Below, one piece after another: positions 1 through 64,000 of a DNA stretch of 64,000 nt. The position numbers were made by a program, and so were the translations under genes. How positions within the stretch are numbered: the stretch's first letter is position 1; each line of letters opens with the position of its first letter. The stretch comes from Halostagnicola larsenii XH-48 (GTDB lineage: Archaea; Halobacteriota; Halobacteria; Halobacteriales; Natrialbaceae): contig NZ_CP007057.1 of the NCBI RefSeq assembly GCF_000517625.1, positions 124,001-188,000 of the forward strand. Direction: 5' to 3'. Under the pieces are notes generated by a model. That model ran no database searches. It saw only the letters and a program-made list of their open reading frames with translations, and was not told the DNA's origin.

Positions 1-1076
1 ATGTCTAGCACCTCTTTATAGGGGCAGAACACCTGCGGTATTTCTTCAGCGGGTTGGGCATGCACCTCGTCGAGGATCTTGCGTTGATCGTCAACTACCT
101 TCTGAAGCAGTTCGAGTTTCTCTTCTCTACTATCTCCTCCCGGCATTCCGGAGTCGTGGATACCGCGCATACCGATAGTGAAGATGTTACCGTAGGCACT
201 GACATCTTCTACCCGTGTCCGCCAATAATCCCGGATCTGTCCGTCGTTGGTCTTGTAGTTCCACTCCTCACGCGGCGTCTCCCACTCGTCGACGTTATTG
301 CGGTGCATCGGCTCGCAATGGGAGGTACCGACTATCATTGCATACTGATCGGCGACCTCGGCATTCTCTGGATATCGATAGAACGCCTTCGTCCCTGGGT
401 GCATCGCCGGCCAGATCGTGTTTGCTTTCAGGCGGAGGAGTAATTCGTAGATCTTGGCATACGTCTTCGGACCGAGGCCGTCGCGATCGGTGGCCTCTTC
501 TGGCGCAAAGGTTTCTGACGCCCAGGGCCGAATGCCCCAATCCTCATCGTTCAGAAAGATCCCTCGGTAGGTGACGTCCGGAGGCCCCTCTCGATAGGTG
601 CCAGCCTCGACGACGAGTGACTCACGCGTCTCAGACGGAATGTCTGCCCACCAGTACCACGGCGACACACCAATCCTCTCGGAGAGTTCGTAGACACCGT
701 AGGCGGTACCGCGCTTGTCGCTTCCTACGATCAGAACGCATGAGTCGACTCCCGAAATTGATGGTTCTACTGTTGTAATAACGAAGCTTTCCTGTTTCTT
801 AGAAAGAGATGCCGCGTCAATGCTGTCCTCCGGTAGGCACGTTTCGACGCCTGTAGAATTGCCTAACGTACCGACAATCACGGCTGGACCAGCCAGATCG
901 TCGAGGGAACTGGACACTGGTGGTTTGTCACCGGTAACCCTCTGCACGTCAGCTGCGAGATCGCGAGCCGAAATTCCGACGACATCATGATCATCCTCAT
1001 CAAAGTAGATCGTAGCCAACTCGTCATCAATTACAAGCGGTACATCGCTTTCGGACGGTGATTCTGTTAGCATCAT
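1..1076 (-). CDS. GH115 alpha-glucuronidase, N-terminal part (runs off left edge)
   Basis: An open frame reads leftward from ATG at 1076 to the window edge without a stop, giving about 358 residues of a protein whose family is usually 800-1000 long. The start MMLTESPSESDVPLVIDDE leads into a GH115 N-terminal domain (DLAADVQRVTGDKPP), then the family hallmark TYRGIFLNDEDWGIRPW and KIYELLLRLKANTIWPAMHP, and further on GTSHCEPMHRNN. GH115 enzymes remove (4-O-methyl-)glucuronic acid side chains from glucuronoxylan or xylo-oligosaccharides. No signal peptide is visible, so it probably acts in the cytoplasm on imported oligosaccharides, which fits the oligomer-type ABC importer at 8.4-14.4 kb and mannonate dehydratase at 6.8 kb. 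The family is clear; the substrate is inferred. Confidence 0.9.
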   Translation of the reverse strand, partial: MMLTESPSESDVPLVIDDELATIYFDEDDHDVVGISARDLAADVQRVTGDKPPVSSSLDDLAGPAVIVGTLGNSTGVETCLPEDSIDAASLSKKQESFVITTVEPSISGVDSCVLIVGSDKRGTAYGVYELSERIGVSPWYWWADIPSETRESLVVEAGTYREGPPDVTYRGIFLNDEDWGIRPWASETFAPEEATDRDGLGPKTYAKIYELLLRLKANTIWPAMHPGTKAFYRYPENAEVADQYAMIVGTSHCEPMHRNNVDEWETPREEWNYKTNDGQIRDYWRTRVEDVSAYGNIFTIGMRGIHDSGMPGGDSREEKLELLQKVVDDQRKILDEVHAQPAEEIPQVFCPYKEVLD

Positions 1077-1244
1077 CCTTCGGAAGGTCTGCCTAGATAT
1101 ACAAGGGTTTCGGAACTAGTGACATTAAATTCACAATAGGTAAAAATAGACTATTTTAAGCGCCACGCATGGATTAGAACCTATGATATCTGCTTCTAAT
1201 TTCTGGGTTAAAACTGCCAGCTGAACTGTGGATACGTGTTACTC

Positions 1245-2324
1245 TTAGTCCGTGTTCGTCGGCGCGAGTTCACCGGCCTCAACCAGTTCGGTCAGGGCGT
1301 TCCCGTCAGCCTCGAGCGGAAGATCGATTCGCGACCGCTGACGAGCAGATTCCCATATCCCGAAGATTATCTCGGTTGCCCGGAGGGCGTGGTCACCAGA
1401 GATAACCGGCTGGTCTCCGGATTCAAGACAATCACAGGCGTGCTCGATAGCGCGCCCAATCGCAAAAGCATCCTCGAGTTCGAACGATTCCCAACCGGTT
1501 GTCTCATCACTGCGGTAGCGAACGTTGGCGTCAGCCCCATCCGGTTGAATTTCGATCACCCCTCGGCGGCCGGTGAGTCGCTGGTCACAGCCGATCACGT
1601 TGGCACCGGATTCGTATCCGGTTGAGGCGATTCCATGGACGCCGTTTCCGTATGACCACGACGCGAGCCCCTGATTCTCGTTGTGGACGCCGTAACGGAC
1701 GTCTTCTTCCGTGTAGTGGATTTGGCCTATAACCCATTCGGCACTTCGTTCGCCCGCGAAGTGATTACTGAGATCAAAGAGGTGCGATCCGAAATCGTAG
1801 AGGTTCTTGCCGCCCATTTCAATACGCTCTAAGTCGCCGATCACGCCGTCGTCGAGTAGGCTCGATGCCTTCTGCCAAAATGGATGAAACCGGCGTTGAT
1901 GGTTTAACGTTAACTGGATGTTCTTTTCACGGGTGACTTCAACCATCTGCCTGGAATCGGACCAAGTGTGAGCCATCGGTTTTTCACAGTGGATTGCACC
2001 TGGAATACCGGTCTCAGCGGTACTGGTAACGAGGTCAGCGTGCGTCGGAACCGGCGTGGCGATACTGACGATATCTGGTTCAACCGAGCGGAGCATCTCG
2101 AGGTGGTCCGTAAAGACGTTCTCGTCGTTGATGTCGAATTTGCTTGCGAAATCCTCAGCGTTCTCGCGAACGATATCTGCACAGGCGAGGAGATCACAGT
2201 GAGAGATATCCTGGTATGCTTTCCCGTGTTGATAGGCCATCGCGGCGCTCTCTCCCCAGACGATGTTGTCGGGTTCCGGTCCAGTTCCGATTACTGCAGC
2301 AGTTACTCTTGCCATCTGATTCAT
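1245..2324 (-). CDS. Gfo/Idh/MocA family NAD(P)-dependent oxidoreductase
   Basis: This 359-residue protein has the two-domain layout of sugar and cyclitol dehydrogenases. A Rossmann start (AAVIGTGPEPDN, about residues 9-20) is followed by the CEKP motif at residues 113-116, where the lysine normally takes part in catalysis, and then GSHLFDLSNHF in the C-terminal domain. It lies 168 bases from the GH115 start on the same strand and is divergent from another Gfo/Idh/MocA gene at 2449. A start at 2315 (MARVTAAVIG) is equally plausible. The substrate cannot be read from sequence; a sugar, uronate or cyclitol freed from plant polysaccharide fits the context. Confidence 0.85.
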   Translation of the reverse strand: MNQMARVTAAVIGTGPEPDNIVWGESAAMAYQHGKAYQDISHCDLLACADIVRENAEDFASKFDINDENVFTDHLEMLRSVEPDIVSIATPVPTHADLVTSTAETGIPGAIHCEKPMAHTWSDSRQMVEVTREKNIQLTLNHQRRFHPFWQKASSLLDDGVIGDLERIEMGGKNLYDFGSHLFDLSNHFAGERSAEWVIGQIHYTEEDVRYGVHNENQGLASWSYGNGVHGIASTGYESGANVIGCDQRLTGRRGVIEIQPDGADANVRYRSDETTGWESFELEDAFAIGRAIEHACDCLESGDQPVISGDHALRATEIIFGIWESARQRSRIDLPLEADGNALTELVEAGELAPTNTD

Positions 2325-2410
2325 ATCCGTATTTCATTCAGGGCGTGTTAAATCATTCGCACTATCGTGATTGGTTGGCACAGTCGAATGACTCACAGCG
2401 GTGTACGACG

Positions 2411-2420
2411 ATATATATTT
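2411..2420 (+). promoter_or_regulatory. TATA box for the Gfo/Idh/MocA gene at 2449
   Basis: The run atatatattt sits 29-38 bases before ATG 2449, the spacing of a leaderless haloarchaeal promoter. It argues against the in-frame GTG at 2401, which lies upstream of the box. Confidence 0.55.
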
Positions 2421-2448
2421 ACTGGAGGATACAAATAGTACGAACGAA

Positions 2449-3531
2449 ATGAGCGCGTTATATCGAATCGCGATTGCCGGTATCGGTGCGGTAGCTGACA
2501 TGCATGCGATGTCGATCGCCGACATCGAGGACGCGACGCTTGTCGCTGGCTCCTGTCGAACAGAACAGAAAGGAGAGGAGTTCGCGACGGAACACGATTG
2601 TGAGTGGTACGAAGACACAGAGAGAATGCTCGAGGAGACATCACCAGATATCCTCATCGTCTGTACTCCGAGCGGCGCCCACCTAGAGCCGACGCTTGCG
2701 GCCGCAGAGCGCGGTATCCACGTTCTGTGTGAGAAGCCTCTCGAGATTACGACGGAACGGATCGATCGGATGATCGAGGCTGCCGAGACAGCGGGAATCA
2801 CGATCGGCGGCGTTTTTCAACAGCGCTTTCGGGATATCTTCCGGCAGGTCCACGAGGCGGCTATCGATGATCGATTTGGTAAACTCTCGGTCGCAAACGC
2901 CTACGTTCCGTGGTGGCGCGAGGACGACTACTACGATGGCGCCTGGCAAGGGACCCAAGAACTCGACGGGGGCGGTGCATTGATGAATCAGTCGATCCAC
3001 GGTATTGACGCCACCCAGTGGCTTGCCAGCGCGACGATGGACCTTGACCCGGATGAGAACCCGATCGAAGAAGTCGTCGCCTACACCGGTCGTCGTGCCC
3101 ACGATGACGACCTGATAGAAGTCGAGGATACCGCTGTTGCGATCTGTCGCTACCACGACGGCACGCTCGGTCAGTTCCTCGGAGCGACATCGATGTATCC
3201 CGGGTCCCTACGACGTATCCAGTTGGCTGGCCGTAACGGCACCGCAGAAATCCTCGAGGACGAACTCGTAACGTGGGAGTTCCAGGAGGAACGCGAGACA
3301 GACACGACGATTCGCGAGCGGTTTGCCGCAAAGAGCGAAACCAGTGGTGGCGCCGCGGATCCGATGGACATAGACTACTCGAATCACCGCGAGAATATCG
3401 AGGCGTTCCTTGAGGCTCTCGCTACGGACGCCCACTATCCGCTAAGCGCGACCGAAGCCCGAAAATCCGTTGCGATCATCGAGGCCATATACGAGTCAGC
3501 CGATACGGGATCGCCCGTTCGCCTGTCCTGA
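2449..3531 (+). CDS. Gfo/Idh/MocA family oxidoreductase
   Basis: The protein is 360 residues from ATG 2449 (MSALYRIAIAGIGAVADMHA). The N-terminal nucleotide-binding loop GIGAVADMHA and the catalytic CEKP (residues 94-97) are intact, and GGALMNQSIHGIDATQWL supplies the C-terminal histidine/aspartate pair of this family. It is divergently arranged with the paralogue at 1245-2324, so the 124 bases between them carry both promoters. It probably oxidises or reduces a sugar or sugar acid with NAD(P). The start was chosen because a TATA box lies about 30 bases upstream of it. Confidence 0.85.
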   Translation: MSALYRIAIAGIGAVADMHAMSIADIEDATLVAGSCRTEQKGEEFATEHDCEWYEDTERMLEETSPDILIVCTPSGAHLEPTLAAAERGIHVLCEKPLEITTERIDRMIEAAETAGITIGGVFQQRFRDIFRQVHEAAIDDRFGKLSVANAYVPWWREDDYYDGAWQGTQELDGGGALMNQSIHGIDATQWLASATMDLDPDENPIEEVVAYTGRRAHDDDLIEVEDTAVAICRYHDGTLGQFLGATSMYPGSLRRIQLAGRNGTAEILEDELVTWEFQEERETDTTIRERFAAKSETSGGAADPMDIDYSNHRENIEAFLEALATDAHYPLSATEARKSVAIIEAIYESADTGSPVRLS

Positions 3532-3759
3532 ACTCGTTGGCAGAAAAGTCATGTAATTGTTGTTTTTGTCCGACTCGGGATAATTCCCGAGCACTCTACA
3601 GGAAGTCCCCCGAACAGACGCTTTCTCATTCAGGAGGGCCGACAGGAGATGAACAAGAACATCACGCGGACGGGGCGCGCCTCGCTTGTCACCGCTTGCA
3701 GCGTAGCCTCGTCTGGATGTTCGCTGTTATCTCTATCCCAGTGAGCCGTACGATTTCAT

Positions 3760-3884
3760 TTCGAGCAGTTCGTTACCTTCACCGGCTTCATCGGCGAGAA
3801 TACAGGAGATGTCGCCGAGGTGTTGCACATCGTGAACAGAACGTCCTTGCGGACCATCTCGAGAGGCTCTCTCCTAGCTAACTA
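3760..3884 (+). pseudogene. Short relict of a Gfo/Idh/MocA oxidoreductase
   Basis: Two adjacent reading frames together resemble residues about 48-82 of the neighbouring oxidoreductase at 1245-2324. One frame gives GFIGENTGDVAEVLHI (compare ADIVRENAEDFASKFDI there), and after a shift the next gives EQNVLADHLERLSPS (compare DENVFTDHLEMLRSVEP). A stop follows at once. Nothing else of the gene is recognisable. It looks like the remains of a duplicated dehydrogenase. The match is short and judged by eye. Confidence 0.4.
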
Positions 3885-3972
3885 CGAAAACCTGAACCTG
3901 AGAGTGGCTTGTATTTCTACACGAATATTTGTAAGAGAAAACAATTTTAACTGTGCTATGATAATCACAAGT

Positions 3973-5103
3973 ATGGAAGTTAGAGATATTGAGGCCATTC
4001 CGCTTTCACACTCGCTCCCAGAGAAGCGAGGTGTCGGAAGCGCGCGTGGAGTACATACCAATCGTGCGACGACGCTGATCCGACTCGAGACTGCAGACGG
4101 GTTAGTCGGCTGGGGCGAAGCATTTGCCCCCGCTCGGACGGTCGCGACACTCGCTCAGGAACAGTTCGCTGACCGTGTCAAAGGGCTAAATCCACACGAT
4201 GCCGAAACGTTCGTAGAAGAGTCGTATACGCACGGGTACCACTTCGGCCGTAGCGCTTTCACTCGATGTGCCGTCAGTGGGATCGACATTGCGCTCTGGG
4301 ATCTCGTTGGTAAGTCCGTTGGTGCGCCAGTCAGCGAACTACTCGGCCGCCGTCGAGACGTTCTGGAACCGTACGCCTCGTCAGGCTATATTACCGAGTG
4401 GAATCAGCCGATCGAAGAACCGATGCGGGCTGCCGTTGCGGACGGATTCACTGCCGCAAAGATTAAAATCGGACGCGGAATCGAAGACGATTACAACCGT
4501 GTTTCGACCGCACGAGAAATTCTCGGGGATGATGCGACGCTCATGGTCGATTTCAACGGAAACTATCGCGCTAAGCAAGCTATTCGTGCCGTTAACGAAC
4601 TCACTGAATTCAACGTAGGATGGGTCGAAGAACCAGTTGCTGCCGAGGATGTTGACGGTCTTCGCCGCGTTACTGAGACCGTCGACGTTCCGGTCGCGGC
4701 CGGTGAGGCTCATTTCAGCCGGTTCGAGTTTGAGCGATTGGCTGACGAGCGTGCCGTCGATGTACTCCAGCCAAACCTCGGTCGGTGTGGCGGGTTCACC
4801 GAGGCCCGCGCGCTTGCGGATCTAGCAATGTCGAAGAATCTCACGGTTCGGCCACACGTCTGGAACAGTGCGGTCGGCGTGGCAGCTGCCATCCAGTTCG
4901 CTGCATCGGTTCCACAATACCCCCACGAAGCGAACATTCCGGAACCGCTCCTCTTCGAGTACGATCGCTCGAGTAACCCACTTCGCTCTGATCTCCTAGT
5001 GGAACCGTTCGATCCGACTGATGGCGAACTTGCAGTTCCTCAGGGCTCTGGGCTCGGTGTCGAGATTGACGAGGCCGCCGTCGAGCGATTTCGCGTCGAT
5101 TAG
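3973..5103 (+). CDS. Enolase-superfamily sugar-acid dehydratase (mandelate racemase/muconate lactonizing type)
   Basis: This 376-residue protein starts at ATG 3973 (MEVRDIEAIPLSHSLPEKR). It has the capping domain, then a barrel with the KxK pair (K163, K165 in AAKIKIGRG), metal ligands D193 (MVDFNGN), E219 (WVEEP) and E245 (AAGEAHFS), and a general-base histidine H295 (RPHVWNS). This residue set is that of mandelate racemase-subgroup acid-sugar dehydratases. The family abstracts a proton next to a carboxylate and loses water, giving a 2-keto-3-deoxy acid. Haloferax XacD (xylonate dehydratase) is a related example. Exact substrate unknown; an aldonic or uronic acid derivative fits. Upstream in-frame codons back to 3820 look non-coding. 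Confidence 0.85.
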   Translation: MEVRDIEAIPLSHSLPEKRGVGSARGVHTNRATTLIRLETADGLVGWGEAFAPARTVATLAQEQFADRVKGLNPHDAETFVEESYTHGYHFGRSAFTRCAVSGIDIALWDLVGKSVGAPVSELLGRRRDVLEPYASSGYITEWNQPIEEPMRAAVADGFTAAKIKIGRGIEDDYNRVSTAREILGDDATLMVDFNGNYRAKQAIRAVNELTEFNVGWVEEPVAAEDVDGLRRVTETVDVPVAAGEAHFSRFEFERLADERAVDVLQPNLGRCGGFTEARALADLAMSKNLTVRPHVWNSAVGVAAAIQFAASVPQYPHEANIPEPLLFEYDRSSNPLRSDLLVEPFDPTDGELAVPQGSGLGVEIDEAAVERFRVD

Positions 5104-5242
5104 CGTAGAAGCATCATCACGACGAATCGTCAGTTGCTAACTCCGTTTTGGCCCGGCCTTCTGTTCGCTCTCTACAAGGAAAGTAGACAAAGACCCTTGG
5201 GTGACCAGTCACCATCGAATAGCGCCTAAAACGGTGCACTCA

Positions 5243-5989
5243 CTATAGCGAGTCGAGGAACTCAGCGCCGTAGTCAATCGAAGCGAGAGGATCCTCGGGG
5301 TCATCGTGTTCGTAGATGAGCCACTCAGAACCCGCGTCGCGAGCAGCGTCGGCGCACCCCTGCATGTCGACATCTCCTTCGCCGATCTCGCGGAAGCATT
5401 CCCTCGGTTCGGCGTCAGTATCGAGATCTTTCATGTGAATCAATGGCATTCGGTTCCCATACGTTTCGATGAGTTCGATCGGATCCCGTCCAGCGTACTG
5501 TGCCCACCCGACATCCAGTTCAATCTTAATATCGGTACGTTCAGTGAGCGTCTCGAATCCCGTTACTTCGTCGTCGATATTACCAAACTCGTGGTCGTGG
5601 TAGTGATAGTGGAGATCCCAATTCTCATCGTCGAGTTCGTCGTGTAATGCTGAAAGTCGCCTCGTCGTCTGATCGATAGCATCGACAGATTGGAACTCGG
5701 ATTGGGGGAGATACGGAACAGCTGCCTCGTTGACTCCAAGCGCTTCATAGGCTATACGAACTTCGTCGAGGGATTCCTCGAGTTTTTCGATGCTAACATG
5801 TGGAGGTGGTACTTCGAGACCAGTCTCCTTGAGCGCTGTTGCGATCTCTTCGTGATCACCATCAAGCGCTGTGTGATTCCCGGAAAACTGAATCCCATCG
5901 TAGCCTGCCTCGGCAACGCGGTCGATAAGTTCTAAAACCGAATCGTCGAGTTCTCGAACGCTATATACGTTTATGGCTGTTCGGACCAT
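5243..5989 (-). CDS. Sugar phosphate isomerase/epimerase-like TIM-barrel protein
   Basis: The 248-residue protein starts at ATG 5989 (MVRTAINVYSVRELDD); the longer open frame to 6082 adds an arginine-rich stretch unlike the family. Motifs along the xylose-isomerase-like (AP endonuclease 2) barrel are GYDGIQFSG, the metal-binding region LHYHYHDHEFG, then ELDVGWAQYAG and PLIHMKDLD. The family isomerises, epimerises or dehydrates free sugars, keto-sugars and inososes using a divalent metal. It converges with the enolase-superfamily gene at 3973-5103 and shares the strand of mannonate dehydratase. The specific reaction is not determinable. Confidence 0.8.
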   Translation of the reverse strand: MVRTAINVYSVRELDDSVLELIDRVAEAGYDGIQFSGNHTALDGDHEEIATALKETGLEVPPPHVSIEKLEESLDEVRIAYEALGVNEAAVPYLPQSEFQSVDAIDQTTRRLSALHDELDDENWDLHYHYHDHEFGNIDDEVTGFETLTERTDIKIELDVGWAQYAGRDPIELIETYGNRMPLIHMKDLDTDAEPRECFREIGEGDVDMQGCADAARDAGSEWLIYEHDDPEDPLASIDYGAEFLDSL

Positions 5990-6761
5990 ATGGACACTAT
6001 CTATTGCGGGGGTTATCGTTCTTGTGATCGTTTCCCGGGCCCGTCTTCTATGTTCGGTCGGAGTAGACCAGACATCCCGCAAGAGCCATCACAGTCAGGA
6101 TCGTCACCGCTACGCACGAATATGGACTTAGGGTCGTGAGTCCAATAATATTAACAGTCAGATATTGTATGTGTTGATAGTGTAACGATCTCGTTGGAAG
6201 TAGTGAGATTGTGTTCAAGCAGCAACGATCGCTGCTCTGCGACAACATATTTACAAACGTACTATCGTAATTATATTGGAAGTGTATTTTGGTCCTCTAG
6301 TTGCTGAAATTAGATTGATGCTGCTCAACCTCTCCTTCGCCATTAATAATGTATATAGAACCACACTCTGATAGAATCCAACATCGTTAACAATCAGAAA
6401 TATAACAAGAACGCGAAATACACAGCAATGACTAGGAACCTTATATCGCCTACGACGTTACCGATACGCTATCCTATTGAACACGCTCGGAATTTGGTTC
6501 GATGGGGGACGAATCTTTGAAGGACACCCGTCACTGGACCAGGTTCGACTCACAACTATCTATGTGTCCTAGTAAGATTGCTTACGAGCAAGAACGAATA
6601 CGAACTGTTTCGACAGACCATCAACCGACGAATTCAGGGCGGTTAATTGCAACCGAGGCCCGATAATAAGGTGGCGTAATCAACGGCTCGCGACTCGACA
6701 TGCACGGGTCGGTCGGGCGCAGTCACCGACCAAGCATCTGTTGGTATTCGAGTCCCCTTCC
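5990..6761. other. 772-base intergenic region
   Basis: This stretch separates the isomerase start from the 3' end of mannonate dehydratase. The centre (about 6100-6500) is visibly AT-rich. Short open frames here show no family features. A 7-base stem (ggtcggt at 6707-6713 with accgacc at 6725-6731) lies about 30 bases past the mannonate dehydratase stop and could be a weak terminator, but no T-run follows it. Nothing else is supported. Confidence 0.5.
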
Positions 6762-7823
6762 CTAATCGTGTGTCCGCGTCTCTTCCGAGCAAACGGTATC
6801 GATAACGCCGCGAAGGTATCCGACGGTAAACCCACGCGCTCGATGTCTCCAATCATTATCGCCGCGCATCTTCGGCACGTGGTCGGGAATAACCGCTCCC
6901 TCGAATCCGATATCGTGGAGCGTTCTCACTGCGTTACTAGTATCGAAATTCCCCCTATCAACGAACGTCTCGTGGAATTTCGGGACCGTCCCGACGACAT
7001 CCCGGAAGTGAATGAAGACGATCTGGTCACGCTCACCAAATCGTCGGATCACGTCGGTCACGTCTTCACCCATCTGTGAGAAACAGCCCAGACAGAGCTT
7101 CAAGCCGTGATTATCGCTCGGAACGAGGTCCATCGCCTTCTCGAAGTTTTCGACGTTCCGAAACAGCCGCGGGATGCCACCCAGGGACTCGAGCACCGGC
7201 GGGTCAATTGGATGCAGCGCGAGGTCGACGCCGGCTTCCTCCGCGACCGGGAGCACGGTTTCGAGGAAGTCTTGGTAGTTGTCCCAGAACTCTTCTTCGG
7301 TGTAGGTGCGCTCGAGGCCGGGTGCGAGGTCGTCCGGATTCTCGAGTTCATCGTAATCGAACGCAGTCGCCTCTGCCCCACCTCTCGTCTCGACGGGTGC
7401 GGTTCGCATCGGGACGACGCTACGCGGGTTCCACTGGTAGCCCAGTACGGGGATATCGGCTGCTCCCAGGTTCCGGATTAGTGTCGTTATCTGCTCAAGA
7501 GCCTCGTCGGCACCGTTGCGACCGAACATGATGTCTCCGTACATCGAATACGGAAGCGACTGGATACCGGTAAACGACAGTCCTGCATCTTCGATGCGGT
7601 CTCGAGCGGCCTCGAGTTCGCTCACCGATGGAATCTGGTCCGGGCCGACGGCGATCGTTTCAGAGCCATCGCGATCGTTGAACTCGTCGGGTTCCTCCTC
7701 GGTGTCAGCGTGATCGACAAAGATGTCAGTCGCACCAAGTTGGCGGATGTATCGTAATCTATCCTCCGAGAGAGATCGGGTTCGAACGCCGACACGGACA
7801 GCACCACTGTGAGTACTGGACAT
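6762..7823 (-). CDS. uxuA: D-mannonate dehydratase
   Basis: The 353-residue protein matches UxuA along its length: LGYQWNPRSVVPMRT, LALHPIDPPVLESLGGIPR, LKLCLGCFSQMGEDV, IVFIHFRDVVGTVPKFHE and a C-terminal FEGAVIPDHVPKM. The conserved cysteine and histidines of the Mn/Fe site are present in CLGCFS, IHFRD and PDHVP. UxuA (EC 4.2.1.8) dehydrates D-mannonate to 2-keto-3-deoxy-D-gluconate (KDG) in hexuronate breakdown. No uronate isomerase (UxaC) or classical mannonate oxidoreductase (UxuB) is visible in the window; the zinc dehydrogenase at 15022 or a Gfo/Idh/MocA protein could supply the reductase step. With GH115 this makes glucuronate the likely feed. Confidence 0.9.
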   Translation of the reverse strand: MSSTHSGAVRVGVRTRSLSEDRLRYIRQLGATDIFVDHADTEEEPDEFNDRDGSETIAVGPDQIPSVSELEAARDRIEDAGLSFTGIQSLPYSMYGDIMFGRNGADEALEQITTLIRNLGAADIPVLGYQWNPRSVVPMRTAPVETRGGAEATAFDYDELENPDDLAPGLERTYTEEEFWDNYQDFLETVLPVAEEAGVDLALHPIDPPVLESLGGIPRLFRNVENFEKAMDLVPSDNHGLKLCLGCFSQMGEDVTDVIRRFGERDQIVFIHFRDVVGTVPKFHETFVDRGNFDTSNAVRTLHDIGFEGAVIPDHVPKMRGDNDWRHRARGFTVGYLRGVIDTVCSEETRTHD

Positions 7824-7963
7824 GGTTAATCACTCTCTCGGAGTAACTAAACGGTTGCGAGACTTCGCCATTCGGTGAACCCCTCACTGACGATTCTTGA
7901 GATTTCCTCTCGAAGCGATTACACAGTAACCCTTGTGATGAAGGAGCGAGAAAGGGTAGCACG

Positions 7964-8188
7964 ATGTCAGAAGAGACGTTCGTTGACGTGCTTTGTCGGT
8001 CCCGTCACAAGTTCCGACTGCTGTTTATGGTGTCGGTGCTCTCGTTGTTCATCCTCGGCGCGGCATTGACTGCTATCGAGCCGGGGACGGGAACGTATGT
8101 CATCACGATTCTCCAGATTGGGACGTTTCTCGTGATCGGATCCGTCTCACTCGGAATGATGGTAGTGTGCTCGCGCCGAAGCGTGTGA
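7964..8188 (+). CDS. Small two-TM membrane protein preceding the oligomer ABC operon
   Basis: This 74-residue protein has a short polar N-terminus (MSEETFVDVLCRSRHKFR), then two hydrophobic helices (about residues 19-37 and 44-67), ending in RRSV. It precedes the substrate-binding lipoprotein gene by 180 bases on the same strand. A comparable two-helix protein closes the same gene set at 14469. No named family is recognised. A role as accessory subunit of the transporter is only suggested by position. Confidence 0.55.
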   Translation: MSEETFVDVLCRSRHKFRLLFMVSVLSLFILGAALTAIEPGTGTYVITILQIGTFLVIGSVSLGMMVVCSRRSV

Positions 8189-8328
8189 GTCCGGCTATCG
8201 GTTGTCTCTGAGTAGAGAAAATGTAGTTTTACCGCCGAGCGATCATCCGTTGCCCTGACTTGAAAACCGTTTTATCGGGAACGTGTGCAAACATTCTAGT
8301 ATCATAATCTATGATCTCTAACCGTAAT

Positions 8329-8338
8329 GTATATATGG
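8329..8338 (+). promoter_or_regulatory. TATA box of the Dpp/Opp-type ABC operon
   Basis: The sequence gtatatatgg is 31-40 bases upstream of ATG 8369 and so favours that start over the in-frame ATG at 8327, which overlaps the box. Confidence 0.5.
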
Positions 8339-8368
8339 TTGGATTGTAACGTATACGCCGTGGGAACA

Positions 8369-10150
8369 ATGATCAATGACTGTAATCGTTTCACCAGACG
8401 TACGTTTGTCGGCGCTACCGGCGGCGCACTGGCCACAGCAGTAGCTGGTTGTCTCGGTGGGGGAAATAATGATTCGACGTTTGTGACTCCAAATGATACT
8501 GGTCGTCCAGCGACGGAAGTCCATTTCAACCCGTGGAATCCGGCGAACTACGCCCAGACATTCGGGATGTACTGGCGTCAGCGAACCATCTCTTCACATC
8601 CAGATGGTACCGTTTCGTCGGCCTTCTTCGAAGACATAACTGTCGATGGGAGAGAGATCACGATCGAATTCCCGACGGATTGGACCTACTGGAACGGCAA
8701 TGACATCACTGCAGAGGATTATTTTGTTGCCGCTGAGATCGATCGTTACCAAGATCCTGAGGGGTCATCGATCGAGGGTCATGAACTCGTCGACGACTAC
8801 ACAGTCCGACGAACCTACAAAGAAGACATCTCCCCTGTCGTCGCCAAAATGAACGCTAATTACGGAATGGAAGCGCCCAAATCGGAGTTCAGGGAATATG
8901 TTGATCGGTACGAAGAGGCGTCGAGCGAGAGCGAACGGCAGGCAGTAACTGACGAACTCCTCCAGATGACGATTCCGACAGAGGAATTTGTCGACAAGGG
9001 GCTCGGTAGTTCGCTGTTCAGAATCGAGGATTTCACCTCTTCGGAGACGCTAGCCGTGAAATATGACGACCATCCGTGGGCGGACCGAACGGACATCGAG
9101 GAGATCCGGCTCATCCCGTCTGTCGACGGCAGTGGTTCAATCGAGGAACTCGGGCGGAGCGATGAACTCGACATGACCAAGTACATCACCGAAGATCAGA
9201 TGTCACGATATCCAGATAACATCGAGAACATCTACAAATTGGATCATTACAACTGCCAGAAGTACATCTTAAACTGGAACAACGAACACCTCTCGAACAG
9301 ATCGGTTCGTCGCGCGATCATCTCGGCAATTGATATACCCTCGATCGTCGATGCGGCAGCGCAAACCGGCAAACTGGTGTCGCCCACAGAGGTCCAAACG
9401 GGTATTCGAGAAACGATCGAAGACACGTACCTCGGAGACGGCTTCACTGATCAGCTTATCCAGTATCCTGTTGAAGCCGACGAGGAGACGGCGATTGAAT
9501 ACATGGAGCAAGCCGATTACTCACGAGAAGACAACACGTGGGTCAGTCCCGACGGCGAGGCTGTCGAACTCAATATAATCACCGACTCCGGGATCGACAA
9601 GGTACAACCGACGAACGTCCTCAGCGACCAACTAACCGGTTTTGGAATTGAGACGAACTTGGAGACCGTCGGCCAGGATTACTACACGAGAGTGCAGGAG
9701 TGGGAGTTCGATATTGCCTGGATGTGGCACGTCGCAGTGGCGAACTGGCATCCCACGGCGTACTTCTCGAACAATTTCTACGGTCTCCTCGCAGGCAATC
9801 CAGACAGCAATTCCGATACAGGTCCAACCGGCGTCCCATTCTCACTCGAAATTCCCGAGGAAGTCGGCGCAAAAGAGGTCGGAAGCAATGGCATCGAAAT
9901 CAATCCTGCACAGCTCATGACTGATCTGGGTGCCTCCTCGTCTGAAGAAGAGACGATCGACCTTACTCAACAACTCGTCCAGTGGGTCAACTACGACCTG
10001 CCGTCAATCATCCACATGCAGGAAAACCGTGGATTCGGCGGCGACGTCGAGAACTTTAGTTTCCCTGATCCGGACGATGATGGGGTACGCCTTGACCAAC
10101 CGAGTCCTGGCCCAATGGCTCTCTGTAGTGGACACATTTCAACTAAATAG
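8369..10150 (+). CDS. ABC transporter substrate-binding lipoprotein, family 5 (DppA/OppA type)
   Basis: From ATG 8369 the product is 593 residues. Its N-terminus is a Tat lipoprotein signal: twin arginines at residues 10-11 (RFTRRTFVGATGGAL) and a lipobox ending in Cys28 (AVAGCLGGG). The mature part is a large two-lobe peptide/nickel/oligosaccharide-binding domain (for example LSNRSVRRAIISAIDIPSIV). It would be lipid-anchored outside the cell, delivering ligand to the permeases at 10214 and 11226. Family 5 binders carry peptides, but many archaeal and Thermotoga members carry xylo-, manno- or cello-oligosaccharides. The surrounding GH115, GH28 relict and sugar-acid genes favour an oligosaccharide ligand. 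Confidence 0.9.
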   Translation: MINDCNRFTRRTFVGATGGALATAVAGCLGGGNNDSTFVTPNDTGRPATEVHFNPWNPANYAQTFGMYWRQRTISSHPDGTVSSAFFEDITVDGREITIEFPTDWTYWNGNDITAEDYFVAAEIDRYQDPEGSSIEGHELVDDYTVRRTYKEDISPVVAKMNANYGMEAPKSEFREYVDRYEEASSESERQAVTDELLQMTIPTEEFVDKGLGSSLFRIEDFTSSETLAVKYDDHPWADRTDIEEIRLIPSVDGSGSIEELGRSDELDMTKYITEDQMSRYPDNIENIYKLDHYNCQKYILNWNNEHLSNRSVRRAIISAIDIPSIVDAAAQTGKLVSPTEVQTGIRETIEDTYLGDGFTDQLIQYPVEADEETAIEYMEQADYSREDNTWVSPDGEAVELNIITDSGIDKVQPTNVLSDQLTGFGIETNLETVGQDYYTRVQEWEFDIAWMWHVAVANWHPTAYFSNNFYGLLAGNPDSNSDTGPTGVPFSLEIPEEVGAKEVGSNGIEINPAQLMTDLGASSSEEETIDLTQQLVQWVNYDLPSIIHMQENRGFGGDVENFSFPDPDDDGVRLDQPSPGPMALCSGHISTK

Positions 10151-10213
10151 CCATTTGTCCACCACAGGTATTATAGTGGCAATCACGTAATACAGTATCA
10201 CTATCAATGAGAT

Positions 10214-11233
10214 ATGAATAGTAACTATTTCCTCAAGCGTGTCGGACAGGCAGTACTGACGTTCGTTGCGACGGTAACGCTGACGTTCGTCCTGTATCGG
10301 ATGATGCCGGGCGGTCCAGCACAAGCGCTCGAGAACGTCATCCTCCAACAGCAATCGTCAGGAGGCAATACGATCGACCCCGAACGGATCGAGCTGTTGG
10401 TTTCACAGTATACGAACCTCGAGAGCGACGCACCGCTGTACGAACAGTACTACCAGTACATGCACAGCGTCTTCATCGAGCAAGACCTCGGGGAGTCGCT
10501 CTACTCAAATGATACCGTGACCCACCTGCTGGCCGAACGCATCCCCTGGTCGATGCTCATCAGCGTCTATGCGATGGTGATCGGCTACACCGTGAGCATC
10601 GTCCTCGGCGCGATGATGGCGTTCAAAGAGAAGTCCCGATTCGACTCCATCTCGTCGGTGGTCCTCATCGGCCTCAACTCGACGCCGTACTACGTCGTCG
10701 GGGTTTTGCTCATTTTCTTCTTTAGCATCCGGTACGAGTTCTTCCCGAGAGGCGGCCGTGTCGGGCTGGGTATCGACCCGGGCTTCAATCTCGCGTTCAT
10801 GCAGAGTATCGCCTATCACGCCATGCTCCCCGTGTTCTCGATGAGCGTCCTCGGACTCGGCACCGCACTGACCATGCGAGGGAACTCCGTTCGTGTGCTG
10901 GGCGAGGATTACCTGCGCGTCGCGAAACTTCGCGGCCTGCGAAACTCTCGCATCGCGACCCAGTACGTGGGGCGCAACGCAATCTTGCCGATGTACACGC
11001 AGTTCATGATCGGTATCGCGGGCGTGCTCAGTAGTTCGGTCATCGTCGAGGAAATCTTCACGTACCCCGGCGTCGGACTGCTGGTCTACGATGCCATCCA
11101 GGTGCGTAACTACCCCGTTCTCATGGGCTCGCTGATCGTGTTTACTCTCATCACCGTTATCGCGATTCTGATCGCTGACCTGACCTACGGCTTCGTCGAT
11201 CCTCGAATTTCGACTGGAGGAGATAATGAGTAG
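10214..11233 (+). CDS. ABC transporter permease, DppB type
   Basis: The 339-residue membrane protein has an N-terminal helix (LTFVATVTLTFVLYRMMPGG, typical of DppB), a periplasmic-side loop and five further helices. The coupling region that docks to the ATPases is recognisable in VLGEDYLRVAKLRGLRNSR. The stop overlaps the next permease start by 8 bases, with ggagga at 11216-11221 serving as ribosome-binding site. It forms the translocation pore with the 11226 product. Confidence 0.92.
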   Translation: MNSNYFLKRVGQAVLTFVATVTLTFVLYRMMPGGPAQALENVILQQQSSGGNTIDPERIELLVSQYTNLESDAPLYEQYYQYMHSVFIEQDLGESLYSNDTVTHLLAERIPWSMLISVYAMVIGYTVSIVLGAMMAFKEKSRFDSISSVVLIGLNSTPYYVVGVLLIFFFSIRYEFFPRGGRVGLGIDPGFNLAFMQSIAYHAMLPVFSMSVLGLGTALTMRGNSVRVLGEDYLRVAKLRGLRNSRIATQYVGRNAILPMYTQFMIGIAGVLSSSVIVEEIFTYPGVGLLVYDAIQVRNYPVLMGSLIVFTLITVIAILIADLTYGFVDPRISTGGDNE

Positions 11234-12224
11234 CAACCGACCTGACGACCAGGAGGGACTCGAGTCCCTCTTCGAGACAGATATTGATCGAGAACCGGTG
11301 TCGCGATCCGAGCGGTTCAAGCGCCAGTTCGACCTGTACGTCCTCGCGCCGTGTCGCGTCGCGATGACCGACTGGCGGGCCGTCCTCGGAACCGCGATTC
11401 TCACCGTCTTCGTACTGATGGGGACCCTCGGCGTCTGGCTCGTTGATCAACCCTTGAGCGGAGACGCACCAAATCTCGTCCCACCGTTTCAGAACACCGA
11501 GTACATTCTCGGCACCGATATGAACGGCGAGCCGATCTTGGCTCAACTCATCCACGCGACGCCGGACATGTTCCGGATGGTGTTCGCCGGCGCCGTCGTG
11601 AGCATCGGGTTCGCGGCGATCGTGGGCGTCGTCTCGGGCTTCCTTCGCGGAACGATGGTCGATAGGTTACTGATGGGAGTAACGGACATCATCATCACGA
11701 TTCCCGGCTTGCCGCTGGTGATCGTGCTGATCGCGATCTTTCAGCCGACCGATCCGTACGTTATCGGCGTCTTGCTCGGCCTCGACAACTGGCCCGGACT
11801 GGCCAGAACCGTCCGATCACAGGTGCTGAGTATCAGGGAGGAATCCTACGTCGAGGCGTCCCAGATCATGGGCATCTCGACGGGGACGATCCTTCGCCGG
11901 GACGTCCTCTCCCAGCTCATGCCCTACATCACCGTCAACTCCGCGTTGGCCTCGCGACGGATCATTTTCGAGTCCGTCGGGCTGTACTTCCTGGGGATTC
12001 TGCCGTTCACGACGTTCAACTGGGGCGTCATGATGAACCTCGCGTACGAAAACCACGCGCTCAGTACGCCGGATATGTACCACACGCTCGCGCTCCCCCT
12101 GCTGACCATCTTCATGATGTCGTTCGGACTCGTCTTGCTCTCACAGGGGCTCGACAGCGTGTTCAACGTCCGACTCAGAGCGCGACATGCCTCGACGATC
12201 GACGACGACGGAGGGCCAAACTGA
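11226..12224 (+). CDS. ABC transporter permease, DppC type
   Basis: The 332-residue protein has a long cytoplasmic N-terminus, a first helix (VLGTAILTVFVLMGTLGVWL), and the DppC-type inner-membrane core. The coupling helix reads SIREESYVEASQIMGIS, followed by LPFTTFNWGVMMN near the C-terminus. The start overlaps the upstream permease gene, indicating translational coupling. It is the second pore subunit of the importer. Confidence 0.92.
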   Translation: MSSNRPDDQEGLESLFETDIDREPVSRSERFKRQFDLYVLAPCRVAMTDWRAVLGTAILTVFVLMGTLGVWLVDQPLSGDAPNLVPPFQNTEYILGTDMNGEPILAQLIHATPDMFRMVFAGAVVSIGFAAIVGVVSGFLRGTMVDRLLMGVTDIIITIPGLPLVIVLIAIFQPTDPYVIGVLLGLDNWPGLARTVRSQVLSIREESYVEASQIMGISTGTILRRDVLSQLMPYITVNSALASRRIIFESVGLYFLGILPFTTFNWGVMMNLAYENHALSTPDMYHTLALPLLTIFMMSFGLVLLSQGLDSVFNVRLRARHASTIDDDGGPN

Positions 12225-12293
12225 TGAGCCGAGTAACCGACCGAGCCAACAACCACATGCGAGTAACTGACCATCACCACTCGAGGACGACTC

Positions 12294-13358
12294 ATGAGTA
12301 AGACAGACCCGATCGTGGAGGTTCGAGACCTCGACGTCACGTTCCAGATGAATCGTGGGCAATCACGCGTCGTCCGCGACGCCGATATCGACGTCTTCCG
12401 GAACGAGACGCTCGGCATTATCGGCGAGAGCGGCAGCGGGAAATCGATGCTCGCGTCGTCGTTTCTCAACGCCGTCGTCGAACCGGGCGTCTCGACCGGC
12501 GACGTGACGTACTATTCGCACGACGGAGAGCCAACCAATGTTCTGGAGTTATCCGAATCCGAACTGGACCGATTCCGCTGGGAGGAAGTCGCCATGGTGT
12601 TCCAGGGCGCGATGAGTTCGTTTAACCCCGTCCTGAAGATTCGGACTCACTTCAGGGAGACGCTGCAGGACCACAACCGCGACGTGGGCGCAGGAATGCA
12701 GCGCGCACGCGAGCTCTTAGAGAGCGTCTACCTCGACCCGGATCGAATTCTCGATTCCTACGCGCACGAGCTCTCCGGCGGGATGAAACAGCGGGCGCTC
12801 ATCGCGCTCTCGCTCGTCCTCGAGCCGGAGCTACTCGTGCTCGACGAGCCGACGGCGGCGCTGGACCTGCTGATGCAGCGATCGATCGTGACGCTCTTGG
12901 AGCAACTGCAGGACGAGTACGACCTGACGCTCGTGTTCATCACGCACGACCTGCCACTGTTGACGAAGTTGGCCGACCGGATTGCCGTCATGTACGCCTT
13001 CAACATTATCGAGATCGCGACGACCGAGGATATCCTCTACGATGCCTCACATCCGTACACGCGCGCATTGTTGGATACGACGCCGGATCTGAACGTGCCG
13101 GTCGAGGAGATGAACATCATCGAAGGCAGCAAGCCGGATCCGGTTGACCAGATTCCGGGCTGTTCGTATCACCCTCGGTGTCCGATGGCCGATTCGCAGT
13201 GTCGAGCAGAAGAGCCGCCGATGCTGGCTGTCCGCGACGGCCACGAATCGGCGTGTTTCTACCACGACCAGGCAGCGGAGGCGGTTCCGATCAGCGCCGC
13301 GCCGGACACCCGGCCGGCGACGAGCAAAAACGCCGCGACCGACGGGGGTGACAACTGA
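12294..13358 (+). CDS. ABC transporter ATPase, DppD type
   Basis: The 354-residue protein carries Walker A GESGSGKS (residues 44-51), Q-loop MVFQGAMSSFNP, signature LSGGMKQR, Walker B LLVLDEPTAALD and the H-loop in FITHDLPLL. The C-terminal oligopeptide-transporter extension is present with its cysteine pattern (GCSYHPRCPMADSQC), which in this family often binds an iron-sulfur cluster. The last base of its TGA stop overlaps the ATG of the second ATPase. The pair powers the importer. Confidence 0.93.
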   Translation: MSKTDPIVEVRDLDVTFQMNRGQSRVVRDADIDVFRNETLGIIGESGSGKSMLASSFLNAVVEPGVSTGDVTYYSHDGEPTNVLELSESELDRFRWEEVAMVFQGAMSSFNPVLKIRTHFRETLQDHNRDVGAGMQRARELLESVYLDPDRILDSYAHELSGGMKQRALIALSLVLEPELLVLDEPTAALDLLMQRSIVTLLEQLQDEYDLTLVFITHDLPLLTKLADRIAVMYAFNIIEIATTEDILYDASHPYTRALLDTTPDLNVPVEEMNIIEGSKPDPVDQIPGCSYHPRCPMADSQCRAEEPPMLAVRDGHESACFYHDQAAEAVPISAAPDTRPATSKNAATDGGDN

Positions 13359-14428
13359 TGGCGACGTCCGAACCGGTGCTCTCACTGGATAACGTTTCCG
13401 TCGAGTTCACCGATGACGGCGGCTTGCTCAATATGTTCGGCGACTCCGAAACCGTCAGAGCGGTCAATGACGTCTCCCTCGAGTTCGGCGAGCAGGAGAC
13501 GCTCACCCTCATCGGGGAGAGCGGATGTGGAAAGTCCACGCTCGGCAAGACGGCGATTGGGGCCCAAAAGCCGACCAGCGGCTCCATCAGCTACCGCGGG
13601 CAGGATATCTGGGCGGCGCGAAACGGGTCGGGCGACGTCTCGATTCCTTTCGACGAAATCCGCCACTCGCTCCAGATCATCCATCAGGATCCGGGCAGCG
13701 CGCTCAATCCGAACCAGCGAGTTCTCACTTCGCTTTTGTTGCCGCTCCAGAAGTGGTATCCCGACCTCAGCCGCGAGGAGTGCGAAGAGCGCATCCATAC
13801 GCTGTTCGAACGGGTCGGCATGTCGCCGCCGGGAGACTACCTCAACCGGTATCCGCACCAGTTGAGCGGCGGGGAAACCCAGCGCGTGGTTCTCGTGCGT
13901 GCGCTCCTGTTGAATCCCGATCTGATCCTCGCCGACGAGGCGATCAGCGCACTCGACGTCTCCCTGCGCGTCGAGATGATGGATCTCATGCTCGAGTTGC
14001 AGGACCTGTTCCAGACCTCGTACCTGTTCATCTCCCACGACCTCTCGAACGCACGGTATATCGCCGAAAAATCCGGCGGCCGGATCGCGGTGATGTACCT
14101 GGGTGAGATCGTCGAGATCGGGACGGTCGACGAGATCGTCGAGAACCCGCAGCATCCCTACACGAAAGCGCTGCAGTGGGCGACGGCGAACCTCTACGAA
14201 GACGAACCGGACGACGAGTTCCCACTGCGAAAAATCGATGTGCCCGACCCGACGGATCTCCCGTCGGGCTGTCACTTCCATCCGCGGTGTCCGAACGCTC
14301 GAGAGGTGTGCCAACAACAGCATCCAGGCCGGATCCACGCGAATGGCAACGCAGAAAACTACGCACGATGTTTCCGTGCCGATGAGGACCACGAGTACTG
14401 GAACAGTCCCAAGGTGACCGACGAGTAA
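13358..14428 (+). CDS. ABC transporter ATPase, DppF type
   Basis: The 356-residue partner ATPase has Walker A GESGCGKS (residues 53-60), Q-loop IIHQDPGSALNP, signature LSGGETQR, Walker B DLILADEAISALD and H-loop FISHDLSN. Its C-terminal extension repeats the cysteine pattern (GCHFHPRCPNAREVC). Translational coupling to the previous gene (overlapping TGATG) supports an obligate heterodimer. It closes the core of the five-gene importer. Confidence 0.93.
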   Translation: MATSEPVLSLDNVSVEFTDDGGLLNMFGDSETVRAVNDVSLEFGEQETLTLIGESGCGKSTLGKTAIGAQKPTSGSISYRGQDIWAARNGSGDVSIPFDEIRHSLQIIHQDPGSALNPNQRVLTSLLLPLQKWYPDLSREECEERIHTLFERVGMSPPGDYLNRYPHQLSGGETQRVVLVRALLLNPDLILADEAISALDVSLRVEMMDLMLELQDLFQTSYLFISHDLSNARYIAEKSGGRIAVMYLGEIVEIGTVDEIVENPQHPYTKALQWATANLYEDEPDDEFPLRKIDVPDPTDLPSGCHFHPRCPNAREVCQQQHPGRIHANGNAENYARCFRADEDHEYWNSPKVTDE

Positions 14429-14468
14429 TCAGTCGTCGATCTCACTCTCAAAATACCAACAAACAAAT

Positions 14469-14723
14469 ATGTCATCAACAAGTAACCAAGACAACGTGTC
14501 ATCGTCGGACGAACCGAGCACAACAGCGCCCTTGAGTGTACGAATTCCCGGCAGTCTCGGTGTTTGGGTGTCGTTCATAGTCGCCATCCTGTTGCTCCTT
14601 AGCGGAATGCTGGTGTTCGATGGACCGATGGCTGGCGTGCTCGGCCTGTGGGGTCTGTCGCTTCTCGGGGTCACAGTTGTCGGAGTCTTCGCGTACCGAA
14701 TCTGGTATCGGTACGGTTCATAA
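14469..14723 (+). CDS. Small two-TM membrane protein after the ABC operon
   Basis: The 84-residue protein has a serine/threonine-rich polar N-terminus of about 28 residues, then two hydrophobic segments (about 34-50 and 55-74) and a basic C-terminus (RIWYRYGS). It starts 40 bases after the second ATPase and is likely cotranscribed. The layout resembles the 74-residue protein at 7964 at the other end of the gene set, although sequence identity is not obvious. Function unknown; an accessory role in transport is an inference from position. Confidence 0.6.
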   Translation: MSSTSNQDNVSSSDEPSTTAPLSVRIPGSLGVWVSFIVAILLLLSGMLVFDGPMAGVLGLWGLSLLGVTVVGVFAYRIWYRYGS

Positions 14724-15021
14724 CTTCGGATGCTCCTTCCAACCGCTTAGGTCGGTTTCCTTGAGAGCGACCACTAGTGTGGGTAATCGGGCCTCAACGA
14801 ACGAAAACGGCTATATTTTTATTGTATCACGATATCTGGTGGACTATAGGCGTCGATAGCTCGATTTCAAATAGATCAATACGAATCGGCGGGCAAAAAG
14901 ATCGTCAAATGCAGGTAATCACCGATACGTGTGCTCGGATGACTGTCCTCCACACCTAAAATTATATGTATGTAAAACTCATAACTATTCATAGCTTGCC
15001 CAAAGCGAGAGGTAACCCTAA

Positions 15022-16053
15022 ATGAAGGCATTAGTCCATACCGGTCCTAGATCGATCGAGATTCGCGAACGTGAAAAGCCAGCCCCCAACGCCGACGAAG
15101 TACTCGTCCGTGTCCACACCGCAGGACTGTGCGGCAGCGATGCACACGCGTACACCTACGAAGACGGCTACGAGTGGATTCCCATTCCACGAATCATGGG
15201 CCACGAGTACTCTGGAGAGGTCGTTGATGTCGGAAGTGAGGTCACCGACTTCTCTGTCGGCGACCACGCCGTCGAGGAACCGATCCACGACTGCGGTACG
15301 TGTTTCCAGTGTAAGAACAGTCAGCCGAACGTTTGCCAGAATTTCGAAATCACGGGGATGCACAACGACGGAGCCTATACGGAGTATACGACCGTCAAAC
15401 CTCGTGATCTGCACCATATCCCCGATGAAATCCCGCTCGATCACGCGAGCATCACTGAACCGCTCAGCATTGCGACTCGTGCGGTATTCGACCAGTCGAA
15501 CGTGGCTCCCGGTGACACCGTTCTCGTCGAGGGGCCCGGCCCGATTGGGGTACTCGTTGCCGCAGTCGCAGATTCGATGGGTGCAGACGTGCTCGTCTCA
15601 GGCCTCCGCAAAGATACTGTATATCGACTCCCACTTGTTGAACAACTCGGTATCGAGACAGTCGATATCGAGAACAACGATCTCTCGATGCTCGTCGACG
15701 ACCATACCGACGGCATCGGCTTCGATGCTGTCTTCGACACGACCGGCCACCAAAGCGGCGTCGAAATGGCAATCGACCATGTCCGTAAAGGAGGACAGGT
15801 GGTCGTTGTTGGGCTTTCGGGTGCCCCGAGTGAAGTGTTCATGACGCCAGTCGTTCGCAGTGAAGTCGATCTGAATACGTCCTACGGATCGACTTGGCGT
15901 AACTTTGAACAGGCTATTCGCCTCCTATCCACCGGTGCGATCGATGCGGACGCGATCATCGATCGATCGTTCAGCGTCGACGAACCGACCGCCGCGTTCG
16001 AGGCGTTCCTTGAGTCAGAAACCTGTAAACCCGTCTTTGCGTTTTCCGAGTAA
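15022..16053 (+). CDS. Zinc-dependent medium-chain alcohol/sugar dehydrogenase
   Basis: The 343-residue protein has catalytic zinc ligands C38 (GLCGSD), H61 and E62 (GHE), and the four structural-zinc cysteines C91, C94, C97 and C105. The Rossmann motif is VEGPGPIGVL. The family oxidises or reduces polyols, threonine-like substrates and sugar acids with NAD(P). A purine-rich stretch (gagaggtaac, about 8 bases before the ATG) may be the ribosome-binding site. Placed between an oligomer importer and a DapA-family aldolase, it could interconvert a keto-uronate and an aldonate, such as fructuronate and mannonate upstream of UxuA. That role is inference. Confidence 0.85.
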   Translation: MKALVHTGPRSIEIREREKPAPNADEVLVRVHTAGLCGSDAHAYTYEDGYEWIPIPRIMGHEYSGEVVDVGSEVTDFSVGDHAVEEPIHDCGTCFQCKNSQPNVCQNFEITGMHNDGAYTEYTTVKPRDLHHIPDEIPLDHASITEPLSIATRAVFDQSNVAPGDTVLVEGPGPIGVLVAAVADSMGADVLVSGLRKDTVYRLPLVEQLGIETVDIENNDLSMLVDDHTDGIGFDAVFDTTGHQSGVEMAIDHVRKGGQVVVVGLSGAPSEVFMTPVVRSEVDLNTSYGSTWRNFEQAIRLLSTGAIDADAIIDRSFSVDEPTAAFEAFLESETCKPVFAFSE

Positions 16054-16422
16054 CACCGGTATTGAGAGGTCCAGAATCGGCTCTCGATACGACATGAATA
16101 TTTGCAGTGATAATCGGTCCTCATGGGCGAAAGAGTTCTCTGGAGAGAGGACAGCTGCGAAGAGGAACGTGGCTCGCGGTTGGAGATGGGCGTGTATCGA
16201 ATCTGCGTAGCGATTCCGTTCGCCAGGGAACGCATGAAGTATCGTTCCCGGATAGGTCCGTATGGGAGATAGTTGGCTACAGTGGCTTCAGGGTTGCCTC
16301 TTTTTTGATACCCATAGAGATGACTAATCGACGGTACGCTTCTCCCAACACCGAAGCTAAACCCGGTGTTGCACTGGATCGACTGGCGATAGCTTTATTT
16401 AATATCTGGCTGATTTAGTGAC
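16054..16422. other. 369-base intergenic region
   Basis: The region holds no recognisable coding sequence. Its last 30 bases contain the promoter of the DapA-family gene: tttatttaat at 16394-16403, about 20-29 bases before ATG 16423. Confidence 0.5.
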
Positions 16423-17352
16423 ATGGCCCACGCCAAGCTACAGCACGGTCTGCGAAGCGTCGCAGTCGGTTTACTGACGCCGTTTGACGACAACGGCAGA
16501 ATCGAACACGAGAAGCTCGCCACAAACGCAAAGGAACTCTCGAGTGCGGGTATAAACACGTTTCTCGCGTGCGCGAACATCAGCGAATACCACTCGCTGT
16601 CCCAGCAAGAACGCATCAACGTAACCGAGACGAGCGTCACAGCGCTTCCGGATGATAGATGCGTGCTGGCCGGTGTCGGTGGGAGCACAATGAACGCGAC
16701 GGAACTCATCACCGCTTACGACGAACTGGGCGTCGACGCAATGATGGTCATGCCGCCGGACCACACCTACCTTCACGAGCAAGGGCTGCTTGAGTACTAT
16801 CGCTCGCTCGCAGCTGCGACAGACACAGGTATCGTTCCCTACGTTCGAGGCTTCGACCCATCGGTGGAATTTTTGGCGTCAATGACCGAAATCGATGGTG
16901 TCGCGGGTGTTAAGTTTGCCCTCGAGGATCCGGTCAAACTCGGTGAGGCGGTCGTCGCCGGCAGCGATGATGTCGTCTGGGTTGACGGCCTCGCGGAGCC
17001 GTACGCGGTCCCGTTCTGGGCGCAGGGTGCTGAGGGATTCACCGCAGGTGTGACGAATTTCGAACCTCGACTCGGTCTCGCCCTGTTATCGGCGCTTCGA
17101 GCGGGAGAGTGGGAACGGGCCCGCGCGCTTCAGAGTGCTGCGGTTCCATACCAGCAGTTCCGGAGCCGGACGGGCGCTGACAATACGTTATCGGGCGCAA
17201 TCAGTGTTCCCGCAGTGAAGTACGGCCTCGAACTCGCGGGATACAACGGTGGGAGCGTCCGCGAACCGATAATTGAACTCACAAATCAAGAGAAACAACA
17301 AGCCGAGGGACTCTACGACCAACTCCAGACCGATTTAGATCGCTTGGTCTGA
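16423..17352 (+). CDS. DapA-family (dihydrodipicolinate synthase-like) aldolase/dehydratase
   Basis: This 309-residue TIM barrel carries the family's Schiff-base lysine K164 (GVAGVKFALED) and the preceding tyrosine Y140 (IVPYVRGFD). The N-terminal VAVGLLTPFDDNGRIE is typical. DapA relatives in archaeal sugar degradation include KDG/KDGal aldolases and 2-keto-3-deoxy-acid dehydratases. As it sits with UxuA and a sugar-acid dehydratase, cleavage of KDG to pyruvate and glyceraldehyde, or dehydration toward 2-oxoglutarate semialdehyde, are the likeliest roles. True lysine biosynthesis DapA is less likely in this context. Confidence 0.82.
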   Translation: MAHAKLQHGLRSVAVGLLTPFDDNGRIEHEKLATNAKELSSAGINTFLACANISEYHSLSQQERINVTETSVTALPDDRCVLAGVGGSTMNATELITAYDELGVDAMMVMPPDHTYLHEQGLLEYYRSLAAATDTGIVPYVRGFDPSVEFLASMTEIDGVAGVKFALEDPVKLGEAVVAGSDDVVWVDGLAEPYAVPFWAQGAEGFTAGVTNFEPRLGLALLSALRAGEWERARALQSAAVPYQQFRSRTGADNTLSGAISVPAVKYGLELAGYNGGSVREPIIELTNQEKQQAEGLYDQLQTDLDRLV

Positions 17353-17949
17353 AATCGCCACTGCCTTTCTCGTTTCTTCTTACTCTCTATGGGTACTTCC
17401 CTTGAGTAACAGCTCTCGTAAGCCTCTACCGACGAGGAATCGGCTCGGAAGTGAGGCGCATCGTCAACTTCTATACGTATTGGACACACAGCGTTCATCG
17501 GACAGATAAGTGGGTTATGTAAGTGGAGAGGATCAATTCAAGAGACTTACCGAATCCATGGCGTCCGGTATTACCGAAAATAGGTGTGTATGGAAAGCCG
17601 CCTGTTTACGGTAATACATTCGTAATAGCGGAAATCGTTATTTCCCACTACAACCGAGTAAACGGGCTGTATCGGAGTTTTACGCTTTTCTAACATTATT
17701 CCGGCCACACCGGACATCGTGTTTGTTAACTTATGCAGTTCTACCGCAAATCACTGAATCCCGGATCAGCTCAGCAGTCCAGCATCCTCTGGATATTGAG
17801 GAGCTGACCGCGACGATTTTTCAGATACGACCGTCAACATACATATTTGCTACAGTCGAGAATTCGGAGGGGAAGTAGACTTCCCAAGGAGACATCTACA
17901 CGCAAAGCAAGTGCGAGCGCTCTTTCTCTACTAACGTGGTAGAGAATAC
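17353..17949. other. 597-base intergenic region with one hairpin
   Basis: No gene is recognisable between the DapA-family stop and the decayed GH28 tail. A 9-base inverted repeat (gtattaccg at 17568-17576 and cggtaatac at 17609-17617, 32-base loop) is present; its meaning is unclear. Confidence 0.4.
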
Positions 17950-19535
17950 ATGTGTATTTCGCCTTACAGTTGTATACTTTCTTCGATGTCGACCGAACTC
18001 TGTTATCAAGATTACCGTGATTTCCCATGAAATCGATTCGTCCGGGGTCATCGCCAAGGACACGGATAACGGCCCCGATTCGTCGGGTTCGTCGCAACCG
18101 CGAACTAGAATCTCGTCAACCGCCTCGGTTTCGGTAATCGGCGTCGCCTGGTCCGACGACGTTCGAAGCCCGTTGATCGTTACGGTTCCAGTGTCTACGA
18201 ACGCGAATGCAGGCGCTTTCGCCGTTCGAATCGTAATGTCCCGAAGCGTCACGTCTCGATGGACTTGCAGACAAGTCCATGTCGCTGCTCGTAGTTATCG
18301 GCCATGGCAGGCGGGTGAGTGTTCGGGTCGATTGGGCGCGTAGCGTCGATATCGATATTCGAGAAAGTAATCCCCTCGAATCGCTGTTCAGGGAGACCGG
18401 CGAGGAATCCAGCACTCTCGACGTTTCGAGCGCTGATATTGGAGAAGTGGACATTTTGGATCACCGGCGTTCCCTCGCCGATAGGACTCGATTCGCTATC
18501 GATATCCAAGTAGTAGCCATTGATTGTAAACGGAGACGGAGTGCGGCGAATGACGATGCTGTCGAACCGCAGTTCCTCTACGGCACCGCCGCGATCTCGC
18601 GCTGTTTTAATAAGGATTCCACGGTCAGTATCCGTGAAAGTACAGTTCGAAACGGTCACATCTCGAATGTCACCGGACATTTCGCTCCCGATTGCGACGC
18701 CGTCGTGACCGGACGTGACGGTACTTCGTAACCGTGATCGCGGACGTGAGTCGACCGACATCGTGTCCCTCGGCGTTCTTCCCGGATTTGATGCAGATGG
18801 CGTCGTTGCCAGCATGGACGTACGTGTCGCTGATGCGGACGTGCTGTGCGGAGTTGATGTCGATCCCATCGCCGTTCGGTGCGCGGCGAGGATTCTCCAC
18901 GTTTACATTGTGAATCGTCACGTTGCCGAGTCGACGACGTGGGTGTTCCAGAACGGCGAGTTTTTCAGGGTAATTCTCGAGACAGAGACGTTCTCCGACC
19001 CGTATATCTGAAAGAGCGGCGGACGAAGGGTTAACCCGCTCACGTGGTCGGACTTGTTGTTTCGCTCGTGGAACTCAGCGATTCGTTCAACCAGACTGTC
19101 GGGTCGTTCGTCGGATAGATCATAGAGGTTCCACCAGTAGCCACCCTGACCGTAAATGGTTCCACGGCCGATAATCTCGACGTTCGTGACATCATGAACG
19201 AGAAGGCAGAGGTGAAACCCGACCTGTTTCTAGCCTCCCTATCGACCCTCGTACGTCGTAAACGCCTCGTAGTCATGAACGAACTTGATCGTTACACCAG
19301 CACGTATTTCGATGGACGTCTCACTGCCAACAGTCAGAGGCGCGGTCAGGTACTCTTCAGGAGTAATAAGAACTGTGCCACCCGTTTCCGCACAGCGATC
19401 GAGCACCGTTTGGAGTGTATCTGTATCGTCCGTTTTACCGTCATCGACTGCGCCGGTATCTCTCACATCGACGTACGTTACATTATCACTTATCGCCCGA
19501 ATTTCACAAAGTAGAGGAATATAGCTCGTGGACAC
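17950..19535 (-). pseudogene. Decayed GH28 (polygalacturonase-type) glycoside hydrolase
   Basis: Reading leftward from 19535, a pectin-lyase-fold protein can be followed through several frames. The N-terminal GAVDDGKTDDTDTLQTVLD is followed by YEGR, two TAG codons at or near positions where relatives have tryptophan, and GFHLCLLVHDVTNVEIIGRG in the same frame. A shift near 18925 leads to NGDGIDINSAQHVRISD and HAGNDAICIKSGKN (the catalytic aspartates), another near 18740 to SGHDGVAIGSEMSGDIRDV, another near 18252 to TLRDITIRTAKAPAFAFVDT, and a last near 18075 to VIRVLGDDPGRIDFMGNHGN. At least two nonsense codons and four frameshifts exclude function. GH28 enzymes hydrolyse galacturonan. The remnant shows an ancestral pectin capacity of this block. 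Confidence 0.88.
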
Positions 19536-19829
19536 GCGTTACGATCTACGTCTTTCGATGGGACCTCATTAGTATGGTTCGGGTTATACTCGAGGTAGAT
19601 AATGTCCCTCGTTAGGACTTCGACGAACACTGTGGTCCATAGCGGTACTGCTCTCACCAATCTCACCTATGGGATTGTCCAAGATCCCCAATGAATTCAT
19701 TGGTATAGGCTCAATCGGTCAGAATTACGCGGATACCAATTATGGTCGACTCTCGTTTCTATATAGTTATCCTAAATTAGTCACGTCGACTCGCCAATAA
19801 CACGTTCTGCGTCGGTGTTCGTTCTATTA

Positions 19830-20606
19830 TTAGTAATGCTGCATTTTAAGTTCGATAATATTAATAGTTTCCTGGAGTAGAGTAGAAAGTTCATTCTCAA
19901 TTCTATCCTCGGTGAATCTTGACGTAGGGCCTGCAACGGAGATAGCGACATTTTCAAACAGATCATCTTTAATGTCAATCGGCATAGCGATAGATTTCAC
20001 GCCTACTGATCGTTCTTCGTTTTCAATAGCGTATCCTCGAGAACGGATTTCCTTAATGTCTTTGAGAAGACTGTCAATATCTGAATGCGTCTGATCGGTA
20101 GCCTTCGGAAGGCCGTAGCGCTGCGCTATTTCCTTGATCTCCGCGTTTGATTTCTGGGATAGTAGAGCCTTCCCGACTGCAGTCCAGTGCATCTTCGTAT
20201 ACTCTCCAGTTGGTGGATTATCGGAGACGGCATCCCCAGATTCAGTGCGGTAAAGAAGTACCCGTTGGCCATCATCCTCGCAACCGATCGTCGCAACTGA
20301 TTGTGCTTTCTCTGCGAGTTTGTCTACTTCAACTCTTGACACTTGGTAAATGTTGGAAGTATGTCTTGCACACCCGCCATATTTTAAAAATCTAACACCA
20401 ATATAGTATTCATCACCCGATTTACTCAGAAACCCAACATCCTCGAGCGTCTTCATGTATACATATGCTGTACTTCTGGGTATATCCAACATCTCCATGA
20501 TGTGCCTAACAGTACAACCATTAGCTGCTTGCACTTCTTCGACGATCTCAAATGCGTTTTCGACAGCTTGGATTCGATTTTTTTGGGTATCTTCTTTCTT
20601 AGTCAT
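19830..20606 (-). CDS. IclR family transcriptional regulator
   Basis: The 258-residue protein has an N-terminal winged helix (AFEIVEEVQAANG through IPRSTAYVYMKTLEDVGFL, about residues 17-61) and a C-terminal effector-binding domain ending SVAGPTSRFTEDRI, the IclR signature. The segment YTKMHWTAVGKALLS is the usual ligand-domain loop. The coding DNA is visibly more AT-rich than neighbouring catabolic genes. It lies beside the GH28 relict, whose regulator it may have been. The effector is unknown, probably a sugar acid. Confidence 0.88.
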   Translation of the reverse strand: MTKKEDTQKNRIQAVENAFEIVEEVQAANGCTVRHIMEMLDIPRSTAYVYMKTLEDVGFLSKSGDEYYIGVRFLKYGGCARHTSNIYQVSRVEVDKLAEKAQSVATIGCEDDGQRVLLYRTESGDAVSDNPPTGEYTKMHWTAVGKALLSQKSNAEIKEIAQRYGLPKATDQTHSDIDSLLKDIKEIRSRGYAIENEERSVGVKSIAMPIDIKDDLFENVAISVAGPTSRFTEDRIENELSTLLQETINIIELKMQHY

Positions 20607-21296
20607 TGATATTATAGAGTGTCAATTCATCAATAGCGGCACATCACGTTTTCATCAACAGTGATTCTTTTATACATCTTTCGAAGTCAACAGCCACCAT
20701 GATTGGTATCTTATAGATAGTCAATATCCATTAAACTCTAGCATCTATAGCACTATCTATTTAGCGACTCTATCTAGTTTAACAGTTAGTCAATATTTAC
20801 TTATGTATGATATGTTTGCTGAATATGTGTTATAAAAATGGGAGTATTATACAAGATTATCTCTGATGCTTGTTCGTCTACACCCATAATCTATGTAAGC
20901 GAGCACCTCGTACCCTGAGTTCTGAAATCATATTTTAGTTAGGATTCGATCAACGAAGTTAGGTTGTGTATTCACCTAACCTATAGAAATGGGCAGATAG
21001 CCGCAGATATTAATGACAAACGCGATTTCGGAAGAATTGCATTTCTTAGTTATATGATACAGGGTCGTAGCGATTGGATCGGTTCCTCGTCGTCTGAAGA
21101 CTGTGACATCGAAAGTCATCTGCAAGTATTATATTTTGTATAATATACGAGACTGCCCACCATCCATATTGATAGATATATTATTAATACCGGTACGAGA
21201 CAGATGCAAAGTCTATTTTAGAATACAAAGACCTCTACTGAGGTTGCGAATCATTGATTCACTAACCGTTGGCGAGTTTAATTTGATAAAATTATC
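20607..21296. other. 690-base AT-rich intergenic region
   Basis: Strongly AT-rich sequence separates the IclR start from the integrase fragment. The first 30 bases upstream of the IclR ATG contain tataata on the minus strand (about 15 bases before the start). No gene, RNA or clean repeat was recognised. Confidence 0.5.
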
Positions 21297-21545
21297 GTGG
21301 ATCTCGCCCACGAGGGTACGATCGATGTCTCTCGCAAGATCGCCTATCACGATCGGGCAATCGTGGTCCTGCTCGCTGACGCCGGCGTTCGTGGCGCTGA
21401 ACTGTTCCGGGATCCGCGCGACGACGCCCGCAACGGCGTGACCTGGGGCGATGTCGACCTCGAGAACCGTTCTCTCGAGGTGTTCGGAAAATCCCGCCAG
21501 TACGAACGCGTTGGGCTTTCGTCAGCCGCTCGAGAAGCGCTCGAG
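21297..21545 (+). pseudogene. Tyrosine recombinase (integrase) fragment
   Basis: About 80 residues match the start of the catalytic domain of XerC/D-like integrases: DRAIVVLLADAGVRGAELF, with the first catalytic arginine in VRGAEL, then VTWGDVDLENRSLEVFGKS. The rest, including the HxxR box and catalytic tyrosine, is missing. The match dissolves near 21545 where a phosphoenolpyruvate synthase fragment begins on the other strand. It marks an old integration or recombination event. Confidence 0.75.
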
Positions 21546-21748
21546 TCGTCGGTGTCGACATCGACGCCGTCGAAGAGTTCGTCGTCGATGTCGGCGTTTT
21601 CGATAAACGATCTGTAGGTACCTGCCGTGACGACGAATCCCGGTGGGTCCGGCAAGCCCGCCCCCGTGAGGTCACCGAGAGAAGCACCTTTGCCGCCGAC
21701 CGTCTCGAGGTCGTCGGCGTTGATCTCGTCTAGCCGGAGTATAGCCAT
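21540..21748 (-). pseudogene. Phosphoenolpyruvate synthase N-terminal fragment
   Basis: From ATG 21748 leftward the first 65 or so residues are those of haloarchaeal PpsA: MAILRLDEINADDLETVGGK, then GASLGDLTGAGLPDPPGFVV and TAGTYRSFIENADIDDELFD. Similarity stops after VDTDDSSASRAAD, where the sequence runs into the integrase fragment on the opposite strand. A full enzyme is about 750-800 residues, so this is a truncated 5' copy. The functional gene is presumably elsewhere in the genome. Confidence 0.85.
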
Positions 21749-22688
21749 CTATACAGAGTACTCCACTTCTGTATTACGGATTTCGACTTCTGTGTACACC
21801 GCTTCAAACGGAAGTTCGATCGATCTACACAAACCGCCGAGATTTGTTTGCGACGTTCAAACGAGATTCTCGGGTAGCTGGGACGACGCCGAGAAGATAT
21901 ACGGTTGTATGGGTGTAAAAGATATGCCGCGAATCTGGATCGTTTTGGCAGACGAAGATCAGACCACCGGAAGCGGTGGAGGAGGCTCGTAAGCGTATTA
22001 GCCGGCTAGACTGAAACTGCCAACAAATTGAACCCGATGGGACGATTCGGTGATGGATTTGTCTCAGCGTGTTACACACCAGTAGAAGGCGGGTTACGAG
22101 CTAGTACGAGAAACAATCATAGGGACGATTCTGCGAAGCTACTGTTCGAACCTTGCAAACACATCTGTAATCAGTCGCTTGACCCAGGCGATCCACGAAT
22201 CGGACGGCTCGAACGAAACGTGATGAAGCAGCCAGATGAGACAATGTGTTTTGGTACCTGATCGGGGACGACCCGCGTGAATGCCACGTCCGTCCGGTTC
22301 CATGAGAATCCGGGCGCAGTGATCCATCGAGACCGTAGAACGGAACGATAGTTCTCGGTCAGAGTTAGTGAACCTTTGAGACGCTCCAAAATGTGAACGT
22401 CCATTCGTACTTGTCGATAGGCTTGCCACTAGTGATCGGTACGCTCATTGCACTGATGGAGTTCAAGGGTCATCCGACGTCTTCATTTGGCTACAAGAGA
22501 CGGTAAGGCGGAATTCCGCGTCACCTTATCTCAGGCAAGTCGTCGACATTCCACAGTGTGCAGTTGTTTGACTGTTGCAAACACGTGGGGAACGAACGAA
22601 CACCTACGAGCGACGGATTCTCGCCGCAATGGCCACGAAGCGGCACGTTGGAGGAAGTTTTTAGTAGTCTCTCTTCAAATCGGATGCC
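21749..22688. other. 940-base region without a recognisable gene
   Basis: Several short open frames occur on both strands but none resembles a known family, and they look like decayed DNA next to the integration scar. The last 35 bases hold a possible promoter (gtttttagta at 22658-22667) for the oxidoreductase gene at 22689. Confidence 0.45.
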
Positions 22689-23756
22689 ATGAAGTTAGGT
22701 ATCATCGGCTGTGGAACTATCGCACAGATTATGCATATCCCGAATGTCGTCGAAATTCCGGATGCAACGCTTGCTGCAATGTGCGATCCCGCTGAGAACG
22801 TCATTAAGTCGCTCGGAAACCGATACAACGTCCCACCGGAGCAACGGTACACTGACCCGAGCCAACTGATTGAAGAACGTGCGGACGACCTCGACGGAGT
22901 CATCGTTACTACGCCGATGCAAACCCACGCTGACATCGTCGAAATGGCGCTTGCAGCTGAATTAGACACCCTCGTCGAAAAGCCGCTAGCTGTCACGCCG
23001 GCTGACGCCTACAGGCTGGTCGAGGCCGCAGAACAAAGCGATGTGACGGCAATGGTCGCGTACAATCGCCGATTCGAACTAGCGTATGAGCGATTGGTCG
23101 ACGAACTCACCGACATCGATCATGTAGACAGTGTCACGGCCTACGCTGTCGATGCTGATTTCTCGAAATCACTCCCGGATATCTACGATCTTGTCGAACC
23201 GGAACTTGGCGCAGACTTCATCGAACGGAGTAACGAACGTCGGCGCGAACAATCGAAGCAGGCCGTCAATACTACCGACGATGAACTCGCCGCAGCGTAC
23301 GATTTTCAACTCGAGCACGTCTGTCACGATATCAATGCGCTTCGCGGGTTATTTGGCGATATCGTCTCGATCGACCACGTCGACTTCGTCCGGGACGGGT
23401 ATTTCGGCACTGCCCACCTCACGTTCGAAGGCGGCGAACGATGCGTACTCCAGACGGGTGATTCCGAACGGCACTGGCACGAGCAGTTCCTGCGCATCGA
23501 CACGCCAGAACAGATGCTCCAGCTCGAGTTCGATCACCCGTTCGTCAAGTACAACTCAGCAACCCTCTCCATCCGGAAGGGAAGGACAGAAACGATCGAT
23601 TCTCGATTCAGTCCCACTCGCGAGGAAAGTTTCAAACGGGAGTTAGAGCAATTTATGGCATGCGTTCGCGGTGAAGGAGAGATACAAACGCCGTTCACTG
23701 ATGCGCGAGATGATATCGAGTTGATTGCCTCGCTTTTCACGAAATCTCAGGAGTAA
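22689..23756 (+). CDS. Gfo/Idh/MocA family oxidoreductase (subfamily with SFIE/DFIE insert)
   Basis: The 355-residue protein begins MKLGIIGCGTIAQIMHIPN, a Rossmann fold at the very N-terminus, with catalytic VEKP at residues 97-100. The C-terminal catalytic region is LEHVCHDINALRGLFG instead of the usual GxHxxD pattern, and an insert rich in charge (DFIERSNERRREQSKQAV) precedes it. The product at 42489 shares both features, so the two form a distinct paralogous pair. It converges with the HpcH/HpaI aldolase gene. It likely acts on a sugar or sugar acid; the substrate is unknown. Confidence 0.87.
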   Translation: MKLGIIGCGTIAQIMHIPNVVEIPDATLAAMCDPAENVIKSLGNRYNVPPEQRYTDPSQLIEERADDLDGVIVTTPMQTHADIVEMALAAELDTLVEKPLAVTPADAYRLVEAAEQSDVTAMVAYNRRFELAYERLVDELTDIDHVDSVTAYAVDADFSKSLPDIYDLVEPELGADFIERSNERRREQSKQAVNTTDDELAAAYDFQLEHVCHDINALRGLFGDIVSIDHVDFVRDGYFGTAHLTFEGGERCVLQTGDSERHWHEQFLRIDTPEQMLQLEFDHPFVKYNSATLSIRKGRTETIDSRFSPTREESFKRELEQFMACVRGEGEIQTPFTDARDDIELIASLFTKSQE

Positions 23757-23792
23757 CGATCTTAGAGCAGAAATACGGCAAAATAGTGGATA

Positions 23793-24590
23793 TCAATCCT
23801 CGGTCATCGAAGTCGCCGTATGCTGTGATATCGTTTTTTCGTAGCGTTCTCGAATTCGCTCATTGGCAGCCGACAGGTGACTCGTATCTTTCCCGACAAT
23901 CAAGAAATCGAAATCCTGCTTAACGCGGGTTTCGATATCGGTCGGATCAACGACGAGCGTTCCGACCGGGATGTCGGCGGCAGCCCCGGCACGGACAACG
24001 CGTTCAATCGCAGCGTCGAAACGGTCGTTGTCCCACTCTCCGAAAATTCCGAGGTTCGCGGAGAGATCGGCCGGCCCAACGAAAACAGCGTCGATACCGT
24101 CGACTGCAGCGATCTCTCGAGCGTTATCGAGGCCTGTCTGCGTCTCAATTTGGACGACCGTGGTAATCGAGTCATTAGCGTTTTTAAAGTATTGTTCAAA
24201 ATCATCACCGTATGTGGAGGCACGGCCCGACGCGACACCGCGAATACCATCAGGCGGGTAGGTAACCGCCTGAACGATGTCTCGAGCTTCATCGGCCGTT
24301 TCGATCCGTGGGACCATTATTCCGGCAATTCCGATATCCAGAACACGCTTGATCCTAACGGGGTCGTCCGACGGTACTCGAACGATCGTTTTTGTTGCAC
24401 CTTCGGCTGCATCGACGCCACGAGACATATTTTCGACCGTTTCCAGATTCACCGTTGTATGTTCGGTGTCAATGAGAACGAAATCGAAACCGTGTGTTGC
24501 TGTTACTTCGGCGACGGTAGGATGTCCGATTGAGAGCCACGCACCGACGAGATTTGGTTCGGTTTGGAATTTGTGTTTAAGTTTTGTCAT
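23793..24590 (-). CDS. HpcH/HpaI family class II aldolase (2-keto-3-deoxyglucarate aldolase-like)
   Basis: This 265-residue TIM barrel has FVLIDTEHTTVNLETV near the N-terminus (catalytic histidine), the metal-binding glutamate in VVQIETQTGLDN, and VFVGPADLSANLG with the second metal ligand. The family cleaves 2-keto acids to pyruvate or oxaloacetate plus an aldehyde; GarL and YfaU members act on 2-keto-3-deoxy-glucarate and -rhamnonate. In this block it offers a second exit for a dehydrated sugar acid, parallel to the DapA-family enzyme at 16423. It converges with the oxidoreductase at 22689. Confidence 0.87.
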   Translation of the reverse strand: MTKLKHKFQTEPNLVGAWLSIGHPTVAEVTATHGFDFVLIDTEHTTVNLETVENMSRGVDAAEGATKTIVRVPSDDPVRIKRVLDIGIAGIMVPRIETADEARDIVQAVTYPPDGIRGVASGRASTYGDDFEQYFKNANDSITTVVQIETQTGLDNAREIAAVDGIDAVFVGPADLSANLGIFGEWDNDRFDAAIERVVRAGAAADIPVGTLVVDPTDIETRVKQDFDFLIVGKDTSHLSAANERIRERYEKTISQHTATSMTED

Positions 24591-24857
24591 GGTTCGATCA
24601 TAGCGTATCGCTCTCCGGCGCAGCCAATGGTTCTCTCACCATTGACGCGACCCGAGACCGTATGCGTATCCAGCGTAATCCTGATTTTGTGTATTAGGCA
24701 TAAATACTTAACCCCGTATCGAACCGGTTCTGCTGATAACGTGGAGACCGGAAATTGAGCCAAAATGCGGGTGTATACGGGCCTGCGTGTGGCCGGCGAC
24801 AGTCGTATGGTAGCATACCATAGATAGTCGTGTATACCGCACTGATGTTTTCGAACA

Positions 24858-24867
24858 CCATGTGGGA
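24858..24867. promoter_or_regulatory. Possible IclR operator half, upstream of the sugar ABC operon
   Basis: The decamer ccatgtggga is identical to the core of the motif at 31111 and 32170. Its right flank differs (tcgag instead of ntcaaaca), and it lies about 90 bases upstream of the TATA box, where an activator could bind. A chance match is possible. Confidence 0.3.
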
Positions 24868-24954
24868 TCGAGCAATATCGTCAATTTCGAGCCGCGTTCG
24901 TAGTTACTGTTCTCTAGAGATGAAAATATACAAGCGACATCATTAACCGCATGA

Positions 24955-24962
24955 TTTATATT
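24955..24962 (+). promoter_or_regulatory. TATA box of the CUT1 sugar ABC operon
   Basis: The sequence tttatatt lies 24-31 bases before ATG 24986, consistent with a leaderless or very short-leader transcript for the four-gene importer operon. Confidence 0.5.
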
Positions 24963-24985
24963 GAGGGACGATACACATTGGACAT

Positions 24986-26353
24986 ATGCCAACTAATGGC
25001 AGGGCGCACAAAAGAAGCGACAGTACTGAGCAGAGCCTGAGGACGCAAGTCACCGATCGAAGCTCGCGTCGTCGATTCCTCACCGGGGTTGCCGGTGCGA
25101 CTGCGACCGGGTTAGCTGGCTGTCTCGGTGGGAGTAACGGCAGCGGTGCAGACGTCAACATCATCGCCGTCTCGGGAGAGGGGGAACTCGTACAGGAACT
25201 GATTAACGACTACGTCGAAGAAGAGACAGACCTCTCGATCGACGTCACGATTTTCCCGTACGCGAACCTCTACGAGCGAGTAAGCAGTGTTCTGACGACT
25301 GGTGGAACGGGGTACGATGCGATTCTGATGGACGATACCTGGTTTCCCCAGTTCGCGACCTACCTGGATCCGCTCGAGCAATGGCTCCCGGACGGACTCC
25401 CGGAGGACCAGCTCATCGACACGACGGTCGACATCACGACGTGGCCGACACCTGGGGCCCCGGCGGTTCCGTCCGCCGAAGGAATGGATGAAACGATTCG
25501 CGGGCAAGTCGTCGTGGGGAACGCGCAGATGTTCGTCTACAATACCTCGTACTACGAGGAGGTCGGTGAAGAAGAGCCGGAAACGTGGGACGACGTGTTA
25601 CGGGCCGGACAGAGTATCGACGACGAAGTTGACGACGCAAACGGGTACGTGATCCGCGGTCAGCGCGGCAACCCGGCTAACACGAACTTCATGAGTATTG
25701 GATGGTCAAACCTCGGGGACATGTTCAACGACGACTGGGAGTACCAGTGGAATACCAGCGAGGGAGAAGACGTAGTTAGTTTCTTCGTCGATGACTTGCG
25801 GTCGATCTCACCCGATGGGGTCGGCTCGTTCAACAGCGATCAGGTCCTGAACCGAATCGGGGACGGATCCGCTGCGCAGGGAATGGCGTGGCCGGCCGCA
25901 GCGTCGACGTTGCTTGACGACGACACCGAAGAAGCGGATAATCTAGAATTCATCCCGATCCCGGAGGGTGATGAGCAACAGGCTCCGATGCAGGGCAACT
26001 GGCTGCTTGGGATCAACTCCAATATCTCCGATGAACGAAAGGAAGACACCGGCGCGGTAATCCAATCCATTATCTCCAAGGAAGCGCAGAACCGCTACGT
26101 GGAGCTCGGCGGTGTCCCCTTCCGTAACGATACGTTCGAAGACAACATGGATGCACAACCGTGGTTCGAGGCATTGTACGAAAGCCTGCAAAACGCCAAA
26201 CCGCGACCCCGAACTCCCCTTTGGAACGAGATCGACGTGACGCAGGGTGAATACCTCAACAGCGCACTGACCGGTGATATGAGCCCTGCAGATGTCGTAA
26301 ACGAAACCGGAAACGAGGTCGAATCTATCCTCGAGAACGCAGGGTACTACTAG
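24986..26353 (+). CDS. Sugar ABC transporter substrate-binding lipoprotein (family 1)
   Basis: The 455-residue protein has a Tat lipoprotein signal: a hydrophilic N-region, RRRFLTGVAGATATG at residues 28-42 and lipobox AGC with Cys46. The mature part is an MBP-like two-lobe binder (YDAILMDDTWFPQFATYL, GQVVVGNAQMFVYNTSYY, EEPETWDDVL). It would be lipid-anchored outside the cell and feed the MalF/MalG-type permeases that follow at 22-base spacing. Ligands of this family are mono- and oligosaccharides, polyols and cyclitols; the specific one is not readable. Confidence 0.92.
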   Translation: MPTNGRAHKRSDSTEQSLRTQVTDRSSRRRFLTGVAGATATGLAGCLGGSNGSGADVNIIAVSGEGELVQELINDYVEEETDLSIDVTIFPYANLYERVSSVLTTGGTGYDAILMDDTWFPQFATYLDPLEQWLPDGLPEDQLIDTTVDITTWPTPGAPAVPSAEGMDETIRGQVVVGNAQMFVYNTSYYEEVGEEEPETWDDVLRAGQSIDDEVDDANGYVIRGQRGNPANTNFMSIGWSNLGDMFNDDWEYQWNTSEGEDVVSFFVDDLRSISPDGVGSFNSDQVLNRIGDGSAAQGMAWPAAASTLLDDDTEEADNLEFIPIPEGDEQQAPMQGNWLLGINSNISDERKEDTGAVIQSIISKEAQNRYVELGGVPFRNDTFEDNMDAQPWFEALYESLQNAKPRPRTPLWNEIDVTQGEYLNSALTGDMSPADVVNETGNEVESILENAGYY

Positions 26354-26375
26354 ATGATGCAAACGGGATCAAACA

Positions 26376-27320
26376 ATGGCAACTGAAACAGGAACAGACG
26401 TGCACTCGACGGCCGATCTCGATGAGCAACTGGGTACGGAGAAGTCGACCCGAGAGCGGATGCTCCTCTGGATCGACGAGCGCCTGAAGTGGCTCATGAC
26501 CCTTCCAGCCGTAATTCTTCTCTTTGCTCTGACGTTTTACCCACTTCTCCGTGCACTCCAAATGTCGACACAGCAGTACATGCCCGGCGGACGGACGGTT
26601 TACGTCGGCATCGAGAACTACGCTAATCTACTGGACAACGGTGCGTTCATCGACTCCCTCATAGTGACCGGCAAGTTCATCGGGCTGGCAGTCGGCCTCG
26701 AGTTCATTCTCGGTTTCGGAATCGCGCTCGTGTTGAACAAAAAGATCAAGATGCGCGGACTGTGGCAGACGCTTATCTTGATCCCGATGATCCTCTCACC
26801 GACGGTTATCGGATTGATCTGGCGGCTCATGTACACGCCCGATGGTCTGCTCGATTTCATGGCGGCGCCCTTTATCGGGAGCAACGTCGGCTGGATCAGC
26901 AGCCCAGACGTTGCGTTATACGCCATCGTCATGACTGATGTCTGGCAGTGGACGCCGCTGGTCGTACTGGTCATCTTCGCGGGCCTTCAATCCGTTCCGG
27001 GCGACATTCAAGAAGCTGCGATCATGGACGGAGCACCACGCTGGCGTCGATTCATCGACATTGTGTTCCCCTATTTGAAGTCGCTTATCGTCTTGGTGCT
27101 GATTATTCGCGTTGTCGACGCACTACGCGTGTTCGCGAAGGTGTACATCCTAACCCGCGGAGGGCCGGCGAATGCGACGAACGTGATCAGCATGGAAATG
27201 TACCGGACGGCGTTTCGGTTTAACAACTTCGGCCAGGCGTCGGCGATGGCAATAACGCTGCTGGTCGTCGTGCTCATACTGGCGATGAGCTTCGTCAAAA
27301 TCGCCGATATCAAATTCTGA
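26376..27320 (+). CDS. Sugar ABC transporter permease, MalF/UgpA type
   Basis: The 314-residue protein has six predicted helices after a polar N-terminus of about 40 residues. The coupling loop to the ATPase is VPGDIQEAAIMDGAPRWRRF (the EAA motif). It ends 2 bases before the next permease start. With that protein it forms the pore of a CUT1 importer. Confidence 0.93.
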   Translation: MATETGTDVHSTADLDEQLGTEKSTRERMLLWIDERLKWLMTLPAVILLFALTFYPLLRALQMSTQQYMPGGRTVYVGIENYANLLDNGAFIDSLIVTGKFIGLAVGLEFILGFGIALVLNKKIKMRGLWQTLILIPMILSPTVIGLIWRLMYTPDGLLDFMAAPFIGSNVGWISSPDVALYAIVMTDVWQWTPLVVLVIFAGLQSVPGDIQEAAIMDGAPRWRRFIDIVFPYLKSLIVLVLIIRVVDALRVFAKVYILTRGGPANATNVISMEMYRTAFRFNNFGQASAMAITLLVVVLILAMSFVKIADIKF

Positions 27321-27322
27321 CC

Positions 27323-28231
27323 ATGGCAACAGACCAACAATCGGACGTTCCGTTCAAGGAACCGTCACGACTCGAGAAAGTACAGGAAAGCATCGCAGAG
27401 AAAGGCATCAGCAAGGCGGTTATCTACGGCCTGTTGGGAATGTTTCTCGTCTGGACGCTGTTCCCGGTCTACTGGCTTGTCTCCGGTGCGCTCAAATCCC
27501 GGCAGACGCTACTGGCGTTCCCGCCGGCGTGGTTCCCGACCGAGTTTCAGGTGGGTAACTTCGTCCAGTTGTTCACACAACGGCCCGAGTTCATGCAGTA
27601 CATCTTCAATAGCGTCGTCGTCACGGTCATCACGACGATTATCGCGACGACCATCGGGGCGGCGGCGGCGTACGGGTTCGTCACCTTCGACTTCCCGTAC
27701 AATTTGGACTTCCACCTGCCGTTCTATATCCTCTCGACGCGGTTCATGCCGCCGATCGTGACGATCATCCCCCTGTTCGTCATCTTCCGTAACTTCCAAC
27801 TAGTTAATACGCTGTATGGGCTGATCTGTGTGTACGTAATGTTCAATATCCCCTTTGCCGTGTGGATGATGAAGGGGTTCTTCGACGAGGTGCCAGACAG
27901 CCTCGTCGAGTCAGCGATGCTGGACGGACACACACACATCGGGGCGTTCTTCAAGATCGTCCTACCGCTGGTCAAACCCGGATTGCTCGCCTCGGCGATC
28001 TTCACGACGATCATCACCTGGAACGAACTCCTGTTCGCGATTATCCTGACCCAAGATGTTGCGGCAATGACGCTCCCGGTTGGCCTCTCGTCGTTCGTCA
28101 CGAAGTACTCGGTCCAGTGGATCAACGTCAGCGTCGCCGGAACGATCGCGCTTATTCCGGTCCTCGTGTTCGCATTCGTCGCGAGACAGGAACTCGTTCG
28201 CGGGTTCAGTATGGGGGCCGTAGGTAAATGA
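27323..28231 (+). CDS. Sugar ABC transporter permease, MalG/UgpE type
   Basis: The 302-residue protein has a MalG-type layout: first helix (VIYGLLGMFLVWTLFPVYWL), five more segments and the EAA coupling loop VPDSLVESAMLDGHTHIGAF. The end GFSMGAVGK is typical. It is tightly packed behind the MalF-type gene and followed after 54 bases by the ATPase. Confidence 0.93.
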   Translation: MATDQQSDVPFKEPSRLEKVQESIAEKGISKAVIYGLLGMFLVWTLFPVYWLVSGALKSRQTLLAFPPAWFPTEFQVGNFVQLFTQRPEFMQYIFNSVVVTVITTIIATTIGAAAAYGFVTFDFPYNLDFHLPFYILSTRFMPPIVTIIPLFVIFRNFQLVNTLYGLICVYVMFNIPFAVWMMKGFFDEVPDSLVESAMLDGHTHIGAFFKIVLPLVKPGLLASAIFTTIITWNELLFAIILTQDVAAMTLPVGLSSFVTKYSVQWINVSVAGTIALIPVLVFAFVARQELVRGFSMGAVGK

Positions 28232-28271
28232 CGCACAGTACACCAAAGAAACGGACACGAACACGACTCAC

Positions 28272-28277
28272 GGAGGA
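28272..28277 (+). promoter_or_regulatory. Shine-Dalgarno site for the MalK-type ATPase
   Basis: The sequence ggagga stands 8 bases before ATG 28286. Internal operon genes here use such sites, whereas first genes look leaderless. Confidence 0.55.
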
Positions 28278-28285
28278 ATACAACA

Positions 28286-29443
28286 ATGGTTAACGTCGAA
28301 TACGATTCAGTCGAAAAGCGGTACGGAGAGACAATCGCAGTCGAGGATATCAACCTCAGCGTTGCGGATGGCGAGTTCGCTATCCTCCTCGGGCCCAGCG
28401 GGTGCGGGAAGACAACCACGTTACGCTGTCTCGCTGGCCTCACCGAACCGACCAGCGGGACGATTACGCTGGGGGACTACGATGTCACTGACGTACATCC
28501 GAAAAACCGTAACGCCGCGATGGTGTTCCAGAACTTCGCGCTCTATCCCCACATGAACGTCCGAGAGAATATTGGCTACCCGCTCAAAGTCGCGGGCGTC
28601 GATGGTGACGTCCGCGCCGAGCGCGTTCAAGAAGTCGCTGAAATGCTCGAGATTCCGGAGTTGCTTGATCGGGACATCGACAACCTCAGCGGCGGACAAC
28701 AACAGCGCGTCGCGCTCGGTCGGGCGATTATCCGTCGTCCATCCGTCTTCCTGATGGATGAGCCGCTCGCGAACCTCGACGCGAAACTGAAAATGAGCAT
28801 GCGCAGTCGGATCAAGGTTCTCCAGCGCGAGCTCGGTATCACGACGCTGTACGTAACCCACGACCAGGAGGAGGCAATGTCGTTGGGCGACAAACTCATT
28901 GTGATGGACCAGGGACACATCCAACAGATCGGTTCTCCGGACGAAGTCTATCACGAGCCCGAAAACAGGTTCGTCGCCGGCTTCATCGGATCGCCGTCGA
29001 TGAACTTCATCGACGTCACGATCGACGACTCGGGTACGGTTCGCTCCACGGATGCCGTCGACGGACTCGAGTACCGGCTAGAATCAGGCGTCGCCGATCG
29101 ATACAGCGATCACGATGAGTTCATCCTGGGAATCCGCCCGCAATACTTCAGTGTCCATACGGAACCAATGGATAACGCGATTCGTGGTCAAGTGAAGGTA
29201 ACGGAGCCTCAGGGCGATGACCAGATCGTCGATGTACTTGTCGGTGACGAGGACGGCAGTCACGTCGAACTCACCGTGAAAGCGCCGAGCACCGTCGAAG
29301 CCGTTCGAACTGAGGAAATCTGGCTCACGGTAGACGATACCCTCGTTCACGGGTTTGATGCCCAGTCCGGTTCCCGGATTGACGACGGTGATGTCGCGCG
29401 GACGAAAGCGAGCAAGCAGCACGCCGAATCGACATCGGACTGA
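28286..29443 (+). CDS. Sugar ABC transporter ATPase, MalK/UgpC type
   Basis: The 385-residue protein has Walker A GPSGCGKT (residues 36-43), Q-loop MVFQNFALYPHMNV, signature LSGGQQQR, Walker B VFLMDEPLANLDA and H-loop YVTHDQEEAM, followed by a C-terminal OB/TOBE regulatory domain from about residue 240 (MNFIDVTIDDSGTVRS). It energises the importer of 24986-28231. MalK-type ATPases in haloarchaea can serve several importers, but this one is encoded with its own. Confidence 0.94.
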   Translation: MVNVEYDSVEKRYGETIAVEDINLSVADGEFAILLGPSGCGKTTTLRCLAGLTEPTSGTITLGDYDVTDVHPKNRNAAMVFQNFALYPHMNVRENIGYPLKVAGVDGDVRAERVQEVAEMLEIPELLDRDIDNLSGGQQQRVALGRAIIRRPSVFLMDEPLANLDAKLKMSMRSRIKVLQRELGITTLYVTHDQEEAMSLGDKLIVMDQGHIQQIGSPDEVYHEPENRFVAGFIGSPSMNFIDVTIDDSGTVRSTDAVDGLEYRLESGVADRYSDHDEFILGIRPQYFSVHTEPMDNAIRGQVKVTEPQGDDQIVDVLVGDEDGSHVELTVKAPSTVEAVRTEEIWLTVDDTLVHGFDAQSGSRIDDGDVARTKASKQHAESTSD

Positions 29444-29533
29444 TTGGACTTCGGTCGTTTTTGGGTTCTTCGATGGTGCCCGCTGTTAGAAGACAAGGCA
29501 TATGTGGGTGAATAACGTACCTGGGAGCAGAAG

Positions 29534-29963
29534 ATGTCTGTAGATGCGATTTTCGTCGCCGTAACGAAAACCGACGACAGAACACCGCTAATTGAAACAG
29601 TCCGTGACATCGCTGTTCCGACGGAAGCAACCATCGTGCTGGGGCGTGCCTATACCGAAACTGAGTTCGAGAAAACGGTCGCCCGGTTTTGATGGTAAAC
29701 CATCGCCGGACGACGTTGCTCAGCGGAGCGAATCGGTACGCGAAATCGCAACCGCGCTCGAGGCGGTAGACGTTCCCGCTGAGACGCGAGGCGCAGTAGG
29801 CAAAGTCGGTCCCGAACTCGTGTCGCTATCCGACGCGGTTGACGCTGATCTACTGTTCATCCAAGGGCGGTCGCGTAGTCCGACCGGTAAGGAGCTTTTC
29901 GGCAGTACCGCCCAGACTGTCGTTCTAAACGCTACCTGCCCCGTTACGTTCGTTCCAGAGTGA
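29534..29963 (+). pseudogene. Universal stress protein (UspA family) with one frameshift
   Basis: The first frame gives MSVDAIFVAVTKTDDRTPLI through FEKTVARF and then a stop. One base later the frame continues as DGKPSPDDVAQRSESVREIA and on to the UspA ending VDADLLFIQGRSRSPTGKEL, STAQTVVLNATCPVTFVPE. The shift falls in a run of four T at 29687-29690, and removing one T restores a single protein of about 142 residues with the ATP-binding G-rich loop. It may be a real inactivation or a homopolymer sequencing error. Confidence 0.8.
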
Positions 29964-30298
29964 ACAACGAACTGTGGCCGATATCGAGTCGTTCCGAAAC
30001 CGTTGTTGACAGGCGATCCAAGACTGTTTACGGACGGCTGTCCGTTACAGGCCCGTACTGACTGGACCCGGTCGACCGATATCCAAAGACGGTGAACAAA
30101 TCGATGAAACCTAGTTATCATCGCTGGTGCGTCGCTGATACAACTGACTTGACTTCGATCTGCCGCCTCGAGCCTGGTCACAGCCCGTTTCGGTGACCGC
30201 CAGCCGCTACTCGTGTGGAGCAAGTTACTCGAGTGATTCGTCGGTCGTGACTACGCATCTCGAGTGTCGCGTTCGGTCGGTTTCGCGGACACTCGCGG
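29964..30298. other. 335-base intergenic region
   Basis: Nothing recognisable lies between the UspA relict and the 3' end of the isomerase gene, which comes in from the opposite strand. Confidence 0.45.
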
Positions 30299-31114
30299 TT
30301 ACACGGTCTGGATTGTGGACCAGTAGTCGTAGTTCTCCTTGGCGTGGATGAGCGGTCGATCGGTCTGATTTTCGATCTCAATAGTATAATGTCCCTCGTA
30401 TCCGGTGTCTGTGAGTGCCTTATGGATCGCCTCGAAGTCGAGGATCCCGTTCCCCAGATCAGTGAACGATCGAAAGTAGTTGATGACGTTGTCTAGATGG
30501 AAGTCGGCCGCAGAGAGGGCGTCCCGGTTCGCTGCGAAATCTTTGACCGGATCGACATCCTTGAGGTGGACGTACGCGATGTCATCCGCGAACTGCTCGA
30601 TTCCGTCGGTTACATCGCCTGCGGGGAAATTTTCGCTGTAGGGGTAGTAGTGAGCGGTGTCGAAGAGGAGTTCGAGCCCGTCGACGGCGTCGAGGTAGCG
30701 TCGAATTTCCCCGGGCTGTTCGATGGCCGTCGCACCGTGGTGATGGACGACTGGCCGCACTCCGGCCTCGACGGCAGTATCGCTGATCCGCGATAGCCAT
30801 TGCTCGACGGTTAGGTCGTCGTATCGGGCGCGCTGTGGCGGCAGTATCCCAACGAACTCGGCACCAAGGTCGGCGACAGTCGGTATGTCGTCGAGTACTC
30901 GCTGGACCGCATCTTCGCTCTCGATCCACTCGCTCATCGCAAGGTAGAGGTCCAGATTATACTCATCAAGCCACCGACCAACTTTTTCGGGGCCGTTTGC
31001 GCGAATCTTCTCGAGTCCGATCTCGATACCATCGTACCGGCAGGCGGCGATATCTCCGAAAGCGTCCTCGATGTCCTCGGCATCGTACATAATGGCTGTG
31101 TATCCAGTTCCCAT
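30299..31114 (-). CDS. IolE-like sugar isomerase/dehydratase (TIM barrel), paralogue 1
   Basis: The 271-residue protein starts at ATG 31114 (MGTGYTAIMYDAEDIED); the longer open frame to 31321 adds non-family sequence. The xylose-isomerase-like barrel shows CRYDGIEIGLEKI, a metal site in RPVVHHHGATAIEQPGEI, LLFDTAHYYPYSENFPAG, IAYVHLKDVDPVKDF and a C-terminal YEGHYTIEIEN glutamate. The HHHG, DTAHYYPYG-like and HLKD set resembles inosose dehydratase IolE and IolO-type epimerases. A close paralogue lies at 40116. It is followed upstream by the IclR gene in the same direction, and its start codon lies inside the same motif as the IclR gene. Confidence 0.83.
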   Translation of the reverse strand: MGTGYTAIMYDAEDIEDAFGDIAACRYDGIEIGLEKIRANGPEKVGRWLDEYNLDLYLAMSEWIESEDAVQRVLDDIPTVADLGAEFVGILPPQRARYDDLTVEQWLSRISDTAVEAGVRPVVHHHGATAIEQPGEIRRYLDAVDGLELLFDTAHYYPYSENFPAGDVTDGIEQFADDIAYVHLKDVDPVKDFAANRDALSAADFHLDNVINYFRSFTDLGNGILDFEAIHKALTDTGYEGHYTIEIENQTDRPLIHAKENYDYWSTIQTV

Positions 31115-31133
31115 GTGGGATTCAAACATGGGA
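31111..31133. promoter_or_regulatory. Putative IclR operator overlapping the start of the isomerase gene
   Basis: The plus strand reads ccatgtgggattcaaaca followed by tggga; on the minus strand the second-last codon-size triplet of TCCCACATGG is the ATG of the isomerase. CATGT and ACATG at 31112-31116 and 31126-31130 form an inverted repeat. The same 18 bases with one change overlap the start of the IclR gene at 32173. Placement between TATA-like sequence (gatattttc, minus strand) and the start suits a repressor site. Confidence 0.45.
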
Positions 31134-31405
31134 CATGGAAAATATCTTCCGGAATCGACGACGTTCCGACTGTGCTGGGCAGTTGGCCAGTCACTGCTGG
31201 CCCACTCGTGTTGGATGCTACTGGTATCCTCTCTCCGAGCAGACGGACGGCGGTCTCGAACCTGAGTGGCGATCAAATCGCGCCGAGATAATCGGGGTAC
31301 CGTTCGTGTTTCGGGCAACACTTCTCAGAGCCCTACTTGACGGGTGCAAGCAGCGGTCCGAAAAGACCAGAACCAGTGCGAGAGACTCCAGAAACGAGCG
31401 TGGAG

Positions 31406-32173
31406 TCAGGAGAACTTTGCGTTGATTTCGATCACATTCGCGGATCGGGTGACCATGTTGGGAAGTTCCTCTCGGTACCGTTCGCCCGTCATCCGACTCG
31501 AGGGCCCGGAAATGCTCACCGCCCCAAGTACCTCGTTTTCGCCGGCCATTACTGGTGCCGCGACACATCGAAGTCCCTCGATTTTCTCCTCGTCGTCGAA
31601 TGCGTACCCGCGCTCGCGAATGGTTTCGAGTTCCTCGAAAAGTTCATCGCGGCTAGTAATCGTCTGCGAGGTGTACTCCGGCAGTCCGTGCCGATCGATT
31701 ATCCCTTTAACGCGCTCGCGTGGGTAATGGGCGAGAATCACCTTTCCGAGCGAAATACAATGAAGGTACTCCCGTTTTCCGATCGACGAGGCTGTCTGAA
31801 CGGCCCGCTCGCCGCCGTCCTTGTAGAGGTATACTGCGCGGCCGTGTTCCTCCGTCGCGAACTGAACCAGCTCATCGGATTGCTCGGCTAAGTCGGCCAG
31901 CTCGTCGGTTACGACATCATAGATCCCGAGGTGCTTCTTGACGCCCTCGCCAAGCTCGAGGTACCGGAGACTGAGCTGGTAGGCATCACCTTTTTTGACA
32001 ACGTGTTCCTTCTCGAGCAACGTTGCTAGATGGCAGTGAATTGTTCCTTTTGATCGGCCTAGTTCGTCTGCGATTTCTGTGATCCGAGCGCTATCGTGTT
32101 CGTGTAGGTAGTTAATGATTTCAAGCGTGATCCCCACCGCCTGAATCGTTCTCGGCTTTGTCGCCTTTTCCAT
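31406..32173 (-). CDS. IclR family transcriptional regulator of the second catabolic block
   Basis: From ATG 32173 (MEKATKPRTIQAVG) the protein is 255 residues. The winged helix covers about residues 12-60 (ITEIADELGRSKGTIHCHL as recognition region), and the effector domain carries EYLHCISLGKVILAHYPRE and ends with VSISGPSSRMTGERYREE, the IclR signature. It is divergent from the MmsA-type gene (32378) with about 200 bases between them, and lies directly upstream of an isomerase gene. XacR of Haloferax, the regulator of pentose oxidation, is in the same family. It probably senses a sugar acid or cyclitol intermediate and controls this block and itself. Confidence 0.9.
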   Translation of the reverse strand: MEKATKPRTIQAVGITLEIINYLHEHDSARITEIADELGRSKGTIHCHLATLLEKEHVVKKGDAYQLSLRYLELGEGVKKHLGIYDVVTDELADLAEQSDELVQFATEEHGRAVYLYKDGGERAVQTASSIGKREYLHCISLGKVILAHYPRERVKGIIDRHGLPEYTSQTITSRDELFEELETIRERGYAFDDEEKIEGLRCVAAPVMAGENEVLGAVSISGPSSRMTGERYREELPNMVTRSANVIEINAKFS

Positions 32174-32187
32174 GTGGGAGTCAAACA
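32170..32187. promoter_or_regulatory. Putative IclR operator overlapping the regulator's own start
   Basis: The plus strand reads ccatgtgggagtcaaaca, one base different from 31111-31128. On the minus strand the ATG of the IclR gene is embedded in TCCCACATGG, and a TATA-like aacaattta lies about 20 bases further upstream. Position implies autoregulation; no binding evidence is available from sequence alone. Confidence 0.45.
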
Positions 32188-32377
32188 CGCGGGTCCACTA
32201 AATTGTTTGTGTCTGCCAAACGAACCAGTAGCTGCCCTCACCTCATTTTTGCTGAGCATGATACTGGACCAGTTGAGTAGTCAGCGGCCCCATCAAATCA
32301 ACGTGAACGAGGATAGGGGCCTCTCGAGATAGAACGAGCGTAACGTATTTGTGTTCGTGCCGCAACGAATATCTTGT

Positions 32378-33877
32378 ATGTCCGAGCAACGAGAGCAAGC
32401 CGTTTCGCCAGCTGTTCGTAACCGCGTCGATAACTACGTTGGTGGGGAGTGGACGACACCAACCACTGAGACCTCCCAACCGGTGGTCGACCCTGCAACA
32501 GGAGATGAACTCGCAACGGTCGAATACTCGACCGCAGAAACCGTCGACGAGGCAGTCCGAACGGCGGACGAGGTGTTCGAGGAATGGCGACAGACGCCCG
32601 TCGTCGACCGAGTACAGTATCTTTTTGATCTGAAGGCCGAACTCGAGAACCGACTCGACGAGATTGCGACTGCACTGTCCCGCGAACACGGGAAGACCAT
32701 CGCAGAGGCCCGCGGCGAGATCCAACGCGGTATCGAGAACGTCGAGGTCGCCTGCGGAATGCCGAACATGATGCGTGAGGGCAGCGGAAACGTCGAAGAT
32801 GTCGCACCCGGTATGGACGAATACGCTGTTCGCCAGCCTCTCGGCGTCTTCACCGCCATCACGCCCTTTAATTTCCCTGCGATGATCCCGCTGTGGTTCC
32901 TTCCATACGCGGTCGCGTCCGGGAACACGTTCATTCTCAAACCCAGCGAGAAGGTCCCGTTGAGCTCCCAGCTCATCTTCGAGGCAGTCGACGCGGTCGG
33001 TTTCCCCGATGGAGTCGTTAACCTCGTCAACGGCGGGGCCAACACTGTCAACGCACTGCTCGAGCACGACGACATCGAGGGCGTCTCGTTCGTCGGAAGT
33101 TCCCCCGTTGCAAAGCACGTCTACGAGACTGCCGCCGAACACGGCAAGCGCGTCCAGGCACAGGGAGGCGCGAAGAACTACGCCGTTGTTACCGAGCACG
33201 CCGCGGTTGACGATGCTGTTCCGAATATCACCGGCTCCGTCTACGGTAACGCCGGCCAGCGCTGTCTCGCCAACGACGTCGTCGTCGGTGTCGGCGATGT
33301 CTACGATGAACTCCGCGAACAGTTGATCGAAGCCGCCGAGAACCTTACCGTCGGCGCCGGTGTCGATGAGGATACTGATGTTGGACCCCTGATTACAGGC
33401 GACTCGCGCGAACGCGTTATCGACCTGATCGACAACGCGCTCGAGGAGGGAGCTGAACTCGTCCTCGACGGACGTGACTTCGAACACTCGAACGCAGAAC
33501 TTGACGGCCACTTCCTGGGTCCGACGCTCCTTAAGGGTGTCACGACCGACATGGAGATCGCACAGGAGGAAATCTTCGGGCCGGTGCTGTGTCTCGCCGA
33601 CGCCGGTGACCTGGATGAGGCGATCGAAATGGTCAACTCGACGGAGTACGGCAACGCGTCTTCGATCTACACCGAATCGGGCAGCGAGGCGCGCCAGTAC
33701 AAGTACGAGGTCGATGCGGGGAACATCGGCGTCAATGTCGGCGTCTGTGCTCCGATGGGGTTCTTCCACTTCGGCGGGCGGAAAGCGTCGTTCTTCGGCG
33801 ATTTGCACGCTCAGGGCGAAGATGCGGTCAACTTCTACACTGAGAAAACGGTTCAGATCGAACGGTGGTATAGCTAA
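32378..33877 (+). CDS. mmsA: Methylmalonate-semialdehyde dehydrogenase (CoA-acylating), MmsA/IolA type
   Basis: From ATG 32378 (MSEQREQAVSPAV) the protein is 499 residues. It has the MmsA-typical GKTIAEARGEIQRGIENVE, RQPLGVFTAITPFNFPAMIP, catalytic Cys296 in GNAGQRCLAN, AQGGAKNYAVV lacking the general-base glutamate of hydrolytic aldehyde dehydrogenases, and the C-terminal FHFGGRKASFFGDLHAQGED. Such enzymes convert malonate or methylmalonate semialdehyde with NAD and CoA to acetyl- or propionyl-CoA plus CO2; IolA does this as the last step of inositol breakdown, and others do it in valine breakdown. Divergent from the IclR gene. A TATA-like cgtatttgtg lies about 30 bases upstream. Confidence 0.9.
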   Translation: MSEQREQAVSPAVRNRVDNYVGGEWTTPTTETSQPVVDPATGDELATVEYSTAETVDEAVRTADEVFEEWRQTPVVDRVQYLFDLKAELENRLDEIATALSREHGKTIAEARGEIQRGIENVEVACGMPNMMREGSGNVEDVAPGMDEYAVRQPLGVFTAITPFNFPAMIPLWFLPYAVASGNTFILKPSEKVPLSSQLIFEAVDAVGFPDGVVNLVNGGANTVNALLEHDDIEGVSFVGSSPVAKHVYETAAEHGKRVQAQGGAKNYAVVTEHAAVDDAVPNITGSVYGNAGQRCLANDVVVGVGDVYDELREQLIEAAENLTVGAGVDEDTDVGPLITGDSRERVIDLIDNALEEGAELVLDGRDFEHSNAELDGHFLGPTLLKGVTTDMEIAQEEIFGPVLCLADAGDLDEAIEMVNSTEYGNASSIYTESGSEARQYKYEVDAGNIGVNVGVCAPMGFFHFGGRKASFFGDLHAQGEDAVNFYTEKTVQIERWYS

Positions 33878-34301
33878 GGTTCGAACCTCGCTTCCGACAA
33901 CCAAGGTCAGTTACCCAGTGAACCCCCGATGGGTCTGTTCTTTTGTGGAAATTCGTCGTGTGGCCTGTTCGAGATACCCTAGTCACGTATTCGTCGTCGA
34001 AGCGAATCACTCGCTTTCGATCACCGGAAGCTATAACAGGCATCTCCTCAATCGATTTGATAATGCGACTCGCTCTCAACGGCTGTGACGTAACCACCCC
34101 GACGCCGCTTCAGGGCGCCGGCGGTAATCAGAGCGAGTTGCACTGCTCCCGTCGATCGCACGGAGCAAGACCGATGCGAGGCGTCGTATCTCGCCGGTCC
34201 GGACATGCGGCCAGTTCATCGCGGGTCTGTTCCGGGGCAAAAACGCGATTCCGAGGACAGCGAAACCAGCCGAACACAGAGACGAAACTACGACACAAAC
34301 C
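33878..34301. other. 424-base intergenic region
   Basis: No gene or clear signal was recognised between the MmsA stop and the sugar-acid dehydratase start. Short open frames here have no family features. Confidence 0.45.
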
Positions 34302-35540
34302 ATGTACGAAGACTTTGCATCAACTCTCGCGGCGACGATGTGGACCGACTTCGACGAAACACCAGAACGGGAGGGACCAACTGCCGAGATAACGGACATC
34401 GATTCGTTCGTCATCGACGGTAACTTCCCGTGGACGATCATCACCCTCGAGACCGATCAAGGCGTGACGGGGATCGGCGAGGCTTACCCCTCACCGGGCG
34501 TTCACGAGATCGTCACGGACTACCTCCGACCCGTACTCGTCGGTGAGAACCCGCTCGACGTCGAGCGGCTCTACAACCTCATGCGCGAGAGCCTCTCGGG
34601 CCGAGGATCGCAGTGGGGCGTCGGGACGATCGCCATCAGCGGTGTCGAGATCGCGCTCTGGGATGCGGCCGGCAAAATACTCGACCAGCCGATCTACCAG
34701 CTACTCGGCGGGAAGACCCGCGACGAGGTTCGCGTCTATGCCGATTGCCACGCGGGGGAAGCGATGGTTTCCTCGGCCGAGGAGGGCCAGGAGGAGACGA
34801 CCTACGAACCCGAGGCGTACGCACGAGCTGCCCGATTGGCGGTTGAAGACGGGTTTGACGCGGTCAAGTTCGATCTCGATGTTCCGTCCGGACGGGACAT
34901 CGACACGCTCTCGAGACACTTCGATCCCCCGGAGATCGAGCACAAGCGATCCGTCGTCGAGGCCGTCACCGAGGAAGTCGGTGACGACGCTGAGGTCGCG
35001 GTTGACCTTCACTGGAACTTCAGTCCCGAAACCGCCGAACGACTTTGCGAAGCTATCGAACCCTACGACCTCGCCTGGGTCGAAGATCCACTCCCGCCCG
35101 AGAACACCGATGCGATGCGGGAGCTGAAACGGTCGACTAACGTGACGCTGTTGACCGGTGAGAACCGCTACGGCCGGCACGGGTTCCGCGATCTAATCGA
35201 GGAGCAAGCGGTGGACTTCCTCGCCCCCGACGTTCCGAAGACCGGCGGTATCGCGGAGACGAAGAAGATCGCGGACATGGCCGAGGCCTACTATCAGGCG
35301 CTGATTCCGCACAATATCGGCAGCCCAGTTGCGACGGTCGCGACCGCCCACGTCGGCGCGACGGTTCCGAACTTCGTCGCCCTGGAGTATCACGCCCGCG
35401 AGGTGCCATGGTGGGACGACCTCGTTGCGCGGGACGACCCGCTCATCCAGAACGGACGGCTTACGGTCCCCGACGGGCCGGGACTCGGCATCGAACTCGA
35501 CTGGGACGTCGTCGACGAACACCGGAAAACACGGTCCTGA
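34302..35540 (+). CDS. Enolase-superfamily sugar-acid dehydratase (gluconate/galactonate dehydratase-like)
   Basis: The 412-residue protein has the mandelate-racemase-type fold with TGIGEAYPSPGVHEI in the cap, K189 and D191 in AVKFDLD, metal ligands D235 (VDLHWNF), E261 (WVEDPLPPEN) and E287 (LTGENRYGR), and H337 in LIPHNIGSPV. The DLHW, EDP, GEN and PHN pattern is that of D-galactonate/D-gluconate-type dehydratases, which give 2-keto-3-deoxy acids. It differs from the dehydratase at 3973, so the two act on different acids. It precedes the F420-dependent enzyme by about 155 bases. Confidence 0.87.
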   Translation: MYEDFASTLAATMWTDFDETPEREGPTAEITDIDSFVIDGNFPWTIITLETDQGVTGIGEAYPSPGVHEIVTDYLRPVLVGENPLDVERLYNLMRESLSGRGSQWGVGTIAISGVEIALWDAAGKILDQPIYQLLGGKTRDEVRVYADCHAGEAMVSSAEEGQEETTYEPEAYARAARLAVEDGFDAVKFDLDVPSGRDIDTLSRHFDPPEIEHKRSVVEAVTEEVGDDAEVAVDLHWNFSPETAERLCEAIEPYDLAWVEDPLPPENTDAMRELKRSTNVTLLTGENRYGRHGFRDLIEEQAVDFLAPDVPKTGGIAETKKIADMAEAYYQALIPHNIGSPVATVATAHVGATVPNFVALEYHAREVPWWDDLVARDDPLIQNGRLTVPDGPGLGIELDWDVVDEHRKTRS

Positions 35541-35695
35541 CACGACTGCGCGGTGCGATTGCTAGATTCTTTTCCCCACCGCTCCTTAACGTCATTCACC
35601 GCGGCTCTCCTCGAGATGAAACACGTTCTCACCCGGATCCGGTCGGCAGTCGAGCACAAAACCTAATGCACAGTCCGCCGTACTGTCAGGTGCCG

Positions 35696-36715
35696 ATGGT
35701 TAACATCGATTACATGGCGCATCAGGAGCAGTACGACCCATCGACGCTGTTGGACTACGGGGAACACGCGACCGACAGCGGGTACGAAACCGTCTGGACG
35801 TCGGATCACTTCCACCCGTGGTTTCATACGGAAGCGGACTCCGGGTTCGCGTGGTCTTGGCTCGGCGCAGCCACCGAACGGCTGGACGGCCCGATTGGGA
35901 CCTGCGTGACGCCCGCGACGGGCCACTACCATCCCGGGATGATCGCACAGGCGTTCGCCACGCTTCAACACCTCCACGATGATCGGGTACTGCTCGGTCT
36001 CTCCACCGGTGAGGCGATGAACGAGACGCCGCTCGGGTTCGACTGGCCCGAGTACCCCGAACGCCGCGACCGGCTTGAGGAAGCCCTCGAAATCATCCGC
36101 GCGCTCTGGGGCGACGACGAGTGGGTCAGCGACGATGTCGGTGATAGGATCGACGAGGACGGATTCGTCACCTACGACGGGGAGCGGTTCGAACTCGACG
36201 AGGCCAAACTGTACACGATGTCCGAGCGGTCGCCGGAGATTCACATCGCGGCAAACGGGCCAAGCACCGCCCGGCTCGCGGCGCGGTATGCCGATGGGTT
36301 CGTCACCGTCAAGAAAGGAGAGGAGTACACCGAGCGGCTCTACCCCGCTATCCGCCGCTACGCCGAAGAGGAGGGCAACGACCCGGACGCGATCGAGACG
36401 ACGCTGCTCGTGACCGCGTCTTACCACTCCGACTACGAGCAGGCGCTCGAGGCGACGCGCCCGTGGCACGCGACGACCCAGAACGTCTTTGACCGGGCGC
36501 TGGCGGACCCGAGAGATATCGAAGCTGAGGGAGAGAAGGCAACCCGCGAGGAAGTAGAAGAGAAGTTTTTGATCGCTGACGATCCGTCGGCCATTGCGAG
36601 TCAGCTCGAGGAGTACGCCGAGATGGGCTTCGATCGGATCGCGGTTGCGAACACCAGCCCGGATCCCGAGCAGCTATTCGAGGTGATGAACGACGACGTG
36701 ATTCCGTCGCTGTGA
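35696..36715 (+). CDS. F420-dependent (LLM class) sugar dehydrogenase-like oxidoreductase
   Basis: From ATG 35696 (MVNIDYMAHQEQYDPSTLL) the protein is 339 residues. It matches the F420-dependent glucose-6-phosphate dehydrogenase branch of the luciferase-like family: TVWTSDHFHPWFHTEADSGF, GTCVTPATGHYHPGMIAQ, LGLSTGEAMNETPLGFDWPE and SERSPEIHIAANGPSTARLA. Histidine in SDHFHPW is an F420/active-site position in Fgd enzymes. It would oxidise a sugar, sugar phosphate or cyclitol and pass hydride to deazaflavin F420, which haloarchaea make. The open frame extends to 35408 but that part overlaps the previous gene and is non-family. Substrate unknown. Confidence 0.83.
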   Translation: MVNIDYMAHQEQYDPSTLLDYGEHATDSGYETVWTSDHFHPWFHTEADSGFAWSWLGAATERLDGPIGTCVTPATGHYHPGMIAQAFATLQHLHDDRVLLGLSTGEAMNETPLGFDWPEYPERRDRLEEALEIIRALWGDDEWVSDDVGDRIDEDGFVTYDGERFELDEAKLYTMSERSPEIHIAANGPSTARLAARYADGFVTVKKGEEYTERLYPAIRRYAEEEGNDPDAIETTLLVTASYHSDYEQALEATRPWHATTQNVFDRALADPRDIEAEGEKATREEVEEKFLIADDPSAIASQLEEYAEMGFDRIAVANTSPDPEQLFEVMNDDVIPSL

Positions 36716-36900
36716 CCAGCGGTCAGGAGAGCCCCTTCGCTGGAGTCAGAAACCTCGCAACCGAGCTGGAGGCAGCTATTCGGCTCAACGTTCGACCCAG
36801 TCACCATTCTCGACGGCTGCTAGGTATCAGGTGTTTTCGGTATCGGTGCAGGATCGATGATCCGTATATCAGTGATCCGTGGAACCGACAGCCAAGGGCG

Positions 36901-36910
36901 AATATTTATG
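36901..36910 (+). promoter_or_regulatory. TATA box of the TPP-enzyme gene
   Basis: The sequence aatatttatg lies 25-34 bases before ATG 36935 and so supports that start over upstream in-frame ATGs at 36857 and 36908. Confidence 0.5.
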
Positions 36911-36934
36911 ATACACCGTGATAATTCATTGAAT

Positions 36935-38677
36935 ATGCCCACGCTTACTGGTGGCGAGATCGTCGCCAAGTATCTAGAAAAGGAGGGCGTAGAGTATCTG
37001 GTCGGCATTCCCGGTCACGGAAGCACCAACCTGCTCGACGCGTTCAACGACTCCGATGTCGAGGTTATTCAGCCGCGCCACGAACAGGGCGCGACCCACC
37101 TTGCGGACGGGTATGCCCGCGCATCAGGCGATCCGCTCGCGGTCTTCACCTCGATTGGACCCGGAGCGACGAACACCGTTACCGGTGCTGCGACGGCGTA
37201 CGTCGACTCGATTCCGATGGTCATCTTCACCGGAGCGCCACAGACTCACGAGTACGGACAGGGGATCCTGCAGGAACTCGACCGGCAGAAACCCGGCGAC
37301 TTCCCGAGCGTGATGGAACCGGTGACAAAACGGAGCTTCGTCGTACGAGACGTCGAACAGCTCCCTCGGACCTTGCGACGCGCGTTTCAGGTTGCCGTCA
37401 CGGGTCGGCCGGGACCCGTCCACGTTGACATCCCGATGGACGTACAGGGAAGTGCCGCGGATGTCGAGATTCCCGATCCCGAGGAGACGCGCACGCACAG
37501 TCGACCGGGCGGCGATCCGGAATCGATCGAAGAGGCGGCGAACCTGCTCGCCGACGCTGATCGCCCCGTGATCGTTCCCGGCGGTGGGTGTATGCTCGGC
37601 GAGGCATGGGACGAGGTGCAAGCGCTCGCCGAACACCTGAAAGCACCCGTTATTCCGACGTTCCAGGCGAAGGGGATCATCCCCGAAGACCACGAACTCT
37701 TCGTCGGGTACGCAGGCTGGATCGGGTCGTCGGCCGGAAACGAACTTGCGAGCAACGCGGACGTCGTCCTCGGGATCGGCTGTCGATTCTCCGACTTGCA
37801 CACGTCATCGTTCGAACAGGGGGTCAGCTTCGAGATACCGCCGAGCAAGCTGATCCACGTCGACATCGACAACACGGAGATCGGCAAGAACTACCCCGTC
37901 GAGGTCGGCATCCTCGGCGACGCCAAGGTCGTCACCGACCAACTCCACGACGCCGTCTTCGAGCGCGTCGACGAAGTGTCGACCGAGGACAACGAGTACT
38001 ACGACGAGATCCAGCGCCTGTGGGCCGACTGGCAGGAACAGGTCGAACAGCGCCACACCGACGATGTTCCGATGAGTATCGCCCGCGCACTCGCGAGTCT
38101 CCGAGAGGCACTGCCCCGCGAGGGCATGATCGTCTCAAGCGCGGGTCAACCCCAGGAGATCACGAACCCGGAGTTCCCGGTGTACGATCCGCGGACGAAC
38201 ATCTCCTGTGGCGGATTCTCGACGATGGGCTTTGGCGTCTCTGCCGCGATCGGAGCGAAACTCGCCGAACCCGACCGGCCCGTTGTCGACATCGAAGGCG
38301 ACGGAAGTTTCCTGATGTGCAACCAAGAAGTCGCCTGCGCGGTCGAACACGACATCGATGTCACCTGGGTCGTGGTCAACAACAACGGCTGGAAGTCGAT
38401 TCGCAATCTGCAAGTCGACAAGTACGGCTGGGACCGGGTTCTCAACACGGAGTTCGACAACGACAGCGATGTCGACTTCGTGAAGATGGCCGACGCGTTC
38501 AGCATCGATTTCGCCGAACGCGTCGTTAAACCCGAAAATCTCACGGAAACGATCACGGACGCTATCGAGCACGACGGCCCCGCGTTCGTCGAAGCCGTCG
38601 TCGAACCCGACAGCGCCGACTCCGGCGCCATCATCACTGGTGAGTGGGATCTGGCGGATCTCGAAGCGGACGACTAA
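36935..38677 (+). CDS. Thiamine-pyrophosphate-dependent enzyme (acetolactate synthase/IolD superfamily)
   Basis: The 580-residue protein begins MPTLTGGEIVAKYLEKEGVE and carries the activating glutamate E50 in QPRHEQGATHLADGYAR, the central FAD/ADP-like domain (RPVIVPGGGCML), and the C-terminal TPP motif IEGDGSFLMCNQEV ending at VVNNNGWKSIRNLQ. The family makes or breaks C-C bonds next to a carbonyl. IolD uses this chemistry to hydrolyse a cyclic 1,2-diketone in inositol breakdown. The gene stands directly before an IolM-like dehydrogenase. It is shorter than typical IolD, and acetolactate synthase-like, glyoxylate carboligase-like or oxalyl-CoA decarboxylase-like roles cannot be excluded. A dedicated branched-chain biosynthesis role is unlikely here because no small subunit is adjacent. 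Confidence 0.85.
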   Translation: MPTLTGGEIVAKYLEKEGVEYLVGIPGHGSTNLLDAFNDSDVEVIQPRHEQGATHLADGYARASGDPLAVFTSIGPGATNTVTGAATAYVDSIPMVIFTGAPQTHEYGQGILQELDRQKPGDFPSVMEPVTKRSFVVRDVEQLPRTLRRAFQVAVTGRPGPVHVDIPMDVQGSAADVEIPDPEETRTHSRPGGDPESIEEAANLLADADRPVIVPGGGCMLGEAWDEVQALAEHLKAPVIPTFQAKGIIPEDHELFVGYAGWIGSSAGNELASNADVVLGIGCRFSDLHTSSFEQGVSFEIPPSKLIHVDIDNTEIGKNYPVEVGILGDAKVVTDQLHDAVFERVDEVSTEDNEYYDEIQRLWADWQEQVEQRHTDDVPMSIARALASLREALPREGMIVSSAGQPQEITNPEFPVYDPRTNISCGGFSTMGFGVSAAIGAKLAEPDRPVVDIEGDGSFLMCNQEVACAVEHDIDVTWVVVNNNGWKSIRNLQVDKYGWDRVLNTEFDNDSDVDFVKMADAFSIDFAERVVKPENLTETITDAIEHDGPAFVEAVVEPDSADSGAIITGEWDLADLEADD

Positions 38678-38757
38678 CCGGGCGATCGCTGCCGGATACG
38701 CACGAGCGAATCACTCGAGTTTCTGTCCTTGCTAATCGGGGGCATCCTGACTCCGAT

Positions 38758-38769
38758 ATTATTATAATA
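38758..38769 (+). promoter_or_regulatory. TATA box of the IolM-like gene
   Basis: The sequence attattataata lies 22-33 bases before ATG 38791, giving the IolM-like gene its own leaderless promoter. Confidence 0.55.
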
Positions 38770-38790
38770 GATGATAGCAAACCACATAGT

Positions 38791-39945
38791 ATGCAATCCC
38801 TTGTAGTGGACGCCGAGTGGGACCCCCGTGCGGAATATGACGTTTCGGACGCCGAGCGCGAATCAAAGAAAGCGATGGACGCCTCACAGGTATGGCGAAA
38901 TCCCGAATTCCGAATGACTGAGCGGGAACGGCCGACACCGGAGGACGACGAAGTGCTCGTCAGAGTGAAGTACGCGGGCATTTGCGGGAGCGATGTCTCC
39001 ATGCTCGAGACGGACGATGACGGTTACGTCCACTATTCGGCGTACCTCCGTCTCCCGAACGTGACCGGCCACGAGTTCGCAGGTGAGATCGTCGAGACGG
39101 GCGATGATACACAACTGTTCGAGGCAGGCGACCTCGTCACTGCGGAGGTTACCGACTACTGTGGGCGCTGTAATATGTGCCGGCAGGGCTTCAACGGCCA
39201 CTGCGAGAACTTCGAACAGATCGGCTTTACCATTCCAGGCGCGTTCGCAGAGTATGTCGCCGTCCCGGAGAAACTGTGCTGGGATGTCTCAGCGCTTCGC
39301 GAAACGTACGAAACGGACGACGAAGCGCTTCGAGCCGCCGCGACGATCGAGCCGAGCACCATCACGTACCACGGACTGTTCGCTCGAGCCGACGGGATCT
39401 TGCCCGGGGACTATCACGTCTACCACGGTGCGGGTCCGATCGGGCTGACCGGGATGAACGTCTCTCGGGCCGCCGGCGCGGGTAAGGTGATTGCGTTCGA
39501 GCCCTCCGACGAGCGCCGCGAGATCGCAAGAAAGCTCGGCTACGAACACGTTTACAATCCGATCGAACACGATCCGATTGAGACGATCGCCTCGGTTACG
39601 GACGGCGAGGGAGCTGATGTTCACGTTGAGACTGCCGGTGCGGTCACGCAGACGTACCCCGCTATCGGGGATACGCTGGCTGAGACCGCAAATGTGGTCC
39701 ATATCAGCAATGCCGGATCCGACCCTGGAATTGCACTGCGGAAGTACCAGGGCAACAGCGCCCAACTCTATGGGTCGGAGGGACACACCGGTCAGCAGGT
39801 CTACCCGCGAGTGATTCGATTGATGGCCGCCGGACAGCTCGATAACCGACCGATGGTCACGTCCACGTTCGATCTCTCCAACGCCGACGAAGCAATTCGG
39901 CAGGCTGCCGAGCGCGTCGACGGGAAAGTTCTCATCAAGATGTAG
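38791..39945 (+). CDS. IolM-like zinc dehydrogenase (scyllo-inosose 3-dehydrogenase-like)
   Basis: From ATG 38791 the protein is 384 residues. The opening (VVDAEWDPRAEY, ASQVWRNPEFRM) and long N-terminal lead before the catalytic domain match, from memory, Thermotoga maritima TM0412/IolM rather than ordinary alcohol dehydrogenases. Catalytic zinc ligands are C65 (GICGSD), H94 and E95 (TGHEFAG); structural zinc cysteines are C124, C127, C130 and C138. The Rossmann loop is GAGPIGLTG, and GSEGHTGQQVYPRVIRLMA is another family feature. IolM oxidises 2-keto-myo-inositol to a diketo-inositol with NAD. It follows the TPP enzyme by 113 bases with its own TATA box. Alternatives are a threonine- or sorbitol-type dehydrogenase. 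Confidence 0.8.
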   Translation: MQSLVVDAEWDPRAEYDVSDAERESKKAMDASQVWRNPEFRMTERERPTPEDDEVLVRVKYAGICGSDVSMLETDDDGYVHYSAYLRLPNVTGHEFAGEIVETGDDTQLFEAGDLVTAEVTDYCGRCNMCRQGFNGHCENFEQIGFTIPGAFAEYVAVPEKLCWDVSALRETYETDDEALRAAATIEPSTITYHGLFARADGILPGDYHVYHGAGPIGLTGMNVSRAAGAGKVIAFEPSDERREIARKLGYEHVYNPIEHDPIETIASVTDGEGADVHVETAGAVTQTYPAIGDTLAETANVVHISNAGSDPGIALRKYQGNSAQLYGSEGHTGQQVYPRVIRLMAAGQLDNRPMVTSTFDLSNADEAIRQAAERVDGKVLIKM

Positions 39946-40082
39946 ACGCTATTCGAGCGCTATTGGCCGTTTACGTGACGATCTCGTGATGGAGATTGCT
40001 GGCCGTATAAATTCAATCGATGTAACAAACGGTTCTTTCTCCACTGTTAGTACAGTGGCCCGGCATTCGTCACCAAACCACA

Positions 40083-40092
40083 CTATTTATTA
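40083..40092 (+). promoter_or_regulatory. TATA box of isomerase paralogue 2
   Basis: The sequence ctatttatta lies 24-33 bases before ATG 40116. An in-frame ATG at 40092 overlaps the box and is therefore an unlikely start. Confidence 0.55.
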
Positions 40093-40115
40093 TGTCGCCC
40101 GGTAGTGGATTGTGT

Positions 40116-40919
40116 ATGGGCGTAGGATACACGACCATCATGTACGACCCAGCGGAGGTACTGTCTGAAGGCCTCGGTGACTTCGCCGCCTGTCGGTACG
40201 ACGGCGTCGAGATCGGTCTCGGCAAAGTCGAATACATCGGCGTCGACTCCCTGCAGGAGTCCCTTGAGGAAAACGGCCTCGACATCTACTGTGTCATGGC
40301 GGGCTGGCTCAACAACGAGGAAGACGTCGAGGCGGCAGTCGACGGGGCCGCGATCGCGGCCGAACTCGACGCCCGCTTCCTCGGGATCTTGCCCCCGCCG
40401 CGGGGCCAGGAGACCGACGAAACGTTCGATGCGTGGCTCGATCGAATCTGTACGGCGGCCGCCGACGCCGGCGTCACGCCCGTCCTCCATCATCACGGTG
40501 CCTCACACATCGAGAGTCCCGAAGAAATCGAAGAGTGGCTTGACCGAGCACCCGACAACCTCGAGTTGTTGTACGACACGGCACACTACCAGCCATACGG
40601 CGATGTCCTTGACGGCATCCATCGGTTCGCAGATGATATTGCGTACGTTCACCTCAAAGATATCGACCCAACAGTCGACTTCCAGAGTCACGTCGATACC
40701 CTTTCCGCGGGGAACATCCAGTACGACAGCCTCTTCGTGTTCCTCACGTCGTTCGTCGATCTCGGAGCAGGCGTCATCGACTTCGAAGCTGTCGACGAAG
40801 CGCTCGACGAGATCGGATACGAGGGACAGATTACAATCGAAATCGAGAACGAACGTAACGACAGGCTCGTCCACGCAAAGCGCAACATCGATCACTGGAC
40901 CGACGCAACCAACGCGTGA
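40116..40919 (+). CDS. IolE-like sugar isomerase/dehydratase (TIM barrel), paralogue 2
   Basis: The 267-residue protein begins MGVGYTTIMYDPAEVL and follows the paralogue at 30299-31114 along its length: CRYDGVEIGLGKV, PVLHHHGASHIESPEEI, LLYDTAHYQPYGDVLDG, IAYVHLKDIDPTVDF and YEGQITIEIENERN. These contain the metal-binding glutamate, histidine and aspartate positions of inosose dehydratases and keto-sugar epimerases. It stands behind the IolM-like gene in the same direction. The two paralogues may carry out consecutive or stereochemically different steps (dehydration and epimerisation). Exact reactions unknown. Confidence 0.85.
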   Translation: MGVGYTTIMYDPAEVLSEGLGDFAACRYDGVEIGLGKVEYIGVDSLQESLEENGLDIYCVMAGWLNNEEDVEAAVDGAAIAAELDARFLGILPPPRGQETDETFDAWLDRICTAAADAGVTPVLHHHGASHIESPEEIEEWLDRAPDNLELLYDTAHYQPYGDVLDGIHRFADDIAYVHLKDIDPTVDFQSHVDTLSAGNIQYDSLFVFLTSFVDLGAGVIDFEAVDEALDEIGYEGQITIEIENERNDRLVHAKRNIDHWTDATNA

Positions 40920-41085
40920 GAACAAGTCGGTAATCGGGCGGAATCGCCGCGAGTAGCAATCAACCGCCACTTACCCTTCTGTCGGCGATCACGAGCAGCG
41001 CAGCGACGGCAGCAATCGCTCGGAGCACGCTGATAGAATATACTCCAATCGAGGAACTGTCCGGGGTTGGAGATCGGCTGCGCGA

Positions 41086-42195
41086 TCAGGCGTCGGTCTC
41101 GACCGCGAGTCGCTGCCCTTGCTCGTCGCTTTGGACGACCGTGTCGACGATTCGCTGTACCGTCAGCGCTTCATCGAAGGAAACGATACCATCGCCCTCG
41201 TCCGCAATCGCGCGGAGGAACTCGTAATTTTCGTGAACGACGGTGTGTTCCCAGCCGATCGTGTGGCCAGCCGGCCACCATCGCTCGCCGTACGGATCCT
41301 CGTCATCGGTGACGAGGATCCGTTCGTAGCCCCGTCGGTCGGCGTCGTATACCTCGAGTTCGTTGAGCCGCTCGAGATCGAATCGGACTGCGCCCTCGGA
41401 GCCGATGATTTCGATCGCATTGGTTGCCTTGTGTCCCGACGCTACGCTCGAGCCTTCGAAGACGCCGACAGCACCGGATTCGAACGACGCCGTTGCGAGG
41501 TAGATATCGTCGGTTGTCACCGGTCGCGCGCTTTCGTCGTCGGCCGCAGGCCGTTCGTCTACAAGCGTCGCGAGCCGTCCGCTAACGTCAGTGATCTCCC
41601 CGACGAGCCAACGAGCAAGATCGATCGTGTGTGAGCCGACATCGCCGACCTGACCGTAGCCCGCCCGCTCGACGTTGTTACGCCAGACCCACGGATGCTT
41701 GGGATCGGCCTGCCAGTCGACGAGGTACTGCCCGCGGACGTGTCGTATCTCGCCGAGCGTGCCCTGCTCGATCAGTTCCTTCGCCAGCCGAAGCGCTGGG
41801 ACGTATCGGTAGTTGAACGCGCACGCGGCGACAGCGTCGCTCTCCCTTGCTGCTGTTACCATCCGTTCGGCGTTCTCGAGAGAGGCAGCGAGCGGTTTCT
41901 CACAGAGGACGTGGACATCCTGCTTGAGGGCTGCGATCGTCGGTTCGGCGTGAAGGTCGTTCGGTCCGAGATTGTAGAGGACGTCCACCTCGTCGACGAG
42001 CGTCTCCCAGTCGTCGGTCGTGTGGGTGAACCCGAACCGATCGGCGGCCGCGGCGACGCGTTCCTCGTTGCGCCCGCAGAGGACGTGTCGATCGGTGTCC
42101 GGTGCCTCGGGAAAGAACATCGGGAGGCGAGCCAGTGCGTTCGCGTGGGCCTGTCCCATGAAGCCGTAGCCGATGAACCCGACGCGTAGGCTCAT
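41086..42195 (-). CDS. Gfo/Idh/MocA family dehydrogenase (inositol dehydrogenase-like candidate)
   Basis: The 369-residue protein has MSLRVGFIGYGFMGQAHANA with the nucleotide-binding loop, catalytic CEKP (residues 99-102), FNYRYVPALRLAKELIEQG, then WVWRNNVERAGYGQVGDVGS followed by HTIDLARWL, the GxHxxD catalytic pair. This long-insert form is common among myo-/scyllo-inositol and levoglucosan-type dehydrogenases. It is divergent from the paralogue at 42489. A ggaggtc stretch 5-11 bases upstream of ATG 42195 could be the ribosome-binding site. It is the best candidate in the block for oxidation of a cyclitol to an inosose; substrate unproven. Confidence 0.87.
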   Translation of the reverse strand: MSLRVGFIGYGFMGQAHANALARLPMFFPEAPDTDRHVLCGRNEERVAAAADRFGFTHTTDDWETLVDEVDVLYNLGPNDLHAEPTIAALKQDVHVLCEKPLAASLENAERMVTAARESDAVAACAFNYRYVPALRLAKELIEQGTLGEIRHVRGQYLVDWQADPKHPWVWRNNVERAGYGQVGDVGSHTIDLARWLVGEITDVSGRLATLVDERPAADDESARPVTTDDIYLATASFESGAVGVFEGSSVASGHKATNAIEIIGSEGAVRFDLERLNELEVYDADRRGYERILVTDDEDPYGERWWPAGHTIGWEHTVVHENYEFLRAIADEGDGIVSFDEALTVQRIVDTVVQSDEQGQRLAVETDA

Positions 42196-42453
42196 CGGAA
42201 TCGACCTCCGCTGTGTAACGTGGCAGCTGTAATCGATTTCGTCTCAACTCGAGTCCGTACTTCATGCTGTCGTCCGCTCGTTTTAGTCCCAGGGCTATCC
42301 CCGAGACGAGTGCTAGACCGCATACTGGACGGATTGATCGCATCGGGCAAATAGATACCGGGATCACTACCCGCTGATGTTGACCGTCGAATCTTCAACC
42401 TGAGTTAGGGGCTTCCATCGTAGTACGCGGCATCTCGTGGTAGTCGTTGGCAA

Positions 42454-42463
42454 GTTATTTGTG
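42454..42463 (+). promoter_or_regulatory. TATA-like element of the oxidoreductase gene at 42489
   Basis: The sequence gttatttgtg lies 26-35 bases before ATG 42489 and supports the internal start over the ATG at 42447. Confidence 0.4.
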
Positions 42464-42488
42464 GAATGATGAACAACCTTCTCTCGAG

Positions 42489-43577
42489 ATGAAAATCGGA
42501 GTTATCGGTGTCGGCGCTATCGCACAGATCATGCACGTTCCGTACCTCGCGGAACTGCCCGAAGCTGACATTCACGCGATCGCAGATCCTGGCGAAAACG
42601 TGGTCGAAACGTTCGGTGACCGATACAACGTTTCCCATCGATACACGGAGAGTACGGCGCTGATCGAAGATCAGGCCGAAACGCTCGACGGCGTGGTGAT
42701 CACCACGCCGATGCACACCCACGCGGAGGTAGCAATCGCTTCTCTCGAGGCGGATTTACACACGTTCGTCGAAAAGCCGGTGGCCGTGACGCCCGCAGAC
42801 GCACAACGAGTCGTCGATGCATCCGAAGCGTCGGACGCGGTTTGTATGGTCGGTTACATGAAACAGTTCGATCCCGGCTTCCAGCGATTCCAGTCTGCAG
42901 TCGACGACGTCTCCGAGGTCAATCTCGTCACGAGTACCGTTATCCCCCCGGACGTCGGCTCGGTCATCGAGGAGAACTACGATATCGTCTACGCCGACCT
43001 CGCGGACTCGTTCATCGAGGAGAGCAACGAAGAGCGCCGCCAGCAAGTCGAACAGGCGATTGGAACCGATGACGAGACGCTTTCGCAGGCGTACGATTTC
43101 CACCTTGAAAGCATCTGCCACGATATCAATGCGTTGCGGTCCGTGTTCGGATCCGTCGAACAGATCGACCACATCGACATCTTCGACGACTGGAAATTTA
43201 TCACTGCACAACTCCGGTACGAAGGAGACCGACGATGTCTCTTGAAGGCCGGGACGAGCGATCGGAAGTGCTACGACGAGCGCATTCACGTTGACGCCCC
43301 CGAGGGATCGGCATCAATCGAGTTCTCAAATGCGTTCATCAAGAACACCCCGTCGGATGTCCGCGCTAAACTCGGCACGGAAGAGACGACGGAGACACAG
43401 TATACTCCCTCGTCGGACGAACCGTTCAAACGGGAACTCCAACACTTCCTCGAGTGTATCGAGGGATCGGCTGAGCCCCGGACGCCACCAGCAGAATCGA
43501 AGCGAGATGTCGAACTCATTGCCGACCTTATCCGAACGTACGACAAGGAGGGCGAGGCGAGTAGCGTCAGCCGCTAG
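42489..43577 (+). CDS. Gfo/Idh/MocA family oxidoreductase (paralogue of the 22689 product)
   Basis: From ATG 42489 (MKIGVIGVGAIAQIMHVPY) the protein is 362 residues. It shares with the 22689 product the start pattern, the VEKP catalytic motif (residues 96-99), the charged insert DSFIEESNEERRQQVEQAI and the unusual LESICHDINALRSVFG. The two are clearly a paralogous pair placed one in each catabolic block. The substrate is unknown; a sugar acid or inosose is suggested by neighbours. Confidence 0.87.
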   Translation: MKIGVIGVGAIAQIMHVPYLAELPEADIHAIADPGENVVETFGDRYNVSHRYTESTALIEDQAETLDGVVITTPMHTHAEVAIASLEADLHTFVEKPVAVTPADAQRVVDASEASDAVCMVGYMKQFDPGFQRFQSAVDDVSEVNLVTSTVIPPDVGSVIEENYDIVYADLADSFIEESNEERRQQVEQAIGTDDETLSQAYDFHLESICHDINALRSVFGSVEQIDHIDIFDDWKFITAQLRYEGDRRCLLKAGTSDRKCYDERIHVDAPEGSASIEFSNAFIKNTPSDVRAKLGTEETTETQYTPSSDEPFKRELQHFLECIEGSAEPRTPPAESKRDVELIADLIRTYDKEGEASSVSR

Positions 43578-43685
43578 TTACGGGCCGTTTCGACGCAACT
43601 GAACGACGGTGCACCTACCCGAATCGCCGAAAAACCGCCGGAAAGAACATGTCGTCTTACAGTGCTACCATTGTGGGTTCGATCA

Positions 43686-44492
43686 CTACCACTCCATCCA
43701 AGCAGGGTCCTCACAGCGGAGTCGGCGATCGATGTTGTCGATTCGTTCGATATCCTCGTCGTCCAATTCAAGTTCAAGCGCCTTGCGGTTGTTCCGAATG
43801 TGTTCGGGCGTCTTCGACCGGGGAATCGGAACGACGTCATCCTTCGAGAGGAGCCAGGTCAGACTAACTGTGGCCTCGTTCACGTCGTGTTTGTCGGCGA
43901 TCGACGAAATTTCAGGGGTATCGAACACTTCGCCCTGCGCGATCGGGGAGTAAGCGACGAAGTACGCGTCACGGTCTCGGACGGCCGCACGGAGTTCCTC
44001 CTGTGGTAAGAACGGGTGCATCTCGGCCTGGACCGCATACGGTGACGGTTCGAGGAGTTCGTCGGCAAGTTCTAGATCCGAGGGTGTATAGTTGCTCACG
44101 CCGACGCGCTCGACCTGTCCCGAATTGACGAGTTCGTTGAAGACGGGTAATACGGTCTCGATGTCGTCCTGGCCGCGGGGCCAATGGTGGTAGAGCAGAT
44201 CGATCGTCTCGATCCCGAGTCGAGAGAGACTTTCCTCGACGCCATTTCGAATATAGTCCGGCGTCTTCTCCGGTTCCTCGAAATGGGCGATCTTCGTGGC
44301 GACGAACAGGTCGTCGCGATCGACGTTGGCACGGGCGATAGCCTCGCCGACCTCCGCTTCGTTTCCGTAGAGACGGGCCGTATCGAGGTGACGGTACCCC
44401 GATTCGATCGCCGTCACGAGGGCGTCGATCCCGTCCTCGTCAGTGAGACTGTACGTCCCGAATCCGAGCCTGTAGTCGCTTTTCTCAAGCAT
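43686..44492 (-). CDS. Aldo/keto reductase
   Basis: The 268-residue protein starts at ATG 44492 (MLEKSDYRLGFGTYSL). The catalytic tetrad is visible as D (HLDTARLYGNE, with the tyrosine), K (FVATKIAHFE) and H (LLYHHWPRG), and the NADPH site as PIPRSKTPEHIRNN. The family reduces aldehydes and keto-sugars with NADPH. It converges with the oxidoreductase at 42489 and closes the second catabolic block. A role in reducing a keto-sugar or aldehyde product is plausible but unspecific. Confidence 0.9.
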   Translation of the reverse strand: MLEKSDYRLGFGTYSLTDEDGIDALVTAIESGYRHLDTARLYGNEAEVGEAIARANVDRDDLFVATKIAHFEEPEKTPDYIRNGVEESLSRLGIETIDLLYHHWPRGQDDIETVLPVFNELVNSGQVERVGVSNYTPSDLELADELLEPSPYAVQAEMHPFLPQEELRAAVRDRDAYFVAYSPIAQGEVFDTPEISSIADKHDVNEATVSLTWLLSKDDVVPIPRSKTPEHIRNNRKALELELDDEDIERIDNIDRRLRCEDPAWMEW

Positions 44493-45039
44493 GCCCGAAA
44501 CAAGGCTCGAGCGGCCCTTATATTTTCTCGTTCGAAGGTTGCTTGAGGTCAAACTCAACTCTATTCTGGGTATTGGGCCAGTGCCTGACGATAGTGATTA
44601 CCTATCATAACCCAGTGAGCAGTTTTCACGATGCCGTTGAGCGACCAGAAGACAGCGTTTGCAAGACGAAAACGACATTCTCTCCCTCGTATCGAATTCT
44701 GCGAATAAATTCCGGCTTCTATGAACGAGTGCTCATGAAAACGGCTGTTACTCCAATCCAGTGACTCTATCTGTGTTTGATCATTACGAACTACCGGACG
44801 AGGGGATAATCTCAACAGTCGGTCAAACGTTGAAGTGTTTCCGGCCGAACGAAATGAAGTAGCGCCTTCCGAAAGAATTTACACCCATACATGTGTAATT
44901 GTATGGGTGTGATCGTTCCGAGATGAATCACCCAGCAAAGTTGGCGCATTTGGACGTTTGTAAGACGCAAACGAGGTCCCTCAGTCCCTCTCGTCCGGTG
45001 GCATGGAGTGGCAGCTGTTTCAGCGGTAAATATCCCCGT
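44493..45039. other. 547-base intergenic region
   Basis: No recognisable gene. A minus-strand open frame at 44561-44815 (containing RFRLANAVFWSLNGIVKT) has the composition of real coding sequence but matches nothing I know. It may be a fragment. Confidence 0.4.
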
Positions 45040-45939
45040 TCACCCGCTAGAAATCAGTACAATACTGCTGATTGCCAGGGCCGTCGCTACGAAACGAGCT
45101 CGAAGATGTGACTCCTCGAGGAAGATCGCTCCCAGAATTACAGCGACGATCGCTTGTCCATTGACGACCGGAGAAACAATACTTGCAGGCAGTCGCTGAA
45201 AGGCGAGCAAGACGACATGGTTCCCGGACGCGATGATAAGTGCCGTCACGACGAAATAGGGCAAATCGCGCCACCAGTTGTTCGGCCAGCGAGCACGGAT
45301 AGCCAGTGGCCCGATCAGTACAGCGATGCCGAGAAACATCAACGGCAGATATGTTGTTGGTGCGACGGCCATCTCCTGCATTAGCACGCGTTTGCCCACA
45401 TCAACGACCGCGAACGTAGCGGCCGACAACAACGCCAACTGGGCCGGCCGCGATTGAGTAGCCCGCTTGAGTGGAGCACGGAGCGTAGTCCCCTGCCAAT
45501 TAGCGACGTAGATCGCAATCGTCGCGATGACCACGCCGCCGACTTGGAGTACGGAGAGTCGCTGACTCAGGAGTCCCACTTCGAGTGGCAGTACGAACAC
45601 TGGAATGATTTTACTGATCGGCGAAACGTACGAGATCTCGCCGAGTCGAATTGCACGGAACAGAAAGACCATAGCGAGCGCTGTCAATACAGTTATCGCG
45701 AAAATCGAACCAAGGACGTTTAGTCGGTTCGAGACAGAGAGGAAGGGCGCATCACTGGCGATAACGACTGGAATATAGAGTAGCATCGAAAGCGTATATG
45801 TAATCGACAGGAACGCTGACGACGGGTAGTCAGCGAACCATTGCTTCATCACGAACAATGACGTTCCGTAGAGGAGCGCAGCCAGACTGGCGAATGCAAT
45901 TCCAAGATTCACACTCCTTTTTGAGTCGGTCGGATGCAA
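45040..45939 (-). CDS. EamA/DMT superfamily transporter
   Basis: The 299-residue protein has ten hydrophobic segments in two EamA repeats of about 130-140 residues each; the first begins at ASLAALLYGTSLFVMKQWF and the second at ALLSAATFAVVDVGKRVLM. Loop signatures ISYVSPISKIIPVF and ASIVSPVVNGQAIVAVIL are the typical helix-4/5 and 9/10 regions. Members export metabolites, amino acids or sugars and act in the cytoplasmic membrane. It lies alone between the catabolic block and transposase debris, so no substrate can be assigned. Confidence 0.87.
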   Translation of the reverse strand: MHPTDSKRSVNLGIAFASLAALLYGTSLFVMKQWFADYPSSAFLSITYTLSMLLYIPVVIASDAPFLSVSNRLNVLGSIFAITVLTALAMVFLFRAIRLGEISYVSPISKIIPVFVLPLEVGLLSQRLSVLQVGGVVIATIAIYVANWQGTTLRAPLKRATQSRPAQLALLSAATFAVVDVGKRVLMQEMAVAPTTYLPLMFLGIAVLIGPLAIRARWPNNWWRDLPYFVVTALIIASGNHVVLLAFQRLPASIVSPVVNGQAIVAVILGAIFLEESHLRARFVATALAISSIVLISSG

Positions 45940-46017
45940 GAAACATTCGCTTTGAATTCACGAGATGCCTGAGCGGTTGTGACGATCTGACCGGGCAAGT
46001 GCCCGTATTGGAGTTTC

Positions 46018-46200
46018 AGTGCCGAAATAGACGACGAGTATCATTCTCTGTACGCCCAACGATCGCTTTTCGAAACCGCCTTCTCGTCACTCAAGCGCAC
46101 GCTCGTCACTGCCGTGCGAGCGCGTGCTGGGCTCCGAGAATTCCGTGAAATTGTTCTCAAATGCATCGTCTACAACGTCAAGCGAGCCATGAAACCATAG
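46018..46200 (+). pseudogene. IS5-type transposase, C-terminal fragment
   Basis: Sixty in-frame codons end at TAG 46200 and read EYHSLYAQRSLFETAFSSLK then REFREIVLKCIVYNVKRAMK. This is the C-terminal end of an IS5-type (DDE) haloarchaeal transposase including the YxxK-like region after the catalytic glutamate. The N-terminal two-thirds is absent. Confidence 0.65.
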
Positions 46201-46395
46201 AGTCAACCGTCATGTGGCGATTCAACAGAATCGAGTAGATCAATCCAATTGCAAATAGGATGTAACGGCGGAGAGGATTGTTTCCATATAGAAGCCAGAC
46301 ATTCAGTCGAAAAATAGTTAGCGGTCAATACGCAACTGAGTGAGCATGTATTTCACGTTAAAACACATCCAAAGCAGAAGCATGAGAAGTCGTGC

Positions 46396-46900
46396 TTATT
46401 TTGTAATATTCTACCAGACGGCGAAGACTTGGAGCCATGATTCTGAGGTTGATGGGCTGACGTGACTGAAACAGTTTGAGAAGAAATAGGTTAATTATTC
46501 TATCTACCTAAATATATGTTCAATAGTATTCCGATTTCGATGGTTTTCATATCGAAATCGGGGTCCACGTCGACGGAGTGCTGTCTGGAAATGTTGTGCT
46601 CCATCAACGAGAAACACAGCGTCTTCGATATCATGTTTCTCGGTTAGTTTTTGTGAAAAGAGTTCAGTCAATGTGGCCGTAGTCGATGAAAACAGCCGCA
46701 TATGGTGATTTTGTTTGTTTCAGGATTGACTGCAGCGTACAGCTAATACTGTTGGTTGTCAATCCGAATCACGTTGCGATCGACGAAACCGTGATTCGGA
46801 TTCGCGTCCGTTGCTGGCTGTAGATTAACTTTCTGTACCCAATCGTGAACAGCCTTCCGTGATCACTCGACGCTGAACTTCTCGAGTTATTAATTAGTAT
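46396..46900 (-). pseudogene. IS6-family transposase remnant
   Basis: Reading leftward from about 46900, the sequence gives AVHDWVQKVNLQP, VIRIDNQQY followed by TAG where relatives have tryptophan, LYAAVNPETN, then after a shift RLFSSTTATLTELFSQKL, DAVFLVDGAQHFQTALRRRG, NRNTIEHIFR, two more stops, and SNCFSHVSPSTSESWLQVFA ending at TAA 46396. These segments in order are an IS6-family DDE transposase typical of haloarchaea. The element is inactive. Confidence 0.8.
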
Positions 46901-47011
46901 TTGAAAGTGATAATTCAGCAAGATGGGGTCGAATACTCAACTCCATTAGCTGGGCGGTGTCCACCCTCACTCCACAAAACTCAAAATAATCTGGTCGCTA
47001 CTTGAAGGTCG

Positions 47012-48247
47012 TCAACTGCTTATTCGATAGGACGTCCGAGCCATCTCGTTGGCAATGATCTGATATCCTTCATCGACTCCCATTCCGGGCTTCGCCAGTA
47101 TCTGTTCCGGTTGCGTTGCGAGCGCTACTTGTGCACAGACCCGAGCAGAGACATCTGTTTCCGCGCAGCTTCCGCCTAAGTATGCACGCGTATCGGTGTT
47201 TTCGCAGTATTGGACAGCATTGATACTTGCAGTGATTTCACCGAGATCGGGCGTCTTTATCTGGACAACATCGACGGCGCCGGAATCGACAAAAGCGGTG
47301 ACGTCGTCGTAGGTATTACAAAACTCGTCGGCGATGATATCTACGGGCACCGAACACTCGGTTAGGGCGTCTCGGAGTGCTCCGAGCACGTGAATCTGCT
47401 CGTCGCGTGATCCTGCCTCTATCGGGCTCTCTATTTGAAGTGAATACGGCGATGCGGCGTCGTCGAGAGCTGCGAAGTAGTCTATCACCTCGTCACGATC
47501 GTACGGAGGTGCAAAGATTTCGCCAACCGTCCCGTAGATATCTACGTGAAACGTCGGGTCGTACCCTGGAGAACCGAGTTCGGTCACTCGATCGCTAAGC
47601 CAATCCAGATATTCAAGGAGCCGTTCTCCCTCTCGACCGATCTTATCTACCGAGTTAAACAGCCCGTGGGGAAGAACGGGACCCTCTTTGAGAATCATCT
47701 TTTCGGCGTTTCGACGGCGGTCACTGCCGCTTTGACAGAAGATTGGAACCGGTTGGGGCGAACGGTCGATATCGTATTCGTCAGTGATTACCTCCGTCAT
47801 CGTCTGTGCAGAAGCCGTCGCTGCGGCATCGAGTAGCGCCTGGGAGACCCCGTATCGGACTGCCGTGTGTAACTCTTCCGTGTCAGCAATGTCGCTCAGG
47901 ATCTCGACGTTGGTCGTAAACGCACTGGCATCTCGACCGACGAGGGCCTCCGAAATAGTTGTCTCGATCTCGTCTAGGTGGTCCTCCGCAGTAAAAAACG
48001 CGTCGCGGCCACCGAATCCAGAGTATTGGACCGCTGTACAATCACCGATACCGGTTCGACCGTTTTCAAGTTCGATTATTACACTCGTTGCTTCGGCCGG
48101 TTGACGGACATCGGTAAACCCTGAGGTAATTGCTTCTCCTTTGTACAGAAATCCATCTCGATCTGCGTTCGCCACGATAGCTTTCTTATCGTCGAAGTAG
48201 TACCCACCTGTCGTTACCACTGCAGTTACGTTAGCTATCTCTGTCAT
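47012..48247 (-). CDS. mal: Methylaspartate ammonia-lyase
   Basis: The 411-residue protein keeps the catalytic residues of the clostridial enzyme at nearly the same numbers: H194 (VLPHGLF), metal ligands D236 (FHVDIYG), E273 (QIESPIE) and D307 (IADEFCN), and base K331 (VVQIKTPDLG). It interconverts threo-3-methylaspartate with mesaconate plus ammonia (EC 4.3.1.2). In haloarchaea this enzyme serves the methylaspartate cycle of acetate assimilation, where it normally sits with glutamate mutase and mesaconyl-CoA genes. None are present here. Instead its neighbours are an IclR regulator, an NhaC-type transporter, an asparaginase and a D-amino-acid oxidase. A TATA box lies at 48281-48288. Confidence 0.92.
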   Translation of the reverse strand: MTEIANVTAVVTTGGYYFDDKKAIVANADRDGFLYKGEAITSGFTDVRQPAEATSVIIELENGRTGIGDCTAVQYSGFGGRDAFFTAEDHLDEIETTISEALVGRDASAFTTNVEILSDIADTEELHTAVRYGVSQALLDAAATASAQTMTEVITDEYDIDRSPQPVPIFCQSGSDRRRNAEKMILKEGPVLPHGLFNSVDKIGREGERLLEYLDWLSDRVTELGSPGYDPTFHVDIYGTVGEIFAPPYDRDEVIDYFAALDDAASPYSLQIESPIEAGSRDEQIHVLGALRDALTECSVPVDIIADEFCNTYDDVTAFVDSGAVDVVQIKTPDLGEITASINAVQYCENTDTRAYLGGSCAETDVSARVCAQVALATQPEQILAKPGMGVDEGYQIIANEMARTSYRISS

Positions 48248-48881
48248 TTGTCGTCCATGCCAGTATTTATTGAGGGGTCATATATAAATTCCTATTATAG
48301 AACAATCGTTGATTTTGAGCTGCGCCCAATTTGATGGCGAATTTCATTCTATTATACATAGAACGATTTCTAACGCGGCTCTTTGTTGGGCTGGCGAGAA
48401 GGAGCATCATTTACACACATATGAGCGTAATATATGTGGTGAATCGAAGCGGTGGTACGAGGTGGGTAAATTGGCCGTGTTCCAATTCAGCGACTCGGAT
48501 GCGGTGAGGAAGACGGTCAGTCTTCCAAAGGAGAAGGAGATGGATCTGGTGAATCGCTATAGGACGTTGGGTTCGGCTGGTGAGCGTGCGTTGTAACCGC
48601 CCTCGACAAGGGCCAATCGAGGTTGTTGCGAAGATAGCTACCGCTGAGAACGAGCACAAGAAGATTTCGCCACGATCCTCCGAGTCTTAACCCCAATCCG
48701 AACGCCGTCTAGTGATTCACCAGAGCCAAGGAGATAAAAATCAAAAGGCACGGGTTCCAAGATCCGTACTGAGCAAGGGAGGAGTGCCCTACTATTAATG
48801 TCACCAATGAATGGTTGCTACGCTGAATAACGAAAATTCTATGATACATGGATTTATAAGACTTGGAGAGAAAGAGACAGT
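48248..48881. other. 634-base intergenic region with two divergent promoters
   Basis: The region separates methylaspartate ammonia-lyase from the IclR gene. TATA-like sequences are tatataaa at 48281-48288 (for the lyase, minus strand) and gatttataag at 48851-48860 (for IclR, 22-31 bases before its ATG). Several short open frames around 48300-48690 match no family. Confidence 0.5.
48851..48860 (+). promoter_or_regulatory. TATA box of the IclR gene at 48882
   Basis: The sequence gatttataag stands 22-31 bases before ATG 48882, consistent with leaderless transcription. Confidence 0.55.
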
Positions 48882-49646
48882 ATGATCGAAAGTCAACTTT
48901 TGACGACGACCGAAACATCGTTAGCGGTGATCGAGGCGATTCAGGAACTCGACGGGGAGACGCCGGCCGAACTCGCGGCGACGCTCGAGCTATCCGAGAG
49001 CACCGTCTACAAACACCTCTATACCCTCGCGAAACACGGTTACGTCGCCTCCGACGGCGACGAATACCGACTCGGGGCGCGGTTCTATCACATCGGGATG
49101 TACGTCCGGAACCGCAGCAAAGTATTCGAACTGGCGGGCAAGTATGTCATTGAACTCGCCGAGCAGTCAAACGAGGAATCCGATTTCGGGATCGAGGAGA
49201 ACGGTCGTATCGTGACGCTGTTTGATTCGGTCGGTAGCTCCGCTAAGCCGAGTTCTCGGCTCAACAACTACGAGTACATGCATACGACAGCCATCGGGAA
49301 GGCGATCCTCGCTCGATTGCCAGAGTCACGCGTCAACGAGATTGCCGACCGATGGGGTCTCCCGGGACTCACCGAAGAGACAATCACGTCTCGGGCGGAA
49401 CTTGACACCGAACTCGAGCGCACTCGAGAACGGGGCTATGCAATCAATGATCAGGAATCGATTCCGGGCAAACGCGTCGCCGGCGTCGTCGCTGAGGGTC
49501 CCAATGGGACCGTCATCGGCGGGTTCACTATCTCCGGTCCGGAGTACCGGATCGAAGACGCCGACCTCCACCAGGAATTTCCCGACATTCTGCAGCGAGT
49601 TGTGCCGGATTTCGAGACGGAACTGGTCTCACAGGGGCTCCTGTAG
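48882..49646 (+). CDS. IclR family transcriptional regulator of the amino-acid island
   Basis: The 254-residue protein has an N-terminal winged helix (ETPAELAATLELSESTVYKH as the helix-turn-helix, about residues 26-50), then the effector domain with YMHTTAIGKAILARLPESR and the IclR signature ending GGFTISGPEYRIEDADLH. It is divergent from methylaspartate ammonia-lyase and codirectional with the NhaC-family transporter and asparaginase genes, and so likely controls the island. The effector may be an amino acid or dicarboxylate. Confidence 0.9.
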   Translation: MIESQLLTTTETSLAVIEAIQELDGETPAELAATLELSESTVYKHLYTLAKHGYVASDGDEYRLGARFYHIGMYVRNRSKVFELAGKYVIELAEQSNEESDFGIEENGRIVTLFDSVGSSAKPSSRLNNYEYMHTTAIGKAILARLPESRVNEIADRWGLPGLTEETITSRAELDTELERTRERGYAINDQESIPGKRVAGVVAEGPNGTVIGGFTISGPEYRIEDADLHQEFPDILQRVVPDFETELVSQGLL

Positions 49647-49843
49647 TCGTTTTCGAGATCGACGAAAGAACCGATAACCGACCGATTGTGGCCGCGATAC
49701 TCTCAAATCGAAATGCTGTACGCATCTATTTTCCAGCTATATCTGTTGGATATCCCGTAGAGAACGCCACTGCGTGCCCATCTGATCGCTTCCTGATCCT
49801 CATTCAAAAGATTAAAATAGTGTAACTCTCACATTGGGTGTGT

Positions 49844-51613
49844 ATGTCATACGAATCCCTCCCGGTTGCAGCACTCGCACTGGCACCACCGGTTCTCGCG
49901 ATCGTACTCGCGATGTATACGCGGCAGGTGCTCGTGTCGTTGTTCGCCGGGGTATGGATTGGTGCGTTGATGATCGCCGATTGGAATCCGATCGCGGCGA
50001 CGGCGCTGTCGATGGACTGGATCGTGGAAGTCGTTAGATCGCCGTTCGACACCAAGTTCCTGATCCTGATCATGTTCATGGGCGCTGGTGCCGCGTTCAT
50101 TTACAAATCAGGTGGAATCATCGCGCTCCAGAACTGGATCGGTCATCGGGTAAATACGGCACGAGACTCGCAAATCCTAACGTGGCTCATTGGGATTTTC
50201 ATTTTCTTCGACTCGTATACGAGCACCATCGTGACCGGGAACGCGACTCGCGAGCTATCTCAGGAAAACAACACCTCTCGAGAGATGCACGCCTACGTGC
50301 TGGACTCGACGACCTCGCCGGTTACGACCTTCGGACCCGTATCGAACTGGATCGGGTATCAGGTATCGATGATCATCGTTGGGTTCGAAGCCGCCCAGTT
50401 CACCGCTGAAGAAGTCGGTCTCACCGCATTCGGGCTATTCTTGCAGAGCATTCCGTGGAATATCTACTGTTTCCTAGCGTTCTTCATGGTTGGGTTCATT
50501 TCGATCACACAGCGGTTCTACGGTCCGATGCTGAACGCTGAGTGGCGTTCGCGCAAAGAAAAAAAGACTCACCGGGACGACGCGACGCCGCTCTCGGACA
50601 TCACGACCGACGTCGGTGAACCGAGCGAGAAGAACCCGACGCTGATCAATTTCTTCGCGCCGATTCTGTCGCTGCTGATAGTCGGACTCATCTCGATGTG
50701 GTGGCTCGGTGGAGGCCACCAGTCCGGCGTCGATATCGCGACTGCGTTCCAGGAAACCGATGTCGCACTCGGTCTCCTATACGGTTCGTTCGCGTTCATG
50801 GCCGTCGGCATGCTCGGTTCCGTCGGGTTCGGAACCATGGACATCGAAGAAGCGAGCGATACCGTAATTAGCGGGTTCAAGACGATGATGATCGCGGCCG
50901 CGATCATCGTCCTCGCCTGGAGTATCGGCCACGCGGCTGAACAGGTCGGGACGGCCCAGTACATCGTCGACGTGATGGTCGGCAGCGGTGTTCCCGGATC
51001 GTTCCTGCCGCTTCTCATCTTCGTTGCGGCAATGTTCATTGCGCTCACGACCGGGACGTCGTGGGGGACCATGGCGATCCTGACGCCGCTCGCGATTCCG
51101 CTCGGCTACGAACTGTCCGGACTGTCGATCCTGCCGGTCCTCATGGGCGTCCTGTTCGGTGGAGCGATCTGGGGCGATCACGTCTCACCGATCAGTGATA
51201 CGACTGTCATGTCCTCAATCTTCGCCGGTTCGGACCACATCGATCACGTGACGACGCAGATTCCGTTCGCGATGACCGCAGCCGGTGTGACGGTACTGAT
51301 GTTGCTCCTGTACGCGGTCGGTGTGACGTCGCCACTGGTGTTGCTCCCGCTCTCAGTCGTCCTCACCGCGGGTGCCGTCATCGTGCTGAACAAGTTCGAT
51401 GCTCGCCGCAAGAACTTGCCCGAAGTCATGCCGACTACCGAGGCCATCGACAACGGTGAAATCGACGTCGATGCGATCGAAAACGGAAGCGAAACCGACA
51501 CAACGCGGATCAACGGCCGGTACAAATTCGTCGAATCGATCCCGCTGACCGCAGTCGGGATCGTTATCGCGTATCTCTGTCTGGTATTCGGGTTCATGAC
51601 CCTCGGCTTCTAG
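49844..51613 (+). CDS. NhaC-family Na+/H+ antiporter-like transporter
   Basis: From ATG 49844 (MSYESLPVAALALAPPVLA) the protein is 589 residues with about 11-13 hydrophobic helices. It matches the NhaC/YuiF-type superfamily in GTSWGTMAILTPLAIPLGY, GGAIWGDHVSPISDTTVMSS and FFDSYTSTIVTGNATRELS. The family includes Na+/H+ antiporters but also sodium-coupled carriers of malate, lactate and amino acids. With an asparaginase and amino-acid enzymes nearby it may import asparagine or aspartate. A TATA-like attaaaatag lies at 49811-49820. Confidence 0.85.
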   Translation: MSYESLPVAALALAPPVLAIVLAMYTRQVLVSLFAGVWIGALMIADWNPIAATALSMDWIVEVVRSPFDTKFLILIMFMGAGAAFIYKSGGIIALQNWIGHRVNTARDSQILTWLIGIFIFFDSYTSTIVTGNATRELSQENNTSREMHAYVLDSTTSPVTTFGPVSNWIGYQVSMIIVGFEAAQFTAEEVGLTAFGLFLQSIPWNIYCFLAFFMVGFISITQRFYGPMLNAEWRSRKEKKTHRDDATPLSDITTDVGEPSEKNPTLINFFAPILSLLIVGLISMWWLGGGHQSGVDIATAFQETDVALGLLYGSFAFMAVGMLGSVGFGTMDIEEASDTVISGFKTMMIAAAIIVLAWSIGHAAEQVGTAQYIVDVMVGSGVPGSFLPLLIFVAAMFIALTTGTSWGTMAILTPLAIPLGYELSGLSILPVLMGVLFGGAIWGDHVSPISDTTVMSSIFAGSDHIDHVTTQIPFAMTAAGVTVLMLLLYAVGVTSPLVLLPLSVVLTAGAVIVLNKFDARRKNLPEVMPTTEAIDNGEIDVDAIENGSETDTTRINGRYKFVESIPLTAVGIVIAYLCLVFGFMTLGF

Positions 51614-51791
51614 CGGGAGGATAGGTACTTCTGTTCAGCGTTTTTGACGAAGAGAGAAGCAAAGATGTGGCTCAAATAGACCTCTGGTTACTGATACAAC
51701 ACGAACTATCCGTCGCAGTATTCTCCGCACCGTAAACGGCGAGGGGTCTTCCGCTGATAGGAGGTTGGCGTAGTCGATGTCAATCATAACC

Positions 51792-51799
51792 GATATACG
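51792..51799 (+). promoter_or_regulatory. TATA box of the asparaginase gene
   Basis: The sequence gatatacg stands 23-30 bases before ATG 51822 and favours that start over ATG 51777. Confidence 0.45.
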
Positions 51800-51821
51800 T
51801 TTTGTTCGGACAGTACGATGT

Positions 51822-52808
51822 ATGTCGACTGTGTACGTCATTGCCACCGGCGGCACGATCGTGAGTACCTCGAGCGACACCGGGACGGTCCCGACCGAGT
51901 CAGTACAGGAGTTAGTACAGGCCTATCCGGAGAGCTTCGAGCACGTTGATATCGAATTGGAACAACTCACGCAAACCCCGAGTTCAGAGCTGACGATCAA
52001 CGATCTCGTGAGACTGAGTGATTGTGTGCGAGCCGTCGCCGACGAGATGGATGGCGTCGTCGTCCTCCACGGGACCGACACGATCGAAGAGACCGCATAC
52101 TACCTCGATATCGTGCTCGACGTTGACGTACCGGTCGTCCTCACTGGGGCACAACGGCCGTACGATAGCCGTAGTCCCGACGGGCCGGCAAACCTTCGCG
52201 GGGCCCTCGCGGCAGCGAGTCACGATCACGTTCGGACGGGTGCCTACGTCTTCTTCAACGACCGTCTTCACGCAGCGCGACCAGTGACGAAAGACCACAG
52301 CAGCAATCTCGACGCGTACGGTTCGGGCAACTACGGCCCAGTCGCCGAGCGGACACCGAACGGCCTCTGGTTTTACCGCCGCCCCGAGAGTCTATCGGTG
52401 ACGATCCCCACACGAGAGATCACGGCGACCGTCGAGGTCATGCCCACGTCAACGGACACCGACGGGAGACAGATCGATCACGCCATCGATCGCGGTGTCG
52501 ATGGAATCGTCGTCGACGCGCTCGGACTCGGAAATGTTCCCGCGGACGTTGCAGATTCCATCGGAGATGCTGTTGACGACGATATTGTCGTCGTTATTAC
52601 GACGCGGTGTCGCAACGGAGTCGTCTCGCCTATGTACGGTTCCAAAGGGGGTGGTGCAGCTCTCGAAGAAGAGGGTGTACTGTTTGCATCGAACCTTCCC
52701 GCCCACAAGGCCCGAATCAAACTCCTAGTAGCTCTGTCACAACAACCAGGCGATACGGTTTTAGAGGCGTTTGATTCCAGTCAAATCGATGGCCACGGGT
52801 ATGTATGA
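51822..52808 (+). CDS. ansA: L-asparaginase (AnsA/AnsB type amidohydrolase)
   Basis: From ATG 51822 (MSTVYVIATGGTIVSTSSDT) the protein is 328 residues. The two catalytic triads are intact: the nucleophile T12 in TGGTI, and T85/D86 in VLHGTDTIEET with the lysine in PVTKDHSSNLDAYG. The substrate-contact region PVVLTGAQRPYDSRSPDGPA is present. It hydrolyses asparagine (and perhaps D-asparagine or glutamine) to aspartate and ammonia. No signal peptide is visible, so it is cytoplasmic. It converges with the D-amino-acid oxidase gene. Confidence 0.92.
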   Translation: MSTVYVIATGGTIVSTSSDTGTVPTESVQELVQAYPESFEHVDIELEQLTQTPSSELTINDLVRLSDCVRAVADEMDGVVVLHGTDTIEETAYYLDIVLDVDVPVVLTGAQRPYDSRSPDGPANLRGALAAASHDHVRTGAYVFFNDRLHAARPVTKDHSSNLDAYGSGNYGPVAERTPNGLWFYRRPESLSVTIPTREITATVEVMPTSTDTDGRQIDHAIDRGVDGIVVDALGLGNVPADVADSIGDAVDDDIVVVITTRCRNGVVSPMYGSKGGGAALEEEGVLFASNLPAHKARIKLLVALSQQPGDTVLEAFDSSQIDGHGYV

Positions 52809-52845
52809 AAGATGGTCCTAAAAGTGATAAATATTTAATATGTAG

Positions 52846-54036
52846 TTAGCGGTTGGAACGTATCCGTGTAGCTAATCGCTCCGCAACGGCAAATTCCCGT
52901 GATACGGTGAGTGGGGCTGGATCTGGCTCGATAGCTTCGCCCACGAGTTTGCTCGCTTTTGCCGCCGAACCCCAAGAAAGGGTTACACCTGCCCCACCGT
53001 GGCCACAGTTGTGAACAACTGGACGGTCATCGAGGGAGGTGCGTTCAATTCGGACGCCATGACCATCCGGATCACGAACCGGCCGAAAGCCATACCGTCC
53101 TGTCAAATTCCCCTCTTTGATGGAAACGCCCGCGTACGTCTTGAGCAATTCGTTGTTGAGTTCGACGATCCGTGATGGCACCTCTACCCCTCCGACTCGT
53201 CGAGAGGCACTAGGCACGTGTCCCTTCCACTCTTCACTAGGAGAAACGGGAATTCGACTTCCCCCGAGAACGACCGTATCCATTCGAGGATAGGCGTAGA
53301 CTTCACCGGTGAATCCGTCCGAAATAGTATCGGAGTTTGGCATATAGTTGTAGGAGAACAGCTCACCGCAATCGGTACGGATGAGGGGGAGTCCGTCAGC
53401 GATGACTTGATGGCCAACGTAAATCATCCACGGTCGCGGATCATCGAATAAGTCCTTCGAACCGAGTCCGGCACAGTTTACCAGTACTTCACCCGGTAAC
53501 TTACGGCATGCATCGCGGGTAAGGGCGCGCTTGTGAACGGCCCCACCGAGCGAATCGTAAAGCGCGTAGCAGCGAGCGATATACGCCGGTAACTCAGCGA
53601 AAAACGCATCAAACTGCCACCCAAACACGGAAGTAGCGTCCGGTCGGTGGGGATACCGTTCGATGTCGGAAATACGCCGAAAACCACTTACCGTATCCGC
53701 GTATCCCGGATCCGGTCGATCCTCTTCGTACAGCACAAAATGTGGCTGCTGTCGGACGCCCATCGATCCCGCGTCAGCGAAGAGTCCGAATATCTCCTGA
53801 GAAATCGAAAGAGCGCGTTCCTGTCCGGAGAACGTAACCGACGCCGGCTTGATCGATGCGGCTGCGTATGGCGTCGCGAACTCTGGCGACGACTCATCAA
53901 CGAATGGTACCTTCTCTGCATAAATTGCAGTATCGTATCCCCGGAGTTCGAGATAGATCGCCGTCGTTATGCCGATAACTCCACCACCGATTACGGTAAC
54001 ATCGATGCGTCGTTCGGTTTGCATAGCTTGCTGCAC
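52846..54036 (-). CDS. D-amino-acid oxidase (DAO family, D-aspartate oxidase candidate)
   Basis: The 396-residue protein has the FAD-binding motif VTVIGGGVIGITTAIYLELR at the N-terminus, LVNCAGLGSKDLFDDP in the middle and the DAO-family C-terminal motif VHNCGHGGAGVTLSWGSAA, which is that of eukaryote-like D-amino-acid and D-aspartate oxidases. It oxidises a D-amino acid to the 2-oxo acid, ammonia and peroxide (or uses another acceptor). Next to an asparaginase, D-aspartate is the most natural substrate, giving oxaloacetate. ATG 54036 and the ATG at 54024 are both possible starts. Confidence 0.87.
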   Translation of the reverse strand: MQQAMQTERRIDVTVIGGGVIGITTAIYLELRGYDTAIYAEKVPFVDESSPEFATPYAAASIKPASVTFSGQERALSISQEIFGLFADAGSMGVRQQPHFVLYEEDRPDPGYADTVSGFRRISDIERYPHRPDATSVFGWQFDAFFAELPAYIARCYALYDSLGGAVHKRALTRDACRKLPGEVLVNCAGLGSKDLFDDPRPWMIYVGHQVIADGLPLIRTDCGELFSYNYMPNSDTISDGFTGEVYAYPRMDTVVLGGSRIPVSPSEEWKGHVPSASRRVGGVEVPSRIVELNNELLKTYAGVSIKEGNLTGRYGFRPVRDPDGHGVRIERTSLDDRPVVHNCGHGGAGVTLSWGSAAKASKLVGEAIEPDPAPLTVSREFAVAERLATRIRSNR

Positions 54037-54090
54037 ATCTGATCAACGACGCCTCTTACGATATTCGTTTTGATAATCGAGATCGTGCTA

Positions 54091-55140
54091 TAGTAATCGT
54101 TAGAATTATTTGCTCGTAGAATGTTGCAACAGACAGTGGATCACCTCGACGAGATCTCAGTCGAAGAGTTGCAAGATGCCCTCGACAACGTGGACGGAAA
54201 GAAGCCGACACACGGCTCTTAGCCGCAATAGCGTACAAAAACGGCGTCACGCAGACTGAACTAGCCGAGTGGTACGGCGTGCAGCGACGGACGATCTATA
54301 GTTGGCTCAAGCGACTCGATACGGATGAGTCGTTTGAGCAAGCCGTAACTGATACTCATCGATCTGGAAGAAATCGAAAGCTCTCGGAAGAAGAGCAAGA
54401 ACAGTTCGAGGCAACTGTCCACGAATCCCCAGAGGAAGATGGGCTCGACGCGCCGGCGTAGACGCCGGCGTTCGTCCAGCAGTATCTTTACGAAACCTAC
54501 GATGTCGAGTACTCAATCCCGAGTTGCCGGCGGTTGCTCAAAGAAGCGGGATTGTGCTATCAAAAACACGCCGTACAGCCGCTGAATCCGATGCTAACGA
54601 GCAAGAAACGTTCCGCGAGGGGTTCAAAAAGCGGCGGAAGATGGACGCCACAGTAGTCTGTATCGATCAAACCAAGAAATCCGTGCAAGTCGAGCCGCGT
54701 GCCGCGAGGAAACCACGCGGCACGCGGCCGTCTGTTGAATTATCCGGCCAACGCGACTGGACGTGTCTCTTGGGCGCGATCACCGAACACGGCGATCGCT
54801 TTTTCGCTCGATTCGAAGAGTACGTAACCGCCGAACACGCCAAACATTTAATTCTAGCATTATGAAAAGAATCGAAGATGACTTGCTCATCGTGCTGGAT
54901 GGTGCGCCGTATTTTCAGGCGTCGGCCGTCACGGACCTAGCGGCCCGTGACGACCTCGACTTCGTCACGTTACCGGCGTACTCGCCAGAGCTAAATCCTG
55001 TCGAGGAGTGCTGGAGACAACTCCAAGTCGCTCTTAGCAACCGTTTCTTTGAGTCGCTCGACGATCTTACAATGGCGATTGATTCAGTTCTTGACCAGCT
55101 CTCTATACCATATATGAGCAATTATTTCTAATTTCTACTA
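54091..55140 (+). mobile_element. IS630-type insertion sequence, decayed, with terminal inverted repeats
   Basis: A 1050-base element is bounded by imperfect inverted repeats. The left end reads tagtaatcgttagaattatt and the right end, read inward, tagtagaaattagaaataat; both continue to tgctc. TA dinucleotides at 54089-54090 and 55141-55142 flank it, the target duplication of the IS630/Tc1 superfamily. The transposase frame inside is broken, so the element is immobile by itself. Confidence 0.8.
54121..55132 (+). pseudogene. IS630-type transposase, several lesions
   Basis: The protein can be followed as MLQQTVDHLDEISVEELQDA, a shift near 54200, then LLAAIAYKNGVTQTELAEWY (helix-turn-helix region) to a TAG at 54460-54462 at a position where relatives appear to have tryptophan. 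TPAFVQQYLYETYDVEY follows in the same frame, a shift near 54560 leads to DATVVCIDQTKKSVQVEP (first catalytic aspartate), and a shift near 54864 to DDLLIVLDGAPYFQAS (second aspartate) and YSPELNPVEECWRQLQ (catalytic glutamate). Every catalytic residue survives but the gene has one nonsense codon and three frameshifts. Confidence 0.85.
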
Positions 55141-55241
55141 TAGTATTGACACGCCTCTAAGGCAGTGTAACAATCTCGTTGTAACTCGAATAGAATTGAA
55201 GAGGCCCAAAGGCGTCCCCGGTTAGACGCTAGGTCTCGTTT

Positions 55242-56204
55242 GTGGGTTATTCGACGCACTTGGATGAGACCACCTATACGGAGATCTCACCCTCGGGAAC
55301 TGGCTTCCATGTGCTCATCGAGGGTAAGCTCCCAGCTGGCCGGAACCGGCGTGGAAGCATCGAACTATACGATACTGCTCGGTTTTTCACCGTGACCGGC
55401 GATCACCTCGAGGAGACGCCTACCCATGTTGCTCGTCGGCAGGATGCACTCGAGGCGATTCACCGAGAGTACGTCCAAGACCAGGAGAGCGATGGAACGT
55501 CCGAATCAGGGCCCCGTGGTGTAACTGATGAGCAGGTGTCGACGGACAAGGCAGTCGATATCAATGTTGACCTCAAGGACGAGGAGTTGCTCGAAAAAGC
55601 CCGAAATGCATCGAATGGTGAGAAGTTCGAGCGTCTTTGGAAGGGGAACACGGCTGGATACGAGAGCCAGTCGGAAGCTGATATTGCACTGTGTTGTTTG
55701 CTGACGTTCTGGACCGGTGGCGACCACGCTCGAGTAGACCGACTCTTCCGCCAATCAGGGCTTCTTCGGAAGAAGTGGGACGACGTCCACTATGGCGATG
55801 GCTCGACATACGGCGAGAAGACCATCGAACGAGCAATAGCGAACACCTCCGAATTCTACGATCCTGACACTCGAGAGGACTCGAGTGATTCGAGTCCCGG
55901 AGAGAGCGAGTCGTCGACCGCCGATAACCGTGACGAGCCAGCGTAGAATCATGCGTATCTAATCGAGAAAAATCGGCTGTTGTCCGACCGTGTCGACGAC
56001 CTCGAGGCAACACTCGAGGAGAAAGACGATCGTATCGCCGAACTCGAGGCGGCCAACGAAGCGTTTCGAGAGCAACTCAGTGATTACCAGGAAGAACTCG
56101 AGCGACGTGCGGACTCTTCGAATCCCGGGGTGGATGAGACGAGTATTGATCAAGACGACTCGATCTGGACCCGTACACGGCGGTTCGTCGGTGACGACAA
56201 CTGA
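55242..56204 (+). pseudogene. Plasmid/viral DNA primase-helicase fragment, 5'-truncated with an internal stop
   Basis: The reading frame opens inside a primase-type domain (YTEISPSGTGFHVLIEGKLP, ELYDTARFFTVTGDHLEETP), followed by a helical-bundle region typical of plasmid and virus primases (LTFWTGGDHARVDRLFRQSG, LLRKKWDDVHYGDGSTYGEK). At 55944-55946 a TAG interrupts it. The same frame continues as HAYLIEKNRLLSDRVDDLEA, a coiled coil of about 55 residues, to TGA at 56204. The N-terminal catalytic part is missing, immediately after the IS630-type element. It is a relic of an integrated plasmid or virus. Confidence 0.7.
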
Positions 56205-56520
56205 GTCTTGTAGAAGTGTCATAGAACAATCCTTGTCGGTCTCTTTCGCCCCATATCTTGTTTCACGCTCTCATGGAGTAGCAGCGTTTCCATCGAGTCA
56301 ACAGAGCCTGTTTACTATATCTGCGAACCTAATGCGGTTACTTCTATCAACCGGTGATGATGTAGTTGACGCTATATCGTAACGCGGTATGTAGTCGGGA
56401 AGGTGGTTGCCCATGATTTGGGCACGTTGCTAATGGCTAACTGATGAACTGGCAGCCATTACGCACCCCAACGGGTAGTGTTCGTAGTTGCCATATACCC
56501 TCATACAATCGTAGGATATC
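56205..56520. other. 316-base intergenic region
   Basis: Nothing recognisable was found between the primase remnant and the 3' end of the DUF1801-like gene. Confidence 0.45.
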
Positions 56521-57321
56521 TCACCAGCCCATTCCCGGACTTTCGGCGGCCTGCCGTACCCAGGAGGAGATCTGCTCCTCGTCCAGGGTGTCCGTCTCCT
56601 CAAGGTCTAGGGCCTGCCTGTCCGGCTCTGTCCCGTTGGGGGGCCTCGGCTCGAGGTACGATTCGGCTATGAACGCGAGTTTCACGTGTTTCGAGAACGC
56701 GCTGAACGACGCGAACCACCCCCGGTCCTCGACGCCGTAGAACGGCTGGTGCCACTTCACGGCGCGACGCACATCGGGTACTTCCTGCTGTATAATCTCG
56801 TCGAACTCTGCCGCGACCTCGCGCTTCCAGCCCGGAAGCGCTGCGATAAACGCCTGCACCGCTGCCGACCCGTCGGTATCGTCGTCCTTTCGGGCCGCCT
56901 GGTACTGTTTTTGGCGTTCCTCCCACTCCGCCTCGGCCGGAACCTGGTCCGGCAACTCGACCTCCCCGAACTCCTCGTCCTCGATGGTGGTCTCTCCCTC
57001 TCGGCCCGACATCGCGGTCACGACCAAGACCGGGTCAGATTCGTCGGGTCCCGAATACAGATCGAAGTCCAGGCGCAACGTCCCCTCCCGCCAATGGCGA
57101 GCGAAGCCGACCCAGCCGTCGGGGTGGTTGTCCCGGGGGTCTTCCTCGACCTGGAACAGACCCAGTAGTGCTGGGATGGCGTCGGCACCCCACTGGAGTC
57201 CGCGGTCCGGGTCCGTGAACTGAACCCCCTCATCGTGGTCTTTCTCGTAGTAGGGCGCTCTGATTATTCGGTTCGCCAGCACGAGATCGCTGACCTGTTG
57301 GGCCGTAATTGAACTGGACAT
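56521..57321 (-). CDS. DUF1801-domain protein with an N-terminal extra domain
   Basis: From ATG 57321 (MSSSITAQQVSDLVLANRII) the protein is 266 residues. The C-terminal 110 residues form a DUF1801 (YdhG-like) domain: LPGWKREVAAEFDEIIQQEV, RRAVKWHQPFYGVEDRGWFA, FSKHVKLAFIAESYLEP. The N-terminal 140 residues (GLQWGADAIPALLGLFQVEE) match nothing I recognise. It follows the ArsR/SRPBCC operon on the same strand and may belong to it. DUF1801 proteins often travel with SRPBCC and ArsR genes. Biochemical role unknown. Confidence 0.75.
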   Translation of the reverse strand: MSSSITAQQVSDLVLANRIIRAPYYEKDHDEGVQFTDPDRGLQWGADAIPALLGLFQVEEDPRDNHPDGWVGFARHWREGTLRLDFDLYSGPDESDPVLVVTAMSGREGETTIEDEEFGEVELPDQVPAEAEWEERQKQYQAARKDDDTDGSAAVQAFIAALPGWKREVAAEFDEIIQQEVPDVRRAVKWHQPFYGVEDRGWFASFSAFSKHVKLAFIAESYLEPRPPNGTEPDRQALDLEETDTLDEEQISSWVRQAAESPGMGW

Positions 57322-57461
57322 ACTATAATAACTCATCGAAAGGTGGTCTGGTATCACCAAGACCTCTGTGGTTCAACATGTTGGTGTCAACACCCGCCGC
57401 TGGTGCTCGGCAGACTCCGGGGCTACTTGGCGAAAGTTTAGTTGAATACATGGCTCGTCGG

Positions 57462-57695
57462 TCACCCCATCACCAACTGGAACACGACGAATCCAGTGAC
57501 GAAGAAGAGGACTATACCGATAAGGGCGTGTAGAGAGGGGTGCATCGTACTACCGGCCAGCAACAAGTAGTGTGCCCCAGTAGCCAGGAGGATCGAGAGC
57601 AGTACGGAGAGGCTGATCTTCCCCCACTCCGTGTTCGTACCAGTCCTGGTGTCTTCGCCCGCGTTTCCGGTAGAGGAGTCGGTCGACATGGTCAC
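57462..57695 (-). CDS. Small membrane protein coupled to the SRPBCC gene
   Basis: The 77-residue protein has a polar N-terminus of about 23 residues and two hydrophobic helices (about 27-46 and 54-76). Its ATG overlaps the TGA stop of the SRPBCC gene (bases 57693-57695 and 57692-57694), indicating translational coupling. No named family is recognised. Confidence 0.7.
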   Translation of the reverse strand: MTMSTDSSTGNAGEDTRTGTNTEWGKISLSVLLSILLATGAHYLLLAGSTMHPSLHALIGIVLFFVTGFVVFQLVMG

Positions 57696-58186
57696 CCCTC
57701 CACCTGGCCAGCGAGCTTCTCGAGGGAGTCTTCCCAGGCACCCGCGACCCCGTACTCCTCGATATCGACGTCCTCGGGGATTCCCTCTAGACGGAGGGTG
57801 ACCTCAGTCCCGTCAGGGACGCTATCCAGAGTGACCGTCACGGTACTGTGGTTATCACCCTCGCCTGTCTCCTCGATCCAGACGATCTTCTCGCCGCGCT
57901 CCAGTTTCCGATAGGTGCCTTCGAACGTGTGGGAATACTGGTCCATCCCCTCTGCTTCGCCGACGTTCTCGATACGGAAGGACCCACCCTCCTCGCCCTC
58001 GACCTCTTGAACGTCGGCGCGGAATCCTTCCGGGGGCGCCCACACAGCCATGTCCGCGGGGTTCAGGAACGCCTCGTAGACCCGCTCGGGGGGAGCTTTG
58101 ATCACACGGTTTACAGTTATACTCTGTCCTCCGTCCACAGCGTTCTCCGTCGTCGGTGCATTGCCTTCGTTGGGATTGTTTGTCAT
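57692..58186 (-). CDS. SRPBCC/AHSA1 family protein
   Basis: From ATG 58186 (MTNNPNEGNAPTTENAVDGG) the protein is 164 residues. It has the START-like fold of the AHSA1/CalC group: VNRVIKAPPERVYEAFLNPA, ADMAVWAPPEGFRADV, YSHTFEGTYRKLERGEKIVW, and LEGIPEDVDIEEYGVAGAWE before a C-terminal helix. Such proteins bind hydrophobic ligands. Its start overlaps the stop of the ArsR gene, the classic ArsR-SRPBCC pair. The ATG at 58261 lies inside the ArsR gene and is unlikely. Confidence 0.87.
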   Translation of the reverse strand: MTNNPNEGNAPTTENAVDGGQSITVNRVIKAPPERVYEAFLNPADMAVWAPPEGFRADVQEVEGEEGGSFRIENVGEAEGMDQYSHTFEGTYRKLERGEKIVWIEETGEGDNHSTVTVTLDSVPDGTEVTLRLEGIPEDVDIEEYGVAGAWEDSLEKLAGQVEG

Positions 58187-58521
58187 TGGTCTTCGTTCTC
58201 CAGATGATTGGCCAGCGCATCCAAGCGGTCCTCCCAGAAGACGCGGTACTGGGTTAGCCACCCGAACGCCGCAGATAGTGGTACGGCGTCTAGGTGGCAG
58301 CGACGAACGGTACCGTCCTTCTTGACGTCGATTAAGCCAGCGTCCTCAAGCACGCGGAGGTGCTTGGAGACGGCAGGCAAGGAAACTTCGTGAGGTTCGG
58401 CTAGGTCACTCACACTCTCAGGACCGTCGGTCAACTGTTCGAGGATAGACCGACGAATCGGGTGTGAGAGTGCTTGGAAGACCGCGTCGAGATCCAAGTC
58501 GTCTGGCTCCTGATCAACCAT
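58183..58521 (-). CDS. ArsR family transcriptional regulator
   Basis: The 112-residue winged-helix protein reads AVFQALSHPIRRSILEQLTD, VSDLAEPHEVSLPAVSKHLR (recognition helix), VLEDAGLIDVKKDGTVRRCH. It lacks the CxC metal site of arsenic sensors and belongs with the SdpR-like ArsR proteins that accompany SRPBCC genes. A perfect palindrome at 58547-58566 overlaps its promoter, so it probably represses its own operon, which includes the SRPBCC, membrane and perhaps DUF1801 genes. Confidence 0.9.
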   Translation of the reverse strand: MVDQEPDDLDLDAVFQALSHPIRRSILEQLTDGPESVSDLAEPHEVSLPAVSKHLRVLEDAGLIDVKKDGTVRRCHLDAVPLSAAFGWLTQYRVFWEDRLDALANHLENEDQ

Positions 58522-58991
58522 CCGGACGAGTATACGGGTCCCAACTATTTAACTATCTAGTTAAATTGTGTCGGAGCATACTAAGCAGGGGTGCAAACAC
58601 GGTTTCAAGGAGATAACACAATCCACCCGCCGGACAGCCTGTATGCAACAATCTAATGATTCTATCCCCCTGTATCCAGCACAGCGTTCTTGACAGTTAT
58701 CATCAAATTCAGCTTCCGGATCGGTAACTGCCTTACCTGTACTTACCGTTTGTCAGGTAGCCACGGGGAAGTATGAGAACTGTTCTATGACACTCTGGAG
58801 TCTTGTTCCAAAGCTCTCCGCCGAGTTTATCGATCCTCGAAGGGGTGAGGACTTCAGAAATGACTGCAATCGACCAGAGAGGCAAAAAACGCAGTGTGTG
58901 GTTGTATAGATCGGTTGAGTGCTGTAGCCATGATCTGATCCAGCCCCCTCGATGGTACTGGTTTGTGTATGTACTACGAACGTACAAGCGT
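58522..58991. other. 470-base intergenic region
   Basis: Apart from the ArsR operator at its left end, no gene or repeat is recognisable before the ribbon-helix-helix gene at 58992. Confidence 0.45.
58547..58566. promoter_or_regulatory. Palindromic operator of the ArsR operon
   Basis: The sequence atttaact-atct-agttaaat is a perfect 8-base inverted repeat with a 4-base spacer, 26-45 bases upstream of the ArsR start. It overlaps where the TATA box of a leaderless transcript should be, so a bound ArsR dimer would block transcription. Confidence 0.7.
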
Positions 58992-59267
58992 ATGTCTGAA
59001 GCTGAAGCAAACAACGGTGATCCTGAGATCGAGCGGATCAACCTTCGAATTTCCCAGTCATTCCGCGAAGTCATCGATGAGACGTGGCGCGAGCGGGGAT
59101 TCAACAGCCAGAGTGAGTTTATCCGTTATGCATTGCGGGAGTCAGTGAATCATCTGGAAGGCGCTGGGTTCTGGAAAGACCTTGCAATTAGTGAGGCTCA
59201 GTTTGATGACGGTGAAAGCCGCTCAAGCGAGGAAATTAAAGCAGCATATGGGACTGACAAGCAGTGA
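58992..59267 (+). CDS. Ribbon-helix-helix (CopG-like) DNA-binding protein
   Basis: From ATG 58992 (MSEAEANNGDPEIERINLRI) the protein is 91 residues. The N-terminal ribbon (ERINLRIS) and two helices (SFREVIDETWRERG, NSQSEFIRYALRESVNHLEG) form a CopG/Arc fold. It is followed after 123 bases by a winged-helix regulator. RHH proteins of this size act as plasmid copy-number or antitoxin-like repressors; no toxin is adjacent. Confidence 0.8.
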   Translation: MSEAEANNGDPEIERINLRISQSFREVIDETWRERGFNSQSEFIRYALRESVNHLEGAGFWKDLAISEAQFDDGESRSSEEIKAAYGTDKQ

Positions 59268-59390
59268 GGGGATTTCACCAAGGCTGGGCAGCTGCTCGAG
59301 CCGATAGTGGGCGAGAAATGTAATCCAGCAGATGCTGTACATTGGTTGTGGCGTCGGAATCTGAAGTACACGAACTTCGAACTAGTGACT

Positions 59391-60098
59391 ATGACCACTG
59401 ATCGCACTGACGCTCGCCCGGATGGCGGGATCGATGCATTGGATCCACCGCCGATGGACGTGATGGACAAAGAAACACTCGAGCCAGAACGGTTGGCTCA
59501 GAACGCACCCCGACTAGAAACGGTCGTGCAACTTCTCAACCGTCCAGCGCTGACTCGCGTGTACGTGTATGTCTGCTATTGGGGACCAGTTGCTCCGCCG
59601 GAGATCATGGAAACGCTCGAGCTCTCGAAATCGACCACGTACGAATACATCGATACACTGGTTGAACTTGGGCTGGTCGACCGTGACGACTCGACGCGGC
59701 CGCAGCAACTAACCGCCGATCCGATCATCATCGCTGAGCAGTTCGTCCCAATCGTCATTACGCCCACTGTCCTCCACGCGCTTGCGCTCCAGGAGGTCGA
59801 TGAGGATGTCGAGTATTTCATGGATCGCTACGGTCTCGGGAAACTTATCGCAGCGTTGCGCGGCGCTGGGCTTCACTTCGCGGGCAAGACAACCCAGCGA
59901 ATGGTTGCAACCGATATTGTTGTTCGAGATACCGAAGCGATGATGATCATCTACGCACTCGAACCTGCACTAGCCGTCGGCCGGGAACACGATCCGTTCT
60001 TCGAGTACCTCTTTCCGGACGTATATGACGAGATAGATTTCCTCGAACTTGATGAGATTGCAGACTCTCCATCGAACGCGTCGGATCTGGATGGGTGA
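59391..60098 (+). CDS. Winged-helix transcriptional regulator (haloarchaeal plasmid type)
   Basis: From ATG 59391 (MTTDRTDARPDGGIDALDPP) the protein is 235 residues. A winged helix covers about residues 44-100 (RPALTRVYVYVCYWGPVAPP, IMETLELSKSTTYEYIDTLV), followed by an all-helical acidic domain (LGKLIAALRGAGLHFAGKTT). Pairs of an RHH protein and this type of regulator recur on haloarchaeal plasmids and integrated elements. Target unknown. Confidence 0.72.
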   Translation: MTTDRTDARPDGGIDALDPPPMDVMDKETLEPERLAQNAPRLETVVQLLNRPALTRVYVYVCYWGPVAPPEIMETLELSKSTTYEYIDTLVELGLVDRDDSTRPQQLTADPIIIAEQFVPIVITPTVLHALALQEVDEDVEYFMDRYGLGKLIAALRGAGLHFAGKTTQRMVATDIVVRDTEAMMIIYALEPALAVGREHDPFFEYLFPDVYDEIDFLELDEIADSPSNASDLDG

Positions 60099-60212
60099 GT
60101 CCGTTAGATGAGTCGAGACACGCCATTAGTGGGTGGATTATTAGAGTTTGAACTATAATAGTCTGGCTACTAACTTCGGTGTGCATATGTACCTCCCGCG
60201 ACGATTCGGAGT

Positions 60213-61628
60213 ATGGTCCGGTTCATCAATCGTACCGAGGAACTCGATCGGTTGCAGACTCTTTACGAGAGTCATGCTGCAGAACTCGCTATTGTCTATG
60301 GACGACGGCAGATCGGCAAAAGTGAACTCGTCCGCCAATCGATTGCTGATCGCGACGATGCCGTGTACTATCAGGCAGTTCAAGGGACATCGACGACACA
60401 ACTCAGGCGGTTCGTCAATGCGGCTGCTACAACGTATCCAGATATCACGGCCGTCAAAGAGGACTGGGAGCCCCTCTTGACATACCTCGTCGACAGAGAC
60501 GCCATCATCGTCATCGACGAATTTCCGTATCTCATCGAATCGAACGAGGGGCTTTCGTCGGTAATTCAACACCTTTGGGATACAGCTGTCGACGAGAGTC
60601 AGGCAACCCTCGTCCTCACGGGCTCTGCAATCGGCATGATGCATACACACGTTCTCGATGGGGGTGCGCCACTTTATGGCCGAGTGTCTCAGACACCGAA
60701 TGGCCGCCTCGAGCTCACCCAGCTCCCGTTCCGGATCATTCAGGAGTTCGTTCCCACATACAATCCCGAAGAACGGGTATTCGTCTATGGTGTCTTCGGA
60801 GGAACACCTCGATATCTCATGCCTCTCGACTCCTCGCAGAGTCTCGGAACGAATATCACACGGTTGCTGTGTGACCCAAATGGACCACTGCATGACGAAC
60901 CCGAAACCGTTCTCCAGATGGAGCTCAGTGAGGTGGACACGTATTTTTCCGTGCTGGAATCAATAGCTAGTGGGAATCGCAGCCGGAACGAGATCGCTCA
61001 GGGGGCTGGTATCGAGAGTACCAACACGTCCTACTACTTTGATCGGCTCGAGACGCTCCAGATCATCGAGAAACATCATCCCGCACTCGCTGATCCGGCG
61101 CGCAGCAAACGGACTCGATACCAGATCCGAGACCCAGTGTTCCGATTTTACTTCCGGTACCTCTACGGTCGAGAGGGGCAGTACAAACTCTACGGCGAGA
61201 ATGCCTACCAGGACCTTATCGAACCGGAATTGCCTGACTTCGTCAGTGAGACATTCGAATCGCTCTGCCACCAGGCAGTACCGGCGCTCTATGCAGACTA
61301 CCAGCTCACGCAGGTACCGAGACAGTGGTGGCACAAAGGCCGTGAGATAGATATCGTCGCACCAACCGATGGATCGACACTGATCGCTGGCGAAGCGAAA
61401 TTTACCAACGCGCCTCTCGGCTATGACGTCCTCGCCGGTCTCGAGGACGACGTAACCGCTATCGACTGGACACCCACTTCGGGTAGTGAGCCGACGTATG
61501 AATTTGCGTTGTTCAGTCGAGCTGGATTCAAACGCTCCGTCGAAGAAGCTACAGACGAGCGTGATGACCTTCGTCTGTTCGATCTATCCGACATTGTTAC
61601 TGTTCTCGAGAGTAGATCTGAAATCTGA
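60213..61628 (+). CDS. Archaeal ATPase with DUF234-type nuclease-like C-terminus
   Basis: The 471-residue protein has an N-terminal P-loop at residues 30-37 (GRRQIGKS), Walker B AIIVIDEFPYL and the sensor region LVLTGSAIGMMH, then winged-helix sequence (NEIAQGAGIESTNTSYYFDR), and a C-terminal DUF234 segment with PD-(D/E)xK-like residues in GREIDIVAPTDGSTLIAGEA. These archaeal ATPases are common in mobile regions and vary widely. Function is unknown; a role in defence or in DNA handling has been proposed for relatives. The P-loop has Q-I where most relatives have R-V. Confidence 0.82.
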   Translation: MVRFINRTEELDRLQTLYESHAAELAIVYGRRQIGKSELVRQSIADRDDAVYYQAVQGTSTTQLRRFVNAAATTYPDITAVKEDWEPLLTYLVDRDAIIVIDEFPYLIESNEGLSSVIQHLWDTAVDESQATLVLTGSAIGMMHTHVLDGGAPLYGRVSQTPNGRLELTQLPFRIIQEFVPTYNPEERVFVYGVFGGTPRYLMPLDSSQSLGTNITRLLCDPNGPLHDEPETVLQMELSEVDTYFSVLESIASGNRSRNEIAQGAGIESTNTSYYFDRLETLQIIEKHHPALADPARSKRTRYQIRDPVFRFYFRYLYGREGQYKLYGENAYQDLIEPELPDFVSETFESLCHQAVPALYADYQLTQVPRQWWHKGREIDIVAPTDGSTLIAGEAKFTNAPLGYDVLAGLEDDVTAIDWTPTSGSEPTYEFALFSRAGFKRSVEEATDERDDLRLFDLSDIVTVLESRSEI

Positions 61629-61825
61629 GTTTCTGCTATTGTACCAGACGAGGTGTATGGGAACGCTAATCAGAGGCTATATTCAATATTGTCATATATG
61701 AATAAATAAGAGGGTTTATCAAATGTCGTTTAGACATAGACTGTATGAAACGGATCCGGCGAAGGCCGTCCGGGGGGACTCGCGACGCGTCCCCAGATAG
61801 AAGCAGAAAGGCGGAGGGGAAGTAA

Positions 61826-62089
61826 ATGACCGCAATCGAAACTCGGCTTGAATCGGAGCTCGAGGTTTCGGACCAAATCCGGCATCGAGCACAGATGTTG
61901 GCGGAACGTGCGGAATCAAGGGGAATCACGGCTGGTGTTCGTCCGTCAGGCTTTGCTACTGCCTGTCTGTACAAGGCAGGATGTGAAGATGGTTGGTGTC
62001 TCACGCAATCGGCTGTCGCGGAGGCTGCAAACGTGTCAGCAACTACAGTGCGGACCCATCGTGATGCGCTAGACGAGTTGGGTGTGTAA
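61826..62089 (+). CDS. Orphan TFB-like cyclin domain protein
   Basis: The 87-residue protein resembles one cyclin repeat of archaeal transcription factor B: VSDQIRHRAQMLAERAESRG, GVRPSGFATACLYKAGCEDG, LTQSAVAEAANVSATTVRTH. A complete TFB has a zinc ribbon and two repeats (about 300 residues), so this is a single-repeat derivative or fragment. Just upstream in another frame VRGDSRRVPR precedes a TAG, which may be decayed N-terminal sequence. It could still bind promoter DNA through its helix-turn-helix. Confidence 0.6.
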   Translation: MTAIETRLESELEVSDQIRHRAQMLAERAESRGITAGVRPSGFATACLYKAGCEDGWCLTQSAVAEAANVSATTVRTHRDALDELGV

Positions 62090-62283
62090 CGGCCACACTG
62101 TGGAATTTCCGGCTCTGTTGTAATCCGTAGAAGATGATCGGTTTAGCATACTCTGCGGTAAGTACAGGCCGCGTATGCAGCACGGAAGGTGGTTCTGATG
62201 AAACGGCATCAGACCGGTAGGTAACGAGGCTCCAGTATACGAAAAGATATGGCTATTCACGCCAAACATATTTTATACAGTAC

Positions 62284-62856
62284 ATGAACCGGGACGTATT
62301 GTGGTCATCGATCGATGGGGCTGGAATAGAATCTCTACATCTCATCGAGGACTCAGCAGGTGTCACTGCTGGGAGTGTCGTCATCGGTTCGATTGACGGG
62401 GCATCGTTTCGTATCCGCTACGAAGTCGAATGCGACCCCCAATATCACGTCCAGCGAGTGGACGTTGCCGCTCTCGGCCGGGAATCAGAATCGATAACAC
62501 TTCGAGCCAACGGGGAAGGTAAATGGACTGATGGGCAAGGAACGGAGGTATCGACACTGAACGGGTGCATCGACGTGGACATTTCAGCAACGCCGTTCAG
62601 CAATACACTACCGATTCGACGTTTGGAACTAGACCAGAACGAGTCAGCCGAGGTGCAGGTCGCCTATGTTGCAGTGCCCGAATTTCGTGTTGAGGTAGCC
62701 TCTCAGAGGTACACATGCCTCGATCCAATCGACACAGATGGTGGACGGTATCGCTATGAAAGCATATCAAGCGGTTTTGCGGCCGAGTTACCGGTAGACC
62801 CGGATGGACTCGTTATTGATTATCCAGAATTGTTTGACCGAGTCTCTCCCCTGTAA
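62284..62856 (+). CDS. Putative glycolipid-binding family protein
   Basis: The 190-residue protein begins MNRDVLWSSIDGAGIESLHL and has the all-beta pattern of the putative glycolipid-binding family: GSVVIGSIDGASFRIRYEVE, HVQRVDVAALGRESESITLR, GCIDVDISATPFSNTLPIRR, and RYTCLDPIDTDGGRYRYESI. The signature W(T)DGQG and DIDISATPFTNTLPI-like segments are recognisable. The family has no established reaction. Alone in this mobile region. Confidence 0.75.
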   Translation: MNRDVLWSSIDGAGIESLHLIEDSAGVTAGSVVIGSIDGASFRIRYEVECDPQYHVQRVDVAALGRESESITLRANGEGKWTDGQGTEVSTLNGCIDVDISATPFSNTLPIRRLELDQNESAEVQVAYVAVPEFRVEVASQRYTCLDPIDTDGGRYRYESISSGFAAELPVDPDGLVIDYPELFDRVSPL

Positions 62857-62870
62857 CCGCTGATAAATCC

Positions 62871-62895
62871 GCACGTATAGTTACCGCTCAGTACA
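62871..62895. repeat. 25-base repeat copy A
   Basis: The sequence gcacgtatagttaccgctcagtaca recurs with one mismatch at 63612-63636. The last 11 bases (cgctcagtaca) also occur inverted at 63492-63502. Confidence 0.6.
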
Positions 62896-63070
62896 AATAA
62901 CAATTCCTACAGTAGTTGTTACAAATGTCGCGCAAGATACAGAGGTTGAATCTCTCACGGGGGCATGGTTTATTCTACTATCTGGATATTGAATTAACCA
63001 TCATTCAAGTATGGAAAGTATCTGCTTCACGGAGGGTAACAATTAACACACCAAGAGGATAGAGAGTATT

Positions 63071-63409
63071 ATGGAGGCATTAGACCAGATTTTCAATCTT
63101 CTGAGTGAAGAGCGCCGACGGTACACACTCTATTTTCTTGAGCAACAGGACGACCCCGCTCCCGTGGATGAGGTTGCGGAACAAGTTGCTGAATGGAAAA
63201 CCGACGGCCCACCAGCATCTATTCCGGAGGAGAAGTTCGAACAAATTGAAGTTAAACTCCTCCACAATGATTTGCCGAAAGCATCTGAAGCAAAGTACAT
63301 CAACTACGATTCCGAGGAGAGGATGGTAGAACTCACCGAGGCACCCCCCACGTTCAAAGCCATTATCTCAGTTGCAGAGATCATCGAACGGCCAGATCGG
63401 AACCCATAA
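63071..63409 (+). CDS. DUF7344-like haloarchaeal winged-helix protein
   Basis: The 112-residue protein begins MEALDQIFNLLSEERRRYTL and shows LEQQDDPAPVDEVAEQVAEW, then KLLHNDLPKASEAKYINYDS, the arrangement of small haloarchaeal DUF7344 proteins, which are winged-helix domains of the ArsR kind. They are abundant in haloarchaea and presumed DNA-binding. Target unknown. Confidence 0.75.
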   Translation: MEALDQIFNLLSEERRRYTLYFLEQQDDPAPVDEVAEQVAEWKTDGPPASIPEEKFEQIEVKLLHNDLPKASEAKYINYDSEERMVELTEAPPTFKAIISVAEIIERPDRNP

Positions 63410-63490
63410 CGGCCGACTGGAGATCATCTCATGTAGTAATGGATTTACAGTTGTAAGTTCTCTCGGCAGCGCTCGTGTGAAATCTATTCT

Positions 63491-63637
63491 CTGTACTGAG
63501 CGATTTGATCCTGTCACACTGAATGCCGGCCCGGTGACCGAGACGCGCCCTGTATCTCGCGTGAGTATCGGAATATCCCTCTCAACTGGTAGAATCTGCG
63601 CTGAGCAATTCGCACGTATAATTACCGCTCAGTACAG
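63491..63637. repeat. MITE-like segment bounded by 12-base inverted repeats
   Basis: The left end ctgtactgagcg (63491-63502) and the right end cgctcagtacag (63626-63637) are perfect inverted copies. The right end extends into the 25-base repeat (63612-63636) shared with 62871-62895. No target duplication is visible. Confidence 0.45.
63612..63636. repeat. 25-base repeat copy B
   Basis: The sequence gcacgtataattaccgctcagtaca differs in one base from 62871-62895, 741 bases away. It lies inside the MITE-like segment. Confidence 0.6.
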
Positions 63638-63783
63638 GAAAAGCGTGTATCACCCGCGTCCAAAGATGATCCGGTATACCCCGAACGAGCGCGTCGAGAG
63701 GGTGCTCCGATTTGTCACCAAGACTTGGAATAGAAATGCAAAACGGCGGGGGCCTTTTTGCCCCCTCCAGGTCAATTGTTAGC

Positions 63784-64000
63784 ATGGTGGGTTTCGAGGA
63801 GGAGCAGGCGGAAGCCGAAGCACTCGAGCGATTGCAAGACCTCGGGCTCTCCAAGTACGAATCTCAAACGTTGATTAATCTCATACAGCTCGGGACGGGA
63901 ACCGCGAAAGACATCAGTCGAATCAATGGTGTCCCCCGGACTCGTGTGTACGAATCGGCGGAGCGACTCCACGAGTTGGGGTTCGTCGATATCCAGCACA
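63784..64000 (+). CDS. TrmB-type transcriptional regulator, N-terminal part (runs off right edge)
   Basis: The open frame begins at ATG 63784 (MVGFEEEQAEAEALERLQDL) and continues to the window end without a stop, giving 72 residues. The winged helix reads LGLSKYESQTLINLIQLGTG, AKDISRINGVPRTRVYESAE, RLHELGFVDIQ, the TrmB N-terminal pattern. TrmB regulators in archaea control sugar transport and central carbon genes; the effector domain lies outside this window. Confidence 0.8.
   Translation, partial: MVGFEEEQAEAEALERLQDLGLSKYESQTLINLIQLGTGTAKDISRINGVPRTRVYESAERLHELGFVDIQH

Follow-up and report, generated by a model that had tools for sequence, protein, structure and literature searches.

The window analysed here, a 64,000-nt stretch of contig NZ_CP007057.1 of Halostagnicola larsenii XH-48, contains ten genes between positions 30299 and 43577 that a sequence-only reading had described as a candidate inositol/inosose catabolic block. 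All ten are present, and every named gene type, including the single IclR regulator, was located at its position. The unit exceeds that interval. We widened it to about 21.8–45 kb because four copies of a palindrome bracket this span (Table 1). The widening adds a Gfo dehydrogenase, an ABC transporter and an HpcH/GarL-type aldolase omitted from the earlier interval; with this aldolase in the unit the pathway gains a C–C cleavage. Raw ORF starts were too long for several genes and were corrected. Sugar-acid genes neighbour the cluster.

Table 1. Genes and operator-like palindromes of the widened unit (positions in the window)
Feature	Position	Strand	Remark
PEP-synthase remnant	21455–21760	−	
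Palindrome GTTTG-N7-CAAAC, operator-like	21846–21862		Upstream of PEP-synthase remnant
Palindrome, operator-like	22566–22582		Upstream of GfoA
GfoA, Gfo/Idh/MocA dehydrogenase, candidate inositol dehydrogenase	22689–23756	+	Top NCBIfam match IolG
HpcH/HpaI/GarL-type pyruvate aldolase, proposed 4-hydroxy-2-oxoadipate aldolase	23793–24590	−	
Sugar ABC transporter, proposed uptake system	24986–29443	+	Binding protein 24986–26353, permeases 26376–27320 and 27323–28231, ATPase 28286–29443
IolE-like TIM barrel 1, proposed inosose dehydratase	30299–31114	−	HHH motif; corrected start ATG 31114
IclR-family regulator, proposed palindrome binder	31406–32188	−	
Palindrome, operator-like	32205–32221		Separates the divergently oriented iclR and mmsA genes
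MmsA/IolA-type CoA-acylating (methyl)malonate-semialdehyde dehydrogenase	32378–33877	+	Corrected start ATG 32378
Sugar-acid dehydratase of the MR/MLE group (enolase superfamily), proposed to act on 5-deoxyglucarate	34302–35540	+	
LLM oxidoreductase, F420-dependent glucose-6-phosphate/alcohol dehydrogenase type, proposed 5-deoxyglucuronate dehydrogenase	35666–36715	+	Start may be 35696
TPP enzyme of own haloarchaeal clade, proposed cyclic-dione hydrolase	36935–38677	+	Raw ORF from 36857; conserved Met at 36935
IolM-family Zn dehydrogenase	38791–39945	+	Above cut-off of scyllo-inosose 3-dehydrogenase model; corrected start ATG 38791
IolE-like TIM barrel 2, proposed inosose dehydratase	40092–40919	+	Conserved Met is residue 9
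Gfo1, Gfo/Idh/MocA dehydrogenase, accessory	41086–42195	−	Nearest model levoglucosan dehydrogenase
Gfo2, Gfo/Idh/MocA dehydrogenase, accessory	42447–43577	+	Top match IolG
Aldo-keto reductase (AKR), DkgB-like	43686–44558	−	
Palindrome, operator-like	44956–44972		About 400 bases upstream of AKR gene
EamA/DMT-family transporter	45040–45939	−	Membership doubtful; also adjacent in 2 of 27 further loci

All four copies of the palindrome in the 4.13-Mb genome lie at the cluster; copies with one mismatch occur at 44657 and 44775. Among relatives the motif was seen in only 8 of 27, in a search of 49 loci in which the same genomes are partly repeated. We propose that the IclR protein binds the palindrome as its operator.

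The score of the Zn dehydrogenase with the IolM model NF041097 (554.6 bits, cut-off 450) bears out the earlier assignment, and threonine dehydrogenase, the alternative against which that assignment was to be checked, was rejected (555 bits for IolM versus 177). In a search across the order of the host, 28 of 392 genomes carried IolM above the cut-off, with a score gap from 470 to 240 bits.

The TPP enzyme, the LLM enzyme and the IolE-like protein share one distribution among these: genes for each were found in 25 of the 28 genomes, the same 25 every time; of the three genomes lacking them, two are incomplete and one is not. Genomes without IolM were sampled by hand, not at random: 52 of 364 for the TPP enzyme and the first 32 of these for MmsA, LLM, IolE-like and MR/MLE genes. 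In this sample we detected the TPP enzyme in 0/52, and LLM and IolE-like genes in 0/32 each. Cluster-type MmsA (at least 74% identity) occurred in 19 of the 28 IolM-bearing genomes versus 1 of 32, and MR/MLE (at least 75%) in 25 of 28 versus 1 of 32; MR/MLE relatives at 73–75% were also present in 3 of the 32 genomes without IolM. Relatives of GfoA (8/27), HpcH (12/27), the ABC transporter (6 to 8/27) and AKR (16/27) adjoin IolM or the TPP gene in other haloarchaeal loci, counts which are lower bounds because each locus was a cut 20-kb stretch. LLM and TPP genes lie on the same strand, at most 400 bases apart, in 14 of the 21 loci holding both. Cluster genes are present in Haloterrigena turkmenica DSM 5511 (HTUR_RS21475 to RS21410), where no HpcH relative was found in the 35 kb around IolM, and in Halomicrobium katesii DSM 19301. 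The latter cluster (IclR-LLM-TPP-MmsA-HpcH-Gfo-MR/MLE-IolE) has no IolM and still contains all seven enzymes of the route proposed below, with Gfo in the absence of IolM.

The TPP enzyme had been assigned to the IolD superfamily, an assignment that we could not uphold. IolD itself was rejected: the protein reached 287.5 of the 715 bits required by TIGR04377, yet scored highest among the TPP enzymes of the genome, has 27–28% identity to three IolD proteins and in the tree forms a separate haloarchaeal clade outside theirs. The comparison with acetolactate synthase (ALS), suggested earlier as a check, gave a divided answer. By similarity the enzyme is closer to ALS than to IolD (443 bits with TIGR00118, below the cut-off of 538; 35.6% identity to the Rhizobium enzyme; 26 alignment columns shared with ALS only versus 10 with IolD only). 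In the tree, another TPP enzyme of the host joins two ALS with 100% support and the cluster enzyme does not, so that acetolactate synthase was also rejected. Among TPP profile scores, acetolactate synthase (323 bits) stood well above cyclohexane-1,2-dione hydrolase (2pgn, 202 bits), a member of the same superfamily that hydrolyses a cyclic 1,2-dione. For the cluster enzyme, the predicted structure was of low quality, with a mean pLDDT of 52.6. The enzyme may represent a new clade of cyclic-dione hydrolases.

Barrels 1 and 2 are xylose-isomerase-like TIM barrels. IolE (TIGR04379) was the best NCBIfam match for both, in agreement with their earlier description as IolE-like, though they are not IolE members because 75.0 and 74.8 bits fall below the cut-off of 290. 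Alignment with Sphingobium IolE and 3cny showed the HHH, DTxH, VHxKD and IExE stretches, presumably the metal site in IolE. When the PDB was searched with the sequence of barrel 2, the two entries matching at E ≤ 0.01 were IolE proteins; with its structure model (pLDDT 79.6), Foldseek matched a broad fold family, with IolE at ranks 1–3 and 6. With the IolO model NF041099 (cut-off 300), barrel 2 scored 25.8 bits and barrel 1 was not among the matches listed.

MmsA scored 533.5 bits with the CoA-acylating MMSDH model TIGR01722 (cut-off 448.5), and all 10 PDB sequences at E ≤ 1e-100 were MMSDH; the earlier assignment thus holds. The sugar-acid dehydratase and the F420-dependent dehydrogenase of the same reading were recovered as MR/MLE and F420-G6PDH-type LLM proteins. 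The LLM enzyme is nearest to F420-ADH and FGD, shares with FGD its family and aligned DHFxPW and GEAxNE stretches, and scored 196 bits versus the FGD cut-off of 420. In 3 of 27 loci an MBL-fold hydrolase sits between LLM and TPP; the one tested was rejected as IolN, since it matched a UlaG-type lactonase model, below the cut-off (90.8 of 306 bits). A lactonase of this kind would make sense if LLM produced a lactone. The aldolase is nearest to GarL/HpaI. Two Gfo/Idh/MocA genes do lie in the original interval, as had been claimed; all three Gfo proteins of the unit remained below the IolG (TIGR04380) cut-off of 355, with 107, 112 (Gfo2) and 90 bits (GfoA), and Gfo1 scored 305 of 650 bits with its nearest model.

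The gene families, their co-inheritance, the common palindrome and the absence of an IolB match in the genome are the observations; from them we infer which reactions take place, what the substrate is, that F420 is used and that the regulator pairs with the palindrome. We consider the chances evenly balanced that these genes form the core of a haloarchaeal regulon, controlled by IclR and dedicated to inositol (cyclitol) catabolism by a kinase-free route. After uptake of inositol by the ABC transporter, either a Gfo enzyme or IolM would oxidize it to scyllo-inosose. An IolE-like barrel would dehydrate inosose to the trihydroxy-1,2-dione, and the TPP enzyme would open this ring hydrolytically to 5-deoxyglucuronate, whose aldehyde/hemiacetal end the F420-type LLM enzyme would oxidize to 5-deoxyglucarate. 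The MR/MLE enzyme would remove water from this acid, and HpcH would split the resulting 4-hydroxy-2-oxoadipate by aldol cleavage into pyruvate and malonate semialdehyde; MmsA would convert the latter to acetyl-CoA and CO2. The route would dispense with IolB, IolC, IolJ, IolN and phosphorylation of any intermediate. By our calculation it balances in atoms and in electrons, with three two-electron oxidations. Against it count the scores of the IolE-, IolD- and IolG-like proteins below their cut-offs, the greater nearness of the TPP enzyme to ALS, the restriction of HpcH to 12 and of the palindrome to 8 of 27, the lack of an HpcH relative in the H. turkmenica stretch, the MR/MLE relatives in genomes without IolM, the three IolM-bearing genomes without TPP, LLM and IolE-like genes, and the survey conclusion cited below.

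The proposed dehydrogenation, dehydration, TPP ring opening and final MmsA/IolA step are shared with the Bacillus/Salmonella Iol pathway (IolG-IolE-IolD-IolB-IolC-IolJ-IolA). The cluster differs in having no IolB match and no IolD above cut-off, and here 5-deoxyglucuronate would undergo F420-type oxidation followed by unphosphorylated HpcH cleavage. The reported lack of IolB and IolN was confirmed: IolB had 0 matches in the whole host genome (3 of 14 control genomes matched), and the four IolN (NF041098) matches all fell below the cut-off of 245, the best at 62.7 bits. IolC and IolJ were not among the NCBIfam matches listed, up to 25 per protein, for 20 window proteins.

The IolG-IolM-IolN-IolO pathway of Thermotoga maritima, reportedly described by Rodionova et al. 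in 2013, has the IolM-family Zn dehydrogenase in common with the cluster, which differs in having no IolN or IolO above cut-off, additional TPP, LLM and MmsA genes, and no IolM in H. katesii. In Thermotoga the product of IolM is a 1,3-dione; were the same made here, the IolE step drawn above would not follow from the IolM product. In a Thermotoga-like route with the TPP enzyme replacing IolN, this 1,3-dione, made from scyllo-inosose by IolM, would be cleaved to 5-keto-gluconate, and an IolO-like epimerase barrel and AKR, MR/MLE and HpcH would lead to a 2-keto-3-deoxy acid, pyruvate and glyceraldehyde. The IolM score, the subthreshold IolN matches, the tight IolM–TPP co-inheritance and the weak IolO match of barrel 2 (IolO and IolE belong to one fold superfamily) fit this scheme, but it leaves MmsA and LLM without a role, the H. 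katesii cluster lacks its IolM, and barrel 2 matches only IolE in the PDB and falls far below the IolO cut-off. We regard it as unlikely.

Similarly improbable is a different polyhydroxy ring or keto-sugar as substrate (e.g. another cyclitol or an anhydrosugar), with the Iol likeness being at superfamily level only. The subthreshold IolE, IolD and IolG scores, the nearness of Gfo1 to levoglucosan dehydrogenase and the nearby sugar-acid genes speak for it; against it stand the IolM score, the PDB matches to IolE only and an MMSDH suited to malonate semialdehyde, a product of the inositol pathway. Least probable is a uronate route, in which a vicinal diketo-inositol would be converted to a hexuronate (TPP), an aldarate (LLM) and pyruvate plus tartronate semialdehyde (MR/MLE and GarL-like HpcH): it agrees with the resemblance of LLM to F420-G6P dehydrogenase, of HpcH to GarL and with the MR/MLE superfamily, but requires a 1,2-dione from IolM and gives no role to MmsA or to the IolE-like barrel, a protein encoded by each of the 25 TPP-bearing genomes among the 28 with IolM.

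Of the sequence-only interpretation, a conserved cyclitol-type unit unlike the Bacillus and Thermotoga routes, probably ending in acetyl-CoA, stands; the IolD family of the TPP enzyme, the interval and the hybrid character do not. The H. katesii cluster makes a haloarchaeal route from which IolM can be missing more likely than a hybrid of the Bacillus and Thermotoga pathways.

A survey published in 2022 and covering 1,511 archaeal genomes (PMC9430895) reports homologues of Iol enzymes in five genomes, of which two are labelled ‘Halobacteriales archaeon’, and concludes that inositol degradation by Iol-type clusters is confined to bacteria so far. Among 15 inositol users (IJSEM data), the GapMind paper of 2022 (PMC9007349) gives 7 with the DUF2090 aldolase and 0 with IolJ; therefore further cleavage routes may exist. 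Three haloarchaeal strains are reported in another paper as unable to use inositol (PMC7490331); we found nothing usable in the literature on inositol growth of cluster-bearing species, and no report of induction.

Tentatively, at somewhat less than an even chance, the haloarchaeal route may constitute a third inositol pathway, here seen only in haloarchaea: phosphorylation-free, with F420-dependent oxidation of 5-deoxyglucuronate, an HpcH aldolase in place of IolB-IolC-IolJ, a new clade of TPP cyclic-dione hydrolases, and control by a single IclR regulator through an operator specific to the cluster. If so, haloarchaea would have their own way of degrading inositols, comparable to the non-phosphorylative pathways by which they use sugars, and coenzyme F420 would acquire a catabolic role, alongside a new clade of TPP hydrolases.

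All ten gene types named by the sequence-only reading are present in the window, which belongs to a genome of 4.13 Mb in five contigs. The IolM-like dehydrogenase scored 554.6 bits against the curated IolM cut-off of 450, and the MmsA/IolA-type dehydrogenase scored 533.5 bits against the CoA-acylating MMSDH cut-off of 448.5. The two IolE-like proteins remained under the IolE cut-off (75.0 and 74.8 of 290 bits), as did the Gfo proteins under that of IolG (107 and 112 bits, and 90 for the third Gfo; cut-off 355). Two of the reported absences were borne out: no protein exceeded the IolN cut-off, and IolB had no match in the organism's own genome, while 3 of 14 control genomes gave one. The label iolM is already used by NCBI for the gene in eight haloarchaeal plasmids among those listed; its neighbours in H. 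turkmenica, MMSDH excepted, carry superfamily names only. In the literature searched, which takes in few subscription journals, no description of an archaeal inositol route came up.

Among 392 genomes searched within the taxonomic order, 28 had IolM above the cut-off, with a clear gap in scores from 470 to 240 bits. In whole genomes, the TPP enzyme (at least 67% identity) was detected in 25 of these 28 and in none of 52 genomes lacking IolM (Fisher p 9e-18, a value that disregards relatedness and rests on IolM-negative genomes chosen by hand). The LLM and IolE-like proteins showed the same distribution (each 25/28 versus 0/32 of the hand-picked genomes), followed by MR/MLE at 75% or more (25/28 versus 1/32) and cluster-type MmsA at 74% or more (19/28 versus 1/32); MR/MLE relatives at 73-74% occurred in two more IolM-negative genomes and one at 72% in the IolM-bearing G381. 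The TPP, LLM and IolE-like proteins were missing from the same three IolM-bearing genomes, G381 (99% complete), G086 (89%) and G013 (78%), so IolM can also occur in another context.

We used tblastn to read 20-kb stretches around the IolM gene of 27 genomes besides the window; since the stretches are cut, the counts are lower bounds. TPP and LLM genes were found in at least 21 stretches each, IolE-like in at least 17, AKR in at least 16, MR/MLE and MmsA in at least 14 each, HpcH and IclR in at least 12 each, and GfoA-type genes and the ABC binding protein in at least eight each. LLM and TPP lie on one strand, no more than 400 bases apart, in 14 of the 21 loci having both. In three of the 27 loci (L041, 14613-15449; L044; L045) a UlaG-like MBL hydrolase, matching the ascorbate-6-phosphate lactonase family below cut-off, is situated between them; such a homologue would fit a lactone product of LLM. 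The ABC-transporter operon of Haladaptatus clusters includes a sulfatase gene (L064, 2622-4181), which may point to a sulfated substrate in those clusters.

The TPP enzyme had been placed in the IolD superfamily. It scored 287.5 of the 715 bits set for IolD, and in the tree it forms a separate clade, 26.9-28.0% identical to three IolD proteins. The clade is also apart from acetolactate synthases (34.5% identity to that of its own genome, 35.6% to that of Rhizobium), whose cut-off it did not reach (443 of 538 bits). Applied to genome_contigs, which the tool description puts at 84,980 species, a scan with the TPP alignment detected 22 haloarchaeal loci at 67-93% and, beyond these, three bacterial ones at 30-34%; because it relied on two short patterns, it may have overlooked more remote relatives. 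A plasmid search yielded many weaker relatives, under 60%. In Haloarcula pellucida (L090) there is a second paralogue of the TPP enzyme (67% identity); the stretch that carries it has none of the other cluster genes. On a Streptomyces chartreusis plasmid (L104), a distantly related gene (36% identity), annotated as iolM, is located near a different TPP-dependent enzyme.

Across the whole genome there are four mismatch-free copies of the palindrome, every one at the cluster; the reversed control pattern is found once on each strand.

Mismatch-free palindromes at the cluster (window positions)
Feature	Position	Location
GTTTG-N7-CAAAC	21846	upstream of PEP-synthase remnant
GTTTG-N7-CAAAC	22566	upstream of GfoA
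GTTTG-N7-CAAAC	32205	between iclR and mmsA
GTTTG-N7-CAAAC	44956	upstream of AKR

With one mismatch allowed, the window has eight copies versus 1.35 expected, one of them, at 54656, outside the cluster. In 49 loci of relatives (some genomes repeated) we counted 33 palindromes with spacer 7, two each with spacers 4 and 12, and none with any remaining spacer in the 3-12 range; eight of the 27 stretches around IolM contain the spacer-7 form. The IclR protein is a candidate binder. The PEP synthase remnant (21455-21760, minus strand) retains 61% identity over 103 of 864 residues; its exact palindrome just upstream looks as if an intact ppsA had once been part of the regulon. A Natronococcus contig (L063) has a full-length PEP synthase near its cluster. 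Further upstream, sugar-acid genes at 6762-18869 (a UxuA-type mannonate dehydratase, a DHDPS-family aldolase, a Zn dehydrogenase, a short GH28 polygalacturonase-type ORF and a peptide-type ABC transporter) suggest an adjoining uronate/pectin cluster. Another IclR gene is found at 19830-20606.

The proposed route would employ each core gene once. FGD stretches with a catalytic role align with LLM in our computed alignment. By our own calculation the balance would be C6H12O6 + H2O -> pyruvate + acetate equivalent + CO2 + 6[H], the 6[H] being matched by three oxidations (Gfo/IolM, LLM and MmsA). Two points count against the route: scores fell below the IolE, IolD and IolG cut-offs, and in H. turkmenica the 35 kb examined around IolM contained nothing related to HpcH. 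The opening Bacillus-type steps of the route were compared with the accounts in PMC9603128 and PMC9430895.

IolM was missing from the stretch read in three of six TPP-bearing loci (L089, L091 and L093); searched whole, five of the six genomes have it, the exception being Halomicrobium katesii. The cluster of this one genome (IclR, LLM, TPP, MmsA, HpcH, Gfo, MR/MLE, IolE-like, in that order) we read as a minimal set, with a Gfo enzyme taking the role of IolM. In L045 a second IolM copy, 70% identical (7684-8838), occupies the position that Gfo1 has in the window. This copy, and again H. katesii, suggests that IolM and Gfo enzymes are interchangeable.

Follow-up and report, generated by a model that had tools for sequence, protein, structure and literature searches.

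A cluster of genes conserved across haloarchaea is predicted to specify a new variant of inositol catabolism, in which a ThDP enzyme would, with a probability of roughly 0.55, open the ring in an oxidative pathway that is free of kinases. The gene in question lies in a 64,000 nt stretch of Halostagnicola larsenii XH-48 DNA, hereafter the window, on the 465 kb contig C3. The odds appear about even that haloarchaea achieve complete inositol degradation without a kinase step, based around a new family of ThDP ring hydrolases and an F420-dependent sugar-acid dehydrogenase. The proposal is founded on family assignments, conservation, co-occurrence and the absence of IolB and IolN, from which we infer every substrate and the order of the steps.

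The ThDP gene and its downstream neighbour are encoded on the same strand, separated by 113 bp:

36935..38677, + strand: ThDP enzyme of 580 aa (ATG at 36935, stop at 38677), proposed ring-opening hydrolase of an IolE-type cyclic 1,2-dione, equivalent to IolD and constituting its own family
38791..39945, + strand: IolM (scyllo-inosose 3-dehydrogenase family), an accessory MDR dehydrogenase of 384 aa (ATG at 38791, stop at 39945)

The initial annotation had described this pair as a TPP enzyme preceding an IolM-like gene, and both the arrangement and the identity of the dehydrogenase hold: the latter scores 555 bits over the whole protein against the IolM equivalog model NF041097 (curated cut-off 450), making it a member by score, and Thermotoga maritima was the sole control genome to exceed the same threshold. 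Across the class, 391 haloarchaeal genomes were compared: matches to the ThDP enzyme, at 79-100% identity, occur in 24 of these, representing 12 genera, IolM over its cut-off in 22 and the two together in 21 (Fisher p ~1e-30, uncorrected for common ancestry). The two genes lie within ~3 kb of one another in 18 of these 21, in an order and on strands that differ between genera, and their pairing is not chance. The only genome with IolM and no ThDP enzyme (G327) has an incomplete assembly (89%); three genomes of a single Halomicrobium-type genus (G041, G058 and G113) retain the whole ThDP cluster and lack IolM.

The gene directly upstream of that for the ThDP enzyme, encoding an LLM oxidoreductase, is present in exactly the same 24 of 391 genomes, and the two are adjacent, or nearly so, in every one, despite the shuffling of gene orders. 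The remainder of the cluster in the window comprises this gene and eleven further features:

22689..23756, + strand: IolG-like Gfo/Idh dehydrogenase (90 bits against TIGR04380, cut-off 355; K98 of EKP and a CHDIN motif)
23793..24590, - strand: class II pyruvate aldolase of the HpcH/HpaI type, which would cleave 4-hydroxy-2-oxoadipate
24986..29443, + strand: sugar-type ABC transporter, recognised from its proteins (binding protein, two permeases and ATPase), a block conserved in 11 loci whose substrate is suggested by its position
30299..31114, - strand: core copy of the IolE-like TIM barrel, a putative inosose dehydratase from NCBIfam, an AlphaFold model and the metal-ligand pattern
31406..32188, - strand: IclR-type cluster regulator (PF01614 and PF09339; 18 loci)
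32378..33877, + strand: CoA-acylating (methyl)malonate-semialdehyde dehydrogenase (MMSDH), IolA-type
34302..35540, + strand: enolase-superfamily acid-sugar dehydratase (Pfam MR_MLE), proposed 5-deoxyglucarate dehydratase
35696..36715, + strand: F420-dependent LLM oxidoreductase, proposed 5-deoxyglucuronate dehydrogenase from its nearest structures, conserved residues and distribution
40116..40919, + strand: second TIM barrel resembling IolE, which may isomerise inososes
41086..42195, - strand: accessory levoglucosan-dehydrogenase-like Gfo/Idh protein (305 bits against NF052479, cut-off 650)
42489..43577, + strand: second IolG-like Gfo/Idh dehydrogenase (112 bits against TIGR04380, cut-off 355)
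43686..44558, - strand: accessory DkgB-like aldo/keto reductase

The partners of the ThDP gene are highly consistent across the 24 genomes, with the MR_MLE dehydratase, the HpcH/HpaI aldolase and the IolE-like TIM barrel each found in 24, and an IolG-like Gfo/Idh protein in 23. MMSDH exceeds its cut-off in 22, in one case on another contig (G097), and was not found over the cut-off in two related genomes (G133 and G200). Neighbourhoods were compared at 27 loci; a crude ORF caller missed the LLM, the aldolase and one TIM barrel at some of these, and the counts were completed by searches, which gave the LLM and the aldolase in 24 of 24 genomes and the TIM barrel also in G324. Since orders and strands differ among the 27 loci, the cluster genes have been kept together across rearrangement. 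Other components are more variable, the aldo/keto reductase occurring in 17 loci and the levoglucosan-dehydrogenase-like protein in 14. At the other extreme, the Halomicrobium-type clusters (L078-L080) consist of the LLM, ThDP enzyme, MMSDH, aldolase, Gfo protein, MR_MLE dehydratase and TIM barrel, with no IolM, and these minimal clusters would correspond to just the seven enzymes required by the seven steps proposed below.

The initial annotation suggested that the ThDP enzyme may replace IolN in opening the IolM product. On this view, inosose would be oxidised by IolM to a 1,3-diketone, and its hydrolysis by the ThDP enzyme would yield 5-ketogluconate. Much of the setting of this idea survives: the context is that of inositol, IolN does not exceed its cut-off in any of the 24 ThDP-bearing genomes (NF041098, cut-off 245; best score 104.5 bits), ring opening is the likely role of the enzyme, and the strong co-occurrence and proximity of the two genes, along with the firm membership of IolM, are in its favour. 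However, action on the IolM product is not supported by the clusters of the three genomes without IolM, by the identity of the exact partner of the ThDP gene, which is the LLM enzyme rather than IolM, or by the presence of an IolE-like protein. Furthermore, the 1,3-diketone produced by IolM is opened by IolN through a retro-Claisen-type hydrolysis, whereas the known ThDP ring-openers, namely IolD and cyclohexane-1,2-dione hydrolase, act on 1,2-diones, chemistry of the IolD kind needing neighbouring carbonyls. Judging by the chemistry, a route through 5-ketogluconate would also leave the F420 enzyme, MMSDH, aldolase and IolE-like protein without a role. This replacement of IolN is therefore unlikely, although in IolM-bearing genomes the ThDP enzyme may also act on the IolM product. 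IolM itself would be an accessory enzyme, feeding in other inositols or handling other inososes.

The window ThDP enzyme is clearly a member of its superfamily, containing all three of the relevant Pfam domains (PF02776, PF00205 and PF02775), the catalytic Glu and the GDG...N cofactor motif. The intact E50 and GDGS/NN motifs noted previously are indeed conserved across 19 haloarchaeal and bacterial relatives, in which E50, G455-D456-G457 and N483 are invariant and N482 nearly so. Assignment to a known family is less straightforward. A hidden IolD was considered and rejected, as the score of 287.5 bits against TIGR04377 (272-289 for the relatives) falls below the cut-off of 715, and a careful tree places the haloarchaeal clade apart from both IolD and AHAS/GCL with support of 100/100. 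An early quick tree, which had IolD and the haloarchaeal clade on the same side, was dropped: long branches meeting in it were flagged by the program, and the two are separated in the careful tree. Glyoxylate carboligase, which has a Val in place of the catalytic Glu, is likewise a poor match (336 bits against NF008431, cut-off 791), E50 being retained. The nearest characterised family is AHAS, which provides the best NCBIfam and Foldseek matches; identity is 34-36% to haloarchaeal AHAS and 28% to IolD, and reaches ~46% with bacterial plasmid-borne ThDP proteins of unassigned function. Similarly, of 24 positions distinguishing IolD and AHAS, 11 agree in the enzyme with AHAS, five with IolD (H28, I74, A403, S429 and I489) and eight with neither. 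These resemblances favour a carboligase of the acetolactate synthase type, condensing 2-keto acids or aldehydes made by the cluster, but such a function is improbable: the protein is below all AHAS cut-offs (443 against 538 bits for TIGR00118, the best-scoring model, with others further below), forms its own clade and has altered AHAS motifs (MVRQW to SIRNL and GGA to GHG), a separate AHAS-like gene is located on contig C1 of the host genome, and acetolactate has no obvious use in a catabolic cluster that would yield pyruvate. By these sequence comparisons, the ThDP enzyme is neither IolD nor AHAS, and its function must therefore be read from its context.

Part of this context is the core TIM barrel. 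Its best NCBIfam match is IolE, at 75 bits (next best 21), short of the TIGR04379 cut-off of 290. The top PDB match to its AlphaFold model (pLDDT 88) is the IolE structure 3cny, with Brucella IolE (9zmw) second, and its HHH, E132, D152, H155, H183 and E246 are common to five bacterial IolEs, such that the protein has both the IolE fold and the metal-ligand pattern (HHH/E/D/H/H/E). Matches to YcjR and a keto-glucal hydratase are also recovered, and because such related epimerases and hydratases lie close behind IolE in the search, the fold leaves the reaction unsettled. IolE is known to remove water from 2-keto-myo-inositol, generating a cyclic 1,2-dione (PMC9603128); the presence in the cluster of an IolE-like protein with solved IolEs as its best model matches therefore leads to the expectation that the ThDP enzyme receives an IolD-type 1,2-dione. 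The second TIM barrel has IolE as its only match in a sequence search of the PDB, and its subtype is confined to, although not universal among, the IolM-bearing genomes. In B. subtilis, the TIM-barrel isomerase IolI converts 1-keto-D-chiro-inositol into 2-keto-myo-inositol (PMC9603128); by analogy, IolM may bring in other inositols, with the second TIM barrel possibly acting as an inosose isomerase. That the same pathway logic instead serves mainly another cyclitol or a 3-keto-sugar (from a glycoside or levoglucosan), and that the TIM barrels function there as eliminases, hydratases or epimerases, would accord with the levoglucosan-dehydrogenase-like protein, the hydratase-like fold matches and the low IolG scores, but is rather improbable in view of IolM exceeding its equivalog cut-off, IolE providing the top structural neighbours and the levoglucosan-type gene being missing from the minimal clusters.

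The steps proposed after ring opening would fall to four further enzymes. The LLM protein scores 210.4 bits against TIGR03557 (F420-dependent LLM, G6PDH family), exactly at the cut-off of 210.4 and hence a member. Its nearest solved relatives are an F420-dependent alcohol dehydrogenase (1rhc) and F420-G6PDH (5lxe and 3b4y), and the equivalents of the catalytic His, Trp and Glu of the latter are conserved in 23 of 23 members. The phosphate pocket of F420-G6PDH is formed by Lys197, Lys258 and Arg282 (PMC5352752). By contrast, two of these three positions are mostly occupied by other basic residues in the LLM members (Arg or Lys for Lys258 and Lys for Arg282), the third, equivalent to Lys197, being Lys or Thr; judged from the sequences, the two basic residues could hold a carboxylate. 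A sugar phosphate was considered as the substrate and judged unlikely in a cluster context which, unlike that of F420-G6PDH, is that of a non-phosphorylated pathway, although the pocket stays basic.

In the MR_MLE dehydratase, D235, H237, E261 and H337 were located and aligned with 2qq6. The aldolase scores 204.8 bits as HpaI and 202.1 as GarL, under both cut-offs, matches GarL and HpaI in the PDB and has D41, E43, H44, R71, E149 and D175 at the expected places; 4-hydroxy-2-oxo-diacids are the cleavage substrates of its relatives. MMSDH is assigned with more certainty, scoring 533.5 bits against TIGR01722 (cut-off 448.5), with R117, R295 and C296 located and 43% identity to Thalassospira IolA.

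In bacteria, IolD uses ThDP and water to split the bond between two carbonyls, producing an aldehyde and an acid within 5-deoxyglucuronate, which is then isomerised by IolB and phosphorylated by IolC. The haloarchaeal pathway would begin in the same manner, with the IolG-like dehydrogenase oxidising inositol to inosose, the IolE-like TIM barrel dehydrating this to trihydroxycyclohexane-1,2-dione and the ThDP enzyme, in the job of IolD, adding water to give 5-deoxyglucuronate. As IolB is missing (0 of 24 ThDP-bearing genomes), and an F420 aldose-type dehydrogenase is always beside the ThDP gene, oxidation of the aldehyde to 5-deoxyglucarate is proposed, which the LLM enzyme would catalyse. The enolase-superfamily enzyme would next eliminate water across C2-C3 to form 4-hydroxy-2-oxoadipate, the HpaI/GarL-type aldolase would cleave this to pyruvate and malonate semialdehyde, and the IolA-type MMSDH would convert the latter to acetyl-CoA and CO2, for a net output of pyruvate, acetyl-CoA and CO2. 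The scheme thus has one place for each enzyme family of the minimal cluster, with all substrates deduced, and 5-deoxyglucarate and 4-hydroxy-2-oxoadipate are intermediates reasoned from chemistry rather than drawn from a paper. Counting against it at the sequence level are the position of the ThDP enzyme, below the IolD cut-off and in its own clade, and the scores of the IolE- and IolG-like proteins, far below theirs; so too are the missing MMSDH of the two related genomes and the lack of any required step for IolM, despite its presence in 21 of 24 genomes. The open-access literature yielded nothing on haloarchaeal inositol catabolism, nor on 5-deoxyglucarate or 4-hydroxy-2-oxoadipate in this context, and no growth phenotype bearing on the cluster was found.

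According to a 2022 survey, in which 1,511 archaeal genomes were included, inositol degradation of the iol type is restricted to bacteria (PMC9430895). A cluster without IolB and IolD-family proteins would be missed by any search demanding three of the core genes iolB, iolC, iolD and iolE. If correct, the proposal would represent a hitherto undescribed kind of archaeal route for inositol, joining the non-phosphorylated routes known for sugars in haloarchaea, and the first catabolic role for F420 in these organisms, where its function has been described as undetermined (PMC8498797) and enigmatic (PMC8305020). The strict co-inheritance of an F420-type enzyme within a catabolic cluster makes this role directly testable.

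Among known systems, the bacterial iol pathway (IolG-IolE-IolD-IolB-IolC-IolJ-IolA) shares with the proposed route its first three steps, from dehydrogenation through dehydration to ring opening by a ThDP enzyme, as well as the malonate-semialdehyde dehydrogenase at the end, but differs in having IolB and a ThDP enzyme of the IolD family, and in using kinase and phospho-aldolase steps where an F420-dependent oxidation, a dehydratase and an aldolase of the HpaI type are proposed here. The IolG-IolM-IolN-IolO pathway of Thermotoga maritima has IolM in common, whereas the haloarchaeal clusters lack IolN, include MMSDH and in three genomes dispense with IolM. AHAS is the family nearest to the ThDP enzyme in sequence and fold, but the latter differs in scoring under the AHAS cut-offs, in its changed active-site motifs, in its separate clade and in its catabolic setting. 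Cyclohexane-1,2-dione hydrolase (PDB 2pgn), a ThDP enzyme opening a six-membered 1,2-dione, is from the same superfamily and matches the window enzyme with E 1e-47, although by this overall sequence match it is more distant than AHAS. Finally, both on plasmid pC9_001 of Klebsiella aerogenes and in Shinella WSD5-1, a genuine iolD has as neighbours genes for an aldehyde dehydrogenase resembling SSADH and an aldolase resembling HpaI, with neither iolB nor iolC in the stretches seen around it, suggesting that bacteria, too, may have an oxidative branch following IolD.

Among the haloarchaeal genomes that keep the cluster pairing the ThDP enzyme, the proposed ring-opening hydrolase, with its F420-dependent LLM oxidoreductase partner are two of a single genus, G133 and G200 (loci L064 and L069). 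No methylmalonate/malonate-semialdehyde dehydrogenase was found over the cut-off anywhere in either of these two genomes, which leaves the proposed last step, yielding acetyl-CoA and CO2, without explanation there. A single cluster in another genome (G191, locus L065) carries two copies of IolM, approximately 90% and 70% identical to that of the window; the second occupies the position of the levoglucosan-dehydrogenase-like gene of its relatives.

Haloarcula-type genomes harbour a second ThDP paralogue, 67-68% identical (loci L081 and L082; also L159 and L160), which is adjoined by an ABC ATPase and near which the LLM partner was not found within the mapped 20-kb stretches. ThDP enzymes encoded on bacterial plasmids (L084, L085, L086, L087 and L088, at approximately 10001-11790) share 45-46% identity with that of the window, and several of these genes have a sugar ABC transporter, GMC oxidoreductases and a gene resembling histidinol dehydrogenase as neighbours.

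Upstream of its ThDP-LLM cluster, on the same contig, the window also contains a second group of genes resembling those of sugar catabolism:

1245-17352, window: Gfo/Idh, MR_MLE, TIM barrel, ABC transporter, MDR dehydrogenase and DapA-like aldolase genes

Genuine iolD clusters were present at two bacterial loci:

8214-16774, L188, Klebsiella aerogenes pC9_001
1642-13842, L189, Shinella sp. WSD5-1

Both include, alongside iolD, a 2-hydroxyacid dehydrogenase, an HpaI-like aldolase and an aldehyde dehydrogenase resembling SSADH, and both lack iolB and iolC within the displayed stretches; these clusters may possibly represent a bacterial oxidative branch for inositol.
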